DNA from: a virus
DNA: 64,000 nt
Direction: 5' to 3' (one strand)
IMG/VR virus record: IMGVR_UViG_3300043410_001892
Span: 247,145 to 311,144 of that record
This document shows positions 1 through 64,000 of the stretch, in pieces. Positions within the stretch are counted from its first letter, which is position 1. The number at the start of each line of letters is the position of its first letter. A program made the position numbers and the translations under genes. The notes beneath the pieces are model-generated. The model made no database searches and was not told the DNA's origin. It worked only from the letters and a program-made list of their open reading frames with translations.

Positions 1-52
1 TTGAAATGATTGCGCACATTACTGCACCAAATTCGTCTGCTACATTAGTCAT
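1..52 (-). CDS. Start of an unidentified gene, cut by the window edge
   Basis: An ATG at 50-52 on the minus strand is preceded by a G-rich stretch about 7 bases upstream and opens a frame (MTNVADEFGAVMCAIIS) that runs off the window. It follows the terminator of the Bax-inhibitor-like gene. Only 17 codons are visible, so nothing can be said about function. Confidence 0.4.
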   Translation of the reverse strand, partial: MTNVADEFGAVMCAIIS

Positions 53-65
53 AAGTATTCCCCCA

Positions 66-98
66 TAAAAAAAGCTCTTGGTGTCAACCAAGAGCTTT
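66..98 (-). terminator. Intrinsic terminator of the 118-2097 gene cluster
   Basis: A perfect 12-bp hairpin (AAAGCTCTTGGT stem, GTCA loop) is followed on the minus strand by a run of T. It lies just past the stop of the Bax-inhibitor-like gene. Confidence 0.85.
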
Positions 99-117
99 GA
101 TACCATGCTAATAATAT

Positions 118-786
118 TTAGTCTTTGGAACTAAGGATGTTTAATAAACTTAAAAATAAGTTGATAAAATCCAAATACAAGTTCAATGCACATAACAGTT
201 CGGTATTAGTGTTTGCGCTATATCTGAGCATTTCTTGAGTTTTCTGAACATCGTATGCAGTAAAGCCCATAAACACAATAATAGTAATGCCACTAATAAC
301 TAAACTGAATACTGAACTCATAACAAAGATATTAATCAGCCCAGCAAAAATCAATGCAATTAAACCAACCATTAAAAAGTCACCCCATGATGACAAATCT
401 CGTCGTGTATAAGCACCATATACTGCCATAGAACCAAATAGCACTGCTGCACTGGACAATGCAGTAGCAACTGATTCAAACGAAGCCATTGCTATTGCTG
501 GCCCCATCATAACACCAATCATCGATGAAACGATTAAAAATCCAACATAACCAACGACTGAACTAGCATCATCGTTAGTTAAAAACCAAGCTAATAACAT
601 TATTGCAGGTAATGGTGCAAATATTGAAACCCAAAGCATAGGGCCGGTGTATAAGAAATGCATTAGTGCAGGACTGGCATAGACTGCTGCAACTGTCAAA
701 AATGACGTTAAGATTGATAAGAACACATTTTTATATACACGCACCATTGGTGTATATACAAGTTCTTTTTGTAAAGCTGATAACAT
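118..786 (-). CDS. Bax inhibitor-1 / YccA family membrane protein
   Basis: 222-residue integral membrane protein with about seven hydrophobic segments. The central GPAIAMASFESVATALSSAA and C-terminal FMGFTAYDVQ stretches are typical of the UPF0005/BI-1 family, whose members act as pH-sensitive ion (calcium) leak channels or protease-complex modulators in the inner membrane. The start is set at the ATG at 784-786 because AGGAG lies 7 bases upstream; an in-frame start 12 codons earlier has no ribosome site. It is the last gene of a tight cluster with the next two entries. BI-1 homologues in phages are of unknown benefit, and a role in delaying host death is inference. Confidence 0.8.
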   Translation of the reverse strand: MLSALQKELVYTPMVRVYKNVFLSILTSFLTVAAVYASPALMHFLYTGPMLWVSIFAPLPAIMLLAWFLTNDDASSVVGYVGFLIVSSMIGVMMGPAIAMASFESVATALSSAAVLFGSMAVYGAYTRRDLSSWGDFLMVGLIALIFAGLINIFVMSSVFSLVISGITIIVFMGFTAYDVQKTQEMLRYSANTNTELLCALNLYLDFINLFLSLLNILSSKD

Positions 787-787
787 A

Positions 788-1072
788 TTATTCTCCTTTA
801 TATTTAGGTTGTTGACCTGCACTTGCCATAATAATTTCTTTATTAGGTCCGCAGGAATAAAATTCTACTTCGTAAAGATCTCTCGCGTGACCTAAGTATG
901 TACACCCAAGAGGTTTTGAAATTGCTCGTCTTTGATCAGTGTATTTTACAGTATTAAATGTTAATCCTCCAACTACTGCTAACCCAACCATTACAACTGT
1001 TACTAATGCGGATTGAAATATCAGTCCGCCTAATACTCCTAAGAAAATTATTAGTATCATTGTTAAAATCAT
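788..1072 (-). CDS. Small membrane protein
   Basis: 94 residues. The first 45 are strongly hydrophobic (one long or two short membrane segments); the rest is a soluble tail with two cysteines (GCTYLG, YSCG). The start overlaps the stop of the uvsE-like gene (ATGA) and its stop lies one base before the next start, so it is translationally coupled on both sides. I do not recognise a family. Confidence 0.6.
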   Translation of the reverse strand: MILTMILIIFLGVLGGLIFQSALVTVVMVGLAVVGGLTFNTVKYTDQRRAISKPLGCTYLGHARDLYEVEFYSCGPNKEIIMASAGQQPKYKGE

Positions 1073-2097
1073 TCTGTAACTCCTTTAGAATTGTGATAAT
1101 TATATAGTTCAAATGAAGCAAGGTTTTTGCCTTTGCTTTCTGCCATTATGTCAAAGTTATCTAAAAAGCTCAATGCCCAGTCATTGACTGCAACATTCCA
1201 GTAAAAGTTAGAATGAGCTCGAAGTTTTTGTTTATTTAATCCAGATTCAAGCAATAGTTGAAGTTCTGGCAAAGTTTGTTTGTTATGGGTTGGTAGCACA
1301 TCTTCCCTACTAATAGAATAATGCATAGTGGGGCGACGACCACGCCAGCTATCAATAACCCTTTGTACGCGCTCATCGTCCGGCTGTATGTATTCGCCTG
1401 TTTTAATAAAGTGATGGTGTATATCCAAAACCACAGGTACTCTACTAGCAAGGGTAAGGCAGTCATCAAGTCCAAAAGAAATCTCCTCATTTTCTACAGT
1501 AATACAATTTTTAGCAACATCGCTTAATCTTTCGTAAGCGTCTAAGAAACCTTGTGGACCACGTTTACCTGCAATATGCACATTGATTTTCATATCCTGA
1601 AATTCCTTGCCATATCCCATCCAACGTGCCATGTCTGCATGATATTCAAATTCTTCAATACTGCGTTCAACTACGTCATCTCGATCAGATGCTAGTACAC
1701 AAAACTGACCTGGGTGGAAACTAAGTTTAATATCATTCGTTTTTGCAATTTCGCCAACACGAGCAAACTCACGCGCAATATAAGCAATCACATCAGGTTT
1801 TTTGTAAAAGTAAGAATAGTTTTCGTGTGTGTAAACAGGAAGTATATCGCTACTAATACGTAACATACGTAATGGTTGTGGAAGTGTAGAAACTTTGAGT
1901 ACTAATTTACGAGTAGCTTCAATATTTTGTTTTATTAGTTCCCACAGTTTTTTCTCAGCATTAGCTGGGAGTTGTCTGCCAAGCCAAGCAACTGTAGTAG
2001 TGCCTGTGTTATATTTTTTACAATCGTCAGTTGATTTAATTCCGTCAACTTGATGCGGAAAATCAATAAACTTGCAAGCAAAGCCTATTCTGTACAT
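1069..2097 (-). CDS. uvsE: UV damage endonuclease (UvdE/UvsE)
   Basis: 342 residues matching the TIM-barrel UV damage endonuclease family, which nicks DNA 5' of UV photoproducts. Visible hallmarks are RIGFACKF at the N-terminus, the LSFHPGQFCVL metal-site strand, INVHIAGKRG, the VENEE acidic pair and VLDIHHHF. Length is near that of Deinococcus and Bacillus enzymes. First gene of the cluster ending at the terminator near 66-98. Such repair genes are common in phages exposed to sunlight. Confidence 0.92.
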   Translation of the reverse strand: MYRIGFACKFIDFPHQVDGIKSTDDCKKYNTGTTTVAWLGRQLPANAEKKLWELIKQNIEATRKLVLKVSTLPQPLRMLRISSDILPVYTHENYSYFYKKPDVIAYIAREFARVGEIAKTNDIKLSFHPGQFCVLASDRDDVVERSIEEFEYHADMARWMGYGKEFQDMKINVHIAGKRGPQGFLDAYERLSDVAKNCITVENEEISFGLDDCLTLASRVPVVLDIHHHFIKTGEYIQPDDERVQRVIDSWRGRRPTMHYSISREDVLPTHNKQTLPELQLLLESGLNKQKLRAHSNFYWNVAVNDWALSFLDNFDIMAESKGKNLASFELYNYHNSKGVTE

Positions 2098-2125
2098 GAA
2101 TACCTCGTGTTAGTAGTGAATAAAA

Positions 2126-2145
2126 AAGGGGTCATAAGACCCCTT
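2126..2145 (-). terminator. Intrinsic terminator
   Basis: 8-bp hairpin AAGGGGTC/GACCCCTT with an ATAA loop, followed on the minus strand by T6. It ends the small gene at 2151-2390. Confidence 0.85.
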
Positions 2146-2150
2146 ATTGT

Positions 2151-2390
2151 TTAAGCAACGTTGTGTACTGGTTCACTAAATTTTAATGCAAACCATGCAA
2201 ACTTTTCATCGGAATTAAATTGAACGTATTGTTCGTTGTCACCGTCAAATACAATGTGTGCATCGTATTCTGCTAATGCTTCTTGTGCAATACGTCTAAC
2301 GCCGTCTTTGTCGTTGTCAAGAATATGTTGACGAACTGTTGCCATGTACCAGTTGTCGTGAAGTTTTGTATCAAATTCTAATTTATGCAT
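2151..2390 (-). CDS. Small protein of the 'W-F-x-L-(K/R)-(F/W)' paralogue family
   Basis: 79 residues, acidic. The C-terminus (FNSDEKFAWFALKF) resembles the endings of several other small proteins in this window (16640, 26952, 27202, 27631 and 27822), each ending in an aromatic strand of the type D/E-x-x-x-(W/F)-F-x-(L/M). The ATG at 2388-2390 is used because AGGTG lies about 8 bases upstream; a GTG three codons earlier overlaps that site. It has its own promoter and terminator. Function unknown. Confidence 0.65.
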   Translation of the reverse strand: MHKLEFDTKLHDNWYMATVRQHILDNDKDGVRRIAQEALAEYDAHIVFDGDNEQYVQFNSDEKFAWFALKFSEPVHNVA

Positions 2391-2425
2391 AGTAAACACC
2401 TCATGTAAGTAATTAAAAAAAATAT

Positions 2426-2454
2426 ATTATACAATAATAATAAAACAATTGCAA
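2426..2454 (-). promoter_or_regulatory. Sigma70-type promoter
   Basis: Minus strand: TTGCAA, 17 bases, TATAAT, upstream of the small gene at 2151-2390. Confidence 0.65.
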
Positions 2455-2468
2455 GTACTAAGACATTC

Positions 2469-2497
2469 AAAAAGAAAGGAGCCTAAGCTCCTTTCTG
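2469..2497 (-). terminator. Intrinsic terminator of pmoC
   Basis: 10-bp hairpin AGAAAGGAGC/GCTCCTTTCT followed on the minus strand by T5, just after the pmoC stop. Confidence 0.85.
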
Positions 2498-2514
2498 TAT
2501 GTACAACTTAGATA

Positions 2515-3267
2515 CTACGCTAAGTTGGATTTAAGTAATTTTGAAATAGCTTGTACTTCAATATTTACCACACCTAATACACCTAAAGCAGCCCATCCAA
2601 AGAATACAAACCCGTAGTGTAATGGTGCTACGAATAGTTCTTCCATGAACCAGAAAGTGTGTCCCCATTCGTTTAATCCAACGTTTGGAAGAATCATAAA
2701 TGGCCCGATTACAGATACCATGTATTGTAATGGTAAGCCTTTTTGGTAGGTAGGCAAGCGTGTTTTAGCATATAAGAATGCTGCGACACCTGTGATGATG
2801 TAGATAGGATAACTTAGATAAAACTCAATAACATGACTTGGTGTAAAATCAGTATCACGGACAATCGTTTGATGCCATGTACCATCTTGTTCTGTAAAGT
2901 ATGAAGCACCGTAATAAATTGCAATACCATACATTACTAACCAAACCCAGTGTGTAAAATGTCGACGCAGTTCCTCGCGAGGTGTAATTGACATTACGTT
3001 GCGATCACGTGATTTCCAAAGATAACCCCATAATACAGAAGCGGTTAGGATTTCAAGAACCATTTCAATGTATAGGAAGTTCATCCAATATGTTTCAAAC
3101 TCTGGTGCAAATGAGTCTAAACCAGCAGACCATCCATAAACACCTTCATACCAACGGACCCACCCGTAAAATACAACGTACAACGCTGCACCTGCGAGCA
3201 TGTTTGTTTTGTTTAAAAGTGAAGCTTCTTTAGCTTCAGCTTTTACTGTTTCAATTGTAGCTGACAT
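2515..3267 (-). CDS. pmoC: Particulate methane/ammonia monooxygenase subunit C
   Basis: 250-residue polytopic membrane protein of the PmoC/AmoC family, a subunit of the copper enzyme that oxidises methane to methanol (or ammonia) in the host's intracytoplasmic membranes. The family's metal-binding triad is intact: Asp128 and His132 in QDGTWHQTIVRDTDF and His145 in TPSHVIEFYLSYP. Other conserved blocks are FETYWMNFLYIEMVLE and GPFMILPNVGLNEWGHTFW. The start at 3265-3267 has AGGAG 7 bases upstream; the upstream in-frame ATG has none. It stands alone, without pmoA or pmoB, with its own strong promoter, about 115-base leader and terminator, as expected for an auxiliary metabolic gene. Sequence alone does not separate methane from ammonia oxidation; methane is favoured by known pmoC-phages. 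Confidence 0.95.
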   Translation of the reverse strand: MSATIETVKAEAKEASLLNKTNMLAGAALYVVFYGWVRWYEGVYGWSAGLDSFAPEFETYWMNFLYIEMVLEILTASVLWGYLWKSRDRNVMSITPREELRRHFTHWVWLVMYGIAIYYGASYFTEQDGTWHQTIVRDTDFTPSHVIEFYLSYPIYIITGVAAFLYAKTRLPTYQKGLPLQYMVSVIGPFMILPNVGLNEWGHTFWFMEELFVAPLHYGFVFFGWAALGVLGVVNIEVQAISKLLKSNLA

Positions 3268-3390
3268 GTTGTTTCTCCTAAGCAAGGGAAAATAAAAACG
3301 AAGTGCAACACCCGTTACACTTCAACTCGAGTTAAAACTATTTATAATAAACTGAGTATTTTACTCTGTAAATATTATAAATTGTGTTAC

Positions 3391-3418
3391 ATTATACAGT
3401 AAAAAAATAATAAGTCAA
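3391..3418 (-). promoter_or_regulatory. Promoter of pmoC
   Basis: Minus strand: TTGACT, 16 bases, TATAAT, about 120 bases before the pmoC start. The leader contains a GAAGTG/CACTTC hairpin. Confidence 0.8.
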
Positions 3419-3435
3419 CAATTAATTTTACCAAT

Positions 3436-3609
3436 CTATCTTGGTGGGAAATCTTGCGGTGGAAGTGGATGTCCTTCATGTTTGTGATGTCTGGTATAAT
3501 GATGTTCTAAATTACCAGGTCTAATATAATCACGGTGGACAGGCTTTGAATCGCAGCCTGTCATTAAAAATACTGCAAATAGCAAACTAACGACTAGTAA
3601 CAATTTCAT
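3436..3609 (-). CDS. Small lipoprotein, histidine-rich
   Basis: 57 residues: lipoprotein signal MKLLLVVSLLFAVFLMTGC (lipobox LMTGC), then a short His/Pro-rich tail (HHYTRHHKHEGH) that could bind metal. Starting at 3609 gives a canonical signal peptide and a 23-base overlap with the end of clpP. Possibly an outer-membrane lysis or exclusion lipoprotein; function unknown. Confidence 0.6.
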   Translation of the reverse strand: MKLLLVVSLLFAVFLMTGCDSKPVHRDYIRPGNLEHHYTRHHKHEGHPLPPQDFPPR

Positions 3610-4168
3610 CGACAAGCCCATACATAACACTCTCTTCAGCACTCATAAAACAATCACGACTCATGTCTTGTTTAAGTTTTTCAAACGATTGTCCAGTGTT
3701 TTTTACATACACTTCAGTTAAATAAGTATTCAACTTTAATGTTTCTTCAAGTGCAATTTGCATGTCAATTGCAGTACCGCGTGTACCTGAACTAACTTGA
3801 TGAATCATGTGTCTTGCGCTTGGAAGAATTTTACGTTTACCTTTAGCACCTGAACTAGCAAGTAAACTGCCCATACTACATGCTTGACCCATAACAATAG
3901 TAGAAACATCTGGTTTGATAAAGTTCATTGTATCGTAAATTGCAAGTCCTGCAGTAACTGAACCACCTGGGCTATTGATAAAGAAGTGGATATCTTCGGT
4001 ACCTTGACTTTCTAAGAACAGTAACTGGGCAACAATAATACTTGAAGATTGTTCGTTAACATCTGTATCTAACATAATAATCCTATCTTTGAGCAATCGC
4101 GAATAAATGTCATAACTGCGTTCGCCTTTTGCTTCTTGTTCTACGACCATTGGGATTAAACTTGGCAT
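3587..4168 (-). CDS. clpP: ATP-dependent Clp protease proteolytic subunit
   Basis: 193 residues, full length for ClpP. The Ser-His-Asp triad is visible as Ser98 (GQACSMGS), His123 (MIHQ) and Asp172 (SRDCFMSAEE), with the N-terminal axial-loop region ERSYDIYSRLLKDRI. ClpP forms the tetradecameric chamber that degrades substrates fed by ClpA/ClpX. AGGAG sits 5 bases before the ATG. A clpS gene is found at 39 kb, so the phage may redirect host Clp proteolysis. ClpP-like head maturation proteases exist, but this one looks like a genuine ClpP. Confidence 0.95.
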   Translation of the reverse strand: MPSLIPMVVEQEAKGERSYDIYSRLLKDRIIMLDTDVNEQSSSIIVAQLLFLESQGTEDIHFFINSPGGSVTAGLAIYDTMNFIKPDVSTIVMGQACSMGSLLASSGAKGKRKILPSARHMIHQVSSGTRGTAIDMQIALEETLKLNTYLTEVYVKNTGQSFEKLKQDMSRDCFMSAEESVMYGLVDEIVTSR

Positions 4169-4199
4169 TGTATCTCCTTGTGTTAAGTAATAAAAGTAT

Positions 4200-4228
4200 A
4201 TTGTAAAGTAAAACTATTAAGAAGTCAA
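4200..4228 (-). promoter_or_regulatory. Promoter of clpP
   Basis: Minus strand: TTGACT, 17 bases, TACAAT, about 30 bases before the clpP start. Confidence 0.6.
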
Positions 4229-4232
4229 ACTA

Positions 4233-4397
4233 TTATTCATCCGGTGTTACTGGATTCTTAAGTTGTTCAATTTCAGTTTCTAACTCTGCAATTTTGGAAT
4301 GAAGTTGATCAATGTGATCTGCAATGGCGTTGAAGAAGTTTGCATTATTAGTTGAAACTTGTCTAATCATTTCAGTTATTGAAGTAGTGTTTTCCAT
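4233..4397 (-). CDS. Small coiled-coil protein
   Basis: 54 residues with AGGAG 5 bases before the ATG. The second half (HIDQLHSKIAELETEIEQLK) has perfect heptad spacing of hydrophobics, so a short coiled coil is likely. It directly follows the metallophosphoesterase gene. Function unknown. Confidence 0.65.
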   Translation of the reverse strand: MENTTSITEMIRQVSTNNANFFNAIADHIDQLHSKIAELETEIEQLKNPVTPDE

Positions 4398-4405
4398 AAA
4401 AGCTC

Positions 4406-5191
4406 CTAAATTGTAATATATTTTAATTTGAAATCATGATGCATACTTTCAAAAGGGTAACCTCTCGCGTTATTTAATAGCATGCAATCATTAACTATTG
4501 GTTCTTTTGGGTCGTGTTGATGGCCAAAGAATGCATAGTCAAAATTAGTTAGTAAATAATCTAAATCAGAACTAAACAATCCGTTCATAACAGTTTCATG
4601 TTTGTAATGATCAGCAGTAGTTTGAAATGAGGGAGAATGATGTGTAATTAAAATGTTTTTATCATAACCACTTTTATCAATATTTTCAACCCATTTTACA
4701 AAATGTTTATGCTTTTGTAAAATATCACTAACAGTTACTCGGATCTTATTGTTATTTGTGTAAATAGCTCGATAATCATTGATAATACGAGGTGATGATA
4801 GCAAAGTTAACGGATCCTCGTTATTATAATCAGTCCAAAGAGTTCCGCCAACAAACAGCATATTATCAATAACTAAATAATCGCCATCAAGAATGTGAAA
4901 ATTGTCATATGATAGCAGTTCGTTTAGAGTAACTAACGCTTGATCAATATCCGAACCATAATATTCATGATTTCCCATAACCATAAGAACATGCTTAAAG
5001 TTAGAAGTAACATAATCAAAGAAAGACAATACATCACGATAATGACTGTCTTTATGTAATAATGAACTTCTTTGAAGTTTTTCAACATTTAGAATATCTC
5101 CAGCTAAAATAAGTACATCTGCAGGTTCAACATTGTTTAATTTTAAGGTTTTAAACTCAAAATGTAAATCCGATGCATAAGCAATTTTCAC
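4406..5191 (-). CDS. Calcineurin-like metallophosphoesterase
   Basis: 261 residues with all five metallophosphoesterase motifs: DLHF (residues 8-11), AGDIL, GNHEY, THHSP and GHQHDP. The family is di-metal phosphodiesterases or phosphatases acting on nucleotides or nucleic acids. The start is GTG (5189-5191) with AGGAG upstream. It follows infA, and a second, shorter phosphoesterase lies at 5844. The substrate cannot be deduced; RNA or cyclic nucleotide hydrolysis are options. Confidence 0.85.
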   Translation of the reverse strand: MKIAYASDLHFEFKTLKLNNVEPADVLILAGDILNVEKLQRSSLLHKDSHYRDVLSFFDYVTSNFKHVLMVMGNHEYYGSDIDQALVTLNELLSYDNFHILDGDYLVIDNMLFVGGTLWTDYNNEDPLTLLSSPRIINDYRAIYTNNNKIRVTVSDILQKHKHFVKWVENIDKSGYDKNILITHHSPSFQTTADHYKHETVMNGLFSSDLDYLLTNFDYAFFGHQHDPKEPIVNDCMLLNNARGYPFESMHHDFKLKYITI

Positions 5192-5200
5192 TGTAGTCTC

Positions 5201-5419
5201 CTATAATCTATAAATAACTCTACCTTTATTAAGATCGTATGGACTGACTTCAATCTTAACTTTATCGCCTGCGATAACTCTAATTTTATGCCTTTTAAGT
5301 TTACCACTTGTGTAGCATACTAGTTCGTGATTTGATTGATCAATCACAATCCTAAACATATTCCCTGGTAATACTTCATTTACTTTACCTGTAAGTTCTA
5401 TTAGATCTTCTTTACTCAT
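5201..5419 (-). CDS. infA: Translation initiation factor IF-1
   Basis: 72 residues, the exact size of bacterial IF-1. Close family matches are MSKEDLIELTGKVNEVLPGN, MFRIVIDQ, TSGKLKRHKIRVIAGDKV and PYDLNKGRVIYRL, covering the S1-like OB fold that occupies the A site of the 30S subunit during initiation. GGAG precedes the ATG. IF-1 is rarely reported in phages; with GlyRS-like, Pth2, tmRNA and tRNA genes nearby it suggests interference at several steps of translation. Confidence 0.95.
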   Translation of the reverse strand: MSKEDLIELTGKVNEVLPGNMFRIVIDQSNHELVCYTSGKLKRHKIRVIAGDKVKIEVSPYDLNKGRVIYRL

Positions 5420-5461
5420 ATTTCTCCATAATTATTTAGATGATTTTCATCTGTTGGGTTA

Positions 5462-5788
5462 TTAGTGAAAGCTTCCTTGGAAACAATGGCGTAATTCATG
5501 CCCTAATGTCCAATAAGTTGTGTTTAGTGGTGTTAAAATGTAACAAGTATTGTTACGAAATGCATCTACGTCCCAAAATGAACAACCTTCAATTGGGTAG
5601 TTGTACCCATTGTATCCTCGTTTTTTACTTTCAATATTGCATTCTGCTTGAATGTCTTCAACTTGTTTCCAGGTCACCCGTGTTTTATCAGTAAAGTTTG
5701 ATTTTCCATCAAATTTATCATAGGGTGATTCACTAGCATAGATGTTAGCAATTGATAATACAAATGGAATTATAAATAAGCGTTTCAT
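5462..5788 (-). CDS. Secreted protein with HExxH-like metalloprotease motif
   Basis: 108 residues: signal peptide MKRLFIIPFVLSIANIYAS, then a small domain with four cysteines and a C-terminal TLGHELRHCFQG. HELRH fits the HExxH zinc signature, but no third ligand is obvious in so short a protein. AGGAG supports the start at 5788. Likely periplasmic; peptidase activity is inference. Confidence 0.6.
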   Translation of the reverse strand: MKRLFIIPFVLSIANIYASESPYDKFDGKSNFTDKTRVTWKQVEDIQAECNIESKKRGYNGYNYPIEGCSFWDVDAFRNNTCYILTPLNTTYWTLGHELRHCFQGSFH

Positions 5789-5818
5789 ACTAGCTCCTGT
5801 AATAAGTGTTAAACTACA

Positions 5819-5847
5819 ATTATACAATACTTAACGATATACGTCAA
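5819..5847 (-). promoter_or_regulatory. Sigma70-type promoter
   Basis: Minus strand: TTGACG, 17 bases, TATAAT, about 30 bases upstream of the secreted protein at 5462-5788. Confidence 0.65.
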
Positions 5848-6374
5848 GCAGTATTTAGTTCTTTTAATCTTGTAATCATGTCATGCAATAAAACCGGTCT
5901 AAAATCATGGTGTTCAACGCAAACATTGAGATATCTAGTATCTGGAACATCACCATTCATAACAATATTAGTATGTAAGTGTCCATGTAGTTGTCCAGCC
6001 CATCTATTCATCTCACAAGGGTGGATTGGAATATGGCTCATTATTACATTTTGTTGAACACAATAACCTCTAATGTCTCTAAAGTACGGTGTGTATTCAT
6101 TAAGTCTAAAGATATCGTGATTACCTTTAATAAGAATCATATCTTTACAGTGTAATCGTTCAAGAGTTTTTAAAGCTCTACGATTGATTGCAACATCACC
6201 TAAGATATAAAGTTTGTCAGTAGGTTTAACAGTTTCGTTAAATCTTTTTACAAGTTCTTCATCCATTTCCTCATATGAATCCCATGGTCGTACTGGTGTA
6301 CCATCTGGTCTTACAAAATTACAGATTCCAACATGTCCAAAGTGCGGATCGGACGTTACCCAAACATCTTGCAT
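5844..6374 (-). CDS. Metallophosphoesterase, short form
   Basis: 176 residues with SDPHFGH, LGDVAINR, KGNHD, SHIPIHP and GHLH motifs of the calcineurin-like phosphoesterase fold. This compact version is common in phages and next to nucleic-acid repair genes. It follows a P-loop kinase gene by 9 bases, a pairing that recalls 5'-kinase and phosphatase modules of RNA repair, but the substrate is unknown. AAGGAGG precedes the ATG. Confidence 0.85.
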   Translation of the reverse strand: MQDVWVTSDPHFGHVGICNFVRPDGTPVRPWDSYEEMDEELVKRFNETVKPTDKLYILGDVAINRRALKTLERLHCKDMILIKGNHDIFRLNEYTPYFRDIRGYCVQQNVIMSHIPIHPCEMNRWAGQLHGHLHTNIVMNGDVPDTRYLNVCVEHHDFRPVLLHDMITRLKELNTA

Positions 6375-6383
6375 TAAGCCTCC

Positions 6384-6845
6384 TTATGCATGCCAAATTT
6401 CGCTAAAGCCTTCTTCAATAGTTGGCATTTCAAATATATTAGTCATTGAAGCAATAACTGCATCAGAAATACTTTTACCTGGACGATTTGCTAATCGTCT
6501 TGCAAGTTCATCTGCTTCTGGTGTATTAAACACTACTGCAATCTTTTTATAACATGGAAAGATTTTTAACTTACTAGCTCGAGATTTAACAGTTAAGTTA
6601 GTTTGATCCCATATAGCATCAGATTCGGCTACATTTGCCGTAATTGCTTGTTTATTGAGCAAGTGTCCTGCGGTTTTGATGTATTCGTCAAAAACTTCGT
6701 TATATGTTTTGTTGACAGACGTTGCATAGTCTTCAATAAATTTATCTGAGCTTAAATAAACACAACTTTTAGCCCAAGATTGATTATTAACCCATGTTGA
6801 CTTACCTGATCCTGGTATTCCTACTAACATGTAGAGAGTATTCAT
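6384..6845 (-). CDS. P-loop kinase, polynucleotide-kinase-like
   Basis: 153 residues starting MNTLYMLVGIPGSGKSTW, a Walker A motif at the extreme N-terminus as in the T4 Pnk kinase domain and Zeta-like kinases. Further signs are the DQTNLT strand and the lid arginines LARRLANRPGK. No C-terminal HAD phosphatase domain is present. The start at 6845 has AAGGA upstream. It could phosphorylate 5'-OH RNA or DNA ends before ligation by the two RNA ligases in this window; that is inference. Confidence 0.75.
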   Translation of the reverse strand: MNTLYMLVGIPGSGKSTWVNNQSWAKSCVYLSSDKFIEDYATSVNKTYNEVFDEYIKTAGHLLNKQAITANVAESDAIWDQTNLTVKSRASKLKIFPCYKKIAVVFNTPEADELARRLANRPGKSISDAVIASMTNIFEMPTIEEGFSEIWHA

Positions 6846-6855
6846 TTTATTTTCC

Positions 6856-7281
6856 TTATTGTTTAATAAGATGCCATGTTTCTGCTGAAAGATGGTTATC
6901 TCTTGGATTTTTGCCATGAATGAATCTAATATCCGATCCACTATTTCCTACTACAAAGTAAATTGGATCACTTAGGTTGCCTAATAATCCAGTACATGTA
7001 GTTTTATCAAAGTTAAATGGTGTGATTCCAGGAGTTTCTGAGTTAGCTGGACCAGCTGTACCAGTACCTGCATACCATTCTTTTTCTACAATCATATTTG
7101 TACCTGTTATAGTAATAGAAACTAAATGATACTCAACATAAGTGATTACAGAAACTTTATTAATGAAGCTCTGTTCGGTATATTCACCATTTCCGACATA
7201 TTTACCTGATAATGATTGGGGACAAACTGCGTTAGCATTGAATGCAGATAACAGTAAAGATGCAGCAAGTAACTTTTTCAT
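6856..7281 (-). CDS. Secreted protein of unknown function
   Basis: 141 residues with a clear signal peptide (MKKLLAASLLLSAFNANA, cleavage after ANA) and a predicted beta-rich mature part with two cysteines. First gene of the unit 6856-5844, with its own promoter. No family recognised. Confidence 0.65.
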   Translation of the reverse strand: MKKLLAASLLLSAFNANAVCPQSLSGKYVGNGEYTEQSFINKVSVITYVEYHLVSITITGTNMIVEKEWYAGTGTAGPANSETPGITPFNFDKTTCTGLLGNLSDPIYFVVGNSGSDIRFIHGKNPRDNHLSAETWHLIKQ

Positions 7282-7313
7282 GTATGCTCCTGTGTAATTA
7301 ATAAATATAGTTT

Positions 7314-7341
7314 ATTATACAGCGTAACACATAATTGTCAA
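7314..7341 (-). promoter_or_regulatory. Consensus sigma70 promoter
   Basis: Minus strand: TTGACA, 16 bases, TATAAT. It drives the 7281-5844 unit and overlaps the start of the divergent HNH gene. Confidence 0.8.
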
Positions 7342-7661
7342 TGAATATTTACATGAAACCTAGAGATTTTACAATCATACTTAAAAGAATACAGCAATCT
7401 GCTAAACGTCGCGGAATTGAATTTGATTTAACTACTACAGACTTAGATGATATTGGAATTCCAATTACCTGTCCTATATTAGGAATACCTTTAAAATGGC
7501 ATAACGGAAAAGCTGAAGATGATTCCTATTCGATTGATAGAATAGATTCAGAGAAAGGATATGTAAAAGATAATATACAATTTATGTCTTTTAAAGCAAA
7601 TCGCGCCAAAAATAACTTAACTAGCGCAGAATTAAAATTACTTAGTACATATTATAAGTAA
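7341..7661 (+). CDS. Small HNH-type endonuclease
   Basis: 106 residues, one of the few plus-strand genes. The central part reads CPILGIPLKW, then DSYSIDRIDSEKGY and DNIQFMSFKANRAKNNLT, the phage HNH/EndoVII-like arrangement in which the DR-(I/D)-DxxKGY strand replaces the first His motif. It is probably a mobile nuclease gene: it interrupts the strand bias and has no visible ribosome site, so the start (7341, or 7353) is uncertain. A bidirectional terminator follows. Confidence 0.65.
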   Translation: MNIYMKPRDFTIILKRIQQSAKRRGIEFDLTTTDLDDIGIPITCPILGIPLKWHNGKAEDDSYSIDRIDSEKGYVKDNIQFMSFKANRAKNNLTSAELKLLSTYYK

Positions 7662-7665
7662 TAAA

Positions 7666-7690
7666 AAAACGCGCTATAAAGCGCGTTTTT
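7666..7690. terminator. Bidirectional intrinsic terminator
   Basis: Hairpin AAAACGCGC/GCGCGTTTT with a TATAAA loop, A-rich on one side and T-rich on the other. It separates the plus-strand HNH gene from the convergent RTX-like gene. Confidence 0.85.
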
Positions 7691-7725
7691 GTGTGGATTT
7701 CAACTATAGTTTAGTGTGTTACTAA

Positions 7726-8598
7726 CTACGCTAATTTAAGATCCGCAGTTTCTAAAACTGAAACACCTGTAAGTTGGATTGAAAAATCAGCTGTTGTGTC
7801 ACCGCTTGTGTCACCGTACAAAATGCTAGTGTCAGAATCAAACCAAACTTTATTTGCAGTTGCAGTATTAGCAATACCAGTAAACCCTAATGTAGATAAA
7901 TCAATCTTATCACCTTGTGAGTGGTTAAAGTCTGTAATAACATCGCGAGTTGTATCAGTTACCCCTGAAGTAATAGCATTAAGGAAAGTAAATGTATCAG
8001 ACCCTAATCCTCCAGTTAATTTATCTAAATTAACGGTGCTTGTTAAGAGATCGTTAGCTGCTGAAGTCTGTTTGCTAACGGTAACGATTCCAGCTACTTT
8101 AGATTCTGATTCAGCATAACCTGCTTTATCTGTATATGAAACAGTTAAAGATATAGTATTATACGGAGTGTTATCTTCTGGTTTGATTTTGTAAGATAAC
8201 TTAGTTCCTAAAATATCACCATTTGAATTAGTCCATTTATAACTTAATGTACCTAATCCATCTGCATCTTTTAAACTGGTTACTGCAGTAAGAGTGTTAC
8301 CAACAGTTGTTAAGCCGTTAACAGACACTGATCCAGTATGTACACGATTAAAAATGTGAGTTGATGATGATGAAGTTGGAGTTCCGTCTTCGTGGACATA
8401 TAAACCTGTTACTGTAATATCATTTTTAAGATCAGCTGCAGTTAAAATGTAAGATGGATTAGTAGAAATAACAGTATTACCACTTTTCCATTCATATGTA
8501 AGATTATGTACACCATTTGTATCTGCAAGTGTTCCTTGAGATACGGTTACGGTGCTACCTGCAGTGAGTTTACCAGTGATTTTTAAAGTTCCAGCCAT
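7726..8598 (-). CDS. Ig-like repeat protein with RTX / M10-type C-terminal domain
   Basis: 290 residues in three parts. Residues 1-80 and 88-170 are two Ig-like repeats of the type found in bacterial adhesins ('GTLTYKWTNSNG', 'LTYEWKSGN'). Residues 185-290 contain LDKLTGGLGSDTFTFLNA, VITDFNHSQGDKIDL and a final strand, the serralysin/M10 C-terminal form of calcium-binding RTX domain and type I secretion signal. There is no N-terminal signal peptide, which fits type I secretion or assembly into the virion. Unusual in a phage; it may be host-derived. Confidence 0.7.
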   Translation of the reverse strand: MAGTLKITGKLTAGSTVTVSQGTLADTNGVHNLTYEWKSGNTVISTNPSYILTAADLKNDITVTGLYVHEDGTPTSSSSTHIFNRVHTGSVSVNGLTTVGNTLTAVTSLKDADGLGTLSYKWTNSNGDILGTKLSYKIKPEDNTPYNTISLTVSYTDKAGYAESESKVAGIVTVSKQTSAANDLLTSTVNLDKLTGGLGSDTFTFLNAITSGVTDTTRDVITDFNHSQGDKIDLSTLGFTGIANTATANKVWFDSDTSILYGDTSGDTTADFSIQLTGVSVLETADLKLA

Positions 8599-8621
8599 AA
8601 TTTTCCTTATTGTTATTAAAA

Positions 8622-8751
8622 GTTAAAAAAAGAGTGTAGTTGTTCTTTTGTGTCAGGTACAACTACTAAACCTCGTGAGAGCAGGCCCATTCCGGTCATT
8701 TCGCTTCAGCGGACGCAGATTACTTGTATTAAGTGCCGGATCTGCGAATTC
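8622..8751 (-). ncRNA. Structured intergenic RNA after the Ro-like gene (unidentified)
   Basis: About 130 bases with no gene. Two strong inverted repeats are visible: GTAGTTGT/ACAACTAC (8 bp) and CGCAGAT/ATCTGCG (7 bp), separated by a GC-richer block than the surroundings. It directly follows the Ro-like gene on the same strand, so it may be a 3' terminator domain or another RNA ligand. It lacks the motif of the Y-RNA-like family. Confidence 0.4.
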
Positions 8752-10161
8752 TTAGAATGCGTAGCGATCATCCATAATCACTTTAAGCATGATACTTTGT
8801 GGTGTAAAGTCATCTAAATCCGCAGATAACACACCTTTTACGATACTTGGACTAAAGCCACTTACTAACGCAGTACCATTTTGATCATACTTAACAGGTA
8901 CATTGCTATGTGAATTGATGTTCCAAAATACAACTTGAGGAACATTATATCCTGCTTCTTCATATTTTCTATGAATCATTTGAATTGCAGAATCATCATG
9001 TTCAACACACGAATCAAACTGCATATCAGACAGAATTAGTAAGATTCCTGGCATTTCTTCTTGTGGAACATTGCCTTTAACTGCAACATCTAAAATCTTA
9101 GTAAATGCTGCATGTAAGTTAGTGTTCATAGCCCAGTTTGCTTTAGACATCTGTTGATATTTCTCAACTACATTACCTTGCAATGTGATCAAATCAGGTT
9201 TAGCAGTAAATGTTAAGAAAGTATCTTTAAACTTACCTTGGTTCTTATCAGCTAAGTAAATGCCTAGTGATACTGCAACATCTAAACACGTAACTGATTT
9301 GCTATTACCTGCTGAACAAGTCATAGATCCTGAAACGTCAACTAGTGGTAAAATATTTGCATCACCTACATAGTTAGGTAACGCGTCCCATTGTGCAACA
9401 ATATGTTGTTTTTCAAGCAATGATGGTGTACCCCAGCCATTTAAACCTTTAACGATTTCGTATGGATAAATTGCCCCAGCATTTACTTTTACAGTTGGAT
9501 CATCACCTTTAACTAATTTTGCAATATATTCAGCATACTTTTCGGTATGGCGAGCAAATGCTTTTTTATAGCGTGATGAAGCAACACTTGGCACATGACT
9601 AAAGTTGATATTGTCCCAATCGTTAGCACACATCTGTGTTTCTACTACTTTAGTAAGTGCTACTAAAGTTTTACGATAACGTTTTGGTGACCAACCTAAG
9701 AAATTACGAAATGCTACAGCGTTGTCACCTTTACGAGGACACCATTTAGCTGCTAGTCCATTTTGATTTTCAAGTTCTCGTTTTAAGATTGAAAATGCGT
9801 GATTGCGAACAGCTTCTGTTTTAAATACAAACAGGTCATCAAATCTTCCCAATTCTGGTACTTTATTTGCTAACGCCATTGCGCTGTCTGGATCTGAGTT
9901 TTCTAAATGTAATAATATGTCTCTAAAGAGTTTACGTTCGCCTGCGCCCCCGCGCACATCGCGAGCCCACAAAGCAATTCGTAATGCTAGGTTGCGATCT
10001 TCAACTGCAGCTGAAACAAAGCTAGGAATAATATCTTTGCCTCTTGAAGCACCAATTTTAAAAAATAAATCAACTAATGGATTAGAAGTTGACTTACGTG
10101 CTTTCATACCATTTTCTGTTCTTGCTTCTTGATTTGCTACTGCTTCTACAAATGTTGTCAT
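8752..10161 (-). CDS. Ro60-like protein: DUF2828-type helical domain plus von Willebrand A domain
   Basis: 469 residues. Residues 25-240 are helical and carry the DUF2828 signatures RIALWARDVRGGAGERKLF, VPELGRFDDL, WDNINFSHVPSVASSRYKKAF and YPYEIVKG. Residues 268-450 form a vWA domain with a complete MIDAS start D275-V-S277-G-S279. The order (helical repeat domain, then vWA with DVSGSMT) is that of Ro60/Rsr, the ring protein that binds Y RNA and misfolded RNA and cooperates with 3' exonucleases. It has its own consensus promoter and sits just before an island of more than 12 Y-RNA-like elements. Identification as DUF2828 is solid from motifs; equivalence to Ro60 is inferred from architecture and neighbourhood. 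Confidence 0.8.
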   Translation of the reverse strand: MTTFVEAVANQEARTENGMKARKSTSNPLVDLFFKIGASRGKDIIPSFVSAAVEDRNLALRIALWARDVRGGAGERKLFRDILLHLENSDPDSAMALANKVPELGRFDDLFVFKTEAVRNHAFSILKRELENQNGLAAKWCPRKGDNAVAFRNFLGWSPKRYRKTLVALTKVVETQMCANDWDNINFSHVPSVASSRYKKAFARHTEKYAEYIAKLVKGDDPTVKVNAGAIYPYEIVKGLNGWGTPSLLEKQHIVAQWDALPNYVGDANILPLVDVSGSMTCSAGNSKSVTCLDVAVSLGIYLADKNQGKFKDTFLTFTAKPDLITLQGNVVEKYQQMSKANWAMNTNLHAAFTKILDVAVKGNVPQEEMPGILLILSDMQFDSCVEHDDSAIQMIHRKYEEAGYNVPQVVFWNINSHSNVPVKYDQNGTALVSGFSPSIVKGVLSADLDDFTPQSIMLKVIMDDRYAF

Positions 10162-10218
10162 AATATTCTCCTCAGTTTATGTTAAATGTTGTGCTGTTAA
10201 TAAACTTAACTGTTGCAT

Positions 10219-10246
10219 ATTATACACTAATAATAGTGTATGTCAA
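10219..10246 (-). promoter_or_regulatory. Perfect consensus promoter of the Ro-like gene
   Basis: Minus strand: TTGACA, 16 bases, TATAAT; the leader is about 50 bases. Confidence 0.85.
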
Positions 10247-10263
10247 GAAATATTTTAGAATAA

Positions 10264-10287
10264 AAAACCGCCTAAGCGGTTTTTAAA
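10264..10287. terminator. Bidirectional intrinsic terminator
   Basis: AAAACCGC/GCGGTTTT hairpin with CTAA loop; the stop codon of the gene at 10272 lies inside the stem. Confidence 0.8.
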
Positions 10288-10508
10288 TTAGTAAATTTTG
10301 GAACACCTTTACTTTCAGATACATACGTGTATCCTTCTAGTTCAGTTTCTAAGTCAGTTTCTAACTCAACTAATGTGCAAGTTTTGACTTGTATATGTAT
10401 TTGTTGGTTACCTTCATCAGACAAACCATCATTTGATTCTACTAAATAATAAAGCGTAGTGGCTGGAGTGTCCAGTTGTGCTTTAAAATACTCTTTTATG
10501 TTAGTCAT
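10272..10508 (-). CDS. Small acidic protein, unknown
   Basis: 78 residues starting MTNIKEYFKAQL. The ATG at 10506-10508 overlaps the end of the preceding gene by 8 bases, so it is coupled to it. The C-terminal half (VELETDLETELEGYTYVSES) is acidic. No family recognised. Confidence 0.55.
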   Translation of the reverse strand: MTNIKEYFKAQLDTPATTLYYLVESNDGLSDEGNQQIHIQVKTCTLVELETDLETELEGYTYVSESKGVPKFTNLKTA

Positions 10509-10668
10509 TGTCTTCTTCAAAACTAAATTGCCAATCCTCAGGCATGTTATTTCCAATGCGATTAGCTTCTTCTACTGTAATTTCTCCCCTGCATAATCTT
10601 TGATGTGTAACATTAAAGATTTCTACAAGATTAGTTGGATCAAGTGTAAAAAACTCATTATCAGACAT
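10501..10668 (-). CDS. Small acidic protein, unknown
   Basis: 55 residues starting MSDNEFFTLDPTN; AGAGG lies 7 bases before the ATG at 10668. A longer frame reading upstream would run into a Y-RNA-like element and is rejected. Function unknown. Confidence 0.55.
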   Translation of the reverse strand: MSDNEFFTLDPTNLVEIFNVTHQRLCRGEITVEEANRIGNNMPEDWQFSFEEDND

Positions 10669-10701
10669 GTTGTACCTCTTTAAATTGTAAGTGGAAATTG
10701 C

Positions 10702-10843
10702 AGGATAGTTTGGGCTTATTTTGTTTATTATTCTGGTCAAGTAACGCCCCTTGACCCTATCCTGTACAGGGATTTTGCGTCCTATGTACAAGCTCCATTA
10801 TGAGCAGCAAATGCTGCGAGCTATGGTTTGCTGAACCTATCCT
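10702..10843 (-). ncRNA. Y-RNA-like element 1
   Basis: Minus strand: 7-bp end stem AGGATAG/CTATCCT, then GTTCAGC, matching the nnnCAGC position of the family, then about 115 bases with hairpins GCAGC/GCTGC and GGTCAAG/CTTGACC, a T-arm-like loop (CGCAAAA between GGA and TCC) and a palindromic CCTGTACAGG. The flanks TTTTTTAGGATAG and CTATCCTGCAA fit the family flanks. It is the copy closest to the Ro-like gene. Confidence 0.6.
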
Positions 10844-10852
10844 AAAAAATTG

Positions 10853-11128
10853 TTAGCCTGTGCGTTGAATTAAATGCCAACCAAATTGTGTTTGAACTGG
10901 TTTACTGTAGTTACCGACACCTAATGCTTGTACTGCATCTTCAAAAGGTTTAACCATTTGACCTACACCAAATTCACCTAAGTTACCACCATTTGCACCA
11001 CTCGGGCATTTGCTGTTAGCTACCGCTAACGCGCCAAAGTCTGCACCTTCTTCGACAATTTGATTGTATAAATCGTTTGCTTGGTCTTCTGTTTCTACTA
11101 AAATGTGTTTTGCTTGCATTAATGACAT
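10853..11128 (-). CDS. ppiC: Parvulin-type peptidyl-prolyl isomerase
   Basis: 91 residues, the size of E. coli PpiC. Family motifs: AKHILVETEDQA, GADFGALAVANSKCPSGANG, GGNLGEFGVGQMVKPFEDAV and QFGWHLIQ. It has no signal peptide, so it acts in the cytoplasm, catalysing cis-trans isomerisation of prolyl bonds. Another protein-folding gene in this chaperone-rich phage. Confidence 0.93.
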   Translation of the reverse strand: MSLMQAKHILVETEDQANDLYNQIVEEGADFGALAVANSKCPSGANGGNLGEFGVGQMVKPFEDAVQALGVGNYSKPVQTQFGWHLIQRTG

Positions 11129-11155
11129 ATTGTTCTCTTTAATTATGTTGAAATG

Positions 11156-11665
11156 TTATTTACCTAGGTCTTTAAATGATGGAACTTGATATTGCCACCA
11201 GTTAGGTAACTTTGATACGCCTTTTGGCATAAATCTTGGAGTTCCATCTAATTCAAATGGAATTTCAATTGTTGACTTTAGTCCTATTTTTTCATGAGCT
11301 TCTTTTGGGATCATAAAAAAGTAATATGAGTTATTTATTCTTTCATAAACTTGAACACATAACGTTCCAGTTTTATTATGTACATTTGAAATTGGAGCAG
11401 TATAGCTTCTTTTATTATTACTAAATCTAACAGTTGATAATTTTGCATCATTGCCATTATCTAAGTCATATTGATCTTCAGAAACAACAGTATGTCCACC
11501 AACTGCTGCAATTGCGTGTTCAAATGCAGTAGACACTTGTAATATTCCTAAACCAAGTAAATTGTCAATTGTCCATTGATCCATTTTATCATATCCAGGA
11601 ATAAGGTGTCTAAAATTATCAAAATGTGCTACATCTAAAACTACGTTTTCTAATTTTGTTGTCAT
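11156..11665 (-). CDS. Unknown soluble protein
   Basis: 169 residues. A helical N-terminus is followed by a beta-rich region (QVYERINNSYYFFMIPKE, STIEIPFELDG) and a basic/aromatic C-terminus (LPNWWQYQVPSFKDLGK). An EDQYDLDNGNDAKLSTVRF stretch vaguely recalls a nuclease D-x(n)-E-x-K core, but I cannot support that. Own consensus promoter. Confidence 0.55.
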   Translation of the reverse strand: MTTKLENVVLDVAHFDNFRHLIPGYDKMDQWTIDNLLGLGILQVSTAFEHAIAAVGGHTVVSEDQYDLDNGNDAKLSTVRFSNNKRSYTAPISNVHNKTGTLCVQVYERINNSYYFFMIPKEAHEKIGLKSTIEIPFELDGTPRFMPKGVSKLPNWWQYQVPSFKDLGK

Positions 11666-11703
11666 AATATTTAATGTGTTTTGTTATGTTTAAAAAAAAG
11701 TAT

Positions 11704-11731
11704 ATTATAATTTCTTTTTATCTTTTGTCAA
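11704..11731 (-). promoter_or_regulatory. Consensus sigma70 promoter
   Basis: Minus strand: TTGACA, 16 bases, TATAAT, upstream of the genes 11665-10272. Confidence 0.8.
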
Positions 11732-11749
11732 GCTTTTTTTTAAAATTAT

Positions 11750-11823
11750 TGGAGCGGGATACGAGACTCGAACTCGTTTGGATAGCTTGGAAGGCTATTG
11801 CACAACCTATATGCCAATCCCGC
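11750..11823 (-). tRNA. tRNA-Gly(UCC)
   Basis: Acceptor GCGGGAT/ATCCCGC, anticodon loop CTTCCAA (UCC), T-arm ACGAG-TTCGAGT-CTCGT and an encoded CCA end. Last tRNA of the island in transcription order. Confidence 0.93.
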
Positions 11824-11835
11824 AGATGATATAAC

Positions 11836-11890
11836 TGGATGCATTTTTAGTTTCACCAATTGAAATATTAAAAATGGCTGTTAGCATCCA
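11836..11890 (-). ncRNA. Y-RNA-like element 2 (minimal)
   Basis: End stem TGGATGC/GCATCCA, motif TAACAGC, then a TTTCA/TGAAA hairpin with an ATTGG loop. 55 bases. Flanks CAATTTT before and GTTATA after follow the family pattern. Confidence 0.65.
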
Positions 11891-11916
11891 AAAATTGTTG
11901 TATGCGAACACTAAAC

Positions 11917-11968
11917 TGAATGCATTTACTTTCGCCAATGAAATTAAAAGTTATGCTGTTAGCATTCA
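11917..11968 (-). ncRNA. Y-RNA-like element 3 (minimal)
   Basis: End stem TGAATGC/GCATTCA, motif TAACAGC, then a TTTC/GAAA hairpin with an ATTGGC loop. 52 bases, closely related to element 2 with compensating changes in the end stem. Confidence 0.65.
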
Positions 11969-11994
11969 AAAACTATAGTATTCGCGTACTATGT

Positions 11995-12071
11995 TGGTCG
12001 GGGTAACACGATTTGAACATGCGACCTATCCGCCCCAAACGGATCGCTCTACCAAGCTGAGCTATACCCCG
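11995..12071 (-). tRNA. tRNA-Pro(UGG)
   Basis: Acceptor CGGGGTA/TACCCCG, D-arm with GGTAGAG, anticodon loop TTTGGGG (UGG) between ATCCG and CGGAT, encoded CCA. Confidence 0.93.
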
Positions 12072-12079
12072 GTAATTCT

Positions 12080-12481
12080 TTATAACAATTTTAAATGACC
12101 TGTTACTGGGTCAATCTTCTCAGGATAGTCTGGACCTATTGCTAAACATGTTAGAGTTGGGACTCCATTAAATTCAGTCAATCCTGCATCTTTAATTAGT
12201 TTTGTATTTAATCCATGTTCTAATGCTTCTGAGAAAATATTAAGCAATTCTGCTTCACTATTTACATAAACACAGACTTTTTTAAATCTACCTCTAAGCC
12301 ATTCTTCAACTGGCTTGTTTACAGCTAAATTATAATAAGCATCTTTGTCTGCAGTTGCAGGATACATTTGCCCATAATTTAAAATTGCACCTAGTGAAGC
12401 ATGGCTAGTTTGAGCAACGATTTTACCTTTACGCATGTTAAGGTCTTTTCGTACTACTATTACTTGTTTAGGTTCTGACAT
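12080..12481 (-). CDS. Peptidyl-tRNA hydrolase, Pth2 family
   Basis: 133 residues of the archaeal/eukaryotic-type Pth2 fold, which releases peptides from peptidyl-tRNA. Signatures: QVIVVRKDLNMRKGKIVAQTSHAS (N-terminal strand and helix with the catalytic Lys/His region), KVCVYVNSEAEL, KLIKDAGLTEF and LAIGPDYPEKIDPVTGHLKLL. Bacteria normally use the unrelated Pth1, so a Pth2 here points to viral exchange. Its place in the tRNA island and next to a tmRNA-bearing genome fits recycling of stalled peptidyl-tRNA. Confidence 0.92.
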   Translation of the reverse strand: MSEPKQVIVVRKDLNMRKGKIVAQTSHASLGAILNYGQMYPATADKDAYYNLAVNKPVEEWLRGRFKKVCVYVNSEAELLNIFSEALEHGLNTKLIKDAGLTEFNGVPTLTCLAIGPDYPEKIDPVTGHLKLL

Positions 12482-12484
12482 ATA

Positions 12485-12856
12485 TTATTCACAATTCCAT
12501 CTACGTCTTGCTTTACAAATTGGTTTATCTGGATTAGATGAACAATCTATATGATGCATTTTCTTTTGTCCATTTGATCTTGCACAAAAACTTTTACGAC
12601 GTTTTGAATCTTTACTACCTTTCTTTAATTTACTTGGATCGGTAGTTACTGCTGTTTTTAATTTTGATCCTGGATTTTCTTTTCGATAAGCACTAACTGC
12701 TTTTTTACTCATTCCATCAGTACCATCTTTTTTATTTACTGATTGCCAATCTTCATTAGCAGGAACACAGTTAGGAACTGTTTTTTTATTCTTCTTTTTG
12801 GTACCAACTTGTTTGTACCCTTTCCAACACGGATCTGTTATTTCAAAAATTTTCAT
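12485..12856 (-). CDS. Basic phage protein, possible internal virion protein
   Basis: 123 residues, very Lys-rich. N-terminus MKIFEITDPCWKGYKQVG resembles the M(K/R)I-x-E-(I/L) starts of four other proteins here, similar to capsid-targeting leaders of T4 internal proteins. The middle SAYRKENPGSKLKTAVT and the end KRRKSFCARSNGQK / CKARRRWNCE form a recurring phage/giant-virus domain of unknown function with conserved cysteines. Nucleic-acid binding is likely from charge; packaging is inference. Confidence 0.6.
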   Translation of the reverse strand: MKIFEITDPCWKGYKQVGTKKKNKKTVPNCVPANEDWQSVNKKDGTDGMSKKAVSAYRKENPGSKLKTAVTTDPSKLKKGSKDSKRRKSFCARSNGQKKMHHIDCSSNPDKPICKARRRWNCE

Positions 12857-12899
12857 ATTGTTGCCTCACTTTTATAGTATTTAGTGAAGCAACACTATA

Positions 12900-13169
12900 T
12901 TATTTTAACATTGCTTTATCAAACAAGCTGTTTAATTTGGTATTGTAATCATTAAACTTGCCATCAAGTAATTTACAATGATTTAAGCATTGTTCTTGTT
13001 GTTGTGATAGAATACTTACTTTACCTTCAACTTCTGTAACTTCTTTTACAATTGCAGTATCGTGAGCTTCAAGTTTTGAAACACGACCTGTTACTGCATC
13101 TAAATCACCAGTTGATGCACAACCAGTTACAAGTACAGCTAATGCTGAAATTAAAAATAATTGTTTCAT
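12900..13169 (-). CDS. Lpp-like coiled-coil lipoprotein
   Basis: 89 residues: lipoprotein signal MKQLFLISALAVLVTGC (lipobox VTGC), then a long amphipathic coiled coil (DLDAVTGRVSKLEAHDTAIV onward) as in the major outer-membrane lipoprotein Lpp. AGAGGA precedes the ATG. Plausible roles are an outer-membrane spanin subunit or envelope modification; a matching inner-membrane spanin is not seen next to it. Confidence 0.65.
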   Translation of the reverse strand: MKQLFLISALAVLVTGCASTGDLDAVTGRVSKLEAHDTAIVKEVTEVEGKVSILSQQQEQCLNHCKLLDGKFNDYNTKLNSLFDKAMLK

Positions 13170-13189
13170 TTCTTTTCCTCTTTGTTATA

Positions 13190-13279
13190 TGGCGGAAGAA
13201 GTGAGATTCGAACTCACGGACGGGACTAACCGTCGACAGTTTTCAAGACTGCTGCTTTAAGCCACTCAGCCACTCTTCC
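13190..13279 (-). tRNA. tRNA-Ser(UGA)
   Basis: Long variable arm, acceptor GGAAGAG/CTTCTTCC, anticodon loop CTTGAAA (UGA), T-arm GTGAG-TTCGAAT-CTCAC, encoded CCA. Confidence 0.92.
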
Positions 13280-13288
13280 TGTTTATTT

Positions 13289-13375
13289 TGGCGGAAGGTA
13301 TAGGGTTCGAACCTATACAACGGTTACCCGTTGACAGATTAGCAATCTGCTCCATTACCATTCTGGCAACCTTCC
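13289..13375 (-). tRNA. tRNA-Ser(GCU)
   Basis: Type II tRNA, acceptor GGAAGGT/ACCTTCC, anticodon loop TTGCTAA (GCU) between CAGA and TCTG, encoded CCA. Confidence 0.92.
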
Positions 13376-13383
13376 TAACTATC

Positions 13384-13458
13384 TGGAGCCTCTTCCCAGA
13401 ATCGAACTGAGATCTAAAGATTACAAGTCAATTGTAATAACCATTATACTAAAGAGGC
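13384..13458 (-). tRNA. tRNA-Thr(UGU)
   Basis: Acceptor GCCTCTT/AAGAGGC with encoded CCA, anticodon loop CTTGTAA (UGU). The anticodon stem is weak, with two T-T mismatches as I fold it, so identity is a little less sure. Confidence 0.8.
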
Positions 13459-13461
13459 AAT

Positions 13462-13540
13462 AACTATTATTAAAGCATCTTTTATTTAGTGCTTTAATAA
13501 TAGCTATCATTTAAAAATGACAACTATTATCTAGGAAGAT
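13462..13540 (-). other. Two strong hairpins between tRNA-Thr and the rRNA-mimic RNA
   Basis: A TATTATTAAAGCA/TGCTTTAATAATA stem (13 bp) and a second TAATAG-TCATTT/AAATGA-CTATTA stem share one arm, so they are mutually exclusive. They could act as a processing site or attenuator between the 23S-mimic RNA and the downstream tRNAs. Confidence 0.45.
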
Positions 13541-13572
13541 CCTATGTTAAAAAAACCTGGTACTATTTTGTT

Positions 13573-13877
<305 letters not shown>

Positions 13878-13880
13878 TTT

Positions 13881-14537
13881 TTATTTTTGTGAAAGTTGCA
13901 TTGCAACGAGTCTATCTAAACCAATAGCAACTTCAAACACCATACCGTGTTCCCAGTCTTTTCTTACAGAACAACCTGCAACTTCCAAATCACCCATCAT
14001 CCAATCTAATGTTTTTTCGGAATAGTGGGGCAGTTCATCAGCTTCTACAATACGGCCGCCGTAAGCATTAGTTAATGCTTCTAATGCAGTTTCAATATAC
14101 GGTGCTTTTGTATCATTACCGCAAAACAACTGGAATTCTAATTGGTAAAACTGTACTAAACGTAACTTACTAGCTCGCATTGTTTCAGCGTTGACTTCGT
14201 CTCTAAACGATAAACCAACTTGCCACAAGCAAAGCGGAAGTTCTTTAACATTAAAGTTTGGGTGTAAAATGTTAAATGCTTCAAAAGTACCTGCAGTAGT
14301 TTCTGGACGCAAATAACCACGTTTTGTCTCAATTAGTTCAAACCCTACATCAATGTGCGATTGCAACGTTGCAGCAGGAGTTAGAATTGGTGTTTCTACA
14401 CGCGCCATTCGTACTGCTCTGTTTAGCTTGTTCCATTCACTGTACAACAAATGCGGAATTTCTCTAATTAGTGTTTCACGTCGGATAATTTCCTGTTCAT
14501 TCCACATTACAGTCGCATTTGAAAAACATTTTTGCAT
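13881..14537 (-). CDS. Glycyl-tRNA-synthetase-like class II catalytic domain, standalone
   Basis: 218 residues, about half of a full GlyRS. Motif 2 region: YLRPETTAGTFEAFNIL, LPLCLWQVGLSFRDEV and KLRLVQFYQLEFQLF, closest in pattern to alpha2-type GlyRS (RPETAQGIF). Motif 3: FEVAIGLDRLVAMQL. There is no anticodon-binding domain. It could be a minimal synthetase, a tRNA-maturation or aminoacyl-transfer enzyme, or a partner of the adjacent RNAs. A consensus promoter lies upstream and AGGAG precedes the ATG. Confidence 0.75.
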   Translation of the reverse strand: MQKCFSNATVMWNEQEIIRRETLIREIPHLLYSEWNKLNRAVRMARVETPILTPAATLQSHIDVGFELIETKRGYLRPETTAGTFEAFNILHPNFNVKELPLCLWQVGLSFRDEVNAETMRASKLRLVQFYQLEFQLFCGNDTKAPYIETALEALTNAYGGRIVEADELPHYSEKTLDWMMGDLEVAGCSVRKDWEHGMVFEVAIGLDRLVAMQLSQK

Positions 14538-14567
14538 AGTAGCTCCTACTAGTTAATTAAAATAAAC

Positions 14568-14595
14568 ATTATACACTAAAATATTAAGATGTCAA
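14568..14595 (-). promoter_or_regulatory. Consensus sigma70 promoter
   Basis: Minus strand: TTGACA, 16 bases, TATAAT, 30 bases before the GlyRS-like gene. It should also transcribe the 23S-mimic RNA and downstream tRNAs. Confidence 0.8.
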
Positions 14596-14622
14596 CTATT
14601 ACTACATCCTAATAAACTTGTT

Positions 14623-14699
14623 TGGCTGGATAGGCAGGGCTCGAACCTGCGACCCGCTGATTAACAGTCAACTGCTACTACCAACTGAGCTACTATCCA
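14623..14699 (-). tRNA. tRNA-Asn(GUU)
   Basis: Acceptor TGGATAG/CTATCCA, anticodon loop CTGTTAA (GUU), T-arm GCAGG-TTCGAGC-CCTGC, encoded CCA. Confidence 0.93.
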
Positions 14700-14734
14700 A
14701 TAAATCTTTTAACTACTTATTTATCTTCGTTATT

Positions 14735-14811
14735 TGGTGGGCCACCCGGGACTTGAACCCGGAACCTGCCGATTATGAGTCGGATGCTCTAACCAATTGA
14801 GCTAAAGGCCC
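14735..14811 (-). tRNA. tRNA-Ile2(CAU)
   Basis: Anticodon CAU in CGACTCATAATCGG, the same arm as E. coli tRNA-Ile2, which needs lysidine at C34. GGGCC acceptor, D-arm GCTCAATTGGTTAGAGC, encoded CCA. Elongator Met is the alternative. Confidence 0.85.
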
Positions 14812-14822
14812 TTAATAAATAT

Positions 14823-14970
14823 ACCTAAGGATGGATTCGAACCATCACCTCCTCGGATTTGCAAGGCAATTCTGTTGCGCCTAACCATATCGCGTTTATG
14901 GTATCATTGGCATTACAGGTTGTGGACGTGTATCAATAACGTCTGCTCTAACCAATTGAGCTACTTAGGT
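14823..14970 (-). tRNA. tRNA-like gene with a ~75-base insertion (identity uncertain)
   Basis: Outer acceptor ACCTAAG/CTTAGGT, U8-A9, a perfect D-arm (GCTC-AATTGGTTA-GAGC) and, at the far end, a perfect T-arm (GATGG-TTCGAAT-CCATC). Between them, instead of about 30 bases, lie about 100: a GACGT/ACGTC hairpin containing TTGATAC (possible GAU anticodon), an ACCAT/ATGGT hairpin, then a second D-like GGTTAGGCGC and a TTGCAA (possible GCA anticodon). No CCA is encoded. Either an intron-bearing tRNA or a fusion of two tRNA remnants. Confidence 0.5.
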
Positions 14971-14975
14971 GTAAC

Positions 14976-15050
14976 TGGCGTCGCTACGGGGAATTGAACC
15001 CCGGTTGCAAGGATGAAAACCTTGTGTCCTAACCACTAGACGATAGCGAC
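14976..15050 (-). tRNA. tRNA-Glu(UUC)
   Basis: Acceptor GTCGCTA/TAGCGAC, anticodon loop TTTTCAT between CAAGG and CCTTG (UUC), T-arm CGGGG-TTCAATT-CCCCG, encoded CCA. Confidence 0.93.
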
Positions 15051-15061
15051 AAATTATATTA

Positions 15062-15152
15062 AAACACACTACTACACGGAATCGAACCGTATCACTGACT
15101 CCGCGCCAGCTAGTGTTCCACACCCACGTTGATCAAACGCTGTAATGTGTTT
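15062..15152 (-). ncRNA. Y-RNA-like element 4
   Basis: End stem AAACACA/TGTGTTT, motif TTACAGC, then hairpins CGTT/AACG and GTGT/ACAC and a T-arm-like TACGG-TTCGATT-CCGTG. No D-arm follows, so it is a divergent or partial tRNA-mimic member; a degenerate tRNA is the alternative. Confidence 0.5.
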
Positions 15153-15170
15153 AAATATAACAACTTTAAC

Positions 15171-15255
15171 AGAATAGCTTGCTCAACCATTGAGCTTTAT
15201 CGCTAAGATAGCAATAATGGAATCGAACCATTAAATAATTTGCTGTGACTATTCT
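15171..15255 (-). ncRNA. Y-RNA-like element 5, tRNA-mimic type
   Basis: End stem AGAATAG/CTATTCT, motif TCACAGC, then T-arm AATGG-TTCGATT-CCATT, closed acceptor TATTGCT/AGCGATA joined by a 5-base linker at 15205-15209, then D-arm GCTC-AATGGTT-GAGC. T-arm before D-arm with a closed acceptor is the inside-out tRNA order of YrlA RNAs. The anticodon-side stem is shortest here. Confidence 0.7.
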
Positions 15256-15264
15256 TTATTAAAC

Positions 15265-15320
15265 AGGATAGAATTTATTTCAGATTAAGAGTCCAATTTA
15301 AATTATGCTGTTACTATCCT
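15265..15320 (-). ncRNA. Y-RNA-like element 6 (minimal)
   Basis: End stem AGGATAG/CTATCCT, motif TAACAGC, apical hairpin TTGGA-CTCTTAA-TCTGA, which resembles a Lys(CUU) anticodon arm. No D- or T-arm. 56 bases. Confidence 0.65.
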
Positions 15321-15324
15321 AAAC

Positions 15325-15398
15325 TGGCAGTCCCTGCAGGTATCGAACCTACGCTAGCAGAATCAAAATCTGCTGTGCTACCATTACACCAAGGAACA
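15325..15398 (-). tRNA. tRNA-Gln(UUG)
   Basis: Anticodon loop TTTTGAT between GCAGA and TCTGC (UUG), T-arm GTAGG-TTCGATA-CCTGC, encoded CCA; the acceptor has one mismatch at the first pair. Confidence 0.9.
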
Positions 15399-15405
15399 CT
15401 AATAT

Positions 15406-15491
15406 TGGTGGTTGCTGTTAGATTCGAACTAACGAAGCACTAAGGCGACAGATTTACAGTCTGCTGGTTTTAACCACTCACCCAAACAACC
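15406..15491 (-). tRNA. tRNA-Tyr(GUA)
   Basis: Type II tRNA with acceptor GGTTGTT/AGCAACC, anticodon loop CTGTAAA (GUA), long variable arm, T-arm GTTAG-TTCGAAT-CTAAC, encoded CCA. Confidence 0.93.
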
Positions 15492-15502
15492 ATGTTCTTT
15501 AT

Positions 15503-15736
15503 TTATACAAGTTCTTGATCGTTATGTGCAGTTTCGACTAAGTCTAATACACCTAACTTTCTCAAACGTTTTTCTAAAACTTTCAATCTATTTCTAATCT
15601 TAGATTTGTCACGTGGACGACCTGTTTTTTCAAGTAACTCTTTAACTTGTGCTAAGTTTAAAGGTTTAAGTCTTGGGCGACCGTTACGTGTTAGTTTAGG
15701 ATTAGCTGTTCTGTTTGCTTTACTAATTGTAGACAT
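15503..15736 (-). CDS. Small basic protein
   Basis: 77 residues, Arg/Lys-rich (NGRPRLKPLNLAQVKELLEK, KSKIRNRLKVLEKRLRKLG) with a likely helix-turn-helix-sized helical core. It overlaps the end of the gene at 15723 by 14 bases. Possibly a nucleic-acid-binding protein; no family recognised. Confidence 0.6.
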   Translation of the reverse strand: MSTISKANRTANPKLTRNGRPRLKPLNLAQVKELLEKTGRPRDKSKIRNRLKVLEKRLRKLGVLDLVETAHNDQELV

Positions 15737-16088
15737 GTTTTTCCTTTACTTTATTAATCATAGTGGTTAGCTGTTCATTAGTAAAATGATCAGGAACATT
15801 TATATGAAAAATGTTTCTGCCATCTTGTTTTTCAACTTGAACAATATCCTTAGTTTCTTCTACATCAATGTTTTCTACAAGTTCAATTGAAGTTGTATTT
15901 GACATTATAACTAAGTTTGCAGGTTCTACATGTTTAGCAAACGTAGTCTTAATATTTTCCATATATTCCATAGCATGTCTTGCTGGCATATTACCTACAT
16001 CAACTTTAACTATTAGAATACTGTTTTCAGTTAGTTTTTGCTTATCTAAAATCTGTATTGAATTTTCACTTAATTCTATTGTTTGCAT
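15723..16088 (-). CDS. Unknown protein
   Basis: 121 residues, soluble, alternating beta strands (SILIVKVDVGN, NLVIMSNTTSIELV) and helices with a NMPARHAMEYMENIK segment. It starts the unit driven by the promoter at 16117-16144. No family recognised. Confidence 0.6.
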   Translation of the reverse strand: MQTIELSENSIQILDKQKLTENSILIVKVDVGNMPARHAMEYMENIKTTFAKHVEPANLVIMSNTTSIELVENIDVEETKDIVQVEKQDGRNIFHINVPDHFTNEQLTTMINKVKEKHVYN

Positions 16089-16116
16089 ATTTGCCTTTGT
16101 TATTTAGTATGTGTAT

Positions 16117-16144
16117 ATTATACACGTTTAAAACTAGTTGTCAA
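16117..16144 (-). promoter_or_regulatory. Consensus sigma70 promoter
   Basis: Minus strand: TTGACA, 16 bases, TATAAT, within the 3' end of the small gene at 16134-16298. Confidence 0.75.
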
Positions 16145-16298
16145 GTAAATAATTTTTGTATTCTTGTTTAATTAAATCTTCAATAGCAGCACTTACATCA
16201 ATACCATTTGGATTATTCATATCTTCTTTTGCTTCTTGAGTGACATTTGTTTCAAAAAACTTATCACGCCATTCTGCATAATCTAACTTATTTGCCAT
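16134..16298 (-). CDS. Small acidic protein
   Basis: 54 residues (MANKLDYAEWRDKFFETN..., ending KNYLLDN). Its start overlaps the end of the gene at 16288 by 11 bases, which supports coupled translation. Function unknown. Confidence 0.55.
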   Translation of the reverse strand: MANKLDYAEWRDKFFETNVTQEAKEDMNNPNGIDVSAAIEDLIKQEYKNYLLDN

Positions 16299-16431
16299 GT
16301 TTCTTAAAATCCTTAACTAAATGTTTAAGAATGTCGTGCTCAAGATTGATATGTGCAGTAATATTTTTAGTAGGTTCAAATGTCCATTTACCGTTTAACT
16401 TACGAGGTTTTTTTGGTAATTTAGTTTTCAT
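16288..16431 (-). CDS. Small basic protein
   Basis: 47 residues, MKTKLPKKPRKLNGKWTFE at the N-terminus, Lys-rich. It lies 3 bases after the stop of the gene at 16435 and overlaps the next. Function unknown. Confidence 0.55.
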   Translation of the reverse strand: MKTKLPKKPRKLNGKWTFEPTKNITAHINLEHDILKHLVKDFKKHGK

Positions 16432-16434
16432 TCT

Positions 16435-16617
16435 TTATCCTTTGTTTTTAAATTCTGCTGCAACATCGTCAATTGTTGCGTGATTGCCATGTGAATTAGA
16501 AATAAATTCTTCTTTTGGTTCTTCTTTTTCTTTTTTATTAAATATCTTATCCCAGTTTTCATCAAACTGTGATTTGCTAATGCCTAATGGGCGCATTCTA
16601 CTACCTTTGCCTGCCAT
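16435..16617 (-). CDS. Small charged protein
   Basis: 60 residues, MAGKGSRMRPLGISKSQFDENWDKIF then a Lys/Glu-rich stretch. The N-terminal block recalls short phage proteins of unknown function with 'GKGSxxRP'. AAGGAG lies 6 bases before the ATG. Confidence 0.65.
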   Translation of the reverse strand: MAGKGSRMRPLGISKSQFDENWDKIFNKKEKEEPKEEFISNSHGNHATIDDVAAEFKNKG

Positions 16618-16639
16618 AAAATCTCCTTAACGTATAGAT

Positions 16640-16840
16640 TTAACCCCATGTTAAACCTACAAGCATTGAATGTTTAGGATCTTTAAACTGCATCCTAACC
16701 TCTCCTTGAAAACAATGCCATTTGTAATCTTGATTATGTATCCAACCTTTTTCTCTACACCATTTTGATATTTCTAATCCTTTAGCAAAATTACCTGGTA
16801 TTGTTACATATCCATTTTCGTGTGCGTAATCTGTATTCAT
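16640..16840 (-). CDS. Small protein of the aromatic-tail paralogue family
   Basis: 66 residues ending EVRMQFKDPKHSMLVGLTWG, the same C-terminal pattern as the tandem genes at 26952-28046. The N-terminal part is a short helix (GLEISKWCREKGW). No strong ribosome site. Function unknown. Confidence 0.55.
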   Translation of the reverse strand: MNTDYAHENGYVTIPGNFAKGLEISKWCREKGWIHNQDYKWHCFQGEVRMQFKDPKHSMLVGLTWG

Positions 16841-16863
16841 ATTTTTATTTGTAAGGTTGTTGC

Positions 16864-16926
16864 AGGATGGGATTGAGCTTTTTTAGATCCAAATTCTAAC
16901 GCTTAATTGTTTGCAGTTACCATCCT
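16864..16926 (-). ncRNA. Y-RNA-like element 7 (minimal)
   Basis: End stem AGGATGG/CCATCCT, motif TAACTGC, apical hairpin TTAGA-ATTTGGA-TCTAA (5 bp, 7-base loop, anticodon-arm-like). Preceded by AAGTTTT as in most copies. Confidence 0.7.
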
Positions 16927-16940
16927 AAAACTTGTTTATC

Positions 16941-17066
16941 AGAATGCATTTTAATTTTCCAGCGCGTCTACTACTTTCGCCATATGCGTTATTCAACGCA
17001 TAGTAGGATTTGCACCTACACGTTATAAAACACTGGATTCCATTAAAAGTATGCAGTTAGCATTCT
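16941..17066 (-). ncRNA. Y-RNA-like element 8, tRNA(Leu)-mimic type
   Basis: End stem AGAATGC/GCATTCT, motif TAACTGC, TTTTAAT/ATTAAAA helix, then CTGGA/TCCAG (anticodon-stem position), Leu-like long variable segment, T-arm GTAGG-TGCAAAT-CCTAC, closed acceptor TATGCGT/ACGCATA with a 6-base linker (16990-16995), and a Leu-type D-arm GCG-AAAGTAGTAGA-CGC. A circularly permuted type II tRNA shape on the family stem. Confidence 0.75.
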
Positions 17067-17070
17067 ATTT

Positions 17071-17146
17071 TGGTTGCGAAGGGTTGGAATCGAACCAACG
17101 TCCTCTGGGTTATGAGCCCAGCTATCTACCACTGATATACCTCGCA
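17071..17146 (-). tRNA. tRNA-Met(CAU), initiator-like
   Basis: Anticodon arm CTGGG-CTCATAA-CCCAG has the GGG:CCC pairs typical of initiator tRNA, and the 3' end CGCAACCA equals that of fMet tRNA. The 1-72 position is a weak T-A rather than the usual C-A mismatch. T-arm GTTGG-TTCGATT-CCAAC, encoded CCA. Confidence 0.88.
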
Positions 17147-17157
17147 TAATGTAAAAC

Positions 17158-17275
17158 AGGATCCGTTTAATATCGCGCTCTAACCGTTAAGCTAACTGCT
17201 ATATACATAGCAGTGTAGGATTCGAACCTACATCACGTGCTCCAAATGCAAATTATTGTATGCTGTTTAGATCCT
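17158..17275 (-). ncRNA. Y-RNA-like element 9, tRNA-mimic type
   Basis: End stem AGGATC/GATCCT, motif AAACAGC, then an ATTTGGA loop region, T-arm GTAGG-TTCGAAT-CCTAC, perfect closed acceptor ACTGCTA/TAGCAGT with a 6-base linker (17202-17207), then U8-A9 and D-arm GCT-TAACGGTTA-GAGC. Flanks GTTTT and GTTTTA fit the family. Confidence 0.75.
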
Positions 17276-17294
17276 AAAACTTTTAAAACTTATT

Positions 17295-17522
17295 AAAAAG
17301 AACCCAGTAAAGTTTTGGTTTCATCGAGTTGCTGCGGTCAACGTTTTACAGACGCCCTTTACTAGTTCCGCCTACATGACTACTATAGTAACTAGAATCG
17401 AAGTACTGTAAATACCCGAAACTCTCACTCGTTACCAGTTCGAGTCTATAACTCCCAAAATGTTATTTTTCCATATAACATTATGACCTTTCGGAACTGT
17501 TTTCAGTAGTTAGGTTCTTTTT
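17295..17522 (-). ncRNA. Large structured RNA with family-like ends
   Basis: 10-bp closing stem AAAAAGAACC/GGTTCTTTTT followed by TAACTAC, close to the family motif but not identical. The 200-base interior contains ATGTTAT/ATAACAT, ACTCG/CGAGT, TTTACAG/CTGTAAA, ACTAG-type and GTTG/CAAC stems. I could not match it to tmRNA, RNase P or a group I intron. Possibly a Y-RNA-like member with a large module. Confidence 0.5.
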
Positions 17523-17537
17523 AATAAATTCTTTAAC

Positions 17538-17608
17538 AGGTTCCACAAAGTGGGCAAATGTACGGAACATCTTTTCCGTAAGTCTGCAATAATTGCTGTA
17601 GGAAACCT
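17538..17608 (-). ncRNA. Y-RNA-like element 10
   Basis: End stem AGGTTTC(C)/GGAACCT with one bulge, motif CTACAGC, apical ACGGAA/TTCCGT hairpin. Flanks AGTTTT and GTTAAA match the family. Confidence 0.6.
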
Positions 17609-17621
17609 AAAACTATTTAAC

Positions 17622-17673
17622 AGAATGTATTTAGTCATATTTCAAAATGAATTAAAGTTGCTGCAAACATTCT
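17622..17673 (-). ncRNA. Y-RNA-like element 11 (minimal)
   Basis: End stem AGAATGT/ACATTCT, motif TTGCAGC, short AT-rich apical part with TTCA/TGAA. Downstream flank GTTAAA. 52 bases; the most divergent motif. Confidence 0.5.
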
Positions 17674-17744
17674 ATAAACATATTGTACTACATTTTTACT
17701 ACTGTGTCAAGCATTTTTTAATTTTTTTACAAGGAGTTTTTAAC

Positions 17745-17857
17745 AGGTTTCACAGTCTTTAGTCAATTACTCTACCAGCTGAGCTAACTGCTCTTGCGAG
17801 CAGTGCAGGATTCGAACCTGCGACACGTTGATTGAAATTGTTTGCTGTAGGAAACCT
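17745..17857 (-). ncRNA. Y-RNA-like element 12, tRNA-mimic type (clearest copy)
   Basis: End stem AGGTTTC/GAAACCT extended by ACAG/CTGT and flanking AGTTTT/AAAACT; motif CTACAGC; ATTGA/TCAA(C) stem at the anticodon position; five-base variable loop GTGTC; T-arm GCAGG-TTCGAAT-CCTGC; perfect closed acceptor ACTGCTC/GAGCAGT with a GCAA tetraloop (17794-17797); U8-A9; D-arm GCTC-AGCTGGTA-GAGT. All tertiary-contact signature bases of a tRNA are kept, although the gene order is T-arm, acceptor, D-arm. Confidence 0.82.
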
Positions 17858-17868
17858 AAAACTTGATC

Positions 17869-18174
17869 CTAATCCTTTAGGATAGCTAATACTTCATCTT
17901 CACGCATAATGATGACTTCTTCGTCATGTAATTTGATAGGTGCCCCAGCATTCTTACCAAATACAATTCTATCACCAATTTTTACTTTTATTTCTCGAAA
18001 CTGTCCACCATCCATGTACTTCCCTGTTCCGATTGCTAGTACTGTCCCTAGTACTGATTTTTCTGTAGCTACAGGTGCAATTAAAATACCACCCGCACTA
18101 ACCTTTTCTTCTTCATCTTGTCTTACAACGATCCGATCGTGTAACGGAATAACATTATCTTTTGTTACTGCCAT
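17869..18174 (-). CDS. groES: GroES co-chaperonin
   Basis: 101 residues, typical GroES length. Family blocks: VIPLHDRIVVRQDEEEKVSAGGI (with mobile-loop region), LGTVLAIGTGKYM, VKIGDRIVFGKNAG and EEVIIMREDEVLAIL. It caps the GroEL chamber; no groEL is in the window, so it may pair with host GroEL as T4 Gp31 does. Own promoter. The Y-RNA island begins immediately downstream of its stop. Confidence 0.97.
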   Translation of the reverse strand: MAVTKDNVIPLHDRIVVRQDEEEKVSAGGILIAPVATEKSVLGTVLAIGTGKYMDGGQFREIKVKIGDRIVFGKNAGAPIKLHDEEVIIMREDEVLAILKD

Positions 18175-18205
18175 GTTGTGTACCTTTGTTGTTAAGTATG
18201 TGTAT

Positions 18206-18233
18206 ATTATACACTAATAAAACAGTTTGTCAA
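18206..18233 (-). promoter_or_regulatory. Promoter of groES and possibly the Y-RNA/tRNA island
   Basis: Minus strand: TTGACA, 16 bases, TATAAT, 32 bases before groES. No terminator is seen between groES and the first Y-RNA-like element, so read-through is likely. Confidence 0.8.
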
Positions 18234-18241
18234 GTATTTTT

Positions 18242-18304
18242 TTACAATTTATATGTAACTAAATATCCCAATAAAAATATTACTGCTACTGATACAAAAA
18301 ACAT
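18242..18304 (-). CDS. Tiny membrane peptide (20 residues)
   Basis: MFFVSVAVIFLLGYLVTYKL, almost entirely hydrophobic, with AGGAGG 4 bases before the ATG and immediately following the HAD gene. It looks like a single-span small protein; function unknown. Confidence 0.5.
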   Translation of the reverse strand: MFFVSVAVIFLLGYLVTYKL

Positions 18305-18766
18305 CTAACCTCCTAGGAATATTTCTCTCATTTCGTTTATGTTGCGTGTAGTTAGACCAATGGCGCCATCTACATGTACAAAGCGTGATTTTTGATAATC
18401 AAGCATATCTGATGTATCATCAAGGATTACATAATTATAATCTTCATTATGTTCTTGCAACCATTTTTCTATTTCGTAACCACGATCCCAACCTTTTTTT
18501 GAAAAATCAGGATCACTTTGTCTAGTCTGTGGAGTTACACCAATAATACGTGTTCTACAACAAAATCCTGCACGATACAATATCTCTTTCATTTCTTGCA
18601 AGCTATGTAGAATACGCCAAGAAGAACTTATTACGATTTCACAATCAACTTCTTCACAAAATACTCTAAGCATTACAAGTTTATTGTTTATTAAATGAAT
18701 GCCTTCAGCCAGACTGGCGTCGTTGTTAAGGACGCCATCGATATCTAAGAATAGTAATCGTTTCAT
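18305..18766 (-). CDS. HAD-superfamily phosphatase
   Basis: 153 residues. Motif I LFLDIDGVLNND (nucleophile Asp8, acid Asp10), motif II SSSWR and motif IV ILDDTSDM. This small HAD group, with a 'swiss army knife' domain, is common in phages and may dephosphorylate nucleotides or polynucleotide 3' ends. Its start overlaps the previous gene (ATGA). Confidence 0.85.
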   Translation of the reverse strand: MKRLLFLDIDGVLNNDASLAEGIHLINNKLVMLRVFCEEVDCEIVISSSWRILHSLQEMKEILYRAGFCCRTRIIGVTPQTRQSDPDFSKKGWDRGYEIEKWLQEHNEDYNYVILDDTSDMLDYQKSRFVHVDGAIGLTTRNINEMREIFLGG

Positions 18767-18915
18767 TTTTCAAACATTGCCTTAATGCCCGGACCTAATA
18801 CAAATACACAAAAGAAAGCTAAACCAAAACTTTCATTTAGTGATAAAATGTAACCATGGTCTTTGAAGATGAACCATGCTATTAAATAGAATATGATGCC
18901 AAGTATCGTGCTCAT
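18763..18915 (-). CDS. Small membrane protein
   Basis: 50 residues with two hydrophobic segments (ILGIIFYLIAWFIF and SFGLAFFCVFVLGPGI). Overlaps both neighbours by ATGA. Function unknown. Confidence 0.6.
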   Translation of the reverse strand: MSTILGIIFYLIAWFIFKDHGYILSLNESFGLAFFCVFVLGPGIKAMFEK

Positions 18916-19016
18916 TTCTTTTTCTCCTTTTCAATCTGCTTAAACGCTTCAACTGTTTTTGAGATTGCAACTCCAAACAATGTTCCAACTACTAAAGCTA
19001 TTGGTACTAACGGCAT
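18912..19016 (-). CDS. Small membrane protein
   Basis: 34 residues, one span (MPLVPIALVVGTLFGVAIS) then a Lys-rich tail. Overlaps both neighbours by a few bases. Function unknown. Confidence 0.55.
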   Translation of the reverse strand: MPLVPIALVVGTLFGVAISKTVEAFKQIEKEKKK

Positions 19017-19246
19017 TATTCACCTCTCAATGTTTTAAGTAAACCTACAAATGGATCTAAAAATAACACATGTATAGTACATAACATCAATGGTATTGGC
19101 CAAAAGAAGAAACAAAATATGATTAAAGATTTATAGTACCATGCGTCTTTAGGAGCCTCCTTAGAAATTACATGAATTGTAGCTCTAGCAACCATTAAGT
19201 AAAATACTACAAGACCAAAAATTCCTACTACTATTCCTGAATCCAT
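19016..19246 (-). CDS. Small membrane protein
   Basis: 76 residues, two spans (GIVVGIFGLVVFYLMVA and SLIIFCFFFWPIPLMLCTIH). The ATG at 19246 has GGAG upstream; its stop overlaps the next start (TAATG). Function unknown. Confidence 0.6.
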   Translation of the reverse strand: MDSGIVVGIFGLVVFYLMVARATIHVISKEAPKDAWYYKSLIIFCFFFWPIPLMLCTIHVLFLDPFVGLLKTLRGE

Positions 19247-19395
19247 TATGCTCTCCACATTAAAAATGCCCAGCCAAGCATTGCTCTTAGCCAGTGTATA
19301 GGATTAGCAACTTGTTTAGAACTTTCACATGTGAATGTGAAATACAACATACCTATAAATAGGTAAGCTGCTACAGTTAAAATAATCATAATCAT
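19246..19395 (-). CDS. Small membrane protein
   Basis: 49 residues, one span (MIMIILTVAAYLFIGMLYFT). Start overlaps the stop of the RNA ligase gene and its stop overlaps the next start. One of five consecutive tiny membrane genes. Confidence 0.55.
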   Translation of the reverse strand: MIMIILTVAAYLFIGMLYFTFTCESSKQVANPIHWLRAMLGWAFLMWRA

Positions 19396-20495
19396 TAGAT
19401 TTCCTCCTGTGTTAAGAACCAGTTACGTGCTACATATTTAACTCGAGACATAACATCTTTAATGTCAAGCTCGCTTGCAACTAAAGTATCAGTTTCTTCT
19501 TTAACAACATCATCAGAGATCCATTTTAAGAAAACCGGAATGCTTTTAGGTTCGATACTAATATTGTTACATTTCAAATATTCTAAACCTTGATTAAGTC
19601 TAGATTCAGTTACAACAGTTTCAGCAAACTCGTTAATAGAATTAACTTTTTCAATATCAACACTTGCTAGTGTTTTAACTTTAGATGAACTGTGTTTTTC
19701 ACCTTTAACTTTAAACATAAAGCGTGAGCTGTTATATCCAGGAGTAACACATTGCCAAACAATACCTTCACCTACACCTGTTACGCCAAATTGTTTAGCA
19801 ATTGGACAATTTTGTTCTACTTCAACAGTAAGTTCACCGAGTTTGTTTTGTGCAAGCTCAGGCTGATTGAAATCAATTTCCATTGTGTATGTTTTAAAAT
19901 CATACTTAGTAAATAAGTTGTCAGGGAAATCTAACCCGCGGAAGCCAACAATTTCTTTAGCGTATTCTACTGTTCGTTTAACTTGTTCAGCAGTAAAGTA
20001 AATACGAGTTTGTTCGCTTGTTGCTGGATCAACATGTGCGTCCCATGCAACAATACCAAAGATGATAAACATTTTAGGTACTTCACTAATACCTACACCT
20101 TTTTGTACGCCTTGTCCGCACCATTCACCAAAGATAGAATAATGTGTCAATGTACCTTCGTGAAAAGTGTTTGAAGCAGCTACTAATAAACTTTCAAATG
20201 CAGCGCGGTGTTTTACTGTGTAAGCAGCCCAACCAAAGTTGTCATTTACAACAGTTAAAATACGTTCGCGTGATTGAGCCCAAAAATCATGTAATTTAGT
20301 TGATTCGCAAGTAACACTAGCATTAGTGCCATGTGCCTTAACAGAACCTTCAAACGTTAAAGTTGGCATAGGTGCAAAGCGATCAATAATTGGATTGCCA
20401 TCTGCATCTAATCCTTTAAAGCTTGAACGACTTTTAACTTCCTTAACCACTTGTCTAAATTGATTGATACTTGGCCATGACATGTGTTTTTGCAT
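19395..20495 (-). CDS. RNA ligase, Rnl2-like
   Basis: 366 residues. Nucleotidyl-transferase motif I FEGSVKAHGTNASV places the AMP-accepting lysine at Lys53 (K-x-H-G-T-N as in T4 Rnl2). Later motifs: FGEWCGQGVQKG (III/IIIa), EGIVWQC (IV) and MFKVKGEKH (V). These enzymes seal 3'-OH/5'-phosphate RNA nicks. AGGAG precedes the ATG. A second, Rnl1-type ligase lies at 45.8 kb and a P-loop kinase at 6.4 kb, together suggesting tRNA repair against host anticodon nucleases. Confidence 0.88.
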   Translation of the reverse strand: MQKHMSWPSINQFRQVVKEVKSRSSFKGLDADGNPIIDRFAPMPTLTFEGSVKAHGTNASVTCESTKLHDFWAQSRERILTVVNDNFGWAAYTVKHRAAFESLLVAASNTFHEGTLTHYSIFGEWCGQGVQKGVGISEVPKMFIIFGIVAWDAHVDPATSEQTRIYFTAEQVKRTVEYAKEIVGFRGLDFPDNLFTKYDFKTYTMEIDFNQPELAQNKLGELTVEVEQNCPIAKQFGVTGVGEGIVWQCVTPGYNSSRFMFKVKGEKHSSSKVKTLASVDIEKVNSINEFAETVVTESRLNQGLEYLKCNNISIEPKSIPVFLKWISDDVVKEETDTLVASELDIKDVMSRVKYVARNWFLTQEEI

Positions 20496-20528
20496 AGTGT
20501 ACTCCTGTTGTTTGTTAAATAAAAATAT

Positions 20529-20557
20529 ATTATATTATAAGTGTATAGTAATGTCAA
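20529..20557 (-). promoter_or_regulatory. Promoter of the RNA ligase operon
   Basis: Minus strand: TTGACA, 17 bases, TATAAT, overlapping the end of the feoA-like gene. An alternative TATAAT closer by 5 bases would leave too short a spacer. Confidence 0.65.
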
Positions 20558-20778
20558 ACTTTTTTAATAAGTATTTGCGCCGCAAGATCTTTTCTTAAAG
20601 TTAGTGAAAATCCACGTAATTTAAGTTCTATAGGGTCTCCAAGTGGAGCAACTCTAACTACAGTCACTTCTGTGTTACGAGTTAGCCCCATGGTAAGTAA
20701 TTGTTTTCTTACAGGTGTATTTTCTAAATAACCTTGAACAATTGCAGATTCATTTACTTTTAAGAGATCTAGAGTCAT
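20554..20778 (-). CDS. feoA: FeoA-domain protein
   Basis: 74 residues of the SH3-like FeoA fold: VQGYLENTPVRKQLLTMGLT, EVTVVRVAPLGDPIELKLRG and FSLTLRKDLAAQILIK. FeoA helps FeoB import ferrous iron. No feoB is seen, so the phage protein may modulate the host transporter. Iron supply could link to heme oxygenase at 38.4 kb. Confidence 0.88.
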   Translation of the reverse strand: MTLDLLKVNESAIVQGYLENTPVRKQLLTMGLTRNTEVTVVRVAPLGDPIELKLRGFSLTLRKDLAAQILIKKV

Positions 20779-20779
20779 A

Positions 20780-21400
20780 TTAGTTCACATATTGAATTTC
20801 AGTTTGAGTAACATAAACGGTTGCTAATTTATCAAAATATCCGCACCATGGAAAATGACTAAACGCAAATTCTTGTCCATCAGAAGTATGCAAAGTTGTA
20901 GTTACTGAACCAGTACCGCTACTTTGAATATATTTGTAAGTAGTATTATGTGGTAACGTTATGTTAGTGATATTCTTATCGGCTAGTTCTTTTTTAATAG
21001 TTCCGTAGCCGTTGATATTATCATAATGTTCAGAATCCCATAAGAATCTTTCAAGTTCTTCTGCAGCAGCTAAATCATAGAATACACCAATAGTTTCAGT
21101 ACTCTCGCATTCGGCTCTACCAAATGAATCACCGGTATCCCATTCTACCCATACCACATACACTTCATCACCAGGTTTAAGTGGTAATTTAGTAACAACA
21201 TCTGGATGTGTAGTAGTTATTCTAGCTGATTTAAAGAAATTATAATATTCTTCACGCCAGTCACCATATTCTTCATCTTCTCGGTATGCATCAACTAGTG
21301 TACTTTCGATATACACTTCTAACCCAACTGGTTTATTTTCAAGTTTGTGAATATCGTAATCGTCTAATGATGGGTCAATATAATCTTCTTCATCTGTCAT
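20780..21400 (-). CDS. Unknown acidic protein
   Basis: 206 residues, strongly acidic N-terminus (MTDEEDYIDPSLDDYDIHKL), then GDEVYVVWVEWDTGDSFG and EFAFSHFPWCGYFDKLATVYV. The GDxVYVVWVEWDTGDSFG strand recalls small phage proteins, but I cannot name a family. Overlaps the next gene by 4 bases. Confidence 0.6.
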   Translation of the reverse strand: MTDEEDYIDPSLDDYDIHKLENKPVGLEVYIESTLVDAYREDEEYGDWREEYYNFFKSARITTTHPDVVTKLPLKPGDEVYVVWVEWDTGDSFGRAECESTETIGVFYDLAAAEELERFLWDSEHYDNINGYGTIKKELADKNITNITLPHNTTYKYIQSSGTGSVTTTLHTSDGQEFAFSHFPWCGYFDKLATVYVTQTEIQYVN

Positions 21401-21627
21401 TCTTGTTTCTCCTCATATACCCAATTGTAATAGTCTTTTGGATTCCACCATTCTAAGCCACAATAACAGGTTGGTATGTCTCCCTTTTGCGGTTGGTCGG
21501 CTCTGTTGAAAAATGTAAATCCGTCGGTGTAAAAACGTTCACCGCTGTGTAAATCTCTATTAGCAATAGCAACTAAATGCCCGTTTGGGCAAACGATAAA
21601 TGTACTGCGAGGGGTTGCAACTGTCAT
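21397..21627 (-). CDS. Small zinc-ribbon-like protein
   Basis: 76 residues with CPNGH near the N-terminus and CYCGLEW near the C-terminus, compatible with one zinc site. Overlaps both neighbours. Function unknown. Confidence 0.55.
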   Translation of the reverse strand: MTVATPRSTFIVCPNGHLVAIANRDLHSGERFYTDGFTFFNRADQPQKGDIPTCYCGLEWWNPKDYYNWVYEEKQE

Positions 21628-22073
21628 TACTCTAACCTTACTAATACTACATCTCTATCAATTGCCCATTCGGTAAGTATGCGCATTACTTTAATTGGAT
21701 CACCACCTGCTAATCCGCAGCCTATCATAGGAAATCCAAACTTAGTATCTTTAGGAAAGTGTTTTCCTATCTTGTGTAATACTTCTTCAAATGCTTGATA
21801 ATCAAATGGAGCTCCATTTGAATGCCCGTAATGATACTGTGTATAAGCATTGACTACTTTACAGCATGGAGTTTCTGCAACAGTGAATGTTCCAAGTTTA
21901 GCTTTGTCAGCCATGTTAGTAGTACGATCGACTTCTGCTACTTGTGGCCATCGCATTGCAAGTTGTTTAGCAATACCTGCGCCCATTGTATTAAAACAAT
22001 TACAACCATGCACAATAACATCAAATCGTTCTTGTAATGCAAGTTGTATTAAATCTCCGGTTATTACTCTCAT
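21627..22073 (-). CDS. Macro domain protein
   Basis: 148 residues: MRVITGDLIQLA, VIVHGCNCFNTMGAGIAKQL (ADP-ribose binding loop 1) and FGFPMIGCGLAGGD (loop 2). Macro domains bind or hydrolyse ADP-ribose derivatives, including ADP-ribosylated DNA, RNA or protein. The start at 22073 has AGGAAG upstream. It lies in the same unit as the NAD salvage genes, so it may remove ADP-ribose marks or recycle ADP-ribose from NAD-depleting defences. Confidence 0.9.
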   Translation of the reverse strand: MRVITGDLIQLALQERFDVIVHGCNCFNTMGAGIAKQLAMRWPQVAEVDRTTNMADKAKLGTFTVAETPCCKVVNAYTQYHYGHSNGAPFDYQAFEEVLHKIGKHFPKDTKFGFPMIGCGLAGGDPIKVMRILTEWAIDRDVVLVRLE

Positions 22074-22426
22074 TTTAATCTTCCTATTAGTGTGTACATC
22101 CAACGTGGAAATACAGGTTCGTTACAAAAAGCATCACAACTTTCTAATCCTGCAGGTGGATCAGGAAGTTCATATAGTGATTTTAATGGAGGTGGAGGAT
22201 TAAATCCAGTCATTCCGTTTTGATTGCGATATTGCGGTTTGTGTGGTGGAAGAGGAGGGGACATCGTCTTAAACGGATGCCCGTCAACAATACGTTTCAT
22301 AGCATCACGGTGTTCCATCAATGCTATGCGTGTTTCACCGTGATCTATATACATTATTTCATATCTCAACTTTTCTAATGTTGAATTGATATAATCGTAT
22401 GATTCTTGTGTTAAGTTTTGATTCAT
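22070..22426 (-). CDS. Unknown proline-rich protein
   Basis: 118 residues. Helical N-terminus (YDYINSTLEKLRYEIMYIDH), Pro-rich middle (MSPPLPPHKPQYR, FNPPPPLKSLYELPDPP) and a C-terminal CDAFCNEPVFPRWMYTLIGR. Overlaps the macro-domain and NAMPT genes by 4 bases, so coupled with NAD metabolism. No family recognised. Confidence 0.55.
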   Translation of the reverse strand: MNQNLTQESYDYINSTLEKLRYEIMYIDHGETRIALMEHRDAMKRIVDGHPFKTMSPPLPPHKPQYRNQNGMTGFNPPPPLKSLYELPDPPAGLESCDAFCNEPVFPRWMYTLIGRLK

Positions 22427-23733
22427 AGTCCACCTAATGCGCGTAATCGAATAGTATCTAAACTATCATCAATCAACAGCTTACCATTGTGATAATATGT
22501 TTCTAATTGGTATTCTTCAAATCTACCACCTTGTGATTTTTTACCTGGATCAGTAACTGGATTTTTAACAGTATCAATCCATTCATCATTGATTTTCATT
22601 GCAGAAGTTTTCTGTGCAAATGAATAAGTATCACGATTCACTTTTTGTAATAAACCACCACCACTGCCATATACAAGTGTTTCAGCTGCATAGCCAAGTT
22701 CTTTAACCATGTGTGCTAATGCTTTCATAGATGCAGTATCAATACCATCACCTTGAATTAAACTAACATTGTTAAGCACTTTGTAGCCTTTAGAGTTTAC
22801 AGTATGTCCAAACCAGTAATCAATAACATTAAGTAATTTTGGTATTACTACTAATGGATTACCTGAGTCTGGTCGGATAACAACTTTAATACCACTTTGT
22901 TTAATAATGTGTACAAAGTGTGAACACAATGCTTCAGTATCGCGATAAATGTCATAACCATCAAGTACAATTGAAACTATATCACCTTTTGCCATATCGT
23001 GTAGAATAGATGAAATATATTCCATTTGTTTATCATTGCCATAAGAGCATTGAACGCTGTGTTCAGTAGCAGGAATTGAGTAACCTGGCATTTTACAATT
23101 ATAATACTTACGGCTAGCAGCAATTGATGCTAAGTTGTCAGTACCTCTAAAGTAAATTAAGTGAGCTAATCCACCCATCTCTGCAGTCTCATATGAGCTT
23201 ACACCGCGAGCGCCAAAGTCATGTAATGCAAATTGTAAGTTTGCTAGGTTATCAGAAGTTTCATCGTACACTTCTTTAAGTATTGCATAGTTCTCACGAT
23301 CATTTGAAGCAATAGTACTTGGATACCAAACATCACGTTGCAACCATGATTCAATGTAAGATGGCAACCAGTACAACTCTGGATCGTTTGATTCAACTGT
23401 AAGAATTGGAGTTTGTGATGGAGTAGGTGTGCCTTCTAGCACTGCTTTAATAGTAACAGGCAAGTAACCACCGTGTACATCATGAATTCTCTCCCATCCT
23501 GCGTAATTAAATGGTAATCCATGTTCAGTAAGAATCTGTTCTGCTTCAATAACATCTTCCCATTTAATTGGTTTTAGCAGATTCTTTTTAATTGCCATCT
23601 GCAAGCCAAATGGTACGATTGTTTTACCTGGCTTTCTTGCTGACAAGTAAGCAAATTGAGCAGAAGTACCAGCTGGGTACCATGCATAGTGACTGGCTTT
23701 GTAAGAGTCGGCATTAAGAATAATATTAGACAT
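22423..23733 (-). CDS. nadV: Nicotinamide phosphoribosyltransferase
   Basis: 436 residues of the NAMPT/NadV family, converting nicotinamide and PRPP to NMN. Signatures: DSYKASHY, LHDFGARGVSSYETAEMGG, GYSIPATEHSV, VIRPDSGNPL and LVYGSGGGLLQKVNRDTYSF. With the next gene it forms a two-step route from nicotinamide to NAD, the arrangement used by phages to rebuild NAD after NADase-type defences. Confidence 0.96.
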   Translation of the reverse strand: MSNIILNADSYKASHYAWYPAGTSAQFAYLSARKPGKTIVPFGLQMAIKKNLLKPIKWEDVIEAEQILTEHGLPFNYAGWERIHDVHGGYLPVTIKAVLEGTPTPSQTPILTVESNDPELYWLPSYIESWLQRDVWYPSTIASNDRENYAILKEVYDETSDNLANLQFALHDFGARGVSSYETAEMGGLAHLIYFRGTDNLASIAASRKYYNCKMPGYSIPATEHSVQCSYGNDKQMEYISSILHDMAKGDIVSIVLDGYDIYRDTEALCSHFVHIIKQSGIKVVIRPDSGNPLVVIPKLLNVIDYWFGHTVNSKGYKVLNNVSLIQGDGIDTASMKALAHMVKELGYAAETLVYGSGGGLLQKVNRDTYSFAQKTSAMKINDEWIDTVKNPVTDPGKKSQGGRFEEYQLETYYHNGKLLIDDSLDTIRLRALGGL

Positions 23734-23743
23734 TGTTACCTCG

Positions 23744-24685
23744 TTATTTCAAATTAAATTTTATCTTAGCAAATGTATTAGTCATTGAGCTAATAATATC
23801 TCTATGATCATGGAACATATCTAAGTCGTTAAGTACAGTAGTTAATGGAAACCATTGTGCATCAATTGCATCGTCATTGGCTACTGTTTGCATAGGTTCA
23901 TCAACTACAAACATTTTACAGTATGTAACTCTAAGAATACCACCGCTGTCTCGACGTACTGAATCAAACAACTGAGTCTTGTATGCTATGCTACTGACAG
24001 TAATACCTGTTTCTTCTAGTAGTTCGCGATCAGCGCATTGATCAAATGTTTCATTAGCATTCTTAAATCCGCCTGGCAATGCCCATTTGTTTTTACCTGG
24101 AGCAGTTTTTCTTTTAATTAGTAAAACTTGATTGTCATTAGTTATTACTAATGCATCACTACAACAAAATGTAAGTGTTTCTGGAAACGGATAACTTGCA
24201 AACATCTGTTTCTCGTTTTTAAAATAGTTGTAGTCTTCTTGTGCTAGTTCAGGTAATTGATTATTTTCTGCTAGTTCAGTTCTAATTTGTGTACCTGAAA
24301 TAGTTGAAACTGGATCAACTTCTATGTATTCAAATCCTTGAAACCAAGACAAGTATAAGTTATCTGGTTTAGTATGTCCATATAAGCAAACGTCGTGATC
24401 TTCTGAATGCATACGAATAATATAACATGTTTGCGATATCCATTTGTTATCATTATACAAGTAGTCGTTAAGTGGTTCCACAATAACATTAGGAAACTTC
24501 TGTTTAACATTGTCATGTCGTTCTGCATAGGACCATGGATTCTTAATAGTATTTGATTGATTAGCTGAACCAATTAAAACTAATTGTTTATCAGTATTTT
24601 TAATCATAGTCTGTATGATTAGTTCGTGTCCTTCATGCATTGGTTGTAATCTACCAATAAAAACACCTAATTTAGGTTTTATCAT
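23744..24685 (-). CDS. nadM: Bifunctional NMN adenylyltransferase / Nudix hydrolase
   Basis: 313 residues. N-terminal nucleotidyltransferase: FIGRLQPMHEGH (HxGH-type site), NPWSYAER and SGTQIRTEL (ISxxx[T/S]xxR-type motif). C-terminal Nudix box: GGFKNANETFDQ then RELLEETGI (G-x5-E-x7-REUxEExGU complete). It makes NAD from NMN and ATP, while the Nudix part probably hydrolyses ADP-ribose or NADH. Ten bases upstream of nadV in the same operon. Confidence 0.95.
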   Translation of the reverse strand: MIKPKLGVFIGRLQPMHEGHELIIQTMIKNTDKQLVLIGSANQSNTIKNPWSYAERHDNVKQKFPNVIVEPLNDYLYNDNKWISQTCYIIRMHSEDHDVCLYGHTKPDNLYLSWFQGFEYIEVDPVSTISGTQIRTELAENNQLPELAQEDYNYFKNEKQMFASYPFPETLTFCCSDALVITNDNQVLLIKRKTAPGKNKWALPGGFKNANETFDQCADRELLEETGITVSSIAYKTQLFDSVRRDSGGILRVTYCKMFVVDEPMQTVANDDAIDAQWFPLTTVLNDLDMFHDHRDIISSMTNTFAKIKFNLK

Positions 24686-24689
24686 TTAT

Positions 24690-24866
24690 CAAGTTCCTTT
24701 ATGCAAATAAAGATTCAGGGGAATCAACTTCCCCTGCATTGTCCTCTAAGTAAAAATCATATAAGTCATATTCTAACTCGGGAATATGTTCTTTCTTAGG
24801 TTGATGTACTCCTCCTTTACCTAATATAGGTGCTGGATTATGACCCCTTACGTAATGTGCTTTCAT
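24690..24866 (-). CDS. Small acidic protein
   Basis: 58 residues, MKAHYVRGHNPAPILGKGGV at the N-terminus and an acidic, Tyr-rich middle (ELEYDLYDFYLED). It ends 5 bases before nadM and overlaps the upstream small gene. Too short to classify. Confidence 0.5.
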
Positions 24867-25002
24867 TTGTATCTCCAAATAGTTTTTTTCTAAGATCAGA
24901 TATCTGAAACTTTTTTGATCTGTTTTTGTTTATAAACTTTTGTTCTGGATCATTCTGATATTGTCTTATACGTGATAAAATATCATTGTGTTTGTATTCC
25001 AT
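24838..25002 (-). CDS. Small basic protein
   Basis: 54 residues, MEYKHNDILSRIRQYQNDPE at the N-terminus, Lys/Arg-rich. AGGAG 5 bases before the ATG. First gene of the NAD operon behind the promoter at 25035-25063. Confidence 0.55.
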   Translation of the reverse strand: MEYKHNDILSRIRQYQNDPEQKFINKNRSKKFQISDLRKKLFGDTNESTLRKGS

Positions 25003-25034
25003 ATTGACTCCTTGTGTAATTAATATTTTTGCTT

Positions 25035-25063
25035 ATTATATAGTGTACTTATAATAAAGTCAA
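25035..25063 (-). promoter_or_regulatory. Promoter of the NAD salvage operon
   Basis: Minus strand: TTGACT, 17 bases, TATAAT, 33 bases before the first gene. Confidence 0.75.
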
Positions 25064-25084
25064 CATTAAAGGACTAAAGTCCTA

Positions 25085-25575
25085 AAACATTCAAAGTTCA
25101 TATTCGTTGGCACTCATATTCACTTATCTGTTTTATTTTTAATCTCTTTTTTAATATTGAATAATAATGATTGCTTTTTAATTTTATGTAGATTGTAGAG
25201 CCAATATGATACCTAAAATCGGTATCATAAGAGGAAGGACTTTATGTGAGTTGCTTCGCTTTTTTAGATAGCAGGTGTTTTTATTTTGATCCCGATGTTT
25301 GGCTCTACGCTTACCAGTACCTGCCGCGACTTTTAAGAATACCTCGTATCATTGTATTCATACATCGTTTAGAATCATTTTGCAACCATATACAATTAAA
25401 CAAACGCTAGTAACCAGTGGGTTCTCGTTTAGGCATCCAATAAAGGGTAGTGTTTAAAGGCCTGACTATAGCAGTCAGAACTAGCTACCATCACACATCA
25501 GAATGGGTTCACTAACGGTATTACAATTGGCCCGTCAACCTTAAGCTATAATTTCAACTAGTATACACTCACTGT
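25085..25575. ncRNA. 490-base structured non-coding region, unidentified
   Basis: No gene. Dense inverted repeats: AGGACT/AGTCCT at 25071-25084 just outside; TATGATACC/GGTATCATA (9 bp); GTAGAGCCAA/TTTGGCTCTAC closing about 95 bases; AAACG-AACC/GGTT-CGTTT; GGTAG/CTACC enclosing CTGACT/AGTCAG. Base composition is richer in GC than the flanks. This is what a large structured RNA looks like, but I find no RNase P, tmRNA, 6S or rRNA signature. Strand unresolved. Confidence 0.5.
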
Positions 25576-25620
25576 TTTCAAAAGTCATCTTTGATTTTAC
25601 CAAAAGATAAATATATTACT

Positions 25621-26229
25621 ATGAAAATACATGAAATTATAAGCGAGGCTCACAATCGTGGTGATATGAAGTCGGTGCTAACTGCAAGAGGATATAAATT
25701 GTTAGGAACTGGATATTATGCAACTGTTTGGCAAGCACCGAATGGATCAATTTTAAAAGTGTTTTCTGCAAGTGAAGAACAAGATTATCATAATAAAACT
25801 TGGTTAGAACCTAATTATGAACAGTATCCTGACGATCTAAAAGATTTTTTAATGTTCTATCATTATGTTAAGCAACATCCAAGTCCATATCTTCCAAAAT
25901 TTGGAAAACTTAAACGTGTAACAGTTGATAATCGTGAATATGTTATTGTAACAACTGAACCATTATCAGCAACTAGTACTAATCCAAAAACTGAAGATGC
26001 GTTTAGGTCTATAATAGTTAATGGCGGAGCTACTACATGGGAAGAGATAATTAAATATAGTCCAAGAGATGCTGACATATTAAATAAGTATGGTCCAAAA
26101 ACATTTATGCCAGTTGCATTATTAGCCGCACATCTTAGTAGTATAAGTCCAACTTGGGATTTCTCAGATCATTTATCTAGCAATATAATGTTTCGTGGTG
26201 ATATTCCAATAATTAATGATCCGTGGTAA
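25621..26229 (+). CDS. Protein-kinase-fold protein with possible capsid-targeting leader
   Basis: 202 residues on the plus strand. N-terminus MKIHEIISEA resembles T4 internal-protein targeting leaders. Then a glycine loop LLGTGYYATVWQAPNGSILKVF (Lys after the loop) and a C-terminal catalytic-like segment HLSSNIMFRGDIPIINDPW in place of HxDNxxxR...DPW: the catalytic Asp is Ser, so it may be a degenerate kinase. Possibly packaged and injected; inference. Confidence 0.6.
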   Translation: MKIHEIISEAHNRGDMKSVLTARGYKLLGTGYYATVWQAPNGSILKVFSASEEQDYHNKTWLEPNYEQYPDDLKDFLMFYHYVKQHPSPYLPKFGKLKRVTVDNREYVIVTTEPLSATSTNPKTEDAFRSIIVNGGATTWEEIIKYSPRDADILNKYGPKTFMPVALLAAHLSSISPTWDFSDHLSSNIMFRGDIPIINDPW

Positions 26230-26241
26230 CGAGTCAATAAA

Positions 26242-26265
26242 AAAAGCTGCCCTAGGGCAGCTTTT
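26242..26265. terminator. Bidirectional intrinsic terminator
   Basis: 11-bp hairpin AAAAGCTGCCC/GGGCAGCTTTT separating the plus-strand kinase-like gene from the convergent secreted-protein gene. Confidence 0.85.
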
Positions 26266-26268
26266 AAT

Positions 26269-26472
26269 TTATCCACCTGCTACGCCTGGAACTCCAGGTT
26301 GAGTGTGACACGCCATACCAACAGGAATTGCCCATGACATTGGATAAATCCACCACGACCCGTCAAAACCGTTGCAACGGTTGCTAACTAGTACGCCGTA
26401 TGCATTTACAAATTCAATTGAAAATGCAGATGTTGAAAACGTTAATAATGCTACTAATAGAATTTTTTTCAT
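26269..26472 (-). CDS. Small secreted protein
   Basis: 67 residues: signal peptide MKKILLVALLTFSTSAFS, then a short mature part with two cysteines and Trp/Gly-rich sequence (NGFDGSWWIYPMSW). AGGAGG before the ATG. Function unknown. Confidence 0.6.
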   Translation of the reverse strand: MKKILLVALLTFSTSAFSIEFVNAYGVLVSNRCNGFDGSWWIYPMSWAIPVGMACHTQPGVPGVAGG

Positions 26473-26493
26473 AAATCCTCCTAACGTATGTTA

Positions 26494-26519
26494 TGAAAAA
26501 GCACCCCGGAGGGTGCTTA
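26494..26519 (-). terminator. Intrinsic terminator of the tmRNA gene
   Basis: Minus strand: GCACCC-TCCG-GGGTGC hairpin followed by T5. Confidence 0.8.
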
Positions 26520-26915
26520 GTTGTATTTTGGTTAACAAGGCATACATGCCCCGGAGGGGTAGGTTATTAAGCTACCATGTCAGCTGCTTCCAAAGAGAAG
26601 TCAACTGTCATATACTCGAATTTAGATGCTTTTGCGTCTATAAGTTTTGCGCTGTTTAGGACAGTCACCTCACCTGTTGCCGTCTCCATTATCTCACCCA
26701 ATCGAAACCATGACAGCCCCATTATAAAACACACTAGCACTTCCCTTTTAGGGGGCAGGAAGTTTATGGCTATGGCCCCACTCTAATACCTCTAATGTGT
26801 TTTATGGTGGAACTGGGGGGAGTCGAACCCCCGTCTTGAATGCCTTCACTTTGAAGGAATTACAACAATAATAAGAACACTAATAAATCTAATGTTCTTA
26901 TTATTATTTAGTATG
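26520..26915 (-). ncRNA. ssrA: Circularly permuted tmRNA (ssrA) with a 27-residue tag
   Basis: Reading the minus strand from the promoter: a 12-bp AATAATAAGAAC hairpin; the tRNA-like 3' end GACGGGGGTTCGACTCCCCC then CAGTTCCACCA (about 26831-26805); an 80-base linker closed by TAAAACACA/TGTGTTTTA; then the tmRNA 5' end GGGGCTGTCATGGTTTCGAT from about 26720. The acceptor GGGGCTG/CAGTTCC joins the two pieces. The tag frame starts at GCA (26648-26650) and reads AKLIDAKASKFEY...ADMVA, ending in TAA TAA (stop 26567-26569). The order 3' piece, linker, 5' piece is that of two-piece tmRNAs. It rescues stalled ribosomes and tags their products for proteolysis. Confidence 0.9.
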
Positions 26916-26920
26916 TGTAC

Positions 26921-26948
26921 ATTATACACTAATAAAACAGTTTGTCAA
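26921..26948 (-). promoter_or_regulatory. Promoter of the tmRNA gene
   Basis: Minus strand: TTGACA, 16 bases, TATAAT. Nearly the same 40 bases occur at the groES promoter. Confidence 0.8.
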
Positions 26949-26951
26949 GTA

Positions 26952-27191
26952 CTAATTACTCCATTTTAACATAAACCAATTTTTGTATTTCTCTTCAGCA
27001 AAATAAATTGCATGTACAATTTGGCACCGATATGCATGATAAGGTTCCAGTGCGTCGTCGATATCCTTTGCTGAAAGGTGTACACAATTATCACCGTGTT
27101 GGTATCGAAGATCATTAATAAAATTGCGCCATGTAGTAGGACATTCGTCCCACCAATCACCAAGATCTAGTTTATATTCAGTTGGATTCAT
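26952..27191 (-). CDS. Small protein, aromatic-tail paralogue family (array member 5)
   Basis: 79 residues, Trp-rich, ending IYFAEEKYKNWFMLKWSN. GGAGG before the ATG. Last of five tandem genes of similar size and C-terminal pattern. Function unknown. Confidence 0.65.
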   Translation of the reverse strand: MNPTEYKLDLGDWWDECPTTWRNFINDLRYQHGDNCVHLSAKDIDDALEPYHAYRCQIVHAIYFAEEKYKNWFMLKWSN

Positions 27192-27201
27192 GTTACCTCC
27201 G

Positions 27202-27408
27202 TTAAATGCTTAATATGAACCAGGCTAAATCTTTTTCAGATTCAAATATTATGTGGCCAAAACCTACATTCATGTTAAAATCACCGTTAAACTTATCTTT
27301 AACAAATTTCTTTGATTCAGGGAGTGTTACAAGGTTTTCGTGTAAGTAATCCTTGCCTGCTACTGCAATATATTGCCATTGTTCAAATGTTAGCTTATGT
27401 TCTATCAA
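27202..27408 (-). CDS. Small protein, aromatic-tail paralogue family (array member 4)
   Basis: 68 residues ending IIFESEKDLAWFILSI. The start appears to be TTG at 27406-27408, which overlaps the stop of the upstream gene (TTGA) and has AAGGAG 5 bases before it. Function unknown. Confidence 0.55.
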   Translation of the reverse strand: MIEHKLTFEQWQYIAVAGKDYLHENLVTLPESKKFVKDKFNGDFNMNVGFGHIIFESEKDLAWFILSI

Positions 27409-27629
27409 TATATCTCCTTTGCCCAAAGCAAATTAAATACAAAGTAATCATCATTATCCATTTCCCAATGACCGGATTGTTCAAAACTTGTTTGCTTGGT
27501 TATAACAAATTTTGCTGATTTAAACCCTTGCTGTCTCATAAATTCGTCACACAGCAGTTCTTTATTTGAAGTCATGTACCATAGTTCAAAAAACTCAGGA
27601 TAATTATCATATAAATCTTCTATTATCAT
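27405..27629 (-). CDS. Small protein, aromatic-tail paralogue family (array member 3)
   Basis: 74 residues, MIIEDLYDNYPEFFELWYM at the N-terminus, ending DDYFVFNLLWAKEIY. Coupled with the next gene. Function unknown. Confidence 0.6.
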   Translation of the reverse strand: MIIEDLYDNYPEFFELWYMTSNKELLCDEFMRQQGFKSAKFVITKQTSFEQSGHWEMDNDDYFVFNLLWAKEIY

Positions 27630-27630
27630 T

Positions 27631-27819
27631 TTATCCGCCCCATCTCATAACAAACCAAAATCGATCTTCTTCATCTCTAAACTGAACAGTATACTCTAAC
27701 ATGAACCATCTGCTATTTATTAGCCCAGCAGATGGTCCAAATGTTTCATTACACCATTCTAAGATTTCAGACTTACTCTGACGATGCGGAAGAATCGCTG
27801 AATATCTAAGTCCAGACAT
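27631..27819 (-). CDS. Small protein, aromatic-tail paralogue family (array member 2)
   Basis: 62 residues; a KSEILEWCNETFG helix, then FMLEYTVQFRDEEDRFWFVMRW, the clearest form of the family ending. Function unknown. Confidence 0.6.
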   Translation of the reverse strand: MSGLRYSAILPHRQSKSEILEWCNETFGPSAGLINSRWFMLEYTVQFRDEEDRFWFVMRWGG

Positions 27820-27821
27820 TG

Positions 27822-28046
27822 TTATGCAGAAAAGTATTTAATTTGGAACAATAAGAATGCCTTTTCGTCAAGTACATCGTAATCCATAATGTAATAACCA
27901 TCTGAATTTTTTATCATTTTAAAACCGTATTTGTCTTCTAACCATTGTGGGAAGTCCATATCGTTTACTTGATCAGAAGCTAAAAATTCTTCACGTGAAT
28001 CACGTAAACTATTACGATAAACTTCAGTTGAAACTGTTAGTGCCAT
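27822..28046 (-). CDS. Small protein, aromatic-tail paralogue family (array member 1)
   Basis: 74 residues; DMDFPQWLEDKYGFKMIK then YIMDYDVLDEKAFLLFQIKYF. AAGGAG before the ATG. First gene behind the promoter at 28084-28112. Function unknown. Confidence 0.6.
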   Translation of the reverse strand: MALTVSTEVYRNSLRDSREEFLASDQVNDMDFPQWLEDKYGFKMIKNSDGYYIMDYDVLDEKAFLLFQIKYFSA

Positions 28047-28083
28047 TACATATACTCCTTAGTTGTGTTATTAAATTTTGTAT

Positions 28084-28112
28084 ATTATAAGCAATAATAG
28101 CATATAAGTCAA
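28084..28112 (-). promoter_or_regulatory. Promoter of the small-paralogue array
   Basis: Minus strand: TTGACT, 17 bases, TATAAT. Confidence 0.75.
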
Positions 28113-28168
28113 CGATTAAGATAACCGCAAAATTTAACTAAATACTACTATTATAAAGGAGTGCAAGG

Positions 28169-28450
28169 ATGCATGAAATATTTAAGCTAATAGGTGATTT
28201 AGGTTTCCCAATTGCAGTAGCGTTTGCAGGTGGATACTTTGTTTATTTAACTATTCAATTATTATTAGGCGGTGTATTAGGAGCTATTAAAGGAATGGCT
28301 GGTATTATTACTGCTCTTGATAATCGTGTTAAAACAATGAATCATGACGTTGTGCGTATAGACACAATCGTATCAAATGCACTTGGACTTAAACCAGATG
28401 TAGATCGTATTGCTCGTGCAGACGGTAAAAATGATGCTCGGAGGGACTAA
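28169..28450 (+). CDS. Membrane protein with coiled-coil tail (copy A)
   Basis: 93 residues: a hydrophobic segment GFPIAVAFAGGYFVYLTIQLLL near the N-terminus, then ALDNRVKTMNHDVVRIDTIV, which suits a coiled coil. The same layout and GFPI start occur in the protein at 28637. Size and layout resemble small phage holin-like or virion-associated membrane proteins, but neither is shown. AAGGAG precedes the ATG. Confidence 0.6.
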   Translation: MHEIFKLIGDLGFPIAVAFAGGYFVYLTIQLLLGGVLGAIKGMAGIITALDNRVKTMNHDVVRIDTIVSNALGLKPDVDRIARADGKNDARRD

Positions 28451-28650
28451 TGCATTACATAGATTATGTATGGCAGTTGTTTCCATGGGGTATGATTTTA
28501 GATGAAGAAATTAATCTTGATGATTTAAAATGGGAAGATGGGGACTATTTTAGGTTAGAACGTACTACTGACGGCAGTCGTCCTGTGTTAAGAAAAGTTA
28601 AAGTAATTAGAAAGTATAAACCAGGAGAAGAATCAAATGGAAATGAGTGA
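28450..28650 (+). CDS. Small unknown protein
   Basis: 66 residues, Trp/Asp-rich (HYIDYVWQLFPWGMILDEEI) with a basic C-terminus. Overlaps the stop of the upstream gene (TAATG) and the start of the next. No family recognised. Confidence 0.55.
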   Translation: MHYIDYVWQLFPWGMILDEEINLDDLKWEDGDYFRLERTTDGSRPVLRKVKVIRKYKPGEESNGNE

Positions 28651-29026
28651 AATAGTTGGACTTGTAAACAAGTATGGATTTCCAATTGTTATGGCAGTGG
28701 GAATGGGATATATTATACGTTATGTGTGGGAATGGTCTACTAAAGAAGTTAAGCCAGTTATTAGTGAAGCTAACACTGTATTGATCGCACTTATTGATCG
28801 TATTCGTATGTTAGATAATGATTTGATCCGATTAAATCAAAAGGTAAATACAGTATTGCATTTACGTGGTAAAATTATTGAAAGTGATCGAGTTATGGAA
28901 CAAGTTAAAGTTGATCGAGAAGCTTCAAAACAATTTGATAAAGCAGTACGTATGGATGACCCTAAACTACCAAAGAAGAAAGGAAAATCTGAAGACGACA
29001 GTACTGCAGCAGCTGGAGAAAGTTAA
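28637..29026 (+). CDS. Membrane protein with coiled-coil tail (copy B)
   Basis: 129 residues. YGFPIVMAVGMGYIIRYVWEW is the membrane segment, LIALIDRIRMLDNDLIRLNQ the coiled coil, then a charged tail. A paralogue of the gene at 28169 by layout. Function unknown. Confidence 0.6.
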   Translation: MEMSEIVGLVNKYGFPIVMAVGMGYIIRYVWEWSTKEVKPVISEANTVLIALIDRIRMLDNDLIRLNQKVNTVLHLRGKIIESDRVMEQVKVDREASKQFDKAVRMDDPKLPKKKGKSEDDSTAAAGES

Positions 29027-29028
29027 GA

Positions 29029-29271
29029 ATGAAAATAAGTGAGTTATTAGAAGGTATTGATTTAGATGAAGCGAGAATACCTACTAGTAAAGAATTGAAA
29101 AATGCTTTGATGAAGAAAGGTTATACACCGAGTGAAGGTGGAGAACATATGAAGTTTCATGCACCTGACAAGTCACATCATATATCAATGCCTCGAGGGC
29201 CAAAACCGTTAAGTATTGGCCTTGCAAGGTCTGTTATGAAAAAAGCGGGAATTACTGACGCTGATTTTTAA
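29029..29271 (+). CDS. HicA-like small RNA-binding-fold protein
   Basis: 80 residues. After a leader MKISELLEGIDLDEA, the rest follows the HicA toxin pattern: KELKNALMKKGYTPSEGGEH, MKFHAP, HHISMPRG, LARSVMKKAGI. The key histidine in G-x-H-x-x-(F) is present (GEHMKF). No HicB antitoxin is adjacent. It could be a packaged RNA-binding protein rather than a toxin. Confidence 0.55.
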   Translation: MKISELLEGIDLDEARIPTSKELKNALMKKGYTPSEGGEHMKFHAPDKSHHISMPRGPKPLSIGLARSVMKKAGITDADF

Positions 29272-29961
29272 TTACTTCTGTTGTAAGCTACGATATTCTT
29301 CTACAGTAATAAATTCTACTAATTTTTCTATTTTATATTTTGTAGTGTTATTTGCTTTAGCGCAAGCATGTATTCCATGATATACTTCACCGTTATAGCG
29401 ACAAGGTTTAGAATGTACTAAAGCGTGTTCAACACCGTATGTTTGCTGTACACCTGACTTTCCTTTATTCCACGGTTCTTTACCTTTGTTAAAATGTTCT
29501 TGTGTTTCCCATCGCTTACGAAGTCCTTCAGAAGTTTTTGGTTTAGGTATTCCTTTCTGTTTTCCTTTTGCATTCTCGCTAATTTTTTTCCTAATCTCTA
29601 ACGTATGCTTTTTACCGTAGTATCCGTTTTTCTCGCCTGTGAGTTTTTCTTTTTTACTCATAGCTTCTTGCCATGCAGGACAACTAGACATATCCCCGCC
29701 ATCGCCTGATTCTTTTTTTAAATTAGCCCATTCTTTGCTTTCTACAATATTCCATAAATCACTATAATAAATACCTTTTTCTATCAATTCTTCTTTACTG
29801 TTAGTTTCTAATAGTATTTCTGTAGTATAGTTGTAACCATGTTTTTTAAGGTGTCTAATCCACATAGTTCCGCTACCTGGATACCTATGCGGATCTTGTT
29901 TTGTAGTTTTTCCTAAATATTTTAAACCCGTTTCGTTGTGTGTTTTAACGTACAAATACAT
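29272..29961 (-). CDS. GIY-YIG homing endonuclease with NUMOD3 repeats
   Basis: 229 residues. N-terminal GIY-YIG-like module (MYLYVKTHNETGLKYLGKTT, then HLKKHGYNYTTEILLET), a middle GYYGKKHTLEIRKKISENAK of NUMOD3 type, and a C-terminal IENR-like helix region (YHGIHACAKANNTTKYKIEK). AAGGAG precedes the ATG. A free-standing mobile nuclease, converging with the HicA-like gene. Confidence 0.8.
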   Translation of the reverse strand: MYLYVKTHNETGLKYLGKTTKQDPHRYPGSGTMWIRHLKKHGYNYTTEILLETNSKEELIEKGIYYSDLWNIVESKEWANLKKESGDGGDMSSCPAWQEAMSKKEKLTGEKNGYYGKKHTLEIRKKISENAKGKQKGIPKPKTSEGLRKRWETQEHFNKGKEPWNKGKSGVQQTYGVEHALVHSKPCRYNGEVYHGIHACAKANNTTKYKIEKLVEFITVEEYRSLQQK

Positions 29962-30005
29962 TATAGTTCTCCTTTAATGTATTTATTCTCATGTGCAATG
30001 AATAG

Positions 30006-32051
30006 TTATTTTTCCGTAGCTATCCATTCTCCATTCCAGTTATCACCTAAATCTTGTTGTTTCATAAAGTCACAACGTTCAATCCATATTTTGTAGTATT
30101 TGTCCATTTGTCCACCAAAGGTGCCTTTCATAGTTTTACACATTGCAGCAGCTTCATCAAACTTCTTTTGTTTATATAAGTCGTGCATGAGGTTGTGTAA
30201 GTCTTTATCTTTACTATAATCAGCACCTTTGGTGCGTAATGCAGTATAGATTAAGTCTGCAACTGTTTTACCTTTTGGTTGTAAGTTATCTAACAGTAAG
30301 TAAAAGAAATCGTCTTTAGTTCTGTTATATGTTTCAGCACCAATGATACATAGTACACCGTATGCTTTACAACGTGCTTCTAAACGAGCAGCAGTTGAAA
30401 CCATATCACCTAAGATATCATAGCTGTGTCTATCACTAGAACCCATTTCGCCAATGAAGCCTATTCCGCTATTACACCCCCAGCCCATAGCTGCGGGTGG
30501 TAACCCTTTGGCTTCCATAATCTTAGTATATGTATCGACTGCGTCTAGCATTTCTAAGCCAACTTTAACAATAGTACGAGCATGATTTCCATCATCAATT
30601 GGAGCACCGTGAATATGCATTGATGCATCTCCTACGTACTTAATAACCATACCTTGACTATCCATAATAGGTTTACTAATACTATCCATATATCCGTTCA
30701 TGTATAGACCTAGACCTGCAACATCATCGCCAAAGTGTTCACCAATTGGAGTAAATCCGCGCAAATCTGAGAACATAACTGAAACATCTTTACGTACACC
30801 TTGTTTAATTAAGTCTGGATTTTCTTGTAGCATTTCAACTACTTTTGGAGAGCAGTAGCCAGCAAATTGTTTTTTAATAGCTAGTTTTTGAGTTAGTTCA
30901 TCCACAAACTTAACAGTATAAGCATGAGCATAAACAAGAGTAAATCCAGATACAACAAATGTTGCATCCAAAAGAATATTATAAGTGGTGAAAGCATAAC
31001 TAAAAGCATAAGGTATACCACCAATGAAAGCAATAATAGGAACAAAGCCGTATCTCCATCTTGTTAAAAATATAGATCCAATTGCAAGTACAATAAAACC
31101 TAATAGTTCAGCACCGTCTGCATAATCAGGTCGTACAATATTAGTACCGGATACTAATGTGTCTAAAACCGCACCTTGAACTTGATGCGGAAACTGTTCT
31201 CCTCTAGCAGTTGCAACTGGGTTATTGAGTCCCCTTGCAGTAAGTCCGACAATGACGATCTTTCCGCCAAAGAATTCTGGGAGATCAGTGATTGGAAAAC
31301 TTTCAGGTTGGTGGGACCAGTCAATCCAAACTCTACTATAGGGGTCTGTTGCAATTTTTCCAAACTTAGGTATTCTGACAGCTTCGACTCCAATGTCTGA
31401 GATTTTAACTTGGAAACTTGGATCTCCACTTGCGACTCTAAGTGTGTCCAGTCCAAGGCTTGGATAGAGTTTTCCTTTTGATGAAATAACCATTGGCATT
31501 CTTCGCACGACGCCATCAAGTTCTGGGAAAGTGTTAACAATACCAGCACCAGCAATAACATCATTAAGTTCTTTAGTATTTGCTTGTATGTTTTCATAAT
31601 TTACAGTAAAAGGTTGATCTTCGTTACCGATTACACTAACGCCTGGACGAAATGCAATAGTATCTGATTTTATAGGTTCGTTAGTTCCAGTTTGCGGTAA
31701 GATTACAGGAACTGTTGTCATAAGTTTAGCTAAGACTGGGTCTTTTTTAAATCTATCAGCATCTGGCATAAAGATGTTGAATACAACTAAGCCAGCACCT
31801 CTTGAATACAACTCTTCAATTATTTGAGCATATATATCACGTGAGAATGGGAATTGACCATACTTCTCTAATGCAGCATCGTCGATGTTTACTGTAGCAA
31901 CAGATGATTCTTGTATAGGTTTACTTGTAATAAGTGTATCAAAGTATCTTAATCTCATACTTTCTACAAATGATGGATCTGCAATTCTTATAGCTGCAAC
32001 TAGCATAAGAGTTAAAAGAGCAGTCCATGGGTTTAATAATATTTTCTTCAT
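30006..32051 (-). CDS. CHASE2-domain class III adenylate cyclase
   Basis: 681 residues: signal anchor (residues 8-24), large extracytoplasmic CHASE2 sensor (about 30-320), three more membrane spans (325-390) and a cytoplasmic cyclase domain (about 420-600). Metal aspartates are in MFSDLRGFT and YVGDAS; IKYVGD supplies the adenine-specific lysine. In the final motif GDMVSTAARLE the usual transition-state Asn is Ser while the Arg is kept, so activity may be reduced. Start at 32051 overlaps the stop of the upstream curlin gene (TAATG). It is the last gene of the curli operon; FecR-CHASE2-cyclase sets occur in bacteria. Confidence 0.88.
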   Translation of the reverse strand: MKKILLNPWTALLTLMLVAAIRIADPSFVESMRLRYFDTLITSKPIQESSVATVNIDDAALEKYGQFPFSRDIYAQIIEELYSRGAGLVVFNIFMPDADRFKKDPVLAKLMTTVPVILPQTGTNEPIKSDTIAFRPGVSVIGNEDQPFTVNYENIQANTKELNDVIAGAGIVNTFPELDGVVRRMPMVISSKGKLYPSLGLDTLRVASGDPSFQVKISDIGVEAVRIPKFGKIATDPYSRVWIDWSHQPESFPITDLPEFFGGKIVIVGLTARGLNNPVATARGEQFPHQVQGAVLDTLVSGTNIVRPDYADGAELLGFIVLAIGSIFLTRWRYGFVPIIAFIGGIPYAFSYAFTTYNILLDATFVVSGFTLVYAHAYTVKFVDELTQKLAIKKQFAGYCSPKVVEMLQENPDLIKQGVRKDVSVMFSDLRGFTPIGEHFGDDVAGLGLYMNGYMDSISKPIMDSQGMVIKYVGDASMHIHGAPIDDGNHARTIVKVGLEMLDAVDTYTKIMEAKGLPPAAMGWGCNSGIGFIGEMGSSDRHSYDILGDMVSTAARLEARCKAYGVLCIIGAETYNRTKDDFFYLLLDNLQPKGKTVADLIYTALRTKGADYSKDKDLHNLMHDLYKQKKFDEAAAMCKTMKGTFGGQMDKYYKIWIERCDFMKQQDLGDNWNGEWIATEK

Positions 32052-32674
32052 TATTGTCCTTGTTGTACTGATATTGGTGCGCATCCGCCTGCAGTAGCGC
32101 AGTTAGAGTTTATAGAATAAATTTGTTGAGTAGCACCGCTTTGTCTTAGGTTTAAACTAGCAGGCTGTCCAGATAGAATAACTTCAGACATATGAGGTGC
32201 TGCTCCTTCTTGTATAATACTAACATTCTTATTACCACCTGAAAGATTAACTGTTGCATAATGATTACCTTCATCAGTTTGGTGAATGCTAAGTAAGTTA
32301 TTATCATCAGCTACTGTAGCAAATATACCTTTCCCAAAGCTAGTAGCTGTAGTTGTAGTTTGTTCAAGATCTATAGTATTAGTGTTACCAGTTGTTGATA
32401 AATCAACAAAATTAGTTTGCAAATCGTTAGTTCCAATTTGATTGATTGTTACACTATTACTACTACCCACACCTGTATAGTTAGTGTAGTTATTTTTTGT
32501 ACCAATTTGTTCAACGGTAATTGTATTATCATTACCAGATTGCATAATAGTTGATTGATTATCAGAAGTTGGTCTTGACACAAACGTCATTACTTTAGCA
32601 ACATCTGCAGGGTTTGCAGGCGGTAATGCATAACTTACTGAGGTTGCTAATAATAAAAGAAACATAAATCTCAT
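32051..32674 (-). CDS. Curlin-repeat protein (minor subunit-like)
   Basis: 207 residues. Signal peptide MRFMFLLLLATSVSYA, then imperfect curlin repeats with the N-x-x-x-x-x-Q-x-G/T spacing: NDNTITVEQIGTKNNYTN, SNSVTINQIGTNDLQTN, TNTIDLEQT, NLLSIHQTDEGN, NVSIIQEG, SLNLRQSG. Such repeats form the beta-helical amyloid of CsgA/CsgB. Overlaps neighbours on both sides. Nucleator or major subunit cannot be told apart. Confidence 0.8.
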   Translation of the reverse strand: MRFMFLLLLATSVSYALPPANPADVAKVMTFVSRPTSDNQSTIMQSGNDNTITVEQIGTKNNYTNYTGVGSSNSVTINQIGTNDLQTNFVDLSTTGNTNTIDLEQTTTTATSFGKGIFATVADDNNLLSIHQTDEGNHYATVNLSGGNKNVSIIQEGAAPHMSEVILSGQPASLNLRQSGATQQIYSINSNCATAGGCAPISVQQGQ

Positions 32675-33753
32675 TTGTGTAATACTCCGTTAGTTTGTGT
32701 AATATTTACTGTATTGCCGCCAAACCCTCCTTGACCTATAAGAGCCGATGACAGTGTGTTATCTTGTGTCACTGATACTGTAGTGTTTGAATTATATCCT
32801 TGTGTTTTAACTTCTGAATAATGATTCATAGGTGAAATTCTGTAAGCAATTGCTTTACCCTTTTGTTCACCTTCTCCATCCGGATTTTCCCACATTAGGC
32901 AAACAGTAGTAATTGGATTACATCCATTATCAAATTTAAAGTTTAATATTGCTCGAATATGTGCGTCCATTGTTTCTTGAGTCTTTGATACTTGATTTGC
33001 TAACCTACGCGTAGCTTCTTCTTCAACTTCTTCCTGTTCTTTATCCCATTTAGTTTTAGCTGCTTCTTTAACAGCTTTTGTAAGTTCAGGAGGTTTAAGT
33101 AGAATCAACGTATTGTTGATCTTTGATTCAAGTACACTAACAATAGTTGGAGGACTAGGCATAACAGTACGACTTTGAACATACGTTGCATGGAATGCTT
33201 GATCTAATACTACTTTACCTGCTTCATTCTCAACTTCAATTTGTCCTGACTTGCATTGATTTTCTTCAAGTTCGTATTCTTTAACTTGCTTGTCATCTTT
33301 GCAACTTGGTAACAGTACAATTAAAGATTGACCAGCTTCGTCAACTGTCATGGAAAAGTCAGTACCTCTAACTGCAATAGTAGCAGTAGGAGTTTGAATA
33401 CCAACTTGTTGTGGATTAGCTTTAGCTATCTGCCCACTTGCATAACGTACAGTTCCCATACCAACTTTTAATGCAAGTTTACCTGCATCAGATTGCTTTG
33501 GATCGTAAACAAAGTCATCTATAACTAATCGACTATTTTCTGTTACTTTAACTTTTGTATCGTCTTTGAATATTAAATTGCTAACGCAACTACCAGTAGA
33601 ATACGCATCCATACTTTCTATTGATGCGCCTTTATCACCAGTAAGTTTTTCTTTATTACGTTCAATATTACACGCAGTTCCTTTGGCATCAGATACTGAA
33701 CCAATACCTGCGTGTACATTTGTAACTAAAAGAAAAAATAGTAAGATCCACAT
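32671..33753 (-). CDS. FecR-domain secreted protein with curlin-like C-terminus
   Basis: 360 residues. Signal peptide MWILLFFLLVTNVHA. Residues 20-150 form a FecR-type beta domain (IFKDDTKVKVTENSRLVIDDF, TPTATIAVRGTDFSM). Middle region 230-265 is helical and charged. The last 40 residues contain two curlin-like repeats (NSNTTVSVTQDN, GGNTVNITQTNG). The fusion suggests it is attached to, or senses, the amyloid, perhaps passing a signal to the CHASE2 cyclase two genes downstream. Confidence 0.8.
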   Translation of the reverse strand: MWILLFFLLVTNVHAGIGSVSDAKGTACNIERNKEKLTGDKGASIESMDAYSTGSCVSNLIFKDDTKVKVTENSRLVIDDFVYDPKQSDAGKLALKVGMGTVRYASGQIAKANPQQVGIQTPTATIAVRGTDFSMTVDEAGQSLIVLLPSCKDDKQVKEYELEENQCKSGQIEVENEAGKVVLDQAFHATYVQSRTVMPSPPTIVSVLESKINNTLILLKPPELTKAVKEAAKTKWDKEQEEVEEEATRRLANQVSKTQETMDAHIRAILNFKFDNGCNPITTVCLMWENPDGEGEQKGKAIAYRISPMNHYSEVKTQGYNSNTTVSVTQDNTLSSALIGQGGFGGNTVNITQTNGVLHK

Positions 33754-34532
33754 TATCTTGCAACAGCTGATTTTTCGCCTACTATACCTAATGTTGCATC
33801 ATTAGTTGAATGTACAGTAATTGTATTGTTATTACCGGTAGTATTGATATCAATCATAGAATCATTAGACCCTTGTTGCTGTGTAACAATTGAGTTAAAG
33901 TCACCAGTGATTAGTTGTGTAAGTTGATGTCCAATACCGCCATTATCTTGTTCGTTTATAAAAGAGTTAAAGTTACCATTTGCGGTAGTAGTATCAATTC
34001 CATTCATACTATTTAATCTTGTAGTAATTTGGTTAGACGAACCAGTTATCGCAATTGTACTATGTATATTATCTTTAGTTAGTGATTGAATAATAAAGTT
34101 TGTATCTCCACTAACTGTTTCATTTACTATGTTAGTAGATGACGGAGTTCCTGTAACACCAATAGTAAGTAACGTTTGATTTTGCATTCCTGTTATCAGT
34201 GATGAGTAAATGTTATTGTTACCATTGATGTTATATTGTGCCCAGTTCCCGTCGCCTGTTTGATTAAGAGTTACTTGGTTAGTATTTCCTGTAATCGTTG
34301 CATAATTCGTTGTGGCTGCAGCACTTGGTACAAACGAAGTAATAATGTTGTTAGCACCGTAAGATATAGGAGAAACAAGTGTTGTGCCACCAACATTATT
34401 AGTTCCGCCAATCTGATCAATAATAATTGTGTTTGTATTACCAAGTTGTTCAATGTATACATTATTAGTTCCTGTTGGTCCAGCTGCAAGTACAGAATTA
34501 CTGAGTAGGAGTAGAACTAATAACTGTTTCAT
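33753..34532 (-). CDS. Curlin-repeat protein (major subunit-like)
   Basis: 259 residues. Signal peptide MKQLLVLLLLSNSVLAAG. Many curlin-type repeats: NNVYIEQLGNTNTIIIDQIG, NTNQVTLNQTGDGNWAQYN, NFIIQSLTKDN, NSIVTQQQGSNDSMIDIN, NTITVHSTNDA. The start at 34532 has AGGAG upstream and lies inside the 3' end of csgG. Likely the main secreted amyloid subunit. Confidence 0.82.
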   Translation of the reverse strand: MKQLLVLLLLSNSVLAAGPTGTNNVYIEQLGNTNTIIIDQIGGTNNVGGTTLVSPISYGANNIITSFVPSAAATTNYATITGNTNQVTLNQTGDGNWAQYNINGNNNIYSSLITGMQNQTLLTIGVTGTPSSTNIVNETVSGDTNFIIQSLTKDNIHSTIAITGSSNQITTRLNSMNGIDTTTANGNFNSFINEQDNGGIGHQLTQLITGDFNSIVTQQQGSNDSMIDINTTGNNNTITVHSTNDATLGIVGEKSAVAR

Positions 34533-35355
34533 TGCTGGTCTCCTTAGATTGTTCTTTAAAAGACCAATGTCCTTTTCTCGCTCCTTCTTTAATAGTTTCA
34601 AGCACTGCAGCTTGAATTGCCTTATTAGTTGCCTTATTAATACTTTCATTAATACTTCCACCTATTTCTGTTTCTAACATCTTTGTGTCAGAAGAGAACA
34701 TTCTTAATACACCTACTTTATCCATATAACTTAGAACAGTTTTTGTTACTACTACCGATGTTAAAATTTCACCAGAAGTAACAGAAACTACTCTCAAGCT
34801 AACTGTAACTGTATCGCTTTGGTATTGCGTTTCACCCCCAATACCAAAGATCCTAACACCAGCACCTCCTGTGACTGTGTTAGAGTCGTACCCAACAATT
34901 GCACCTTCTGCAATAATACCAGCAAAAGTCATAGCAGGTAACGGTGTTGCAGCATCCTTTCCTTGGAACTGCTCGCGGGTTTGACGAATCATTTGCCGCT
35001 CTTTAATTAGATTATCTAATCCAACTCTTTCTAGTACTATAAACCATCGATTATTACCTACTTCTTTTAATGCTTTAATTAAGTAATTTTCTGCACCTTG
35101 GGTAACAGCTGAACTTAAACTAGCAATATTTGGAACTGATTTACGTTGCCCAGTTTTATCATTAAATCCGTATACTGCAATTGGTATAGGACCAGTAGTA
35201 GGCGGTGCAAGTAAGTTTTCTTCTTTTTTCATAAAAGGAGTATCATCAATAATTGGATCATCAAATTGTTCACCTGTTATGAATTTTTCAATTGTGCTAG
35301 TAGTAGCGCATCCGTAAAGTAATATGGTTGTTATTAGTATGAGTAGTTTTTTCAT
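34498..35355 (-). CDS. csgG: CsgG curli secretion pore lipoprotein
   Basis: 285 residues. Lipobox LYGCAT after a short signal (Cys16). CsgG family blocks: IPIAVYGFNDKTGQRKSVPN, VTQGAENYLIKALKEVG, WFIVLERVGLDNLIKERQMI, IIAEGAIVGYDSNTVTGGAG and YQSDTVTVSLRVVSVTSGEI. CsgG forms the nonameric outer-membrane channel of type VIII secretion. Nine bases after csgF-like. Confidence 0.95.
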   Translation of the reverse strand: MKKLLILITTILLYGCATTSTIEKFITGEQFDDPIIDDTPFMKKEENLLAPPTTGPIPIAVYGFNDKTGQRKSVPNIASLSSAVTQGAENYLIKALKEVGNNRWFIVLERVGLDNLIKERQMIRQTREQFQGKDAATPLPAMTFAGIIAEGAIVGYDSNTVTGGAGVRIFGIGGETQYQSDTVTVSLRVVSVTSGEILTSVVVTKTVLSYMDKVGVLRMFSSDTKMLETEIGGSINESINKATNKAIQAAVLETIKEGARKGHWSFKEQSKETSNETVISSTPTQ

Positions 35356-35363
35356 GCTTTACC

Positions 35364-35837
35364 TTAAAAATAGAAAGTGCCCGCAGGTACTTTCATCAAT
35401 GTTGTTTGATCTGGATTAAGATTATTTGTAATACTAATAACGATCATTCCTTGATCAGAGCCTTCACCTAAACTCCATGAAACTGTACTCCCTCCAAGAT
35501 CGGGAATAGTTCCACATGTTATACCAGGTTCGGTACATTTAGTTCCGTCAGCAAACATACTATCAGTAAGTTGTTTTGCTAACTGTGAATATATTCTTGA
35601 TTCTAAATTTGATAGAAATTTAGCTTGTGGAGTATTAAGTGCAAGAGCGTCTGCTTTGGCTTGTATTGCATCAGCAAGTGCTTTATGTTTTTCAACATTT
35701 TGCTGTTCAAGTTGTTGAATAGTTAGAGTATGATTACTATAACCAATGCCGCTAAATGCTGGGCTATTAAAGCTATGTTGGAGTTCAGCAGAATATGCTG
35801 TTGTTGATACTAGTAGTAATGCTAATAGTTTTTTCAC
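35364..35837 (-). CDS. csgF: CsgF-like curli assembly protein
   Basis: 157 residues. Signal peptide MKKLLALLLVSTTAYSA, then ELQHSFNSPAFSGIGYSNHT, matching the CsgF N-terminal segment (F-x-NP-x-F-GG) that plugs into CsgG, a helical middle and a beta C-terminus (MIVISITNNLNPDQTTLMKV). The start is GTG (35835-35837) with GGGG upstream. First gene of the operon. No CsgE or CsgD homologue is visible in the window. Confidence 0.82.
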   Translation of the reverse strand: MKKLLALLLVSTTAYSAELQHSFNSPAFSGIGYSNHTLTIQQLEQQNVEKHKALADAIQAKADALALNTPQAKFLSNLESRIYSQLAKQLTDSMFADGTKCTEPGITCGTIPDLGGSTVSWSLGEGSDQGMIVISITNNLNPDQTTLMKVPAGTFYF

Positions 35838-35881
35838 TTCAGTCCCCTTTAAGTTATTATGTATTTACCTAAAAAAAGTAG

Positions 35882-36021
35882 TAATTTTTAGAACTGTAAT
35901 ATAAGAGATAAATAACTATAACAACTTAGGACCGTCACATTTATGTGCCTAAGGCGTCAAGGTTGCCCTACCTAGCAGTTTGAGATTCGCTACCTCTTAT
36001 AACTGTAAACAGGGCTTTTTT
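35882..36021 (+). ncRNA. Structured intergenic element with terminal T-run (possible plus-strand small RNA)
   Basis: TATAAGAG/CTCTTATA encloses CTTAGG/CCTAAG, and GCCCT pairs with AGGGC directly before T9 on the plus strand. That end looks like an intrinsic terminator. On the minus strand it would be the leader of the curli operon. Strand and function unresolved. Confidence 0.4.
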
Positions 36022-36026
36022 TTTGA

Positions 36027-36434
36027 CTAATTATCAGTCTTATGAGCAAAGTTAGTAAAATAGTCTACTTCTTTGTCACCGTATGTTTTCTTAGCTGGTC
36101 TTTTCTTAGTTGGAGCTGGAGTATCAGTATCAGTAGCTTTAGTACGACCGGTACTACTAATCTTTTTTAAATCTGCATCTATTTGTTCTCTTCGTCTTTT
36201 TGCCTTTGCTTCCGGAGTATTTTGTGCAGCAAGTTCCTTATCTTTCTTTTCTTTTTCAAATTTTTTAAAAGCAGCAATATCAGCTTCGGCTTTTTGTTTT
36301 GCAGCCCATTGTTTCTTTTCTTTAGCAGTTGCATAACGTGGCGGTTGTTTTGGTTTGTCTTCTTTTTTCTCTTTTGGTTTTGGAGCCATTAGATCAAGTT
36401 CTTTTTGAGAAAACATAATTTCGTCTATTTTCAT
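36027..36434 (-). CDS. Lys/Ala-rich protein with possible capsid-targeting leader
   Basis: 135 residues, highly charged, helical Lys/Ala/Glu repeats (KEKKQWAAKQKAEADIAAFK) and a basic Thr/Pro-rich end. N-terminus MKIDEIMFSQKELDLM matches the M(K/R)I-x-E-(I/L) leader group. It looks like a head-internal or scaffold-type protein; inference. Confidence 0.5.
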   Translation of the reverse strand: MKIDEIMFSQKELDLMAPKPKEKKEDKPKQPPRYATAKEKKQWAAKQKAEADIAAFKKFEKEKKDKELAAQNTPEAKAKRRREQIDADLKKISSTGRTKATDTDTPAPTKKRPAKKTYGDKEVDYFTNFAHKTDN

Positions 36435-36480
36435 AATTTAAAAATCCTATGATTAAAACTATATTTATGCTAAATACTAC

Positions 36481-36831
36481 ATGAGAATATTTGAAATTAC
36501 TGCACACATGTCAATAGATCCGGATAACTACGGAACTACTATACAAAGTTGGAATAAGAAGGAACGACATAAAGTTAAAGAAATTCCAATGTCACAACTT
36601 ATAACATTTGAGCATCCTGATAAGATGAAAGATCCTGCAAGTAAGCAGAATATGATGAAGATTGCTAAGGCATATCATATGGGAGAACGTATACCACCTA
36701 TCATGGTTAAAAAACATGATGATAAGTATATGATATTAGATGGGCATCATAGATACTTTGCTGCAAGACTTGCAGGGATAAGATCTATCCCTGCAATCAT
36801 TATACCTGATGATAAAATTACTATTGATTAA
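36481..36831 (+). CDS. ParB/sulfiredoxin-fold nuclease-like protein
   Basis: 116 residues, plus strand. Leader MRIFEITAHM, then a ParB-like core: MGERIPPIMVKKHDDKYMIL and DGHHRYFAARLAGIRSIPAI. The DGHHR box is the conserved catalytic or nucleotide-binding element of the ParB N-terminal/sulfiredoxin fold, also found in phage nucleases and kinases. Converges with the RimK-like gene, overlapping by 11 bases. Confidence 0.75.
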   Translation: MRIFEITAHMSIDPDNYGTTIQSWNKKERHKVKEIPMSQLITFEHPDKMKDPASKQNMMKIAKAYHMGERIPPIMVKKHDDKYMILDGHHRYFAARLAGIRSIPAIIIPDDKITID

Positions 36832-37702
36832 GTTTTGATTTAACGTATTCAACAATTTCAAAACCAACATTAGTATTGCAGAAGTGATCAAATCCATTAA
36901 ACCCTGGATTAGAATTAGCTTCGCAAACTTTAAAACCGTTTTTATCAAATAAGAGATCAACACCTGCTATTTCTAAACCAAGAGCTTGTGTTGTTGCTAA
37001 TGCAATTGATTCTATTTCTGAAGTAACTGGATATGGTTCGCCTTTCCCACCAATTGTAATATTAGCACGAAAATCACCAGATGGAGCAGTTCGCTTCATT
37101 GCACCGATGACTTTATTACCTACTACAATAACTCTTAGATCAACACCTGGTTGATCTCCAAGATACTCTTGTACCAGAAGTTTCTTTTGGTTATCAAGAT
37201 TTTTTAAGAATTCGATTAATTTTCGATACTCGTGCTCACTATGACACAAGTAAACACCTTCTCCAAAACTACCAACTAAGACTTTAATTACGCAGGGAAA
37301 TCCTATATGTGTTGCGATTAAGTCGTTAGTGATGGGAAAGTGTACAAGCATAGTAGTCGGAACTGCTATATTAGCTTGTGATAAGATTTGACTAGTATGA
37401 AATTTATTCTGTACTATGTTTACACTGTCGCTTGAATTTATACATGGAATGCCATGTAATTCAAAATATCTAACTACGGCCAATTCAACTGAAGTAATGC
37501 CTGCACCTAGTCTTACTAATACTAAGCTAGGGAGATCAAAATCTTCACCAAGATATTTAATAGGTTGATTTATAACAATATCAAAGTTATTAAATTGCCG
37601 CACAGATGCATCGATACCAGCAGCTATAAAATTAGATAATAATTTAGCAGTTTCGTATTCGATTAAAGTGTGTTTTGTAAGAATTATAACTGTTTGTTTC
37701 AT
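36821..37702 (-). CDS. RimK-like ATP-grasp ligase
   Basis: 293 residues. ATP-grasp features: FPCVIKVLVGSFGEGVYLC (phosphate-binding loop), VQEYLGDQPGVDLRVIVVG, MKRTAPSGDFRANITIGG and AGVDLLFDKNGFKVCEANSN. Closest by pattern to RimK, which adds glutamates to ribosomal protein S6, or to related carboxylate-amine ligases. Given the translation theme, modification of a ribosomal protein is plausible but unproven. Confidence 0.85.
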   Translation of the reverse strand: MKQTVIILTKHTLIEYETAKLLSNFIAAGIDASVRQFNNFDIVINQPIKYLGEDFDLPSLVLVRLGAGITSVELAVVRYFELHGIPCINSSDSVNIVQNKFHTSQILSQANIAVPTTMLVHFPITNDLIATHIGFPCVIKVLVGSFGEGVYLCHSEHEYRKLIEFLKNLDNQKKLLVQEYLGDQPGVDLRVIVVGNKVIGAMKRTAPSGDFRANITIGGKGEPYPVTSEIESIALATTQALGLEIAGVDLLFDKNGFKVCEANSNPGFNGFDHFCNTNVGFEIVEYVKSKLNQ

Positions 37703-37736
37703 AGTGTATTTATCTGTATAAATACACTATTCAACT

Positions 37737-38414
37737 TTACATTTCAGGAAATAGACATTCGTGTACGAATAATTTAACATCTTCGTCACTTAGTCCAAGT
37801 GCAGCCATTACTCGAGGGGTGTGCGGTATTTGTTTTTGTTGTATAGCATAAAAGTTTTGTGCTTGCACCGTGCTTTTAACTGTGTTATTTGTACGCGCAA
37901 CGTTTGAAACATAGTAGTTGCTTGTTGTTTGTACAATGCTATTTATTTGTGTAATTTCATCTTGTTTTTGAATATTACTTGCTGCAATTATATGTGGGGA
38001 AAATATATCCTTCCCCCACTCAGGAATTTCTCGAACCTTTTCCCAAGTAAGTTTGTTTACTTCTTGGCTAAAAAAATCTATCATTGGATGATCAACATCA
38101 CCTGCAGGACTGTAATCATGAAAGAATCCAGTAATCTTATTACGTCCTGCAACAATGTCGCAACCAAAGATAGGAGCCGGGTTATGAATGTGAGGAAAAA
38201 TACAGCAATGCATCATCCATAACCCGTTACCATCTGAAGCATCTACTACATTAAGATGCGCTCTACGATATGCATTGCTAGTCCAAACTCTGTTGATCCA
38301 GCCATTATAGTTAAATCGTTCTAAGCCAGGTTCTTCAATTTCAGTACCTGACTGATTAAACAATTCTTCTAAATGATGCTGGACTTTAATTAGTTGTGTC
38401 TTTAGCTCAGTCAT
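37737..38414 (-). CDS. Ferredoxin-dependent bilin reductase (PcyA/PebS/PcyX family)
   Basis: 225 residues. Family core: RRAHLNVVDASDGNGLWMMH, CCIFPHIHNPAPIFGCDIVAG, NKITGFFHDYSP and VDHPMIDFF. These enzymes reduce biliverdin to phycobilins using ferredoxin. It overlaps the heme oxygenase gene that would supply biliverdin. Phage versions include PebS and PcyX; PcyX occurs in phages thought not to infect cyanobacteria, which would fit this host. The exact product (phycocyanobilin or phycoerythrobilin) cannot be read from motifs alone. Confidence 0.9.
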   Translation of the reverse strand: MTELKTQLIKVQHHLEELFNQSGTEIEEPGLERFNYNGWINRVWTSNAYRRAHLNVVDASDGNGLWMMHCCIFPHIHNPAPIFGCDIVAGRNKITGFFHDYSPAGDVDHPMIDFFSQEVNKLTWEKVREIPEWGKDIFSPHIIAASNIQKQDEITQINSIVQTTSNYYVSNVARTNNTVKSTVQAQNFYAIQQKQIPHTPRVMAALGLSDEDVKLFVHECLFPEM

Positions 38415-38964
38415 TGACTAATGGAATCGAAATTGAATCGTGTAGTTCATCAAACAATCTTGCGGCAAATTCAAAACACACGTTTGCTTCATCTGCCATA
38501 TCATCGTTTAGCTTTTCTCTAATGGTAGCTTTAAGCTCACTGGCATTTTCAAATTTGTAATAGTTTCCTTGTCCTGGAACTTTTTGTGCAATCATTTGAC
38601 CACCATACAAATCTCCCATGTGTCTAACATACAAGTGCGCCATTAGTTTTTCTTTATCTTCGCGTATTGTAACTAAATGCTCTTTATATGCAGTAGTCAC
38701 TGGCAATTCAACAGGTGGAGCATCTCCCTTAGGCCATAGTTCATAAAAATCTTCGTGTATACGCGGAGCACGTCTAATATTAGGAAGATCGTTTAACAGT
38801 CCAGCCATTGTTGCATGTGTTTCTAGCATGTCGTACATTTGAAATTGATTATACAAATATGTTGCATATAGAGTTGGATTGATCTCTCCTGCAAAAATCA
38901 TTTTAACAAATGGCTTTGATTCAACTAGATCGTGTGATGCTTTAGTTAGTTCTTTTAAACTCAT
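38407..38964 (-). CDS. ho1: Heme oxygenase
   Basis: 185 residues. Motifs: LTKASHDLVESKPFVKMIFAG (proximal His), YLYNQFQMYDMLETHA, AHLYVRHMGDLYGGQMIAQK (distal helix with GDLYGG) and YKFENASELKATIREKLND. Cleaves heme to biliverdin, CO and iron. The start at 38964 has GGAG upstream; the longer reading frame overlaps clpS and is rejected. Stop overlaps the bilin reductase start. Confidence 0.95.
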   Translation of the reverse strand: MSLKELTKASHDLVESKPFVKMIFAGEINPTLYATYLYNQFQMYDMLETHATMAGLLNDLPNIRRAPRIHEDFYELWPKGDAPPVELPVTTAYKEHLVTIREDKEKLMAHLYVRHMGDLYGGQMIAQKVPGQGNYYKFENASELKATIREKLNDDMADEANVCFEFAARLFDELHDSISIPLVND

Positions 38965-38980
38965 TATTTCTCCAATAAGG

Positions 38981-39283
38981 TTATTCTTCTTCAAGTTTAA
39001 GTTGTAATGGGAAACCCGACGCCCTTGCAAGTGCAGTTGCTTCGACTGTTTTTATTTCTGCAATTTCAAAATTGTAAACACCTGCTACTGCAGAACCAGT
39101 TTCATGAATTTGCATAGTAATAATACCTGCAGAATTTGGGTCATGTTTAAAGATCTCCATTAGCATTGATACAACAAAATCAACCGGAGTAACATCATCG
39201 TTAAGAACGATTACTTTCCAACGTTTTGGTTCTGGTACTTGTATCTTTACTTTTTCGTCTACAGCAATATCTGTACTTGTCAT
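38981..39283 (-). CDS. clpS: ClpS adaptor
   Basis: 100 residues, matching ClpS: PKRWKVIVLNDDVTPVDFVV (NDD and N-degron pocket), HETGSAVAGVYNFEIAEIKT and ARASGFPLQLKLEEE. ClpS delivers N-degron substrates to ClpA. Together with phage clpP and the tmRNA it suggests control of host ClpAP targeting. Confidence 0.95.
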   Translation of the reverse strand: MTSTDIAVDEKVKIQVPEPKRWKVIVLNDDVTPVDFVVSMLMEIFKHDPNSAGIITMQIHETGSAVAGVYNFEIAEIKTVEATALARASGFPLQLKLEEE

Positions 39284-39291
39284 TTGGACTC

Positions 39292-39711
39292 CTATTTAAT
39301 TTGAATTTGACGAGTAATCGTCGGGGTAGGTGAAATGTGATTAAGAGTAATTGTTAGTACTCCGTCCTCAATTGTTGCACTTTGGATTTCAATATTTTCA
39401 GCTAAAGAAAAAGATTTTTCAAAATCGCGAAAACCAAGCCCTCTATGCATGTATATTTTATTTGCTGAAGGATGCGGTTGGCTTCTTTTTCCAATAATAA
39501 CAAGCTGATTACCTGTAAGATTTACAGTAATATCTTCTTTTTTAAAACCTGCGATTGCTATTTCAATAGTGTATTCACTATTATCATAATTGATTATATT
39601 GTATGGTGGGTAATTGTTAGCTGCTGAAATACATGCAGCAGTAAATAGAGAATCAAACCCTATTAATGATTTATTGTATACTAGTAATGATAATTTGTCA
39701 TCTGACGACAT
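39292..39711 (-). CDS. Small heat shock protein (Hsp20/IbpA)
   Basis: 139 residues with an alpha-crystallin domain: YNIINYDNSEYTIEIAIAGF, ITVNLTGNQLVIIGKR, RGLGFRDFEKSFSLAENIEI and GVLTITL (I-x-I-type tail TRQIQIK). Nine bases before clpS and behind its own promoter. Holds unfolded proteins for refolding by DnaK. Confidence 0.93.
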   Translation of the reverse strand: MSSDDKLSLLVYNKSLIGFDSLFTAACISAANNYPPYNIINYDNSEYTIEIAIAGFKKEDITVNLTGNQLVIIGKRSQPHPSANKIYMHRGLGFRDFEKSFSLAENIEIQSATIEDGVLTITLNHISPTPTITRQIQIK

Positions 39712-39719
39712 AAAAAAAT

Positions 39720-39765
39720 CTCCTTATAAAAAGCGAGTACCGTTATAAACCCGTATGGCGTTTAT
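39720..39765 (-). promoter_or_regulatory. hsp20 5' leader element shared with dnaK
   Basis: The leader contains GCCATACGGGTTTATAAC and ends ACTCGCTT before the ribosome site. The dnaK leader (41770-41825) has GCCAATAGGGTTTAATAC and ACTCGCTT in the same order. A shared mRNA element, such as a thermosensor or protein-binding site, is possible. Confidence 0.5.
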
Positions 39766-39774
39766 TTAAAATAT

Positions 39775-39803
39775 ATTATAGCATAGCTGCTGACAAATGT
39801 CAA
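39775..39803 (-). promoter_or_regulatory. Promoter of the hsp20-clpS-ho-bilin reductase operon
   Basis: Minus strand: TTGACA, 17 bases, TATAAT, 20 bases after the dnaK stop. Confidence 0.85.
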
Positions 39804-39822
39804 CAGCTATGCACAAGTATTG

Positions 39823-41751
39823 TTATTCAGTTTTATCTGAATCAGGATTTGCAGTTACCTCAACTACTTCTTCAGTTGGAGTAACTTCTGAAAATTCAGC
39901 ATCTACACTTTCTGCAGTTGATGAGTTAGCTTCATCTAACTCACGTTTCTTATCAAATGCAGGTTGCGCTGCTTCGTATAGTGTTTTAATTGCTTCACCG
40001 ATAGCTTCAATATCTTCACCGTCACGAGCAGTATTTAATGCAAGGAATGCATCTTCAATTGCATTGCGTTGTTCATCAGTTAGTTGATCTTTTACTTCAT
40101 CATAATCTTTTCTAACTAAGTATACCTGTGTTTCAGCTTGATTTCGAGTATCGATTAGCTCTTTAGCTTTAGCATCTGCTTCTGCATTTTCTTCAGCTTC
40201 TCTAACCATACGTTTGATTTCGTCCTCAGTTAAACCTGAATCAGATTTAATAGTAATCTTGTTTTCTTTGCCGGTATTCTTATCTTTAGCACTTACATGC
40301 ATAATACCGTTAGCATCGATATCAAATGTTACTTCAATCTGTGGCATGCCACGTGGGGCTGCATCAATACCTTCTAAATTAAATTCACCAAGTTGTTTAT
40401 TGTAACGATACAATTCACGTTCACCTTGTCCTACTCTAATAGTTACAGCAGGTTGGTTGTCCTCTGCAGTTGAGAATGTTTGGCTTGCTTTAGTTGGGAT
40501 AGTTGTGTTTTTAGTAATTAGTTTAGTAAATACACCACCCATTGTTTCAATACCTAAACTTAGTGGAGTAACGTCAAGTAACAATACGTCAGTTTTGTCA
40601 CCTGCTAATACCGCACCTTGAATAGCTGCACCAGCTGCAACTGCTTCGTCTGGGTTAACATCTTTACGTGGTGCTTTTCCAAAGAATGCTTCAACAGCTT
40701 CTTGTACTTTAGGCATACGTGTTTGTCCACCTACTAAAATTACTTCGTCAATATCTGACAAATCAACTTTAGCATCTGCAACTGCAATTTTACAAGGTTC
40801 AATTGAACGTTGAATTAAATCATCAACTAGACCTTCAAACTTAGCACGAGTTACAGTTACGTTTAAGTGTTTAGGACCAGTGGCATCTGCAGTAACATAT
40901 GGTAAGTTGACATTAGTTTGTGCAGTGCTTGATAACTCAATTTTAGCTTTTTCAGCAGCTTCTTTTAAACGTTGTAATGCCATTGTATCGGATTTAAGAT
41001 CAACACCAGAATCTTTCTTAAATTCATCGATTAAATGATCCATTAAACGTTGGTCAAAGTCTTCACCGCCTAAGAATGTATCACCGTTTGTTGATAATAC
41101 TTCAATTTGTTTATCACCGTCAACATTAGCGATTTCAATAATACTAATATCAAAAGTACCACCACCTAAGTCAAATACAGCAACTTTGCGGTCTTTCTTA
41201 TCAGACTTATCAACACCATAACTTAATGCTGCGGCTGTTGGTTCATTAATAATACGCAATACTTCTAATCCAGCAATACGTCCTGCGTCTTTAGTTGCTT
41301 GACGTTGTGAATCGTTAAAGTATGCAGGTACAGTAATAACTGCTTGAGTTACTTCTTTACCTAAATAGTCTTCTGCAGTTTTTTTCATCTTACGTAAGAT
41401 TTCTGCAGATACTTGTGGTGGAGCTAATTTTTCACCGTTCGCTTCTACCCATGCATCGCCATTGTCAGCTTTAATAATACTGTACGGCATTAAGTCAATA
41501 TCTTTCTGTACAGCTGACTCGTCGAATTTACGACCAATGAGACGCTTAACAGCATATAATGTGTTTTTTGGATTTGTTACTGATTGACGTTTTGCTGCAG
41601 CACCAACTAAAATTTCTTCTGGTGTGTATGCGATGATTGAAGGGGTAGTACGTGTACCTTCTGCGTTTTCAATTACTTTAGCAATTCCGTTTTCTAAGAT
41701 TGCTACGCAGCTGTTTGTTGTACCTAAGTCGATTCCGATAATTTTGCTCAT
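39823..41751 (-). CDS. dnaK: Chaperone DnaK (Hsp70)
   Basis: 642 residues, full length. Nucleotide-binding domain: [57 protein letters not shown]; linker [13 protein letters not shown]; substrate-binding domain [13 protein letters not shown]; lid and an acidic tail. No dnaJ or grpE nearby, so host co-chaperones are probably used. AGGAG precedes the ATG. Confidence 0.98.
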
Positions 41752-41769
41752 TGTAATTCTCCTATATAT

Positions 41770-41825
41770 TAAGCGAGTAATGTTGTGGACACCATGTCCG
41801 TGTATTAAACCCTATTGGCATTTAA
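41770..41825 (-). promoter_or_regulatory. dnaK 5' leader element
   Basis: Minus strand: GCCAATAGGGTTTAATAC, ACGGACATGGTGTCC hairpin, ACTCGCTT. See the matching element upstream of hsp20. A possible -35-like TTGAAA lies further upstream inside a GAAATATTTTTATTTC hairpin. Confidence 0.5.
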
Positions 41826-41878
41826 TACGTTTTTATTTATCATTTTGAAATAAAAATATTTCAAAAATGATTTATTTT

Positions 41879-42106
41879 TCATAATTTTTTAAATACTGGC
41901 ATTTGATTTGTCATTTCTATAAACTTGTACTTATTTGGGTTAAAACGATTTTTAATGTCGTTTTTGGGATTTCTAATATTTACTGGCATTCGCTCAATTG
42001 AACGACCGCGATTATCAATAATCATGTACCATAGTAACCCAACACTTGTATCAGCTGGAAATGAATCCAGCTGAGTTTTAAATAAAGCATGATATTTTAG
42101 TTTCAT
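41879..42106 (-). CDS. Small basic protein
   Basis: 75 residues, MKLKYHALFKTQLDSFPADT at the N-terminus, a basic middle (NIRNPKNDIKNRFNPNKYKF). Start overlaps the stop of the exonuclease gene (ATGA). Function unknown. Confidence 0.6.
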   Translation of the reverse strand: MKLKYHALFKTQLDSFPADTSVGLLWYMIIDNRGRSIERMPVNIRNPKNDIKNRFNPNKYKFIEMTNQMPVFKKL

Positions 42107-42663
42107 TTGTATTTCTTAAATGGATTGATACCGTGTTCCATAAGTACTTGTGATACATTCTGTACACCAATCGCTTGTGCTACAGCATCTTCTACAGCAT
42201 TGTGAGCTGTAACTGGTGGCATATTTGGATCAATACCTAAATCAAAATATGTACGAACATCTCGAATAGCCCAGTACTTCCAAGGTGCAGCGCGATTTAA
42301 TGCATTATAATAAGTGTCGCATACTACAATATCAAATCCAGCACCGTTTGACCAAAAGCAACTTGCACCCCATGAAAATTTATGTAGTTGAGTAAATGCA
42401 TCAACTACTGGTATTCTACCTTCTTCAGTAAATGCTTCGTCTTGTGCTTCTTGTGATTGTTTAGACCACCATTCAATTGTGCCATCGTCAATATGCATTC
42501 CAAGATTGCCTGAATCTTCAAGGCTTACTCTAATGTATAATTTATCTTTTTCTTCAATTGGATCATTGCCTAATGGGTCAAATCTAACTGCACCAATTGT
42601 TAGAATAGTTGCATTAGTTTGTGTAGATAATGTTTCAAGGTCCAGCATGATATGATTTTTCAT
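42103..42663 (-). CDS. dexA: DEDDh 3'-5' exonuclease (DexA-like)
   Basis: 186 residues. ExoI LDLETLSTQTNA (D and E), ExoII region SNGAGFDIVVCDTYYNAL, ExoIII TAHNAVEDAVAQA (H and D). The EWWSKQSQEAQ segment is typical of T4 DexA-type exonuclease A proteins. Acts on single-stranded DNA or RNA 3' ends. Confidence 0.88.
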   Translation of the reverse strand: MKNHIMLDLETLSTQTNATILTIGAVRFDPLGNDPIEEKDKLYIRVSLEDSGNLGMHIDDGTIEWWSKQSQEAQDEAFTEEGRIPVVDAFTQLHKFSWGASCFWSNGAGFDIVVCDTYYNALNRAAPWKYWAIRDVRTYFDLGIDPNMPPVTAHNAVEDAVAQAIGVQNVSQVLMEHGINPFKKYK

Positions 42664-42666
42664 TTA

Positions 42667-43374
42667 TTATCCTTTTAGTAGTGTAAGAGTTTCGTCAATA
42701 TATTCATGATAGTTTGATAGTGTATAAGCCCAACGATCACATAAAAACTCATAAACATTATCATTGTACGGAATACCATACATTGCTATGACGTTATCTG
42801 ACTCTACAGCTTTTTCTAATGCCGGAGTCCAGTGAGCTATACGCTGTGCAATTTCTTTTTCAGTGTTGCATGGAAACTTCTCGTACATATCAAGTGTAGG
42901 ATCATCAAGCAATTCTTGACATTTAGAGTAAAACCAAATAGCAGCATCAATCCATTTTGGTCCTAATTCTTTAAAACCAGTTTGCCAAATAGTAGAATAC
43001 TTTTTCTTAAAATTAGGATATGGAGATTTATCTGCAATACTTTGTATTTTAACCCAATACATGCTAGGATCGTAATTAGAGCGTTCGCTGTCTAATGCAA
43101 CATATTTAGCTTTATGATCGTGTCGATTAAAATACCCGTTATACACATCTTCTTCTGTCAGAAGTTGTAATGCTCGTTCTTTATCAAAGGGTGCATAAGT
43201 TACTTCTTCAATCAAGTCTGCATCGTTGTTAATACCATTGCCTAATACATTTAGCAATTGATCAAAGACTTTAAATTTTGCATCTTCAAATGATTTACTA
43301 ACAAATAGACTAGGATATTTAATTACTCGAGATAATACGTAATCATCTGGAGTGTAAAAATTAGAATGTGTCAT
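42667..43374 (-). CDS. Unknown protein
   Basis: 235 residues, helical, rich in Trp, Tyr and Asp (PKWIDAAIWFYSKCQELLDD, TEKEIAQRIAHWTPALEKAV). N-terminus MTHSNFYTPDDYVLSRVIKY. Overlaps the start of the next gene. No family recognised. Confidence 0.6.
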   Translation of the reverse strand: MTHSNFYTPDDYVLSRVIKYPSLFVSKSFEDAKFKVFDQLLNVLGNGINNDADLIEEVTYAPFDKERALQLLTEEDVYNGYFNRHDHKAKYVALDSERSNYDPSMYWVKIQSIADKSPYPNFKKKYSTIWQTGFKELGPKWIDAAIWFYSKCQELLDDPTLDMYEKFPCNTEKEIAQRIAHWTPALEKAVESDNVIAMYGIPYNDNVYEFLCDRWAYTLSNYHEYIDETLTLLKG

Positions 43375-43624
43375 AAGTGTAAGAGCTCCCCCAACCTAAT
43401 AAAAGTCCAAAAATAATAATATAATTTAAATCATGTCCGTCATACCAATCGGTACTAAACCGTTGAAACCAGTTTGGTCGAACTCCTATTGTAACATACG
43501 AAAAATTCCAACTAGCGTATGCTACGTGATCATGCTTGCGTATTCCTTTATGGAATTTTTGATTAAAACTTATTGTAATCGATTTGTCATGTATTAACAA
43601 TACTTCTGGTTTTTCAAACAACAT
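43361..43624 (-). CDS. Unknown small protein with C-terminal hydrophobic segment
   Basis: 87 residues; a beta-rich body and a C-terminal NYIIIFGLLLGWGSSYTY stretch that may be a tail anchor. Overlaps the genes on both sides. Function unknown. Confidence 0.5.
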   Translation of the reverse strand: MLFEKPEVLLIHDKSITISFNQKFHKGIRKHDHVAYASWNFSYVTIGVRPNWFQRFSTDWYDGHDLNYIIIFGLLLGWGSSYTYDTF

Positions 43625-43925
43625 CTATTGTCCTCACAGGTCGAATGATTGCAGTTAAATGTGGAAACAGCCAATGTTTAAAACCATCTTGATGTTGTTT
43701 AAAGTGTTTTATTTTTACACAACCATTGGTGTGATTTATTTTATTTGATAAGTACCATCCAGATAAATCGTAATCTACATACGTATGGATATATACTAAT
43801 TCAGCATAAGTTGGAACTCGCCAACCTCGTTTACCGTCAACTGTAAGCATAAAGCAATATAGCATTGCTTGCTCATATGATAGTTCTGTCTCAGTGTGCT
43901 TTGGAGCGATTTCTATATTCATTTT
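43614..43925 (-). CDS. Small protein with Lcl/DUF1566-like fragment
   Basis: 103 residues. GKRGWRVPTYAELVYIHTY matches the GWRLPTxxEL strand of the Lcl/formylglycine-type C-lectin fold. The start is uncertain (43925 or 43946), since both lie inside the end of the previous gene. Function unknown. Confidence 0.5.
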   Translation of the reverse strand, partial: KMNIEIAPKHTETELSYEQAMLYCFMLTVDGKRGWRVPTYAELVYIHTYVDYDLSGWYLSNKINHTNGCVKIKHFKQHQDGFKHWLFPHLTAIIRPVRTIDVV

Positions 43926-44238
43926 TAACAAGTTCACGTTTAGCATTAGCCTTAGCTTTTAGGGCATTTTGTAATCTTTCGTATTTGAGTCGTAACGGAG
44001 ATTTACATTGTTCCATTAAGTGCATAGGCATTTGGCATTTACCTGTTGTTTGGTAGAAATCAGGTTTGCCCCATTTACTTTCTGGCAAATCATATTCAAT
44101 TGGAGCAATTACTGTTGGTAATGGCTGTACTGGATTTGCTGCTGCATATTTTTGAAGAATAGGAGTAATATCTATATCGTCATCAACATTTGCATGTGCT
44201 GAACTTACTAATAATAACGCCAGAAAGTATTTTTTCAT
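43891..44238 (-). CDS. Secreted protein, unknown
   Basis: 115 residues with signal peptide MKKYFLALLLVSSAHA and a basic helical C-terminus (RLQNALKAKANAKRELVKNE). Two cysteines. Likely periplasmic; function unknown. Confidence 0.6.
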   Translation of the reverse strand: MKKYFLALLLVSSAHANVDDDIDITPILQKYAAANPVQPLPTVIAPIEYDLPESKWGKPDFYQTTGKCQMPMHLMEQCKSPLRLKYERLQNALKAKANAKRELVKNEYRNRSKAH

Positions 44239-44241
44239 ATA

Positions 44242-44616
44242 TCACCAAGTAATCGTTAGTTTATTTGCTTGAGTAAATTGTTCTGATTTGAATTCAGAGC
44301 AAGCTACATGATATCCGTAACTTGCTAACTTCTCAACAAGTGGTTCAAAAAACTTGTTGTGTTCATAAAACTTTACAAGTGTCTCGTGTGCTTCCCATAA
44401 AAAATCAACACCAGATTCACGTTGTGGTCTAGAAAGCTTTGGACTAAAGAAACCAGGTGGTTGTTTAATCTTTTCATAAAGAACAAGTGTAAATTGATTG
44501 GTGTTTGGACTAGTTCTAACTTGATGGATACGTAACAGCTTATCAAGCTCTCTCATAAATAACCAAATCTCGTGATCAAGATTGGTGTATTTCTTTAGTT
44601 CCCATGAATTAATCAT
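44242..44616 (-). CDS. Unknown protein
   Basis: 124 residues; helical, e.g. NLDHEIWLFMRELDKLLRIH, with a beta-hairpin TNQFTLVLYEKI. GGAGG 4 bases before the ATG at 44616, which sits on the stop of the gene upstream. No family recognised. Confidence 0.6.
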   Translation of the reverse strand: MINSWELKKYTNLDHEIWLFMRELDKLLRIHQVRTSPNTNQFTLVLYEKIKQPPGFFSPKLSRPQRESGVDFLWEAHETLVKFYEHNKFFEPLVEKLASYGYHVACSEFKSEQFTQANKLTITW

Positions 44617-45107
44617 TACTCCTCCCAAACGTTTGGTAATCTGCTTTTGTTACGGATTGCAGTATAAATGTTGATATTCTCGTTATCTGCAAAGTGAATT
44701 AGTTTGTTGATAATATCAGTACCAACTAAAAAGTCAGCATTATCAATAACAAGTATATTTGATTTACTTTCACTGACATTATCGATGCCTTTATAGAGTT
44801 CAAATAAGTATGGAATCATTTCTCCATTGTAAATCTCATGTGTAGCTTTTACTGCTGCACTCATTGTACTTTCAATAACGTGAATAAGCTCAACATTTGA
44901 GTTTGCATCGTTAAACCGATTTTTAATCCCTGTATCTGTTTCTATACTAAGGTACACTACGCGGTTACCTCTTAACGATTCATGAGCAGCTGCATTCGCA
45001 AGTAACGTAGTAACGCCTACTTCTTTTTTTGAAAAATCATAGATCATAACTTTGTTGCGTGATTCTACACCGTTGTTCATAGATCTAAATGAGACTTTTT
45101 GTATCAT
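44616..45107 (-). CDS. RecA-like ATPase fold with degenerate Walker A
   Basis: 163 residues. KKEVGVTTLLANAAAHESLR occupies the position of a Walker A (GxxGxGKT-TLLANxA) but lacks the Lys, while NILVIDNADFLV matches Walker B. Resembles the core of DnaB/RecA-like phage helicases or packaging accessory ATPases, probably unable to hydrolyse ATP. Own promoter. Confidence 0.6.
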   Translation of the reverse strand: MIQKVSFRSMNNGVESRNKVMIYDFSKKEVGVTTLLANAAAHESLRGNRVVYLSIETDTGIKNRFNDANSNVELIHVIESTMSAAVKATHEIYNGEMIPYLFELYKGIDNVSESKSNILVIDNADFLVGTDIINKLIHFADNENINIYTAIRNKSRLPNVWEE

Positions 45108-45129
45108 ATGGACTCCTAATTAAAAATAT

Positions 45130-45158
45130 ATTATACTATAGTTTGCATAAGAAGTCAA
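45130..45158 (-). promoter_or_regulatory. Sigma70-type promoter
   Basis: Minus strand: TTGACT, 17 bases, TATAAT, upstream of the ATPase-like gene and the 44.6-41.9 kb unit. Confidence 0.75.
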
Positions 45159-45310
45159 ACTTTATGAAATAAAATCTGTAGAGTAAATGCAAATAGCCCA
45201 AATGTAATAAGAGATCCACCTACAATTGGATTACCTCCTAATAATAAAAGAACAATACCAATAAATGATATTAAGTTAAGAATGATAGTAACAGTAAAGT
45301 CGCTAACCAT
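45155..45310 (-). CDS. Small membrane protein
   Basis: 51 residues, two spans (FTVTIILNLISFIGIVLLLL and GGSLITFGLFAFTLQILF). GAGGTG before the ATG at 45310. Function unknown. Confidence 0.6.
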   Translation of the reverse strand: MVSDFTVTIILNLISFIGIVLLLLGGNPIVGGSLITFGLFAFTLQILFHKV

Positions 45311-45587
45311 GTTTGCACCTCGAGTGTTTGCGGTTATGAATCCATAACCATATATTGTGTAAGTAGATACTTGAAACAATTCCAAAAGCACCACCTAATA
45401 CAAACACTATGCTTTCAAGTGTAGATGCATTAGGTGCTAATTTAAAAAGAACTAATTGACAAGTACCAATCATTAAGGATGTAACGAATGCTGCTATCAC
45501 ATGTTTATCACGTACAATTTGTGACTGAAAGCCTAACAGTAGTACAACACTGTAGGATGAGAAGAACAACATCAATAAAGTTTCCAT
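45303..45587 (-). CDS. Small membrane protein
   Basis: 94 residues, about three spans (METLLMLFFSSYSVVLLLGF, AAFVTSLMIGTCQLVLFKL, SIVFVLGGAFGIVSSIYL) and a basic tail. AGGAGGG before the ATG at 45587. Function unknown; holin-like size. Confidence 0.6.
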   Translation of the reverse strand: METLLMLFFSSYSVVLLLGFQSQIVRDKHVIAAFVTSLMIGTCQLVLFKLAPNASTLESIVFVLGGAFGIVSSIYLHNIWLWIHNRKHSRCKHG

Positions 45588-45624
45588 AACCCTCCTAATC
45601 AAAACAGACCAAATAGTATTTCAA

Positions 45625-45846
45625 TCATTCGTTAGCTGATTGTTTACGTTTCTTAATAACCTTCTTTGCTCTCCAACCAATGTGGAACCAATGACGTGCT
45701 ATCATAAAATTAGAAGAAGGTTTAAGAGCATCCTCATCTAACTCAATCAACTGATGTTCGCACAAGCTCTTAAAATACTTCCACTGTTTATCTGTAAGTG
45801 GTCCTTGAAGTTGTTTATCTAATTGTTTTTCTAAATCTTTTTTCAT
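45625..45846 (-). CDS. Small basic protein
   Basis: 73 residues, Lys-rich with TDKQWKYFKSLCEHQLIELD and a basic end. ATG at 45846 has GGGAG upstream; it overlaps the RNA ligase stop. Function unknown. Confidence 0.6.
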   Translation of the reverse strand: MKKDLEKQLDKQLQGPLTDKQWKYFKSLCEHQLIELDEDALKPSSNFMIARHWFHIGWRAKKVIKKRKQSANE

Positions 45847-46940
45847 TAAATGCACTCCCGTGAATATTCATGTAAATGGTTGTTTAAAAAGTATTTGGCA
45901 TACGCAGGTTCTTGACCTTTAAACTTCATCATTAGTAGCCAAAATAGTGGATGTGTGTTGTATGTTAAAGCAAACTCTTTGAATTGACCAGTTTCGATAC
46001 CGCAAGTTGCAACTGTAGTATTCACTTCTTCAATAATCTCAGAAAGTGTTTTATTAACTCGTGTTTCAATTGCAGATACTTTGTCAAACAAATCTAAATC
46101 GCCAACTGATGTACAGTATGATTTAAAATCGTCTACAGTTTCGTCAATAACCATTTCGGCTATGTTTTTCTCTGTAGTAAATGTTACGCTGCCATGTAAT
46201 GACAAATACCAAGCAGTTTTTAATTTAATCATTTCACCGTTATTAAACTGCATGACCCAACCTTCAATACCGGAAACTGTTGCTGCATCGTGTTTAATCT
46301 TATGAATATCAACATCAGAAAATACATCAACGATAGGAATATTCCAATCGTATGCATAATCTACAATTTCTTGACGAGTTGCATATTTGCCAGTTTCATT
46401 ATGTCTAACTGCTAACAATACAAGCTCAGTTTCTTTATACGAAACTACAATACGATTACTTGGAGAAGTAATTTCAAATATTGGAGTATAGCCAAGTTTG
46501 CATAAGTGTAACGAAAAGTTGTATTGTGGAGTATTAGGACCAAAGGTATCATTAACAAGTACTGCTGGATCTGATGTAAATGATCTTTTAGTTTTAAACT
46601 TAATAGTTTCATCTTCAAATAAAACAGGACTAATCATAGATCCGTCACGTTTATCCATAAATGATGAAATTGTAGACCAATCAACATTTTTTTCTAATGT
46701 TGATTCACGTTCACCTAAGTTAAAAAATTTGTGTAACGGACGTGAAACTAATTTGCCGTTTCTATCAAATGTAATACCGCGGCATTCTCTTGCGTAAGGG
46801 TTTTGAAAAACTTTACTATCTAAAATATAGTAAGACGCAATAGTATAACCACCAGGAACAGTTATAAATTCAATGCCAGGTATTTCACCTACATTAGCTT
46901 TAAACTCTTCTAAGTTAGTTATAGTTGGGAAAATGCTCAT
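45846..46940 (-). CDS. rnlA: RNA ligase 1 (T4 RnlA family)
   Basis: 364 residues, close to T4 Rnl1 (374). ECRGITFDRNGKLVSRPLHK and FFNLGE, then motif I FMDKRDGSMI with the AMP-accepting Lys97, followed by VILLAVR-type motif III (VLLAVRHNETGKY) and IEGWVMQFNNGEMIKLKTAW (motifs IV-V). Rnl1 reseals anticodon-loop breaks in tRNA made by host defence nucleases. A phage with its own tRNAs and a second ligase has an obvious use for it. Confidence 0.95.
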   Translation of the reverse strand: MSIFPTITNLEEFKANVGEIPGIEFITVPGGYTIASYYILDSKVFQNPYARECRGITFDRNGKLVSRPLHKFFNLGERESTLEKNVDWSTISSFMDKRDGSMISPVLFEDETIKFKTKRSFTSDPAVLVNDTFGPNTPQYNFSLHLCKLGYTPIFEITSPSNRIVVSYKETELVLLAVRHNETGKYATRQEIVDYAYDWNIPIVDVFSDVDIHKIKHDAATVSGIEGWVMQFNNGEMIKLKTAWYLSLHGSVTFTTEKNIAEMVIDETVDDFKSYCTSVGDLDLFDKVSAIETRVNKTLSEIIEEVNTTVATCGIETGQFKEFALTYNTHPLFWLLMMKFKGQEPAYAKYFLNNHLHEYSRECI

Positions 46941-46943
46941 ATA

Positions 46944-47534
46944 TTAGTTTCCTCCGTCTTCATCGTTGCTGTCGTCATAAAAATCATCGTAGAAATCATC
47001 GTGCGTTTTATGGTCATTGACTGGTTTCTTGTTTTTACATAAATCTTGAATAACATCTACAAGTGATTCGCCTGCTTCAAATCTTTTAGTGTAATGATCG
47101 ATACTAATTCGAAACTTACGCGGAGATGGATTGATAAACTCTGCATATTCTGAACAAGCAGCATGTATTCTTCCTAGTCTGCGGTTTAGCTGGTCTCTAT
47201 TAGTATTGATCTGTTTAATAACATCTTCAAGTTTTAACGATCTAAGCAGTGGATGCGATCGATAAACTTCAAATGCAACTTTAGTCTCTCGTTCTGTTTG
47301 TTCTTTGTCATCTGATACAATTGCATCAAGAAACACATTGTTGATTATTATAAGCCCGTACCATCGTCGGGATGGATAAGCATCTTCAATTAAGTAATAT
47401 GACCCGCAAGGTGGATTAGTGCCATCTTCATAATTAGGAGCGTTATCTCCAATATGATATGACCGTAATGCATTGTCAAGTTTTTTGGTTTGCACTTCTA
47501 CATCTTCTACGTAGAAAGAGTCGAACATTCCCAT
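46944..47534 (-). CDS. Phage protein of unknown function, acidic tail
   Basis: 196 residues. N-terminus MGMFDSFYVEDVEVQTKKLD resembles a recurrent phage protein start (MGMFD...QTK...L..Y..GD). The C-terminus is a D/Y/F-rich acidic tail (DDFYDDFYDDSNDEDGGN). Four bases before the RNA ligase. Function unknown. Confidence 0.6.
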   Translation of the reverse strand: MGMFDSFYVEDVEVQTKKLDNALRSYHIGDNAPNYEDGTNPPCGSYYLIEDAYPSRRWYGLIIINNVFLDAIVSDDKEQTERETKVAFEVYRSHPLLRSLKLEDVIKQINTNRDQLNRRLGRIHAACSEYAEFINPSPRKFRISIDHYTKRFEAGESLVDVIQDLCKNKKPVNDHKTHDDFYDDFYDDSNDEDGGN

Positions 47535-47543
47535 TGTATTGTC

Positions 47544-47624
47544 CTAAAAGTATAAAGTTAAGATTGTAATAATAATTGGTATAGCTATTGACACAGCTAA
47601 AATAATGATGTCGTTTATAAGCAT
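47544..47624 (-). CDS. Tiny membrane peptide (26 residues)
   Basis: One hydrophobic span (LINDIIILAVSIAIPIIITI), with AAGGAG 7 bases before the ATG. It lies between a promoter and the gene at 46944. Function unknown. Confidence 0.5.
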   Translation of the reverse strand: MLINDIIILAVSIAIPIIITILTLYF

Positions 47625-47648
47625 AAATGAACTCCTTATGTTTTGTAT

Positions 47649-47677
47649 ATTATATTATAATAAAGTATAAAATGCAA
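47649..47677 (-). promoter_or_regulatory. Sigma70-type promoter
   Basis: Minus strand: TTGCAT, 17 bases, TATAAT, upstream of 47624-45625. Confidence 0.6.
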
Positions 47678-47685
47678 GAAATAAA

Positions 47686-47708
47686 AAAGCCGCATAATGC
47701 GGCTTTTT
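47686..47708. terminator. Bidirectional intrinsic terminator
   Basis: AAAAAGCCGCAT/ATGCGGCTTTTT hairpin after the glycosyltransferase gene; it marks the end of the tail-gene block. Confidence 0.85.
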
Positions 47709-47709
47709 A

Positions 47710-48483
47710 TTAAATGCTTGTACTTTCGATGAATTTTAAAGTTTTAATTAAATTTTGATATTTCTTAGGAGATAAGTAATCTGCCAATGCTATTGAATTG
47801 TGTCCTGAAACATATTGAGATAAGTTACTTGTACTACTCATATCTTTAATGTCGTTTTCTATGTACTTGTTGTTTATCTTAACTATTGTACCAGTAGTTG
47901 ATTTAATATCTACTAAATTACGACCAATATGCACATCAGTTGGCGCAGCACCTATTTTTTGAGCAAATTGAATTAATTCTATTGCAGCCTTAGGTTTAAT
48001 AATATAACCATAAGCACCCCACACAAATTCACCAACGCCGTGCCATGTACCTTTAGCAGGTGGGTCATAAACATCTATAGGTTGATTTATACTACTATGT
48101 ACTTTATTTGTGTAATCAGCAATAAACGGATCGTATGGATCTAATTTTAAAACCCCATCAAACTTTTCTAATATGTTATCAGGTACATCACGAATAAAAA
48201 TTCCATCGTGTTCTAGAATAATAATAGGTTCATTTAGTTTTACACATTTAATCCATAATTCAAAATGACTTAAAAAGCATCCTTGATGTCCTGGATTATC
48301 GATAAGATCTCGTGTTAAGAATCTAGTAATATTATATTCTTTAAACTTACTAGCAGAGTTATATCCTAATACACCTGGGTGTACTTCAATATCAATATTA
48401 TGAAAACGAGCAGCCGCAATTGATTCCTCACCAATTGCGCGGCTGTGTTCACATTCTTGTAAAATGATTACAAATGCTTTCAT
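47710..48483 (-). CDS. Glycosyltransferase family 25 (LPS-type)
   Basis: 257 residues. MKAFVIILQECEHSRAIGEE at the N-terminus, GHQGCFLSHFELWIKCVKLN (the GCxLSH box of GT25), PIIILEHDGIFI (E-x-D metal motif) and VGEFVWGAYGYIIKPKAA. May glycosylate host LPS or virion tail proteins; its place next to the tail fibre favours a virion or receptor role. Begins 2 bases after the fibre stop. Confidence 0.85.
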   Translation of the reverse strand: MKAFVIILQECEHSRAIGEESIAAARFHNIDIEVHPGVLGYNSASKFKEYNITRFLTRDLIDNPGHQGCFLSHFELWIKCVKLNEPIIILEHDGIFIRDVPDNILEKFDGVLKLDPYDPFIADYTNKVHSSINQPIDVYDPPAKGTWHGVGEFVWGAYGYIIKPKAAIELIQFAQKIGAAPTDVHIGRNLVDIKSTTGTIVKINNKYIENDIKDMSSTSNLSQYVSGHNSIALADYLSPKKYQNLIKTLKFIESTSI

Positions 48484-48484
48484 A

Positions 48485-51181
48485 TTAAATCTTTGTATAA
48501 CCCCAAGAAACAGATTGAGATGAACCGCTGGTATTATTGATAACGAATTCAAAAACGTTTGAAGGAGTACCACGAGTAGAGCTATCTCTAACTATAGTAC
48601 CTGCAGTTCCTACAAGTTGAGTAGGTAACGTGGTAAAATCTAACAAAGATCCTGCACCACTATACACATACGCAAACTGTTGTCCTAATGCAGGTAGGTT
48701 AGCGTTAGTTATTGTCGCAGTAGCATTCCATGAAATAACCCCATTGTTTACTATTCCTTTAACCCACATAGTGTAAGTACCATTTACTGGAACTTGAAAA
48801 CTTACAGTATTACTACCGGTAGTCAATGTCCATGACCCTTCATTACGTAAATCAGTTCTATATGTTAGCTCTTTAGTAGTAGTATCATAGGTTACAAAAT
48901 TATTATAGTTTACGTTTCTAACTGGGTCTACAAAGAATCCTGATTCAGAACTAGATAAATCTACTCCAGACGCATTAAGAATAATACTGTTAGCATGCTG
49001 ACTAACTGGTCCTGCATGGAAACCAATCGCAATAGCATTAGCTCCTTGACTGGTATTACCGGCATACGCACCAATAGCAATAGCATTAGATCCTTGAGTA
49101 TTATGTCCTGTAAGTACACCAATAGCAATAGCGTAATTACCTTGGTTGAGACCACCTGCACCAGACCCTAAGCCTACAGCATAATTACCTTGGTTTTGTC
49201 TGCCTGCTTGATTACCGATAGCAACAGGGTCATTAGTAATCTGGCTATATTTACCTGCTTCCCAACCGAATCTAATTGCTGAAGCAAGATTTCCAGTCCA
49301 TGCAGTAGTTTGTATAGTTGCATCTGGAAAGGTTAAAGTACCGTTTGTTCCAAATGTAAAATCGTTCTCAGTGTAAGTTGAGAAGTTTGGAGGACTTGCC
49401 ATTGACAGATATCTTGTACGAATTACTAAATTCTCTTCAGTAGTTGTTTGGATAATTTCCGGAACTTGTAGTTTTCCATTACCAAGTACTGATAACGAAT
49501 TAGTACCAGCAGTTATGCTAACACTCGATAATAATAATTGGTGATCAGCATAAAAATCAAGTATAGTAGTTAATGCCGTTAAAATTTGAGTATGCATATT
49601 TGCTGAAATAGCAGGGTAAAACAATAACGGAGCAGGTGGGCTTGATGGTATGTCGTTTTGAATTTCCCATGCTTGATTAACAATATTAATATAGGATTGA
49701 GCATTAGTTCCATTTACATTATCCCAACCTGCAAATGGCCAACCTTCAAGTGTTATACTTGGGTTATTATCAATTGCATATACAAATTCATTTATTCTCA
49801 TGTTTTCCCATGTAGCAATTGCATGAGTGTACTTAATATCTGCATCAGCAATCTCTGAACCAGTGGTTGGTTCAATAACGCTATTGTTTGGTAAAATCAA
49901 TGAACCAGTAGTTGAAAGAGTTAATTGATGATAATTTGATTCAAGTGTGATATGTCCAGGAGCAGTTCCAGATCCAGCTGTAATGCGAATATTACCGCCA
50001 TTTGTTACTGAATTACCTGCAGATAATGTTATATCCCCACCTGTAGTATGTCCATAACCACCATCAATGTTAACATAACCTCCACTGCCGGATACATCGC
50101 TATCGCCTGCATAGATTTTAATATCCCCACCATTTACATCTGAATCCCCACCCCATATATAAACATCGCCGCCTTCACCTGAACCAGTTCCGCGTTGGCC
50201 TTGCACAATTATGCGTTGCGCAGATGACCCAGATGCAGGAGTTGGGCCTGTGATAATAACTTGCTTTGTTGGATCATCAAACTTTAAAACTTGTCCGCTT
50301 TGCACTCCACCGTTATGTAAATCTACAGATAATGTTGGGAATGTTGTAGTACCAGTTGAGTTAAATTCCCATGTATTAGAACTTACATTTATAATTAAAC
50401 TATCTGCAGCTACTCGTTCTTGCCAGATACTATAGCTAATTGTTACCTCGTGTGCTATTGGTGCTGCTGATGGACTGATTGTATCTGGGGGAAGTTGAAG
50501 TATTTCGTTATATGTTAGATGACTTACTGGTAATGTGATACCCCATGGATATCCTGGTAATGAAGAAAACTCATAAAATAGTGCTTCTAATTCAACAAGA
50601 GCATTTACGTAAACTGATTCTAATTGTGATAACTCATTACCGGTATCTAAAATAATTCTACGAGCAGCTGATAATTCAACATCTCCGGATATTTGCATGT
50701 TTAAAGTTGAATCACCGTTAGTGATTGCACCTGGTACAGTTAATGTGCCATTGTTATCAAATGCCCAAGTATGTAATGCAGGATTGTATGTATTAATTAC
50801 AACTGAAGAATAACTTGATAATGCAATTGGACTATCTTCAACACCAATTAATTCACTACCGTCAATTTGTAGTTGTGTATCATTTTTTACAGGAAAACTA
50901 ATAGTGCCATTTGTATTTAATGTTACTGTATAGTTACCATTAATCATTTCGTTAGTAAACCCTGCAGGACCTTGAGGTCCAGTAGCACCAGTAGCGCCAG
51001 TTAAACCAGTAGCACCTGTATCTCCAATAAAGAAGCTTAAATTAGACCATTGAGAGGTTCCGTTACCTATTTTAATTTTATGTAAAGTGGTATCTAATCC
51101 AAGTTCTCCTTGACTTAGAATAGGATTTACTGAATTCCAATTTGCAGTAGTATCCCTTCTTATTTGTATTTTATTTGCCAT
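48485..51181 (-). CDS. Tail fibre with collagen-like and YadA-like repeats
   Basis: 898 residues. N-terminal phage-fibre domain KIQIRRDTTANWNSVNPILS (about 1-50), a short collagen-like run GATGLTGATGATGPQGPAG (about 54-72), long beta-structured shaft including Gly-rich GGDVYIWGGDSDVNGGDIKI repeats, then YadA-head-type repeats NYAIAIG, SNAIAIGAYAGN, ANAIAIGFHAG (about 660-745) and a C-terminal tip domain. Trimeric fibre for receptor binding is expected. The C-terminus SVSWGYTKI is typical of phage fibre tips. Confidence 0.9.
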   Translation of the reverse strand: MANKIQIRRDTTANWNSVNPILSQGELGLDTTLHKIKIGNGTSQWSNLSFFIGDTGATGLTGATGATGPQGPAGFTNEMINGNYTVTLNTNGTISFPVKNDTQLQIDGSELIGVEDSPIALSSYSSVVINTYNPALHTWAFDNNGTLTVPGAITNGDSTLNMQISGDVELSAARRIILDTGNELSQLESVYVNALVELEALFYEFSSLPGYPWGITLPVSHLTYNEILQLPPDTISPSAAPIAHEVTISYSIWQERVAADSLIINVSSNTWEFNSTGTTTFPTLSVDLHNGGVQSGQVLKFDDPTKQVIITGPTPASGSSAQRIIVQGQRGTGSGEGGDVYIWGGDSDVNGGDIKIYAGDSDVSGSGGYVNIDGGYGHTTGGDITLSAGNSVTNGGNIRITAGSGTAPGHITLESNYHQLTLSTTGSLILPNNSVIEPTTGSEIADADIKYTHAIATWENMRINEFVYAIDNNPSITLEGWPFAGWDNVNGTNAQSYINIVNQAWEIQNDIPSSPPAPLLFYPAISANMHTQILTALTTILDFYADHQLLLSSVSITAGTNSLSVLGNGKLQVPEIIQTTTEENLVIRTRYLSMASPPNFSTYTENDFTFGTNGTLTFPDATIQTTAWTGNLASAIRFGWEAGKYSQITNDPVAIGNQAGRQNQGNYAVGLGSGAGGLNQGNYAIAIGVLTGHNTQGSNAIAIGAYAGNTSQGANAIAIGFHAGPVSQHANSIILNASGVDLSSSESGFFVDPVRNVNYNNFVTYDTTTKELTYRTDLRNEGSWTLTTGSNTVSFQVPVNGTYTMWVKGIVNNGVISWNATATITNANLPALGQQFAYVYSGAGSLLDFTTLPTQLVGTAGTIVRDSSTRGTPSNVFEFVINNTSGSSQSVSWGYTKI

Positions 51182-51540
51182 TATGCGGCTCCTCCGTTGA
51201 TTAGCATATCTGTGAATGTGTCTGTAGTAGCGTCACCGCCAGTAAAAGTTGGATCCTCAAATATTGTAGACGCGAAACCGCCATCTACAAGTGAACTTGT
51301 ATTATATAAATTAAGTGCATTATCTGGGTCGTTATAAGTAGCTGTGAGACCAAACAGAGTCCCATTGGAAATCATAGCTGCTATAGTGTCTTGTATAAGT
51401 TCTTGAAGAGTGGTACTTGAACCACCTGTGATTTCGTACAATTCTGCAAAGTTAGCGTTAACTTTGTTAAAAGCGGCTTGTAAAGTATCGCCGCTTTTAT
51501 CATTTGGAAATGTACCTGTGTTTATTATTAATCTTGACAT
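51181..51540 (-). CDS. Tail/baseplate structural protein, small
   Basis: 119 residues. The start MSRLIINTGTFPNDKSGDTL and AAFNKVNANFAELYEI match a phage domain often found at the N-terminus of fibres or baseplate proteins. It overlaps the fibre start by one base. Probably attaches the fibre. Confidence 0.75.
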   Translation of the reverse strand: MSRLIINTGTFPNDKSGDTLQAAFNKVNANFAELYEITGGSSTTLQELIQDTIAAMISNGTLFGLTATYNDPDNALNLYNTSSLVDGGFASTIFEDPTFTGGDATTDTFTDMLINGGAA

Positions 51541-51597
51541 ATTAGATCCTCGTTCTAATATTTATCGTAAAACGAGGATCAATACTGATTGATAATA

Positions 51598-54500
51598 TTA
51601 TGCTTGTGCTTCTGACCAGCACAACCGTGCTGCTACACTAGCGTTAGCACCCAATGGAGTAACACAAATTGTAAGAATATCTGGACCATCTGGGTAAGTG
51701 TTTGATGCAGTTGGTGAAACAAATAGTGTATTACCACCACCAAACATACTGTTACCAATATCACGTACTTTTGATAAGTCTTGTGAACTAACACCACCAG
51801 CTGGAGCAAAGAATGTAAAGATACATTCACCACCTGTAACAGTAGCTGCAGTTGAATGCGATGCATATTGTGCTAAACTTGAACCACCTACAGGGTTAAA
51901 TGTTCCATTTGAAACCCTTGCGTTAATGAATAATTCAACTTTAACACCAGATGTTGTTACATATACACCCATTGACGCTGGAGCAAGCTGCATACGGTTG
52001 ATAATTTCTCTAGCTCCTAAAATACCAGTGAAACCACTATCAACACTTGGTGATAAACGAACACTGAATACAGGATATCTAACACCAACGTTTGCATAAA
52101 CTACTGGAGTTTGTAAACCATAGTTAAACAAGAACGATTTATCATCGTCGTATCTACCATCCATCATTACAGCAGAACCCCAGTGACTGATTGAGCTTGC
52201 AACTTGTGGAGCATAAACTGATACCATAACTGGTGCAGTTGCACTATATGTAAATGTTTGTGCAGAAGATAAACCACCACCGCCTGTTAAACCGCCAGGA
52301 CCTGTTAAGTTAACTCTTGCGCGTGTTAAACCAGTAAAGGTAGTAGCTGTTTTACCTGTATATTGAACAAATTCAGTAACAGCAGAAACAGTTGTTCCTG
52401 AAGCTTGAATACAAATATACCCTGCAGGTGGGAAACCTTCAGTTGACAACACATTGATAGTTGTTGTTTCAACGTTTGAAACAGTTTGTGTTATTCTTGT
52501 GTATGGCCAGTATGTGTTAGCTTCATAACGAGCTGGTAAGTTACCAGAACGCATGTAAGCTTCAGACATAGCGTTACCATGTGCCAAACGATGAGCATAC
52601 ATAGCTTCACCACGGTGGTTTTTAAAGCCCCAACGAATTGGACCTGCACCGTACCATGTATAATCCATTAACCACATTTGCATTTTAGTAATATCTAAGT
52701 TGAAACCACTTGATCCTGTTCCGTCACATTTATCAATGTTCCATTGACTTTGTGGAATTTTAGTATCGATTGTTTTACTAACAACAACAAGTGTAGGAGT
52801 ATAAATTGGAGTACCACGATACTCAGGATAAATTGTCATAGATGTTTGTGACTCGATACTAACAACTGTATGAGATTGTCCTCTGATAACAACAAAATCA
52901 CCTGGTATTAATTGTTCTGCCCATTTTGTTCCTGTACCTGTACAACGTTGTTCACCTGTGAACAATGTAGTGATATAACCTGAGATTTGAGTAGTACTTG
53001 ATCTACGAACTGCAAATACTGTTTGACCATCATATTGGAAGAAGAAACCATTTTGTGTATCAAACATACCAATTCTTAAACTTGCACCGTACCATTGATA
53101 TGGTTGAACTACAATATTCATACCACCAAGACCGCCAGTTGCAGGTGAAGCACTTGGGGCAACTAATGCAATATAAGTAAATGTTAAATCACTTGCTGGT
53201 TGCGCACTAACTGTAAATGTACCATTGTAATCAGCTTGATCACAACCTGAAACTTTAATTGTTGCACCTTGACCTAAGTTGTGTGGCAATTTAGTTGTTA
53301 CAGTAACAGTAGTACCTGATGCAGTAATTGTATCAACTTGGAATGGGTTACAGAAGTTTGTACCAGTGTTAAATGAAATACCTTTACCAGATTGGTATCT
53401 GAAATAACGACGTGTTTGGCGAATTAATTGGTTGCCATGATATGGTAAACCAACACCAAATTGAACACCGCCGTCAAATGGTCTATGAATACTTGAACCC
53501 CATGATCTTGCAAATAAGATAGAACCAGAATGTGAAAGGGTTAATGATGAAACTGATGCAGATGTTGTATAACCCGAACCTGCGGCAAAAATACCAACTT
53601 GGAGAATACCACCAGTGGTTGTTGTTGCTAATACTTTAACAAACCCGTTAGTTCCACCTGGTACAGATAAAATATCATTAACGTTGTATAATGAACCAGC
53701 AGTTACTACAGATGCTGAAATTAAAGCACCACTAGTTGCAACTGTTGAAAGAACTAAACCAGAACCTGGAGGTGTAATTGTAAGTGAACCTGGGGCATTG
53801 ATTACATCAAATGTAAATGTTACTGCATTTAATACAGTTTTTACAAACCATGAACCGTTCATGTTTGTATTACCAGTGTTAACTACAAAGATAGCTGAAC
53901 CAACGGTTAAACCATGTGGCATTGTAGTAATACATTGTACGTTAGTACCGGATGGGCAATAAAACCCTTTAGTTGTATCAGCAGCACCAGCAGTAATAGT
54001 AATACCTGCTCCGGTATAGAATGTACCAACAAACATGTAAGTTTTTGTACTATCATATATGTTTGTAATAACAGGAATACTGCCATCACGAGCCAGGTAA
54101 GTAAACGCTGTTGGTGCAGAACCGCTTAATGATGGAGCTGCGGTTGGAATAATCCAGCCGTTTGCTACCGGGTAAATTGCATCTTGAACAAATATTGGAG
54201 TACTTGCAGTAATTGGGAAACCTAATTGCATTGTATAAGTTGTTGTAGCACCTGCAGTACCTGATACTGTTATTGTATATACGTTAGCAACTGGACCAGT
54301 TACACTCGTAACAGTTGAACCAACAGCAATAGAACTACCACCATTGTTTAATACTTGCATACCAACTATTGGCGCCATGTTTGGACTTGTAATTGTTAAA
54401 ATGTTGGTATTAACAGTAGCACTAAAAGTACCGGTAACATACATTAAGTTTACAGTTACAACTCGAGAACCACCACCTGTTGGAATCATACTAACAATAC

Positions 54501-54951
54501 CAACAGGTGCAGTATAATCGTAAAATGCTGATAAACGATTATTCATTAAACCAACTGTTTCCCATTTGGTTTGTTGAACACCATATTCAAAGTCAGTATC
54601 AATTAATGATTGAGCAGTACTGGTACGTAATTTCCCAATTGGATCTTGCAGTACTTCTGAAGGTTGAAATGATTCGTTTGTTTCTTCAATTAAAATTGAT
54701 AATTTATCAGTGCTACTCATTGAAGTAGTATTATAAGTTAATACAATGGTAGTAGCTTCGTTATTAGCAATAATCGAAGGTGTATATGCCGATGCAGTTA
54801 ATGAGCTGTCGGCAAAGTTATAGATCACAGTGTTAGTAGTAACGTTTGTGATCAAGATTAGCTGTTCTCTACGTAAATAGCGGCCAGTAATTGAAACTGT
54901 ACGGCTCGCAGGAGTAAAGGTATAAGCTTCTAAAAGAATTCTTTTTGCCAT
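51598..54951 (-). CDS. Large tail structural protein
   Basis: 1117 residues, beta-rich. MAKRILLEAYTFTPASRTVS at the N-terminus; several Ig-like or ubiquitin-activating-like repeats (TTVTVTTKLPHNLGQGATIK, NVQCITTMPHGLTVGSAIFV share 'LPHNL/MPHGL...G..I.V..'); a later region with WGFKNHRGEAMYAHRLAHGN. This resembles large cyanophage/T4-like tail or baseplate-wedge proteins. Assignment to a named gene product is not possible. Confidence 0.75.
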   Translation of the reverse strand: MAKRILLEAYTFTPASRTVSITGRYLRREQLILITNVTTNTVIYNFADSSLTASAYTPSIIANNEATTIVLTYNTTSMSSTDKLSILIEETNESFQPSEVLQDPIGKLRTSTAQSLIDTDFEYGVQQTKWETVGLMNNRLSAFYDYTAPVGIVSMIPTGGGSRVVTVNLMYVTGTFSATVNTNILTITSPNMAPIVGMQVLNNGGSSIAVGSTVTSVTGPVANVYTITVSGTAGATTTYTMQLGFPITASTPIFVQDAIYPVANGWIIPTAAPSLSGSAPTAFTYLARDGSIPVITNIYDSTKTYMFVGTFYTGAGITITAGAADTTKGFYCPSGTNVQCITTMPHGLTVGSAIFVVNTGNTNMNGSWFVKTVLNAVTFTFDVINAPGSLTITPPGSGLVLSTVATSGALISASVVTAGSLYNVNDILSVPGGTNGFVKVLATTTTGGILQVGIFAAGSGYTTSASVSSLTLSHSGSILFARSWGSSIHRPFDGGVQFGVGLPYHGNQLIRQTRRYFRYQSGKGISFNTGTNFCNPFQVDTITASGTTVTVTTKLPHNLGQGATIKVSGCDQADYNGTFTVSAQPASDLTFTYIALVAPSASPATGGLGGMNIVVQPYQWYGASLRIGMFDTQNGFFFQYDGQTVFAVRRSSTTQISGYITTLFTGEQRCTGTGTKWAEQLIPGDFVVIRGQSHTVVSIESQTSMTIYPEYRGTPIYTPTLVVVSKTIDTKIPQSQWNIDKCDGTGSSGFNLDITKMQMWLMDYTWYGAGPIRWGFKNHRGEAMYAHRLAHGNAMSEAYMRSGNLPARYEANTYWPYTRITQTVSNVETTTINVLSTEGFPPAGYICIQASGTTVSAVTEFVQYTGKTATTFTGLTRARVNLTGPGGLTGGGGLSSAQTFTYSATAPVMVSVYAPQVASSISHWGSAVMMDGRYDDDKSFLFNYGLQTPVVYANVGVRYPVFSVRLSPSVDSGFTGILGAREIINRMQLAPASMGVYVTTSGVKVELFINARVSNGTFNPVGGSSLAQYASHSTAATVTGGECIFTFFAPAGGVSSQDLSKVRDIGNSMFGGGNTLFVSPTASNTYPDGPDILTICVTPLGANASVAARLCWSEAQA

Positions 54952-54963
54952 TTGTATGTCCTA

Positions 54964-55293
54964 TTATTTTGGTTTTGTAGATGTCGTTGTTGTAGTTTTT
55001 TCTTCAACTGGAGCAGCTTCTTCAACTGGAGCAGCTTCTTCAACTACAGGATCAGTTTCTTCAACTGGAGCAGTTTCACTGACTGGAGCACCTGGGACAT
55101 CGATCAACCATTCAAACCCATTAACATTAACATCGTGTTGAACTGCAAAAATAATTTTGCCTTGGTAATTTAAAATGTGGCAATCTCCACCAGTTAATCG
55201 AGCACTACGATCCATTGCGTCTGCTAACGATAACCCAACTACTTCGTAAAAGTGCGTGTGGTTAGGAAATGCAGCATTTAATTCGTCAAACAT
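54964..55293 (-). CDS. Tail-associated protein with PVEEAA repeats
   Basis: 109 residues. MFDELNAAFPNHTHFYEVVG onward is a small folded domain of about 75 residues; the C-terminus is repetitive, acidic (PVEETD, PVEEAAPVEEAAPVEE) then Thr-rich. ATG at 55293 is preceded by GAGGAT. Lies between two tail genes; structural role inferred. Confidence 0.6.
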   Translation of the reverse strand: MFDELNAAFPNHTHFYEVVGLSLADAMDRSARLTGGDCHILNYQGKIIFAVQHDVNVNGFEWLIDVPGAPVSETAPVEETDPVVEEAAPVEEAAPVEEKTTTTTSTKPK

Positions 55294-55329
55294 AATTTTT
55301 ATCCTCATATATTTTGTAATAGTATTTAG

Positions 55330-64000: not shown

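Follow-up and report, generated by a model that had tools for sequence, protein, structure and literature searches.

A lone pmoC gene in a large T4-related phage: a late promoter box, a leader hairpin, and group I introns in the pmoC genes of its relatives

Introduction

Phages that carry a gene for subunit C of particulate methane monooxygenase have been described from freshwater lakes (Chen et al., 2020; PMC7674155). They carry a lone pmoC without pmoA or pmoB, with intact copper ligands and divergence concentrated at the termini, and they include a T4-related myovirus class with genomes of more than 300 kb, a pmoC of gammaproteobacterial type, and Methylobacter as the predicted host. In transcripts from Lake Rotsee, the pmoC of related phages was expressed together with structural genes; in four phages the gene was fragmented, and LR_6 showed little transcription of the stretch separating the pieces (PMC7674155). 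A second system of interest is the psbA gene of cyanophage S-PM2, which contains a group I intron accompanied by the free-standing endonuclease F-CphI, an arrangement termed "collaborative homing" (PMC6083498).

The DNA considered here, a stretch of 64,000 nucleotides referred to below as the window, is part of a virus record of 372,173 bases that contains one pmoC, a gp23 major capsid gene (318 bits), and a gp55-like late sigma gene (E 2.5e-7). A search of this 372-kb record with PmoA and PmoB of Methylobacter marinus gave no match, a result to be read with the absence of a positive control among five records and the possible incompleteness of the record in mind, and pmoA likewise had no match in the viral loci scanned. 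With pmoC on a phage genome that has no pmoA or pmoB match, the virus is a pmoC-phage, and the published examples agree with the initial annotation, which had regarded such a gene as expected rather than novel.

The pmoC Gene and Its Product

As the initial annotation had proposed, the gene is real: it encodes a protein of 250 residues on the minus strand (2515–3267, with its ATG at 3267 and its stop at 2515), and PF04896 (AmoC/PmoC) is the sole Pfam match of this protein (404.5 bits). Residues 9–247 align with positions 6–244 of the 245-position profile, meaning that the match is full-length. A ribosome-binding site, AGGAG, can be read at 3275–3279 (-), 7 nt upstream of the ATG, and the TTG start at 3285 given in the list of open reading frames is therefore unnecessary. 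The terminator claimed earlier is also present as an intrinsic terminator-like hairpin 3' of the gene (2473–2496, minus strand), with a 10-bp stem, a 4-nt loop and a T tail, and the description of pmoC as a single-gene unit is supported.

The CuC ligands Asp128, His132, and His145, which had been pointed out before, are all found, and a second metal site that had gone unmentioned, the CuD site formed by Asn199, His203, and His217, is complete as well. Alignment to the Methylococcus capsulatus chain 1yew_C has an offset of 28, so that these residues correspond to Asp156, His160, and His173 and to Asn227, His231, and His245 of the M. capsulatus protein, respectively. The best solved relatives are the C chains of the pMMO structures 6cxh and 7s4l, and the alignment spans all 250 residues. 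The gene belongs to a known kind and is probably functional.

The surrounding genes include a ClpP-family protease (3587–4168, minus strand) as the upstream neighbor, translation factor IF-1 (5201–5419, minus strand), a Bax1-I family membrane protein (118–822, minus strand), and UvdE. A related ClpP-family reading frame also precedes pmoC in the viral loci L008 and L012, in which the gene order 5' of pmoC is similar to that of the window. Several other features of the region were noticed in passing. The phage encodes a permuted, two-piece tmRNA (window 26476–26918, minus strand) that matches the permuted and betaproteobacterial tmRNA families, the latter match contrasting with the gammaproteobacterial host indicated by pmoC. 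A small endonuclease-like reading frame (window 7335–7661, plus strand) of the PHROG endonuclease/Endo VII type, the class of F-CphI, lies on the strand opposite to that of its neighbors, some 4 kb away from pmoC. Just outside the window, a 171-residue reading frame about 4 kb from pmoC contains a second, short Gp23-like match (20.7 bits, record position 245218–245385, minus strand), and the same is seen in the record of L001.

We consider it likely that this pmoC serves a large T4-related phage as a functional auxiliary metabolic gene, expressed late via TATAAATA and supporting methane oxidation by the host. The host would be a Methylobacter-like methanotroph, and the full PmoC, with both metal sites, would probably join the host PmoA/PmoB complex, such that methane oxidation, which supplies energy and reductant, would be kept running while host expression falls. 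However, a lone extra PmoC could also act without joining the host complex. It might even alter or dampen the host enzyme, for instance by taking the place of host PmoC or by binding metal, and the carriage of subunit C alone would be compatible with such a role, as would the distribution of residues absent from all 21 host sequences compared, which occur only at positions 2–21, 90, and 247–248, almost wholly at the N- and C-termini, where a partner or a regulator could act. Nevertheless, every metal ligand and the core are conserved, which points to a subunit that works, not one that poisons the enzyme, and we regard dampening as unlikely.

Group I Introns in the pmoC Genes of Related Phages

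Several viral pmoC matches are stretched over about 1 kb for 250 residues. The inserts responsible are group I introns, as whole-record searches with Rfam RF00028 gave 64–105 bits against a cut-off of 50, and every intron-bearing record tested has a match above this curated cut-off. In total, 12 introns of 249–261 nt without open reading frames were found in eight distinct loci, at eight sites in phage pmoC (sites are numbered here on the residues of the window PmoC). Single introns interrupt the codon of F220 in L008 (5659–5916) and that of F205 in L012 and L018 (5615–5863 in both), and lie at A214/P215 in L021 (5643–5893), at G45/W46 in L039 (5130–5382), and at G129/T130, between two of the CuC ligands, in L215 (4388–4648). 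L040 has two, within F207 and at G224/W225 (5596–5844 and 5898–6149), and L043 has four in one gene (1540–1790, 1804–2052, 2076–2333, and 2364–2612), at G202/H203, within F207, at A214/P215, and at G224/W225. Six of the eight sites fall within residues 200–226, mostly in the stretch coding for the CuD site, an accumulation with a probability of about 4e-5 under uniform placement.

The 5' exon ends in U in all 12 introns, and the intron ends in G in 11 of them, the exception being the L043 intron at site 202. A possible P1 helix of at least four pairs with a U.G pair at the splice site can be drawn for all 12, although a single P1 match is within chance (0.06–0.32 each). In-silico splicing gives complete PmoC proteins, and once the introns are removed none of the close relatives has lost a metal ligand; such a loss would have counted against the initial annotation. 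Looking for the 3' end of the introns with an exact DNA pattern proved too strict, as it matched one contig only. The window pmoC itself is intron-free: RF00028 has no match in the window or in the whole record, and a profile built on the introns finds none in the window. The same profile finds no such intron in 80 host pmoC loci.

It might be argued that the split genes of the relatives are decaying pseudogenes or assembly errors, since the unspliced frames reach a stop soon after the insertion, the L043 intron at site 202 does not have the usual terminal G, and the published C-terminal pieces were expressed less than the N-terminal pieces (PMC7674155). This is very unlikely in view of the RF00028 matches, the nearly invariant exon and intron ends, and the full reading frames regained on splicing; in addition, the exons downstream of the introns encode protein that remains 88–98% identical, most of the changes falling at third positions, and the identical structure recurs in separate contigs.

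A reading frame resembling a homing endonuclease of the GIY-YIG or HNH type adjoins pmoC in seven of the eight intron-bearing loci. Those of L008 (6029–6913), L012 (6020–6673), L018 (6021–6674), L040 (6303–7100), L043 (2753–3562), and L039 (4143–4862, a weak match with E 0.002) are on the minus strand, and that of L215 (5101–6084) is on the plus strand. Such neighbors also occur at some intron-free pmoC loci. A systematic scan detected them at six of eight intron-bearing loci versus eight of 44 other loci (p = 0.003), but its search seeds came from intron-bearing loci and it missed the L040 neighbor, and the association between endonuclease neighbors and pmoC introns is therefore only suggestive.

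Similar elements were seen outside pmoC. In two related phages, group I introns lie apparently within tRNA genes that look, judged by eye, like tRNA-Leu and tRNA-Asp (L222 1681–1874 and L224 1421–1623). In L225, a weak group I match is located at the end of a DnaK-like reading frame (about 2278–2580), on a contig that also has a pmoC intron.

Overall, spliced introns in otherwise intact genes remain our preferred reading. It is quite likely that small group I introns have a hot spot in the pmoC of methanotroph phages, with eight sites that mostly fall in copper-site codons, that these introns spread with neighboring homing endonucleases, that genes taken to be fragmented are really spliced, and that transcription of the gene starts at a late promoter of phage type and passes through a structured leader specific to phages. 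On this reading, the allele of the window is uninvaded. Being uninvaded, the window pmoC would be a natural target for such introns.

Expression Signals Upstream of pmoC

The octamer TATAAATA is the late promoter box of phage T4, and its sigma factor is gp55. It is located at 3339–3346 (-), 71 nt upstream of the pmoC ATG. Among the viral loci, the exact octamer is found upstream of 37 of 54 unique pmoC genes, usually 60–110 nt before the ATG, versus 32 of 399 other reading frames in the same loci (p = 2e-22), and it accompanies PmoC of both the alpha and the gamma type, in flanks that seem unrelated apart from it. With a conserved upstream place and a gp55-like sigma in the genome, the TATAAATA of pmoC is by its sequence a predicted T4-type late promoter. 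The exact octamer was rejected as the late promoter that this phage uses generally, because it is not enriched before the phage's own structural genes, with one sense and two antisense occurrences in the window and the 100–150 kb structural stretch alike; the case for the late box therefore rests on conservation across phages. The shorter ATAAATA is modestly enriched before the structural genes of this phage (nine sense versus four antisense occurrences) and ranks first or second among its permutations.

The consensus promoter on which the initial annotation had relied, a sigma70-like TTGACT-N16-TATAAT at 3391–3418 (-), does exist and is the best of 11 promoter-like matches in the region. However, shuffled sequence yields 11.7 such matches, and the site is therefore weak when taken alone; among 19 unique leaders that go with the same type of PmoC, a strict sigma70 match recurs upstream in six. 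The element common across the phages is instead the T4-type late box, so that late timing is better supported than the plain high expression that had been claimed. The published co-expression of related phages' pmoC with structural genes (PMC7674155) fits late expression. A gp55-like sigma would thus transcribe pmoC from 3339–3346 late in infection, with transcription by the host polymerase from the sigma70-like site possible earlier.

Between the late box and the ATG, the leader contains a hairpin (3299–3324, minus strand) with a stem of 10–11 bp and the tip AAC-GGGU-GUU. The same tip, on different compensating stems, occurs in L007, L008, L010, L014, L021, L036, and others, where it lies about 50 nt upstream of the ATG; among phage pmoC leaders the tip AAC-GGGY-GUU is fixed and the stem covaries. 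Changes on both sides are seen in five of ten pairs, and the covariation score is 0.627 versus 0.261 in shuffles, for a small set of six distinct rows, some of them related; sliding the pairing abolishes the signal. No further copy of the hairpin turned up in 675 kb of viral and 533 kb of host sequence. It is absent from the 80 host pmoC loci, whose leaders differ, and the idea that it was copied from a host pmoC leader was accordingly rejected. The T run that follows the hairpin in the window means that it might end transcription instead of aiding expression, but a mere terminator is not favored, as the hairpin is retained in L014, L021, and L036 but has no T run after it there. Folding of the short leader into this phage-specific structure probably serves message protection or translation control.

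Evolutionary Placement and Selection

In a tree of 63 sequences, the window protein belongs to a set of 12 made up of phages only (support 97/80), which is nested among PmoC of freshwater Methylococcales. Purifying selection is strong: comparisons of the window gene with those of other phages or of hosts give a dN/dS of about 0.03–0.05, at dS of 0.5–1.5, showing selection that preserves the function of the protein.

These values bear on the possibility that pmoC is a host-derived passenger without function for the phage. Phages can acquire host genes, and the window PmoC has kept about 92% identity with host PmoC; yet neither a dN/dS near 1 in the phage clade nor frequent frameshifts are seen, the low ratio holds at considerable dS in a clade of phages only, and in place of the host leader there is a late box of phage type together with a leader hairpin seen only in phages. 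A passenger is thus highly improbable.

The phylogenetic check called for by the initial annotation places the gene with the gammaproteobacterial methanotroph type and not with AmoC of nitrifiers. An ammonia monooxygenase subunit C marking a nitrifier host, to which the NCBIfam model AmoC_BACT (NF041641; 397 bits, cut-off 319) would point by outscoring the combined methane/ammonia model TIGR03078 (358 bits), has next to no probability and was rejected, because NF041641 also gives 390–410 bits on methanotroph genomes, the nearest solved structures are pMMO chains of methanotrophs (512 bits), AmoC chains reaching only 232–244, and L243, whose best solved match is the AmoC chain 9leg_C, is far from the window in the tree. 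Because NF041641 outscores TIGR03078 on PmoC of the methanotroph type, automatic naming would nevertheless call the product an ammonia enzyme.

Implications

If expression from a late phage promoter under strong selection holds true, phages add to the methane oxidation of their hosts during infection, which would matter for the methane that lakes release. The late box and the leader hairpin provide sequence handles on the timing and manner of pmoC expression. The intron reading turns "fragmented" phage pmoC from presumed broken into probably functional, and surveys of viral metabolic genes will be affected, as gene callers will miscount intron-bearing pmoC. The pmoC introns also provide a counterpart outside photosynthesis to cyanophage psbA with its paired intron and endonuclease. 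A search of the literature, covering few subscription journals and preprints, returned nothing joining group I introns with methane monooxygenase and nothing joining pmoC with a late promoter; a 2026 paper in which the words "pmoC" and "intron" both occur concerns tRNA introns.

Comparison With Known Systems

The window phage shares with the pmoC-phages of Chen et al. (2020; PMC7674155) a lone pmoC, a large T4-related genome, intact ligands, and divergent termini. Promoters and introns are not mentioned in that work, and the late box, the leader hairpin, and the intron reading are added here, the first two being new facts on the window gene and the introns a new fact on its relatives. Such introns probably explain the "fragmented" phage pmoC of 2020, as splicing would account both for the fragmentation and for the low transcription between the pieces in LR_6.

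Phage T4 late promoters have the identical octamer TATAAATA, and a gp55-like reading frame is likewise present in this genome; the difference is that the exact octamer is rare before the structural genes of this phage, where ATAAATA is commoner. Finally, the pmoC of the relatives, rather than the window copy, resembles psbA of S-PM2 in being a host metabolic gene in a T4-type phage with a group I intron and an adjoining endonuclease, while other phages hold intron-free alleles. Unlike psbA, with its one insertion site, pmoC has eight and up to four introns per gene, and the putative endonucleases are GIY-YIG-like or HNH rather than of the Endo VII type of F-CphI.

Follow-up and report, generated by a model that had tools for sequence, protein, structure and literature searches.

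We identified a complete, circularly permuted tmRNA gene in a jumbo phage, represented by a 372,173-base virus record that carries pmoC. Very probably, the gene gives a functional two-piece tmRNA, and the interior of the spacer between its two pieces is a modular slot, non-coding in this copy and often holding a small gene in related phages. The window analyzed here is a 64,000-nucleotide stretch of that record, and all positions refer to it.

The gene lies on the minus strand at approximately 26911-26485 (Table 1). Rfam covariance models recognized it as tmRNA_permuted (RF04321; 116.6 bits, E = 4e-22, span 26867-26567) and as beta_tmRNA (RF01850; 113.5 bits, E = 9e-34, span 26918-26494); the gathering cut-off of RF01850 is 84 bits, and the gene exceeds it as the top scorer in its clan. 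Independently of Rfam, ARAGORN called a permuted tmRNA with two stops at the same locus. The permuted phage tmRNA that a sequence-only reading had proposed is thereby confirmed, as is its order of transcription: the acceptor piece (...GGGGGTTCGACTCCCCCCAGTTCCACCA, 3' end at 26805) comes ahead of the coding piece, which opens with GGGGCTG at 26720. That reading had likened the gene to the alphaproteobacterial and cyanobacterial types; the two-piece architecture holds, but the nearest Rfam type is betaproteobacterial. The acceptor stem carries G3.U70 and discriminator A73, which give it alanine identity (read from the sequence and the RF04321 alignment), and the whole transcript folds far more stably than its shuffled versions (z = -5.1).

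Table 1. Positions of the tmRNA gene parts and of the protein genes discussed with them
Feature	Position	Strand	Evidence
PmoC, host-inference marker	2515..3285	-	PF04896, 404 bits; 84-92% identity to listed Methylococcales PmoC
ClpP peptidase	3587..4168	-	PF00574, 241.7 bits; NF001368 (subfamily) above cut-off
Intrinsic terminator-like hairpin (26499-26518) and U tract, 3' of tmRNA	26485..26518	-	Fold; tail from sequence
Tag frame AKASKFEYMTVDFSLEAADMVA, then TAATAA	26564..26635	-	ARAGORN coding part 263-334
Coding piece: 5' tRNA-like half GGGGCTG...GGTTTCGAT, resume region, tag	26564..26720	-	ARAGORN, Rfam
Intervening segment (spacer), 84 nt: long closing stem, non-coding interior	26721..26804	-	Fold; comparison with relatives
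Acceptor (3') piece, T arm, encoded CCA at end	26805..26867	-	RF04321 and RF01850 alignments, ARAGORN
Precursor leader hairpin	26865..26907	-	Transcript fold
Sigma-70 promoter TTGACA-16-TATAAT	26921..26948	-	12/12 consensus positions
ClpS adaptor	38981..39283	-	PF02617, 91.3 bits, over Pfam cut-off

The window tag has 22 codons (26635-26570), beginning at a GCA resume codon and followed by tandem stops. The tandem stops had been read correctly from the sequence; the length of 27 residues given with them was too great because it had been counted from a start five codons ahead of the conserved resume codon. Tags of the phage relatives are mostly 22 to 31 residues long, some only 10, and several of the long ones consist of an N-terminal extension followed by a full, ordinary-looking tag (e.g., ANADTFDFSAMSFTGNTVRGA followed by ANESRFALAA). 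Most relatives end in ALAA, others in AIAA, MVA, or LVA, and the MVA ending of the window tag looks like a natural variant of the ordinary ALAA degron. Synonymous changes are in excess in the C-terminal part of the tags (p = 0.003); the extension, considered as a selected peptide, reached only p = 0.06 and was not accepted as such.

By its PmoC, the record belongs with the freshwater methanotroph pmoC phages described in a paper whose text does not mention tmRNA (PMC7674155), and Methylococcales, as judged from PmoC alone, are the likely host. Given this host, the tmRNA is not of host type, as had been suspected from the sequence, because one-piece tmRNA exceeds the cut-off in 19 of 20 Methylococcales genomes and permuted tmRNA in none of the 20. 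The tag of these likely hosts is ANDENYSMALAA or a close variant, and the phage gene is not of their unpermuted type (RF00023). Permuted tmRNA was found, at a strict threshold, in only 1 of 369 sampled Gammaproteobacteria genomes.

Among viral records sharing clpS, RF04321 exceeds its cut-off in 21 of 48, including every such record of at least 345 kb; the window tmRNA is therefore no assembly accident. A DNA pattern for the coding piece matched 89 stretches, and a further pattern, aimed at the acceptor region, yielded none. The T loops of relatives L207 and L211-L213 depart from TTCGA (they resemble GGCGGTA, a form also seen in the bacterial L311), and for these Rfam favors the alpha model. 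Other structured RNAs lie near two of the permuted tmRNAs: a GOLLD RNA about 1 kb away in the cultured Xanthomonas phage XacN1 (L218, 3667-4080) and a Polynucleobacter-1 RNA about 1.3 kb away in L212 (41-187).

Several other minus-strand genes of the window deserve mention. Upstream of the tmRNA runs a row of five small proteins of 62 to 79 residues (26952-28046) that by eye resemble diverged paralogues. A NAMPT-type phosphoribosyltransferase adjoins a cytidylyltransferase-like/Nudix protein (22423-24685), and this NAD salvage pair may rebuild NAD depleted by host defense. A gene resembling those for ferredoxin-dependent bilin reductases lies beside a heme oxygenase gene (37737-39030), and the two would cover the heme-to-bilin steps in this methanotroph phage; curli-related genes (CsgG, curlin repeats, FecR-like) are found together with a CHASE2-guanylate/adenylate cyclase (30006-35355). 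Eleven tRNAs are clustered with a PTH2 peptidyl-tRNA hydrolase (11750-17146), and a short class II tRNA-synthetase core, a weak match, lies within this cluster (13881-14537). Finally, a DUF2828/DUF7788 protein (8752-10161) may have a vWA or Ro60-like RNA-binding fold.

The spacer ranges from 25 to 223 nt in the phages and measures 4 nt in the bacterial permuted genes with a readable spacer (n = 2). In the window, its ends pair over 13 to 14 bp (z = -2.8), which bears out the pairing linker seen in the sequence-only reading. Compared across phages, the two ends of the spacer lengthen the acceptor stem by pairing at 10.8 of 12 positions (46 distinct arm pairs); shuffling the partners of the arms gives 7.4 ± 0.27 of 12. 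The stem covaries, with many different pair types at each position among approximately 57 distinct phage spacers. This is strong evidence, of a comparative kind, that the spacer ends form a processing stem.

The interior of the spacer behaves differently. The window type, shared with L206, L211-L213, and L216, is non-coding, and the window's own spacer has no combination of Shine-Dalgarno motif, ATG, and open frame. It contains a candidate H-type pseudoknot (GGGGC/ACUUCCU/GCCCC/GGGAAGU); strong candidates occur only in window-type spacers (z of -1.2 to -2.1), and pseudoknots as a general spacer feature were discarded, showing no enrichment over shuffles. The idea that the window spacer contains a known riboswitch or ribozyme was likewise discarded after an Rfam search up to E = 10 gave no credible match. 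The spacers of L200 and L204 contain a sequence resembling a tRNA T arm. Interiors and surroundings have separate histories in several comparisons. Between the window and L211, the spacers are 94% identical and the surrounding parts 58 to 70%; the spacers of L306 and L235 are identical next to tag frames that are 70% identical; and, conversely, L194 and L195 have tag frames that are 97% identical around spacers at 42%. Judging by these identities, the spacer interior is swapped among otherwise different tmRNAs, and it can be regarded as a modular slot because constraint falls only on the closing stem.

In relatives, this slot often appears to hold a protein gene. A Shine-Dalgarno-like motif with an ATG 7 to 18 nt past the CCA occurs in 21 of 57 distinct spacers (2.6 ± 1.6 in shuffles), and all 21 frames stay open to the spacer end or to within 13 nt of it; most stop one base ahead of the coding piece, and a few continue into it. 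Such openness has a combined chance probability of 2.5e-6 (dinucleotide model, one representative per family). Many of the predicted products are 19 to 41 residues long and strongly hydrophobic. Three microprotein families (MNDDL..., MKTYEF..., and ...TYDWTKF...) also exist in other phages as free-standing genes beside the acceptor piece, where they usually end 27 to 29 nt ahead of the tRNA-like segment, and one such inside/outside pair differs by 13/7/19 changes at the three codon positions. Coding status was decided from the open frames and from homologues located elsewhere than in the spacer, and not by dN/dS, for which pairwise values were mixed and mostly underpowered (two of five families nominally significant). 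Ribosome-binding site, start, open frame, and homologues elsewhere are thus all found in relatives, and small protein genes in permuted tmRNA spacers are, on these signatures, a feature of the relatives and not of the window copy. In openly licensed papers, we found no prior report of protein genes in a tmRNA spacer.

The phage also encodes proteolytic partners. Both clpP and clpS, named in the sequence-only reading, were verified (Table 1), and the connection to Clp is stronger than could be known from the window because the record also encodes, beyond it, a ClpA-like unfoldase of 759 residues (best model TIGR02639 at 848.8 bits, which is below its curated cut-off of 993). All eight tmRNA-phage records of at least 171 kb that were tested from the viral contigs encode a ClpA-like protein, and none was found in the tested fragments of 166 kb and smaller or in XacN1; ClpP relatives are present in three of the tmRNA records closest to the window (L201, L209, and L216). 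ClpS is an N-end-rule adaptor, and ssrA recognition does not need it. Tagged proteins may be redirected through the phage Clp proteins, as the sequence-only reading had suggested, although most tags of the relatives carry the ordinary ALAA degron. No SmpB was found in the 372,173-base record, which is possibly incomplete, and the phage tmRNA must therefore rely on host SmpB, which in a host with one-piece tmRNA would have to accept a permuted partner. So, as predicted from its genes, the phage would bring the RNA that does the tagging and the larger part of one protease, and hence much of a tag-and-degrade chain. Few phages have a tmRNA, and the company of a non-host tmRNA with ClpA-like, ClpP, and ClpS proteins makes phage-controlled ribosome rescue and proteolysis testable.

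From the anatomy of the gene, we infer ribosome rescue and degron function for the window tmRNA, with processing, trans-translation, tag fate, and the role of the spacer along the following lines. Host RNA polymerase would make a single precursor of about 427 nt from the consensus promoter. In this precursor, the acceptor and coding halves would fold into the tRNA-like domain, and pairing of the spacer ends would lengthen the acceptor stem considerably, in the manner of a pre-tRNA trailer and leader. Host tRNA-processing enzymes, with RNase P cutting at the coding piece and 3' maturation acting at the CCA, would then remove the spacer to leave a two-piece tmRNA, which, with host SmpB and alanyl-tRNA synthetase, would rescue stalled ribosomes and add the 22-residue tag, most likely a Clp degron and possibly one for the phage's own ClpA-like protein and ClpP. 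In the relatives, translation of the microprotein could come first, while the 3' arm of the stem has yet to be transcribed, with folding and cleavage of the precursor to follow. Speaking against the model are the lack of a phage SmpB, the MVA ending of the tag in place of ALAA, and the altered T loops of some relatives (L207 and L211).

Two observations suggest coupled expression: the reading frames fit the spacer exactly, and the Shine-Dalgarno motif of coding spacers sits inside the upstream (5') arm of the closing stem. We put forward, tentatively, that in this lineage of large phages the permuted spacer may serve as an expression cassette, in which one transcript would give a non-host rescue RNA and, out of the segment removed later, either a structured RNA or a membrane microprotein, translation and maturation would be mutually exclusive or ordered in time by the placement of the Shine-Dalgarno motif, and the phage ClpA-like, ClpP, and ClpS proteins would complete the chain. 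The contents could, quite possibly, instead be meaningless for the tmRNA, being small genes in a tolerated gap that are exchanged only by homologous recombination at conserved flanks. Tolerance of very different spacers and the occurrence of the same microprotein families beside the tmRNA agree with such a gap, although the exact fit of the frames, the motif within the stem arm, and the 88 to 95% identity of window-type interiors next to diverged flanks speak against it. The spacer, usually dismissed as processing waste, turns out to be a modular locus able to hold small membrane-protein genes; this would be a new mode of nesting genes in a non-coding RNA gene, with a set of microproteins that gene finders overlook.

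It is improbable that the RNA is a decoy that titrates host SmpB or blocks host trans-translation, as proposed for DS6A. Inhibition of that type was reported for a tag-less mycobacteriophage tmRNA (PMC4131195, PMC11915505), and the missing SmpB would suit it, but in the relatives called by ARAGORN the tag frame still has its resume codon and its stop, the C-terminal part of the tag is under selection, and the tRNA-like domain keeps its alanine identity. A passive relic recently acquired from a betaproteobacterium-like host, which the nearest Rfam type might evoke, is hardly credible against diverged copies across large related phages, a strong promoter, and a covarying stem.

A two-piece tmRNA in a phage has precedents. 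Of the 133 unique phage structures in one tmRNA survey, 53 were two-piece, mostly aquatic; that work also described the Methylophilales phage Melnitz, whose tmRNA is of non-host type, with a riboswitch reported within the 3' domain of its gene (PMC9004378). Melnitz and the pelagimyophages of that survey resemble our phage as aquatic phages with a permuted tmRNA of non-host type and curli genes; however, their tmRNA is of the alphaproteobacterial type, spacer small genes are undescribed for them, and our record, unlike that comparison, also has ClpA-like, ClpP, and ClpS genes. With the bacterial betaproteobacterial two-piece tmRNA (RF01850), the window gene shares the order of pieces, the tRNA-like domain, and a score above the gathering threshold, whereas the bacterial form has a 4-nt spacer (two genes) and a 12-residue tag against 84 nt and 22 residues here. 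XacN1 and the cultured Pseudomonas phage PA_L9, whose permuted tmRNAs are unannotated in their records, share the beta type, a long spacer, and gammaproteobacterial hosts; they differ in their 12-residue tags and lack of a spacer-type ORF, and XacN1 also in its lack of a ClpA match. The 2025 tmRNA database, with 79 unique phage sequences, lists one spacer with a tRNA gene and one with a repeat, and these, like a group I intron that interrupts the T loop, are extra precursor sequence that is removed, as the spacer would be here; it makes no mention of small protein genes filling a permuted spacer (PMC11915505). The window tmRNA joins a known kind as a new member, and what sets it apart is the modular spacer, often gene-bearing in its relatives, and the company of ClpA-like, ClpP, and ClpS proteins.

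Follow-up and report, generated by a model that had tools for sequence, protein, structure and literature searches.

A curli-type secretion operon in a large freshwater phage carrying pmoC, with a predicted role at the surface of infected cells

What would a phage gain from carrying the genes for curli (type VIII) secretion? Published accounts of phage curli disagree, with some proposing fibers and others only a pore. A 372,173-bp freshwater virus record (IMG/VR IMGVR_UViG_3300043410_001892) raises the question in a new setting, as it encodes both pmoC and a minus-strand gene cluster that was originally predicted, from the DNA and its open reading frames, to be a complete curli-type amyloid export operon with its own sensor and cyclic AMP output. 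Here, "the window" is the 64,000-nucleotide stretch of this record that was analyzed (positions 247,145 to 311,144), and all coordinates refer to it unless another contig is named; pmoC lies at approximately 2527 to 3243.

A six-gene operon in a phage genome

Six genes are arranged head to tail in the order csgF, csgG, curlin 1, fecR, curlin 2, and CHASE2 cyclase (Table 1). The original prediction described all six as overlapping; the genes themselves stand as described, but csgF and csgG are separated by an 8-bp gap and only four of the five junctions overlap, which is still the pattern expected of one operon. Five of the six products passed curated Pfam cut-offs, with curlin 1 falling just below, and the predicted CsgF-like, CsgG, and CHASE2-cyclase identities were all confirmed. 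The CsgF match scored 29.8 bits against a cut-off of 25.8, while phmmer comparison with the sequences of solved CsgF structures gave no match; csgF begins with a GTG codon preceded by a good ribosome binding site, and its product has a signal peptide. Residues 1 to 276 of CsgG match the solved Escherichia coli CsgG (E = 1.2e-50). The most likely start of curlin 1 is 34532, not 34661, where the open frame begins, and an alternative ATG start 12 codons into the cyclase gene is also possible.

Table 1. Features of the curli operon and its upstream region (window coordinates)
Feature	Position	Strand	Description
csgF-like gene	35364..35837	-	157 aa; first gene of the operon; Pfam CsgF 7.3e-7; PHROG 35372 8e-31
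csgG lipoprotein pore gene	34498..35355	-	285 aa; Pfam CsgG 1.8e-48
Curlin 1	33753..34532	-	259 aa from likely ATG; signal peptide; RBS AAGGAGA
Secreted FecR-domain protein	32671..33753	-	360 aa; Pfam FecR 1.2e-8; curlin-like beta tail
Curlin 2	32051..32674	-	207 aa; Pfam Curlin_rpt 1.6e-7
CHASE2 sensor and class III nucleotide cyclase	30006..32084	-	692 aa; CHASE2 1.4e-33; Guanylate_cyc 1.3e-12
T4-type late promoter-like motif GTAAATACA	35860..35868	-	31 bp before csgF
Conserved structured noncoding element	35901..36029	-	Upstream of csgF; 92-94% identity in relatives

Calling the operon complete proved too strong. The pore, its partner, and two curlins are present, but a search of the whole 372-kb genome for CsgE gave no match at an E value of 1. 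In E. coli, this gate increases output but is not essential (PMC7029224), and it is absent from the phage versions reported in PMC9599517.

The original prediction itself named one way in which the locus could be an artifact, which was a switch to bacterial sequence created by misassembly. An independent 171,592-bp IMG/VR contig matches the record with 100% identity across 16,855 bp that include both edges of the operon, which excludes a chimera of bacterial DNA and a phage contig. Virion structural proteins and a tail-fiber attachment ligase are also encoded in the window, and the same operon occurs in the cultured phages HTVC008M and Melnitz, leaving a chimera with practically no chance of being correct. 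The host of the virus is likely Methylococcales-like; in the genomes sampled, the closest pmoC (L174) is 86% identical to that of the phage. On one curli-carrying phage contig, that of L003, the pmoC copy (L161) is broken by a TAA stop.

Several neighboring genes on the same strand merit mention on their own account. At 37737 to 39030, genes for a heme oxygenase (E = 3e-17) and a ferredoxin-dependent bilin reductase (E = 4e-18) lie side by side, giving this pmoC phage a pair for bilin synthesis of the kind known in cyanophages. Upstream of the operon, ClpS, Hsp20, and a full-length DnaK (Hsp70, E = 2e-258) are encoded in a row at 38981 to 41751. A phage tmRNA at 26476 to 26918 matches the permuted and betaproteobacterial tmRNA families, and a Bax inhibitor-1 family membrane protein (E = 7e-45) is encoded at 118 to 822. 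At 22423 to 24685, a NAMPT-like nicotinamide phosphoribosyltransferase adjoins a NUDIX/cytidylyltransferase protein, and the two are probably an NAD-salvage pair.

Conservation and origin of the operon

A protein search with CsgG in IMG/VR recovered 56 loci. The csgF-csgG-curlin 1-fecR-curlin 2 order was kept in every locus with enough sequence, and all six genes were present in 36 of them, as well as in HTVC008M and Melnitz; in the remaining loci, either the sequence runs out or only the distal cyclase is missing in view. The cyclase follows curlin 2 either immediately or with one to four genes in between, is inverted in one locus (L015), and has a broken frame in a few contigs. By eye, a 959-aa autotransporter-like protein could be seen between curlin 2 and the cyclase in another locus (L034, positions 12492 to 15371 of that contig). 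All six genes are under purifying selection, with Nei-Gojobori omega values mostly between 0.05 and 0.25, which are rough values given that several pairs were near synonymous saturation. The original prediction called for a search of other pmoC phages, and 6 of 30 tested curli-carrying records also encode pmoC.

A search of methanotroph chromosomes bears on whether the operon is simply an island of host genes that the phage recently acquired from a methanotroph and that does nothing specific for the phage. Curli operons do occur in some Methylococcales-like genomes, with CsgF present in 16 of 301 genomes from the order of a pmoC-bearing relative. However, these operons place the curlins before csgF-csgG and have no FecR or cyclase gene nearby, and the window operon differs from them on each count. 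Methylococcales CsgG proteins also form their own clade, apart from phage CsgG (100/99), while the window CsgG falls inside a large, well-supported phage clade. The different gene order and the separate CsgG clade argue against a recent host copy, and we reject this origin as highly improbable.

Matches in genome collections provided no secure cellular carrier of the phage-type operon. The four with phage-type gene order (L078 to L081) are all metagenome bins, and at least one is apparently phage: L081 is a 142-kb contig that is probably a misbinned phage because it also encodes a T4-like helicase and thymidylate synthase.

Two curlins and exchangeable N-terminal heads

Curlin strands were counted with the motif N-x-b-x-b-x-Q, where b is hydrophobic or Thr and the last position is Q or H. 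Curlin 1 contains five such motifs, and its Pfam Curlin_rpt match (E = 0.006) is below the cut-off. Across 41 homologs, the curlin 1 family has 170 strand motifs, compared to 12.6 expected from shuffled sequences. In loci with enough sequence, the curlin pair is never reduced to one.

Curlin 2 of relatives has a common curlin-repeat part that ends in a Cys loop and lies behind an N-terminal head. The head is a PA14 domain in 7 of 25 curlin 2 proteins and an F5/8 type C domain in another 7, with unassigned domains in some others. The window curlin 2 has the conserved C-terminal Cys loop (NCATAGGC) and no head, as does its identical twin (L007), while their closest relatives carry an F5/8-like head. 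These heads seem to be interchangeable between phages and of a sugar-binding type, and they appear to be undescribed before now. An AlphaFold model of the repeat part has 14 regular, stacked strands (pLDDT of 82); a Foldseek search with this model against solved structures returned no significant match, with the CsgA fibril (8enq) at an E value of 0.75.

An open CsgG pore could instead let the infected cell take up large nutrients or cofactors, as was suggested by Zaragoza-Solas 2020 (PMC7029224) and Wittmers 2022 (PMC9599517). The lack of a CsgE gate is consistent with such a role. However, uptake needs neither curlins nor binding heads nor CsgF, yet these are the conserved parts, and we judge it a rather improbable explanation.

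A late-promoter motif upstream of csgF

The sequence TATAAAT is a T4-like late promoter, used as such in PMC9004378, and the motif NTAAATA resembles it. Of 41 distinct homologs, 34 have NTAAATA in the 110 bp preceding csgF, mostly at −25 to −44, a count that carries no probability since TAAATA was chosen after viewing upstream sequences and the rows are related, although its position is consistent. For comparison, the motif occurs in 6.75% of random stretches, before 1 of 44 csgG genes, and before 1 of 38 fecR genes. A strict upstream search for TATAAATA revealed no enrichment, while the shorter TAAATA was enriched. The motif also precedes a few curlin 2 and cyclase genes, including the window curlin 2, as well as some genes of the window's structural region.

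Late timing would also fit a role in lysis, where the CsgG-CsgF pore would be a lysis or membrane-depolarizing device, such as a gated pore or pinholin, and the other genes would be accessory. This role was proposed for Melnitz with structural modeling by Buchholz 2022 (PMC9004378), who discussed the operon and described csgA and csgB as missing. The proposal relied on that absence, yet the Melnitz record annotates csgF, csgG, a curlin repeat protein, FecR, a second curlin repeat protein, and a cyclase. Lysis also gives no reason for two conserved curlins with their heads, for the tail on FecR, or for the cyclase, all of which are under purifying selection. We consider it unlikely, if somewhat less so than uptake.

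Riboswitch control, also proposed for Melnitz, was not supported here, as an Rfam scan near csgF detected neither a glutamine riboswitch nor any other cis element. The conserved noncoding element farther upstream maintains its identity where coding DNA is at ~75%, has a predicted two-hairpin fold (z of −1.85), and matched no Rfam family. It was present in just 8 IMG/VR contigs and lies ~0.9 kb further from csgF in relatives; it is probably outside the curli module and not tied to the operon in those relatives. The element contains GGTAGCGAA and ACGGTCCTAAG, which are reminiscent of 23S rRNA around the I-CeuI site with the order swapped.

FecR protein with a curlin-like tail

In the phage FecR protein, the FecR region comes immediately after a signal peptide. 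When modeled, its domain matches the PupR periplasmic domain (6ovk, E = 2.6e-4), a likeness to cell-surface signaling proteins, but the phage protein adds a curlin-like tail and lacks the cytoplasmic anti-sigma N terminus of FecR sigma regulators. With that part missing, it is not a canonical iron-transport sigma regulator, and a role as an iron regulator was ruled out.

The original prediction had this protein ending in curlin repeats. A conserved tail does exist, but it consists of one clear NxVxIxQ strand (NTVNITQ, residues 347 to 353) plus one weaker strand, and Pfam does not detect it. Outside the FecR region, this C-terminal strand is the most conserved part of the protein, with Ile351 and Gln353 invariant in 29 aligned homologs. 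The tail motif falls within the last 60 residues of 35 of 38 phage FecR proteins (shuffled sequences average 1.5), compared to 1 of the 87 bacterial relatives of FecR that lie outside curli loci, showing that the tail goes with curli and not with FecR generally. A curlin-like tail on FecR seems to be undescribed in earlier work.

Whether such a fusion senses amyloid or anchors it can be argued from the same features. As a nucleator or retention plug, FecR would have a folded domain too big for CsgG and would take the place of CsgB by keeping the first curlin strand at the pore. The conservation of the terminal strand favors this variant of amyloid export, as do the lack of an evident dedicated CsgB and a stretch of 62 residues that matches 5ix9, a domain for anchoring at the cell surface (TM 0.73 of target, E = 0.15). 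Against it, the tail is modeled at low confidence (pLDDT of about 50 to 63), and FecR also pairs with CHASE2 proteins where there is no curli, pointing to signaling. We hold the tethered nucleator to be a serious possibility at somewhat less than even odds. The original inference from fusion to sensing was therefore only partly sustained: the tail is genuine and particular to FecR proteins linked to curli, which backs sensing indirectly, but anchoring or nucleating fits about as well. Sensing of amyloid by FecR that feeds cyclic AMP is plausible from these sequences, and the sensing and anchoring roles are about equally supported.

A CHASE2 cyclase with an altered active site

Class III cyclases have two metal-binding Asp residues, a purine-specifying Lys, and transition-state Asn and Arg residues. 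The window cyclase keeps the FSDLRGFT, IKYVGD, and AARLE motifs, including the metal-binding and purine-specifying residues. In its group, as in Melnitz, the transition-state Asn has become Ser (VN to VS, in VSTAARLE), but the canonical residue is present in other phages of the set. Because of this substitution, the predicted cyclase activity is not assured.

Bacterial FecR loci without curli encode a gene matching the CHASE2-cyclase profile in view in 19 of 76 cases, and within 1 kb in 9. This suggests that FecR and the cyclase are an older signaling pair that curli joined later. The phage genome encodes no cyclic nucleotide-binding domain or cAMP receptor, so any cAMP output must act via host proteins, and cyclic nucleotide-binding proteins were found in three bacterial genomes whose pmoC resembles that of the phage.

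Proposed function

We propose that the operon encodes a phage-borne type VIII secretion module, expressed late, that coats infected cells with amyloid, and assign this reading a probability of roughly 0.6. Two constant curlins, exchangeable heads, a late motif, and a curli-specific FecR tail argue for amyloid at the surface, and the lysis and uptake readings explain fewer of the conserved parts. Counting against the proposal are the missing CsgE, the lack of a cyclic nucleotide receptor in the phage, the sub-threshold Pfam score of curlin 1, the altered cyclase residue, the unconvincing fold match of curlin 2 to CsgA fibrils, and the Melnitz cultures in which no clumping was seen (PMC9004378). 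The amyloid export role envisioned in the original prediction was thus upheld by the pore, its partner, the curlins, the late motif, selection, and occurrence in many phages, but as a kind the module was already published.

Main transcription would proceed as a single late unit from the T4-type promoter before csgF. CsgG and CsgF would form an outer membrane pore in the infected cell, and the two curlins, judging from their families and conservation, would be exported through it to build cell surface amyloid. The globular domain of FecR would stay in the periplasm while its tail could contact exported curlins or the pore. FecR appears to be paired with the membrane-bound CHASE2 cyclase, so that conditions of export or of the envelope may alter cyclic nucleotide levels, which host cyclic nucleotide-binding proteins would read. 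The net effect would most likely be a changed, adhesive surface on infected cells, with adhesive specificity in many relatives predicted to be set by the swappable carbohydrate-binding-type head on curlin 2. The likeliest benefit would be superinfection exclusion or retention of neighboring hosts.

A more elaborate form of this amyloid coat would monitor itself, with FecR reading curlin passage or assembly via its own strand and switching the cyclase, and with curlin 2 heads exchanged among phages. This is a speculative extension with odds well below even. If true, the curlin 2 head would be swapped like the tip of a tail fiber, letting each phage set its own adhesion or exclusion.

Comparison with known systems

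The module shares with E. coli curli its CsgG pore (E = 1e-50), CsgF, and curlin-repeat subunits; it differs in lacking CsgE and in adding FecR and a CHASE2 cyclase, and the window CsgG is separate from E. coli CsgG in the tree, as it is from that of Methylococcales.

Among phages, a CsgF/CsgG operon was reported by Zaragoza-Solas 2020 (PMC7029224), and the complete set, FecR and cyclase included, was described in pelagiphages by Wittmers 2022, with expression in metatranscriptomes (PMC9599517). HTVC023P-type podoviral and myoviral pelagiphages have the same order of csgF, csgG, curlin, FecR, second curlin, and adenylate cyclase, without CsgE, CsgC, or CsgD. The window module departs from the pelagiphage one (PMC9599517) in residing in a pmoC phage of 372 kb and in having no histidine kinase next to it. 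Neither the curlin tail on FecR nor the PA14 or discoidin-type heads on curlin 2 are mentioned in the main text of that paper.

Gene order identical to that of the window is also found in Melnitz EXVC044M (a Methylophilales phage; genes 99 to 104 of MZ577097), cultures of which showed no clumping (PMC9004378), and in Pelagibacter phage HTVC008M (KC465899). Compared to the window, these two phages have 42 to 46% identity in CsgG and 34 to 45% in the cyclase. Both are Kyanoviridae of 141 to 147 kb with marine hosts, in contrast to the 372-kb window phage, and HTVC008M has a PA14 head on curlin 2, which the window protein lacks.

The large freshwater pmoC phages of Chen et al. 2020 (PMC7674155) share pmoC and a large genome with the window phage. 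Curli, CsgG, and cyclase are unmentioned in the main text of that paper, and the main texts searched contain no earlier mention of a curli module in pmoC phages. With the present locus, the known range of the module grows beyond smaller marine phages to include large freshwater ones that encode a methane-oxidation gene.

Follow-up and report, generated by a model that had tools for sequence, protein, structure and literature searches.

Pairs of heme oxygenase (HO) and ferredoxin-dependent bilin reductase (FDBR) genes are already known in phages and are not new in themselves. They have been published for the pelagiphage Mosig and for the Methylocystis pmoC-phage CB_2 (PMC11480375), which lowers the novelty implied by an earlier note on the DNA described here. 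The PcyX type of FDBR has so far been known only from marine viruses, according to a 2024 study in which the combination of HO and FDBR with alaS in phages of non-photosynthetic bacteria was called “still enigmatic” (PMC11480375). Our searches returned no earlier description of the large PcyX clade from freshwater, of the chaperone operon that accompanies it or of FDBR variants with Asn at position 55, all of which are apparently new.

The window analyzed, a stretch of 64,000 nucleotides, belongs to a 372,173-bp IMG/VR record and contains the pair in the following context:

36821..37702, minus strand: RimK-like ATP-grasp ligase, downstream of FDBR (PF08443, E=1.2e-45)
37737..38414, minus strand: FDBR, PcyX clade, 225 amino acids (PF05996, E=3.9e-18)
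38407..38964, minus strand: HO, 185 amino acids (PF01126, E=2.6e-17)
38981..39283, minus strand: clpS, Clp protease adaptor, directly upstream of HO (PF02617, E=3.3e-26)
39292..39711, minus strand: hsp20, small heat-shock protein (PF00011, E=3.8e-17)
39823..41751, minus strand: dnaK (Hsp70) (PF00012, E=2e-258; TIGR02350, above the equivalog cut-off)

The earlier note had identified the overlapping HO and FDBR pair correctly and with exact coordinates, but had missed Asn55 and the chaperone operon. Both products have Pfam matches, and the genes overlap by 8 nt (38407-38414; junction GTCAATGACTGA). The HO scores 63.8 bits against PF01126 (cut-off, 23) and possesses the proximal His and the distal GDxxGG of the family, and its nearest solved structures are heme oxygenases 2 and 1. 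Across an alignment of 152 sequences, the proximal His (His11) is invariant and the distal GDLxGG motif is nearly always present, reading GDLYGG in the window HO. The FDBR scores 66.4 bits against PF05996 (cut-off, 31). Median dN/dS values for the families are 0.06 (HO) and 0.055 (FDBR), and that of the window FDBR relative to its nearest nonidentical relative is 0.085; substitution patterns thus indicate that purifying selection acts on both genes. HO is present in 50 of 50 viral records bearing FDBR, and the pair is therefore neither a chance association nor a decayed one. Relatives of the window FDBR number at least 266 in a scan of viral contigs, while FDBR was found in none of 398 sampled Pseudomonadota genomes and nowhere in the plasmid collection.

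HO and FDBR form the end of a conserved predicted operon, dnaK-hsp20-clpS-HO-FDBR, in every testable related freshwater phage lineage. When FDBRs are clustered at 95% identity, 76 of the 77 testable clusters have dnaK, hsp20 and clpS upstream of the pair; at 80% identity, the three genes lie directly upstream in 18/18 clusters. Conversely, searching from ClpS recovered HO in 69/69 and FDBR in 68/69 loci with sufficient downstream sequence. Overlap of HO and FDBR is found in most of the related loci, and a 4-nt overlap joins clpS to HO in 124 of the 143 loci compared, which were drawn from two scans and in some cases share a contig. The window differs in the latter respect, as a 16-nt gap separates the clpS stop codon from the ATG of its HO, which has a Shine-Dalgarno-like GGAG. 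The RimK-like gene is present in a minority of related loci (8/81 in one locus set and 13/69 in another). DnaK, Hsp20 and ClpS as constant neighbors suggest a role in stress or proteostasis and heme turnover. The conserved order could also have been inherited within one phage lineage without functional meaning, and the role of the pair need not involve chaperones, as chaperone genes were found near the marine PcyX pairs in none of 81 loci, many of them short. A literature search for a link between ClpS or DnaK and phage HO returned nothing relevant, and neither protein is mentioned in the main text of PMC11480375.

The host assignment depends on a further gene of the window:

2515..3267, minus strand: pmoC, methane monooxygenase subunit C (PF04896, E=1.8e-121)

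Its product is 92% identical to PmoC of Methylobacter-like genomes and MAGs, and this close methanotroph counterpart, together with the occurrence of just one PF04896 match across the 372-kb record (searched with that profile only), characterizes a pmoC-phage. Photosystem reaction-centre genes (PF00124), as expected of cyanophages, were found in 0/44 FDBR-bearing phage records. Because of the PmoC similarity and the lack of reaction-centre genes in these records, the host is very probably a gammaproteobacterial methanotroph of the Methylobacter-like type, in line with the methanotroph phage claimed previously. The PmoC-based call presupposes recent acquisition of the gene from the host, and the same reasoning was used by Chen et al. 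2020 to assign hosts of pmoC-phages (PMC7674155). Cyanophages classically carry HO and FDBR, but an ordinary auxiliary pair for phycobilisomes in a cyanobacterial host, the outcome named in the earlier note as refuting its proposal, is extremely improbable given pmoC, the reaction-centre result and the separation of the window FDBR from cyanophage PcyA and PebS in the tree, and a cyanophage origin was rejected. pmoC occurs in only a minority of FDBR phages, and FDBR occurs in 6 of 45 pmoC records; the two traits are thus largely independent.

pmoC is uninterrupted in the window. On four other contigs, the phage pmoC contains insertions of ~250 nt matching Rfam group I introns (RF00028), and these intron-interrupted genes may be spliced and functional:

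L364, 2649-2869: pmoC insertion
L367, 2605-2814: pmoC insertion
L394, 2113-2332: pmoC insertion
L395, 2588-2794 and 2888-3102: pmoC insertions

The PcyX type proposed for the reductase was borne out by sequence, fold and phylogeny, all of which favor PcyX over PcyA or PebS. The closest solved relative is PcyX_EBK42635 (5OWG; phmmer E=1.2e-61, versus 6e-15 for the best PcyA), and the window FDBR scores 211 bits against PcyX but 58 bits against cyanobacterial PcyA. Its AlphaFold model (pLDDT 91.9) lies 1.0 Å from 5OWG over 176 residues with 46% identity, and the PDB fold matches of the model are PcyX, PcyA, PebA and PebS. In the phylogeny with PebS, PcyA and PcyX that had been suggested as a check, the window, all marine PcyX and the freshwater phage sequences form one clade (support 98/99) that excludes PebS and the PcyA of cyanobacteria and cyanophages (99/94), in a tree of 59 rows that has long branches and from which the alphaproteobacterial PcyA branch is missing.

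The catalytic pair His69 and Asp86 (PcyA His88 and Asp105) is invariant in the window and in 154 distinct FDBR homologues. Position 55, which aligns with PcyX Asp55 and PcyA Glu76, is Asn in the window FDBR, whereas all 64 marine and 82 of 88 freshwater homologues have Asp and PcyA has Glu. The window protein possesses neither the Asp characteristic of PcyX nor the Glu characteristic of PcyA, and because of Asn55 it is termed a PcyX-clade FDBR rather than PcyX proper. The original PcyX structure paper is said to have reported Asp at this position as not essential. By contrast, Asp55 has been termed catalytic elsewhere (PMC11480375). In the tree, Asn55 appears in two distinct clades, window/L267/L272 and L273/L295/L310/L284. 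The FDBR of L284 (10743-11426), on a pmoC-bearing record, is divergent, with Gly replacing the conserved His53 (PcyA His74) in addition to Asn55. We abandoned the idea that Asn55 is tied to pmoC, as records with both pmoC and FDBR carry either Asn (window/G001, G493 and G494) or Asp (G032, G497, G502 and G517).

These residues bear on the product. The CB_2 enzyme, the closest published from a freshwater pmoC-phage, makes phycocyanobilin (PCB) and is also without Asp55 (PMC11480375), and the window FDBR might likewise function as PcyA. This is unlikely, as Glu76 is reported to be necessary for 18-vinyl reduction to PCB (PMC10151467) and an FDBR without it is not expected to yield PCB; besides the much lower score against cyanobacterial PcyA, the protein reaches only 93.8 bits with the PcyA equivalog NF002760 (NCBIfam), far under the cut-off of 206. 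The Asn55 lineage could instead be a two-electron reductase stopping at 15,16-dihydrobiliverdin (15,16-DHBV), or an otherwise altered enzyme, as the replacement of an Asp so widespread among homologues, its occurrence in two clades and the additional loss of His53 in L284 would suggest. We consider this rather unlikely, since the remaining pocket is conserved, dN/dS is low and a single base change converts Asp to Asn, perhaps without effect should the residue be dispensable. Phycoerythrobilin (PEB) is most likely the product and our best prediction, with 15,16-DHBV as the main alternative; given Asn55, the enzyme may form this two-electron product or some other bilin. With the natural Asn55 variants, the residues that set product choice in bilin reductases can be tested directly.

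BphP normally takes biliverdin unreduced, which counts against the pair making a bilin chromophore for a light sensor, a bacteriophytochrome or similar, of the phage or host. Such a sensor is conceivable in that E. coli can assemble a functional phytochrome with HO and PcyA of the CB_2 phage (PMC11480375), and phytochromes occur in 10 of 41 methanotroph genomes searched, with an HO gene adjoining several of them. However, the phytochrome-type sensor put forward in the earlier note was found neither in the phage record (tblastn with two methanotroph phytochromes as queries) nor in the 12 methanotroph genomes whose PmoC is most similar, which also lack HO, and hosts with a phytochrome mostly own an HO. 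We regard light sensing as distinctly improbable. HO and phytochrome genes adjoin each other in methanotroph genomes G078, G086, G072, G066, G064, G068 and G084, unlike in the phage. As for the electron donor, 2Fe-2S ferredoxin (PF00111) had no match in 27 phage records and motif matches were noise, and a phage ferredoxin was therefore rejected; electrons are expected to come from the host.

The reading that we favor, with a probability of roughly 60%, is that HO and the PcyX-type FDBR perform heme turnover during infection of a Methylobacter-like host, within a conserved phage stress/chaperone operon. HO would open host heme to biliverdin IXα, CO and ferrous iron, and FDBR would reduce the biliverdin with host ferredoxin electrons, most likely in a four-electron reaction to PEB, and so pull the HO reaction forward. 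As the last, putatively translationally coupled cistrons of the operon, the two genes would contribute to a chaperone/proteolysis stress module by recovering iron and clearing heme and biliverdin. Methanotrophs are cytochrome-rich, and infected cells would therefore hold heme to dismantle. The direct basis of this reading is family membership, intact catalytic residues, purifying selection, the conserved operon and the signs of a non-cyanobacterial host, from which we infer the PEB product, the electron donor and the physiological role.

More tentatively, and less likely than not, the operon may encode a dedicated stress/proteostasis module that strips and destroys heme, for example, from host hemoproteins after ClpS-guided proteolysis, yielding bilins as antioxidants or as products of iron recovery. 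If so, a heme-destroying module would provide a non-photosynthetic reason for bilin pathways in many phages, and Asn55 lineages may yield a different bilin. The strict linkage to DnaK, Hsp20 and ClpS provides a testable lead for the pair, namely, heme turnover under stress rather than use of light.

Comparison of near relatives indicates exchange of the pair within a retained locus. Between L269 and L272, flanking proteins are 91 to 99% identical but HO and FDBR are only 63% identical, and nucleotide identity falls from ~0.91 in the flanks to 0.68-0.69 in HO and FDBR (clpS, 0.83; rimK, 0.78). This drop implies replacement of HO and FDBR in place by recombination, with the locus kept. Exchange always as one unit was rejected, as it holds for L269/L272 but comparison of L315 with L331 shows replacement of HO alone.

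Downstream of the pair lies a curli-type block (30006..35837, minus strand; Pfam), regarded as neighborhood and not claimed as part of the pathway:

35364-35837, minus strand: csgF (Pfam)
34498-35355, minus strand: csgG (Pfam)
33753-34532 and 32051-32674, minus strand: two curlin-repeat proteins (Pfam)
32671-33753, minus strand: FecR-domain protein (Pfam)
30006-32084, minus strand: CHASE2-cyclase (Pfam)

Of 81 related loci, about 60 also have csgF/csgG. Pelagimyophages carry partial curli operons and share the csgF/csgG block with the window (PMC7029224); the window adds the curlin-repeat proteins, FecR and CHASE2-cyclase, and extends the block to freshwater phages. Elsewhere, the window encodes a tmRNA (26494-26918, minus strand) that matches both the permuted tmRNA RF04321 and beta_tmRNA RF01850 and is called permuted by ARAGORN, a membrane protein of the Bax1-I (BAX inhibitor) family (118-822) and a UvdE UV-endonuclease (1069-2097, minus strand).

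Among known systems, PebS of cyanophage P-SSM2, a single-enzyme PEB synthase, has the same overall fold as the window FDBR (Z ~19) but is only 13% identical in sequence, belongs to another FDBR branch and has a cyanobacterial host. The CB_2 pmoC-phage resembles the window in its freshwater origin, methanotroph host, possession of HO together with a PcyA/PcyX-branch FDBR, and lack of Asp55; it differs in its PCB product, a position grouping between PcyX and PcyA, Methylocystis as host and the presence of AlaS (PMC11480375). AlaS is absent from the phage record of the window and is found in 12 of 27 related records, never adjoining the pair. The Pelagibacter phage Mosig EXVC030M, an isolate with a non-photosynthetic host, has the same overlapping HO-PcyX arrangement and an FDBR 42% identical to that of the window, but its pair adjoins neck proteins, ferrochelatase and 2OG oxygenases, with no dnaK, hsp20 or clpS nearby. 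The marine-phage PcyX (5OWG) and its HO share with the window the order HO-FDBR with overlap, His69 and Asp86, whereas the window FDBR is ~43% identical to marine members, is from freshwater and has Asn in place of Asp55. Finally, marine PcyX is found in a structural-gene/2OG-oxygenase context, while the pair of the window is located in a chaperone operon.
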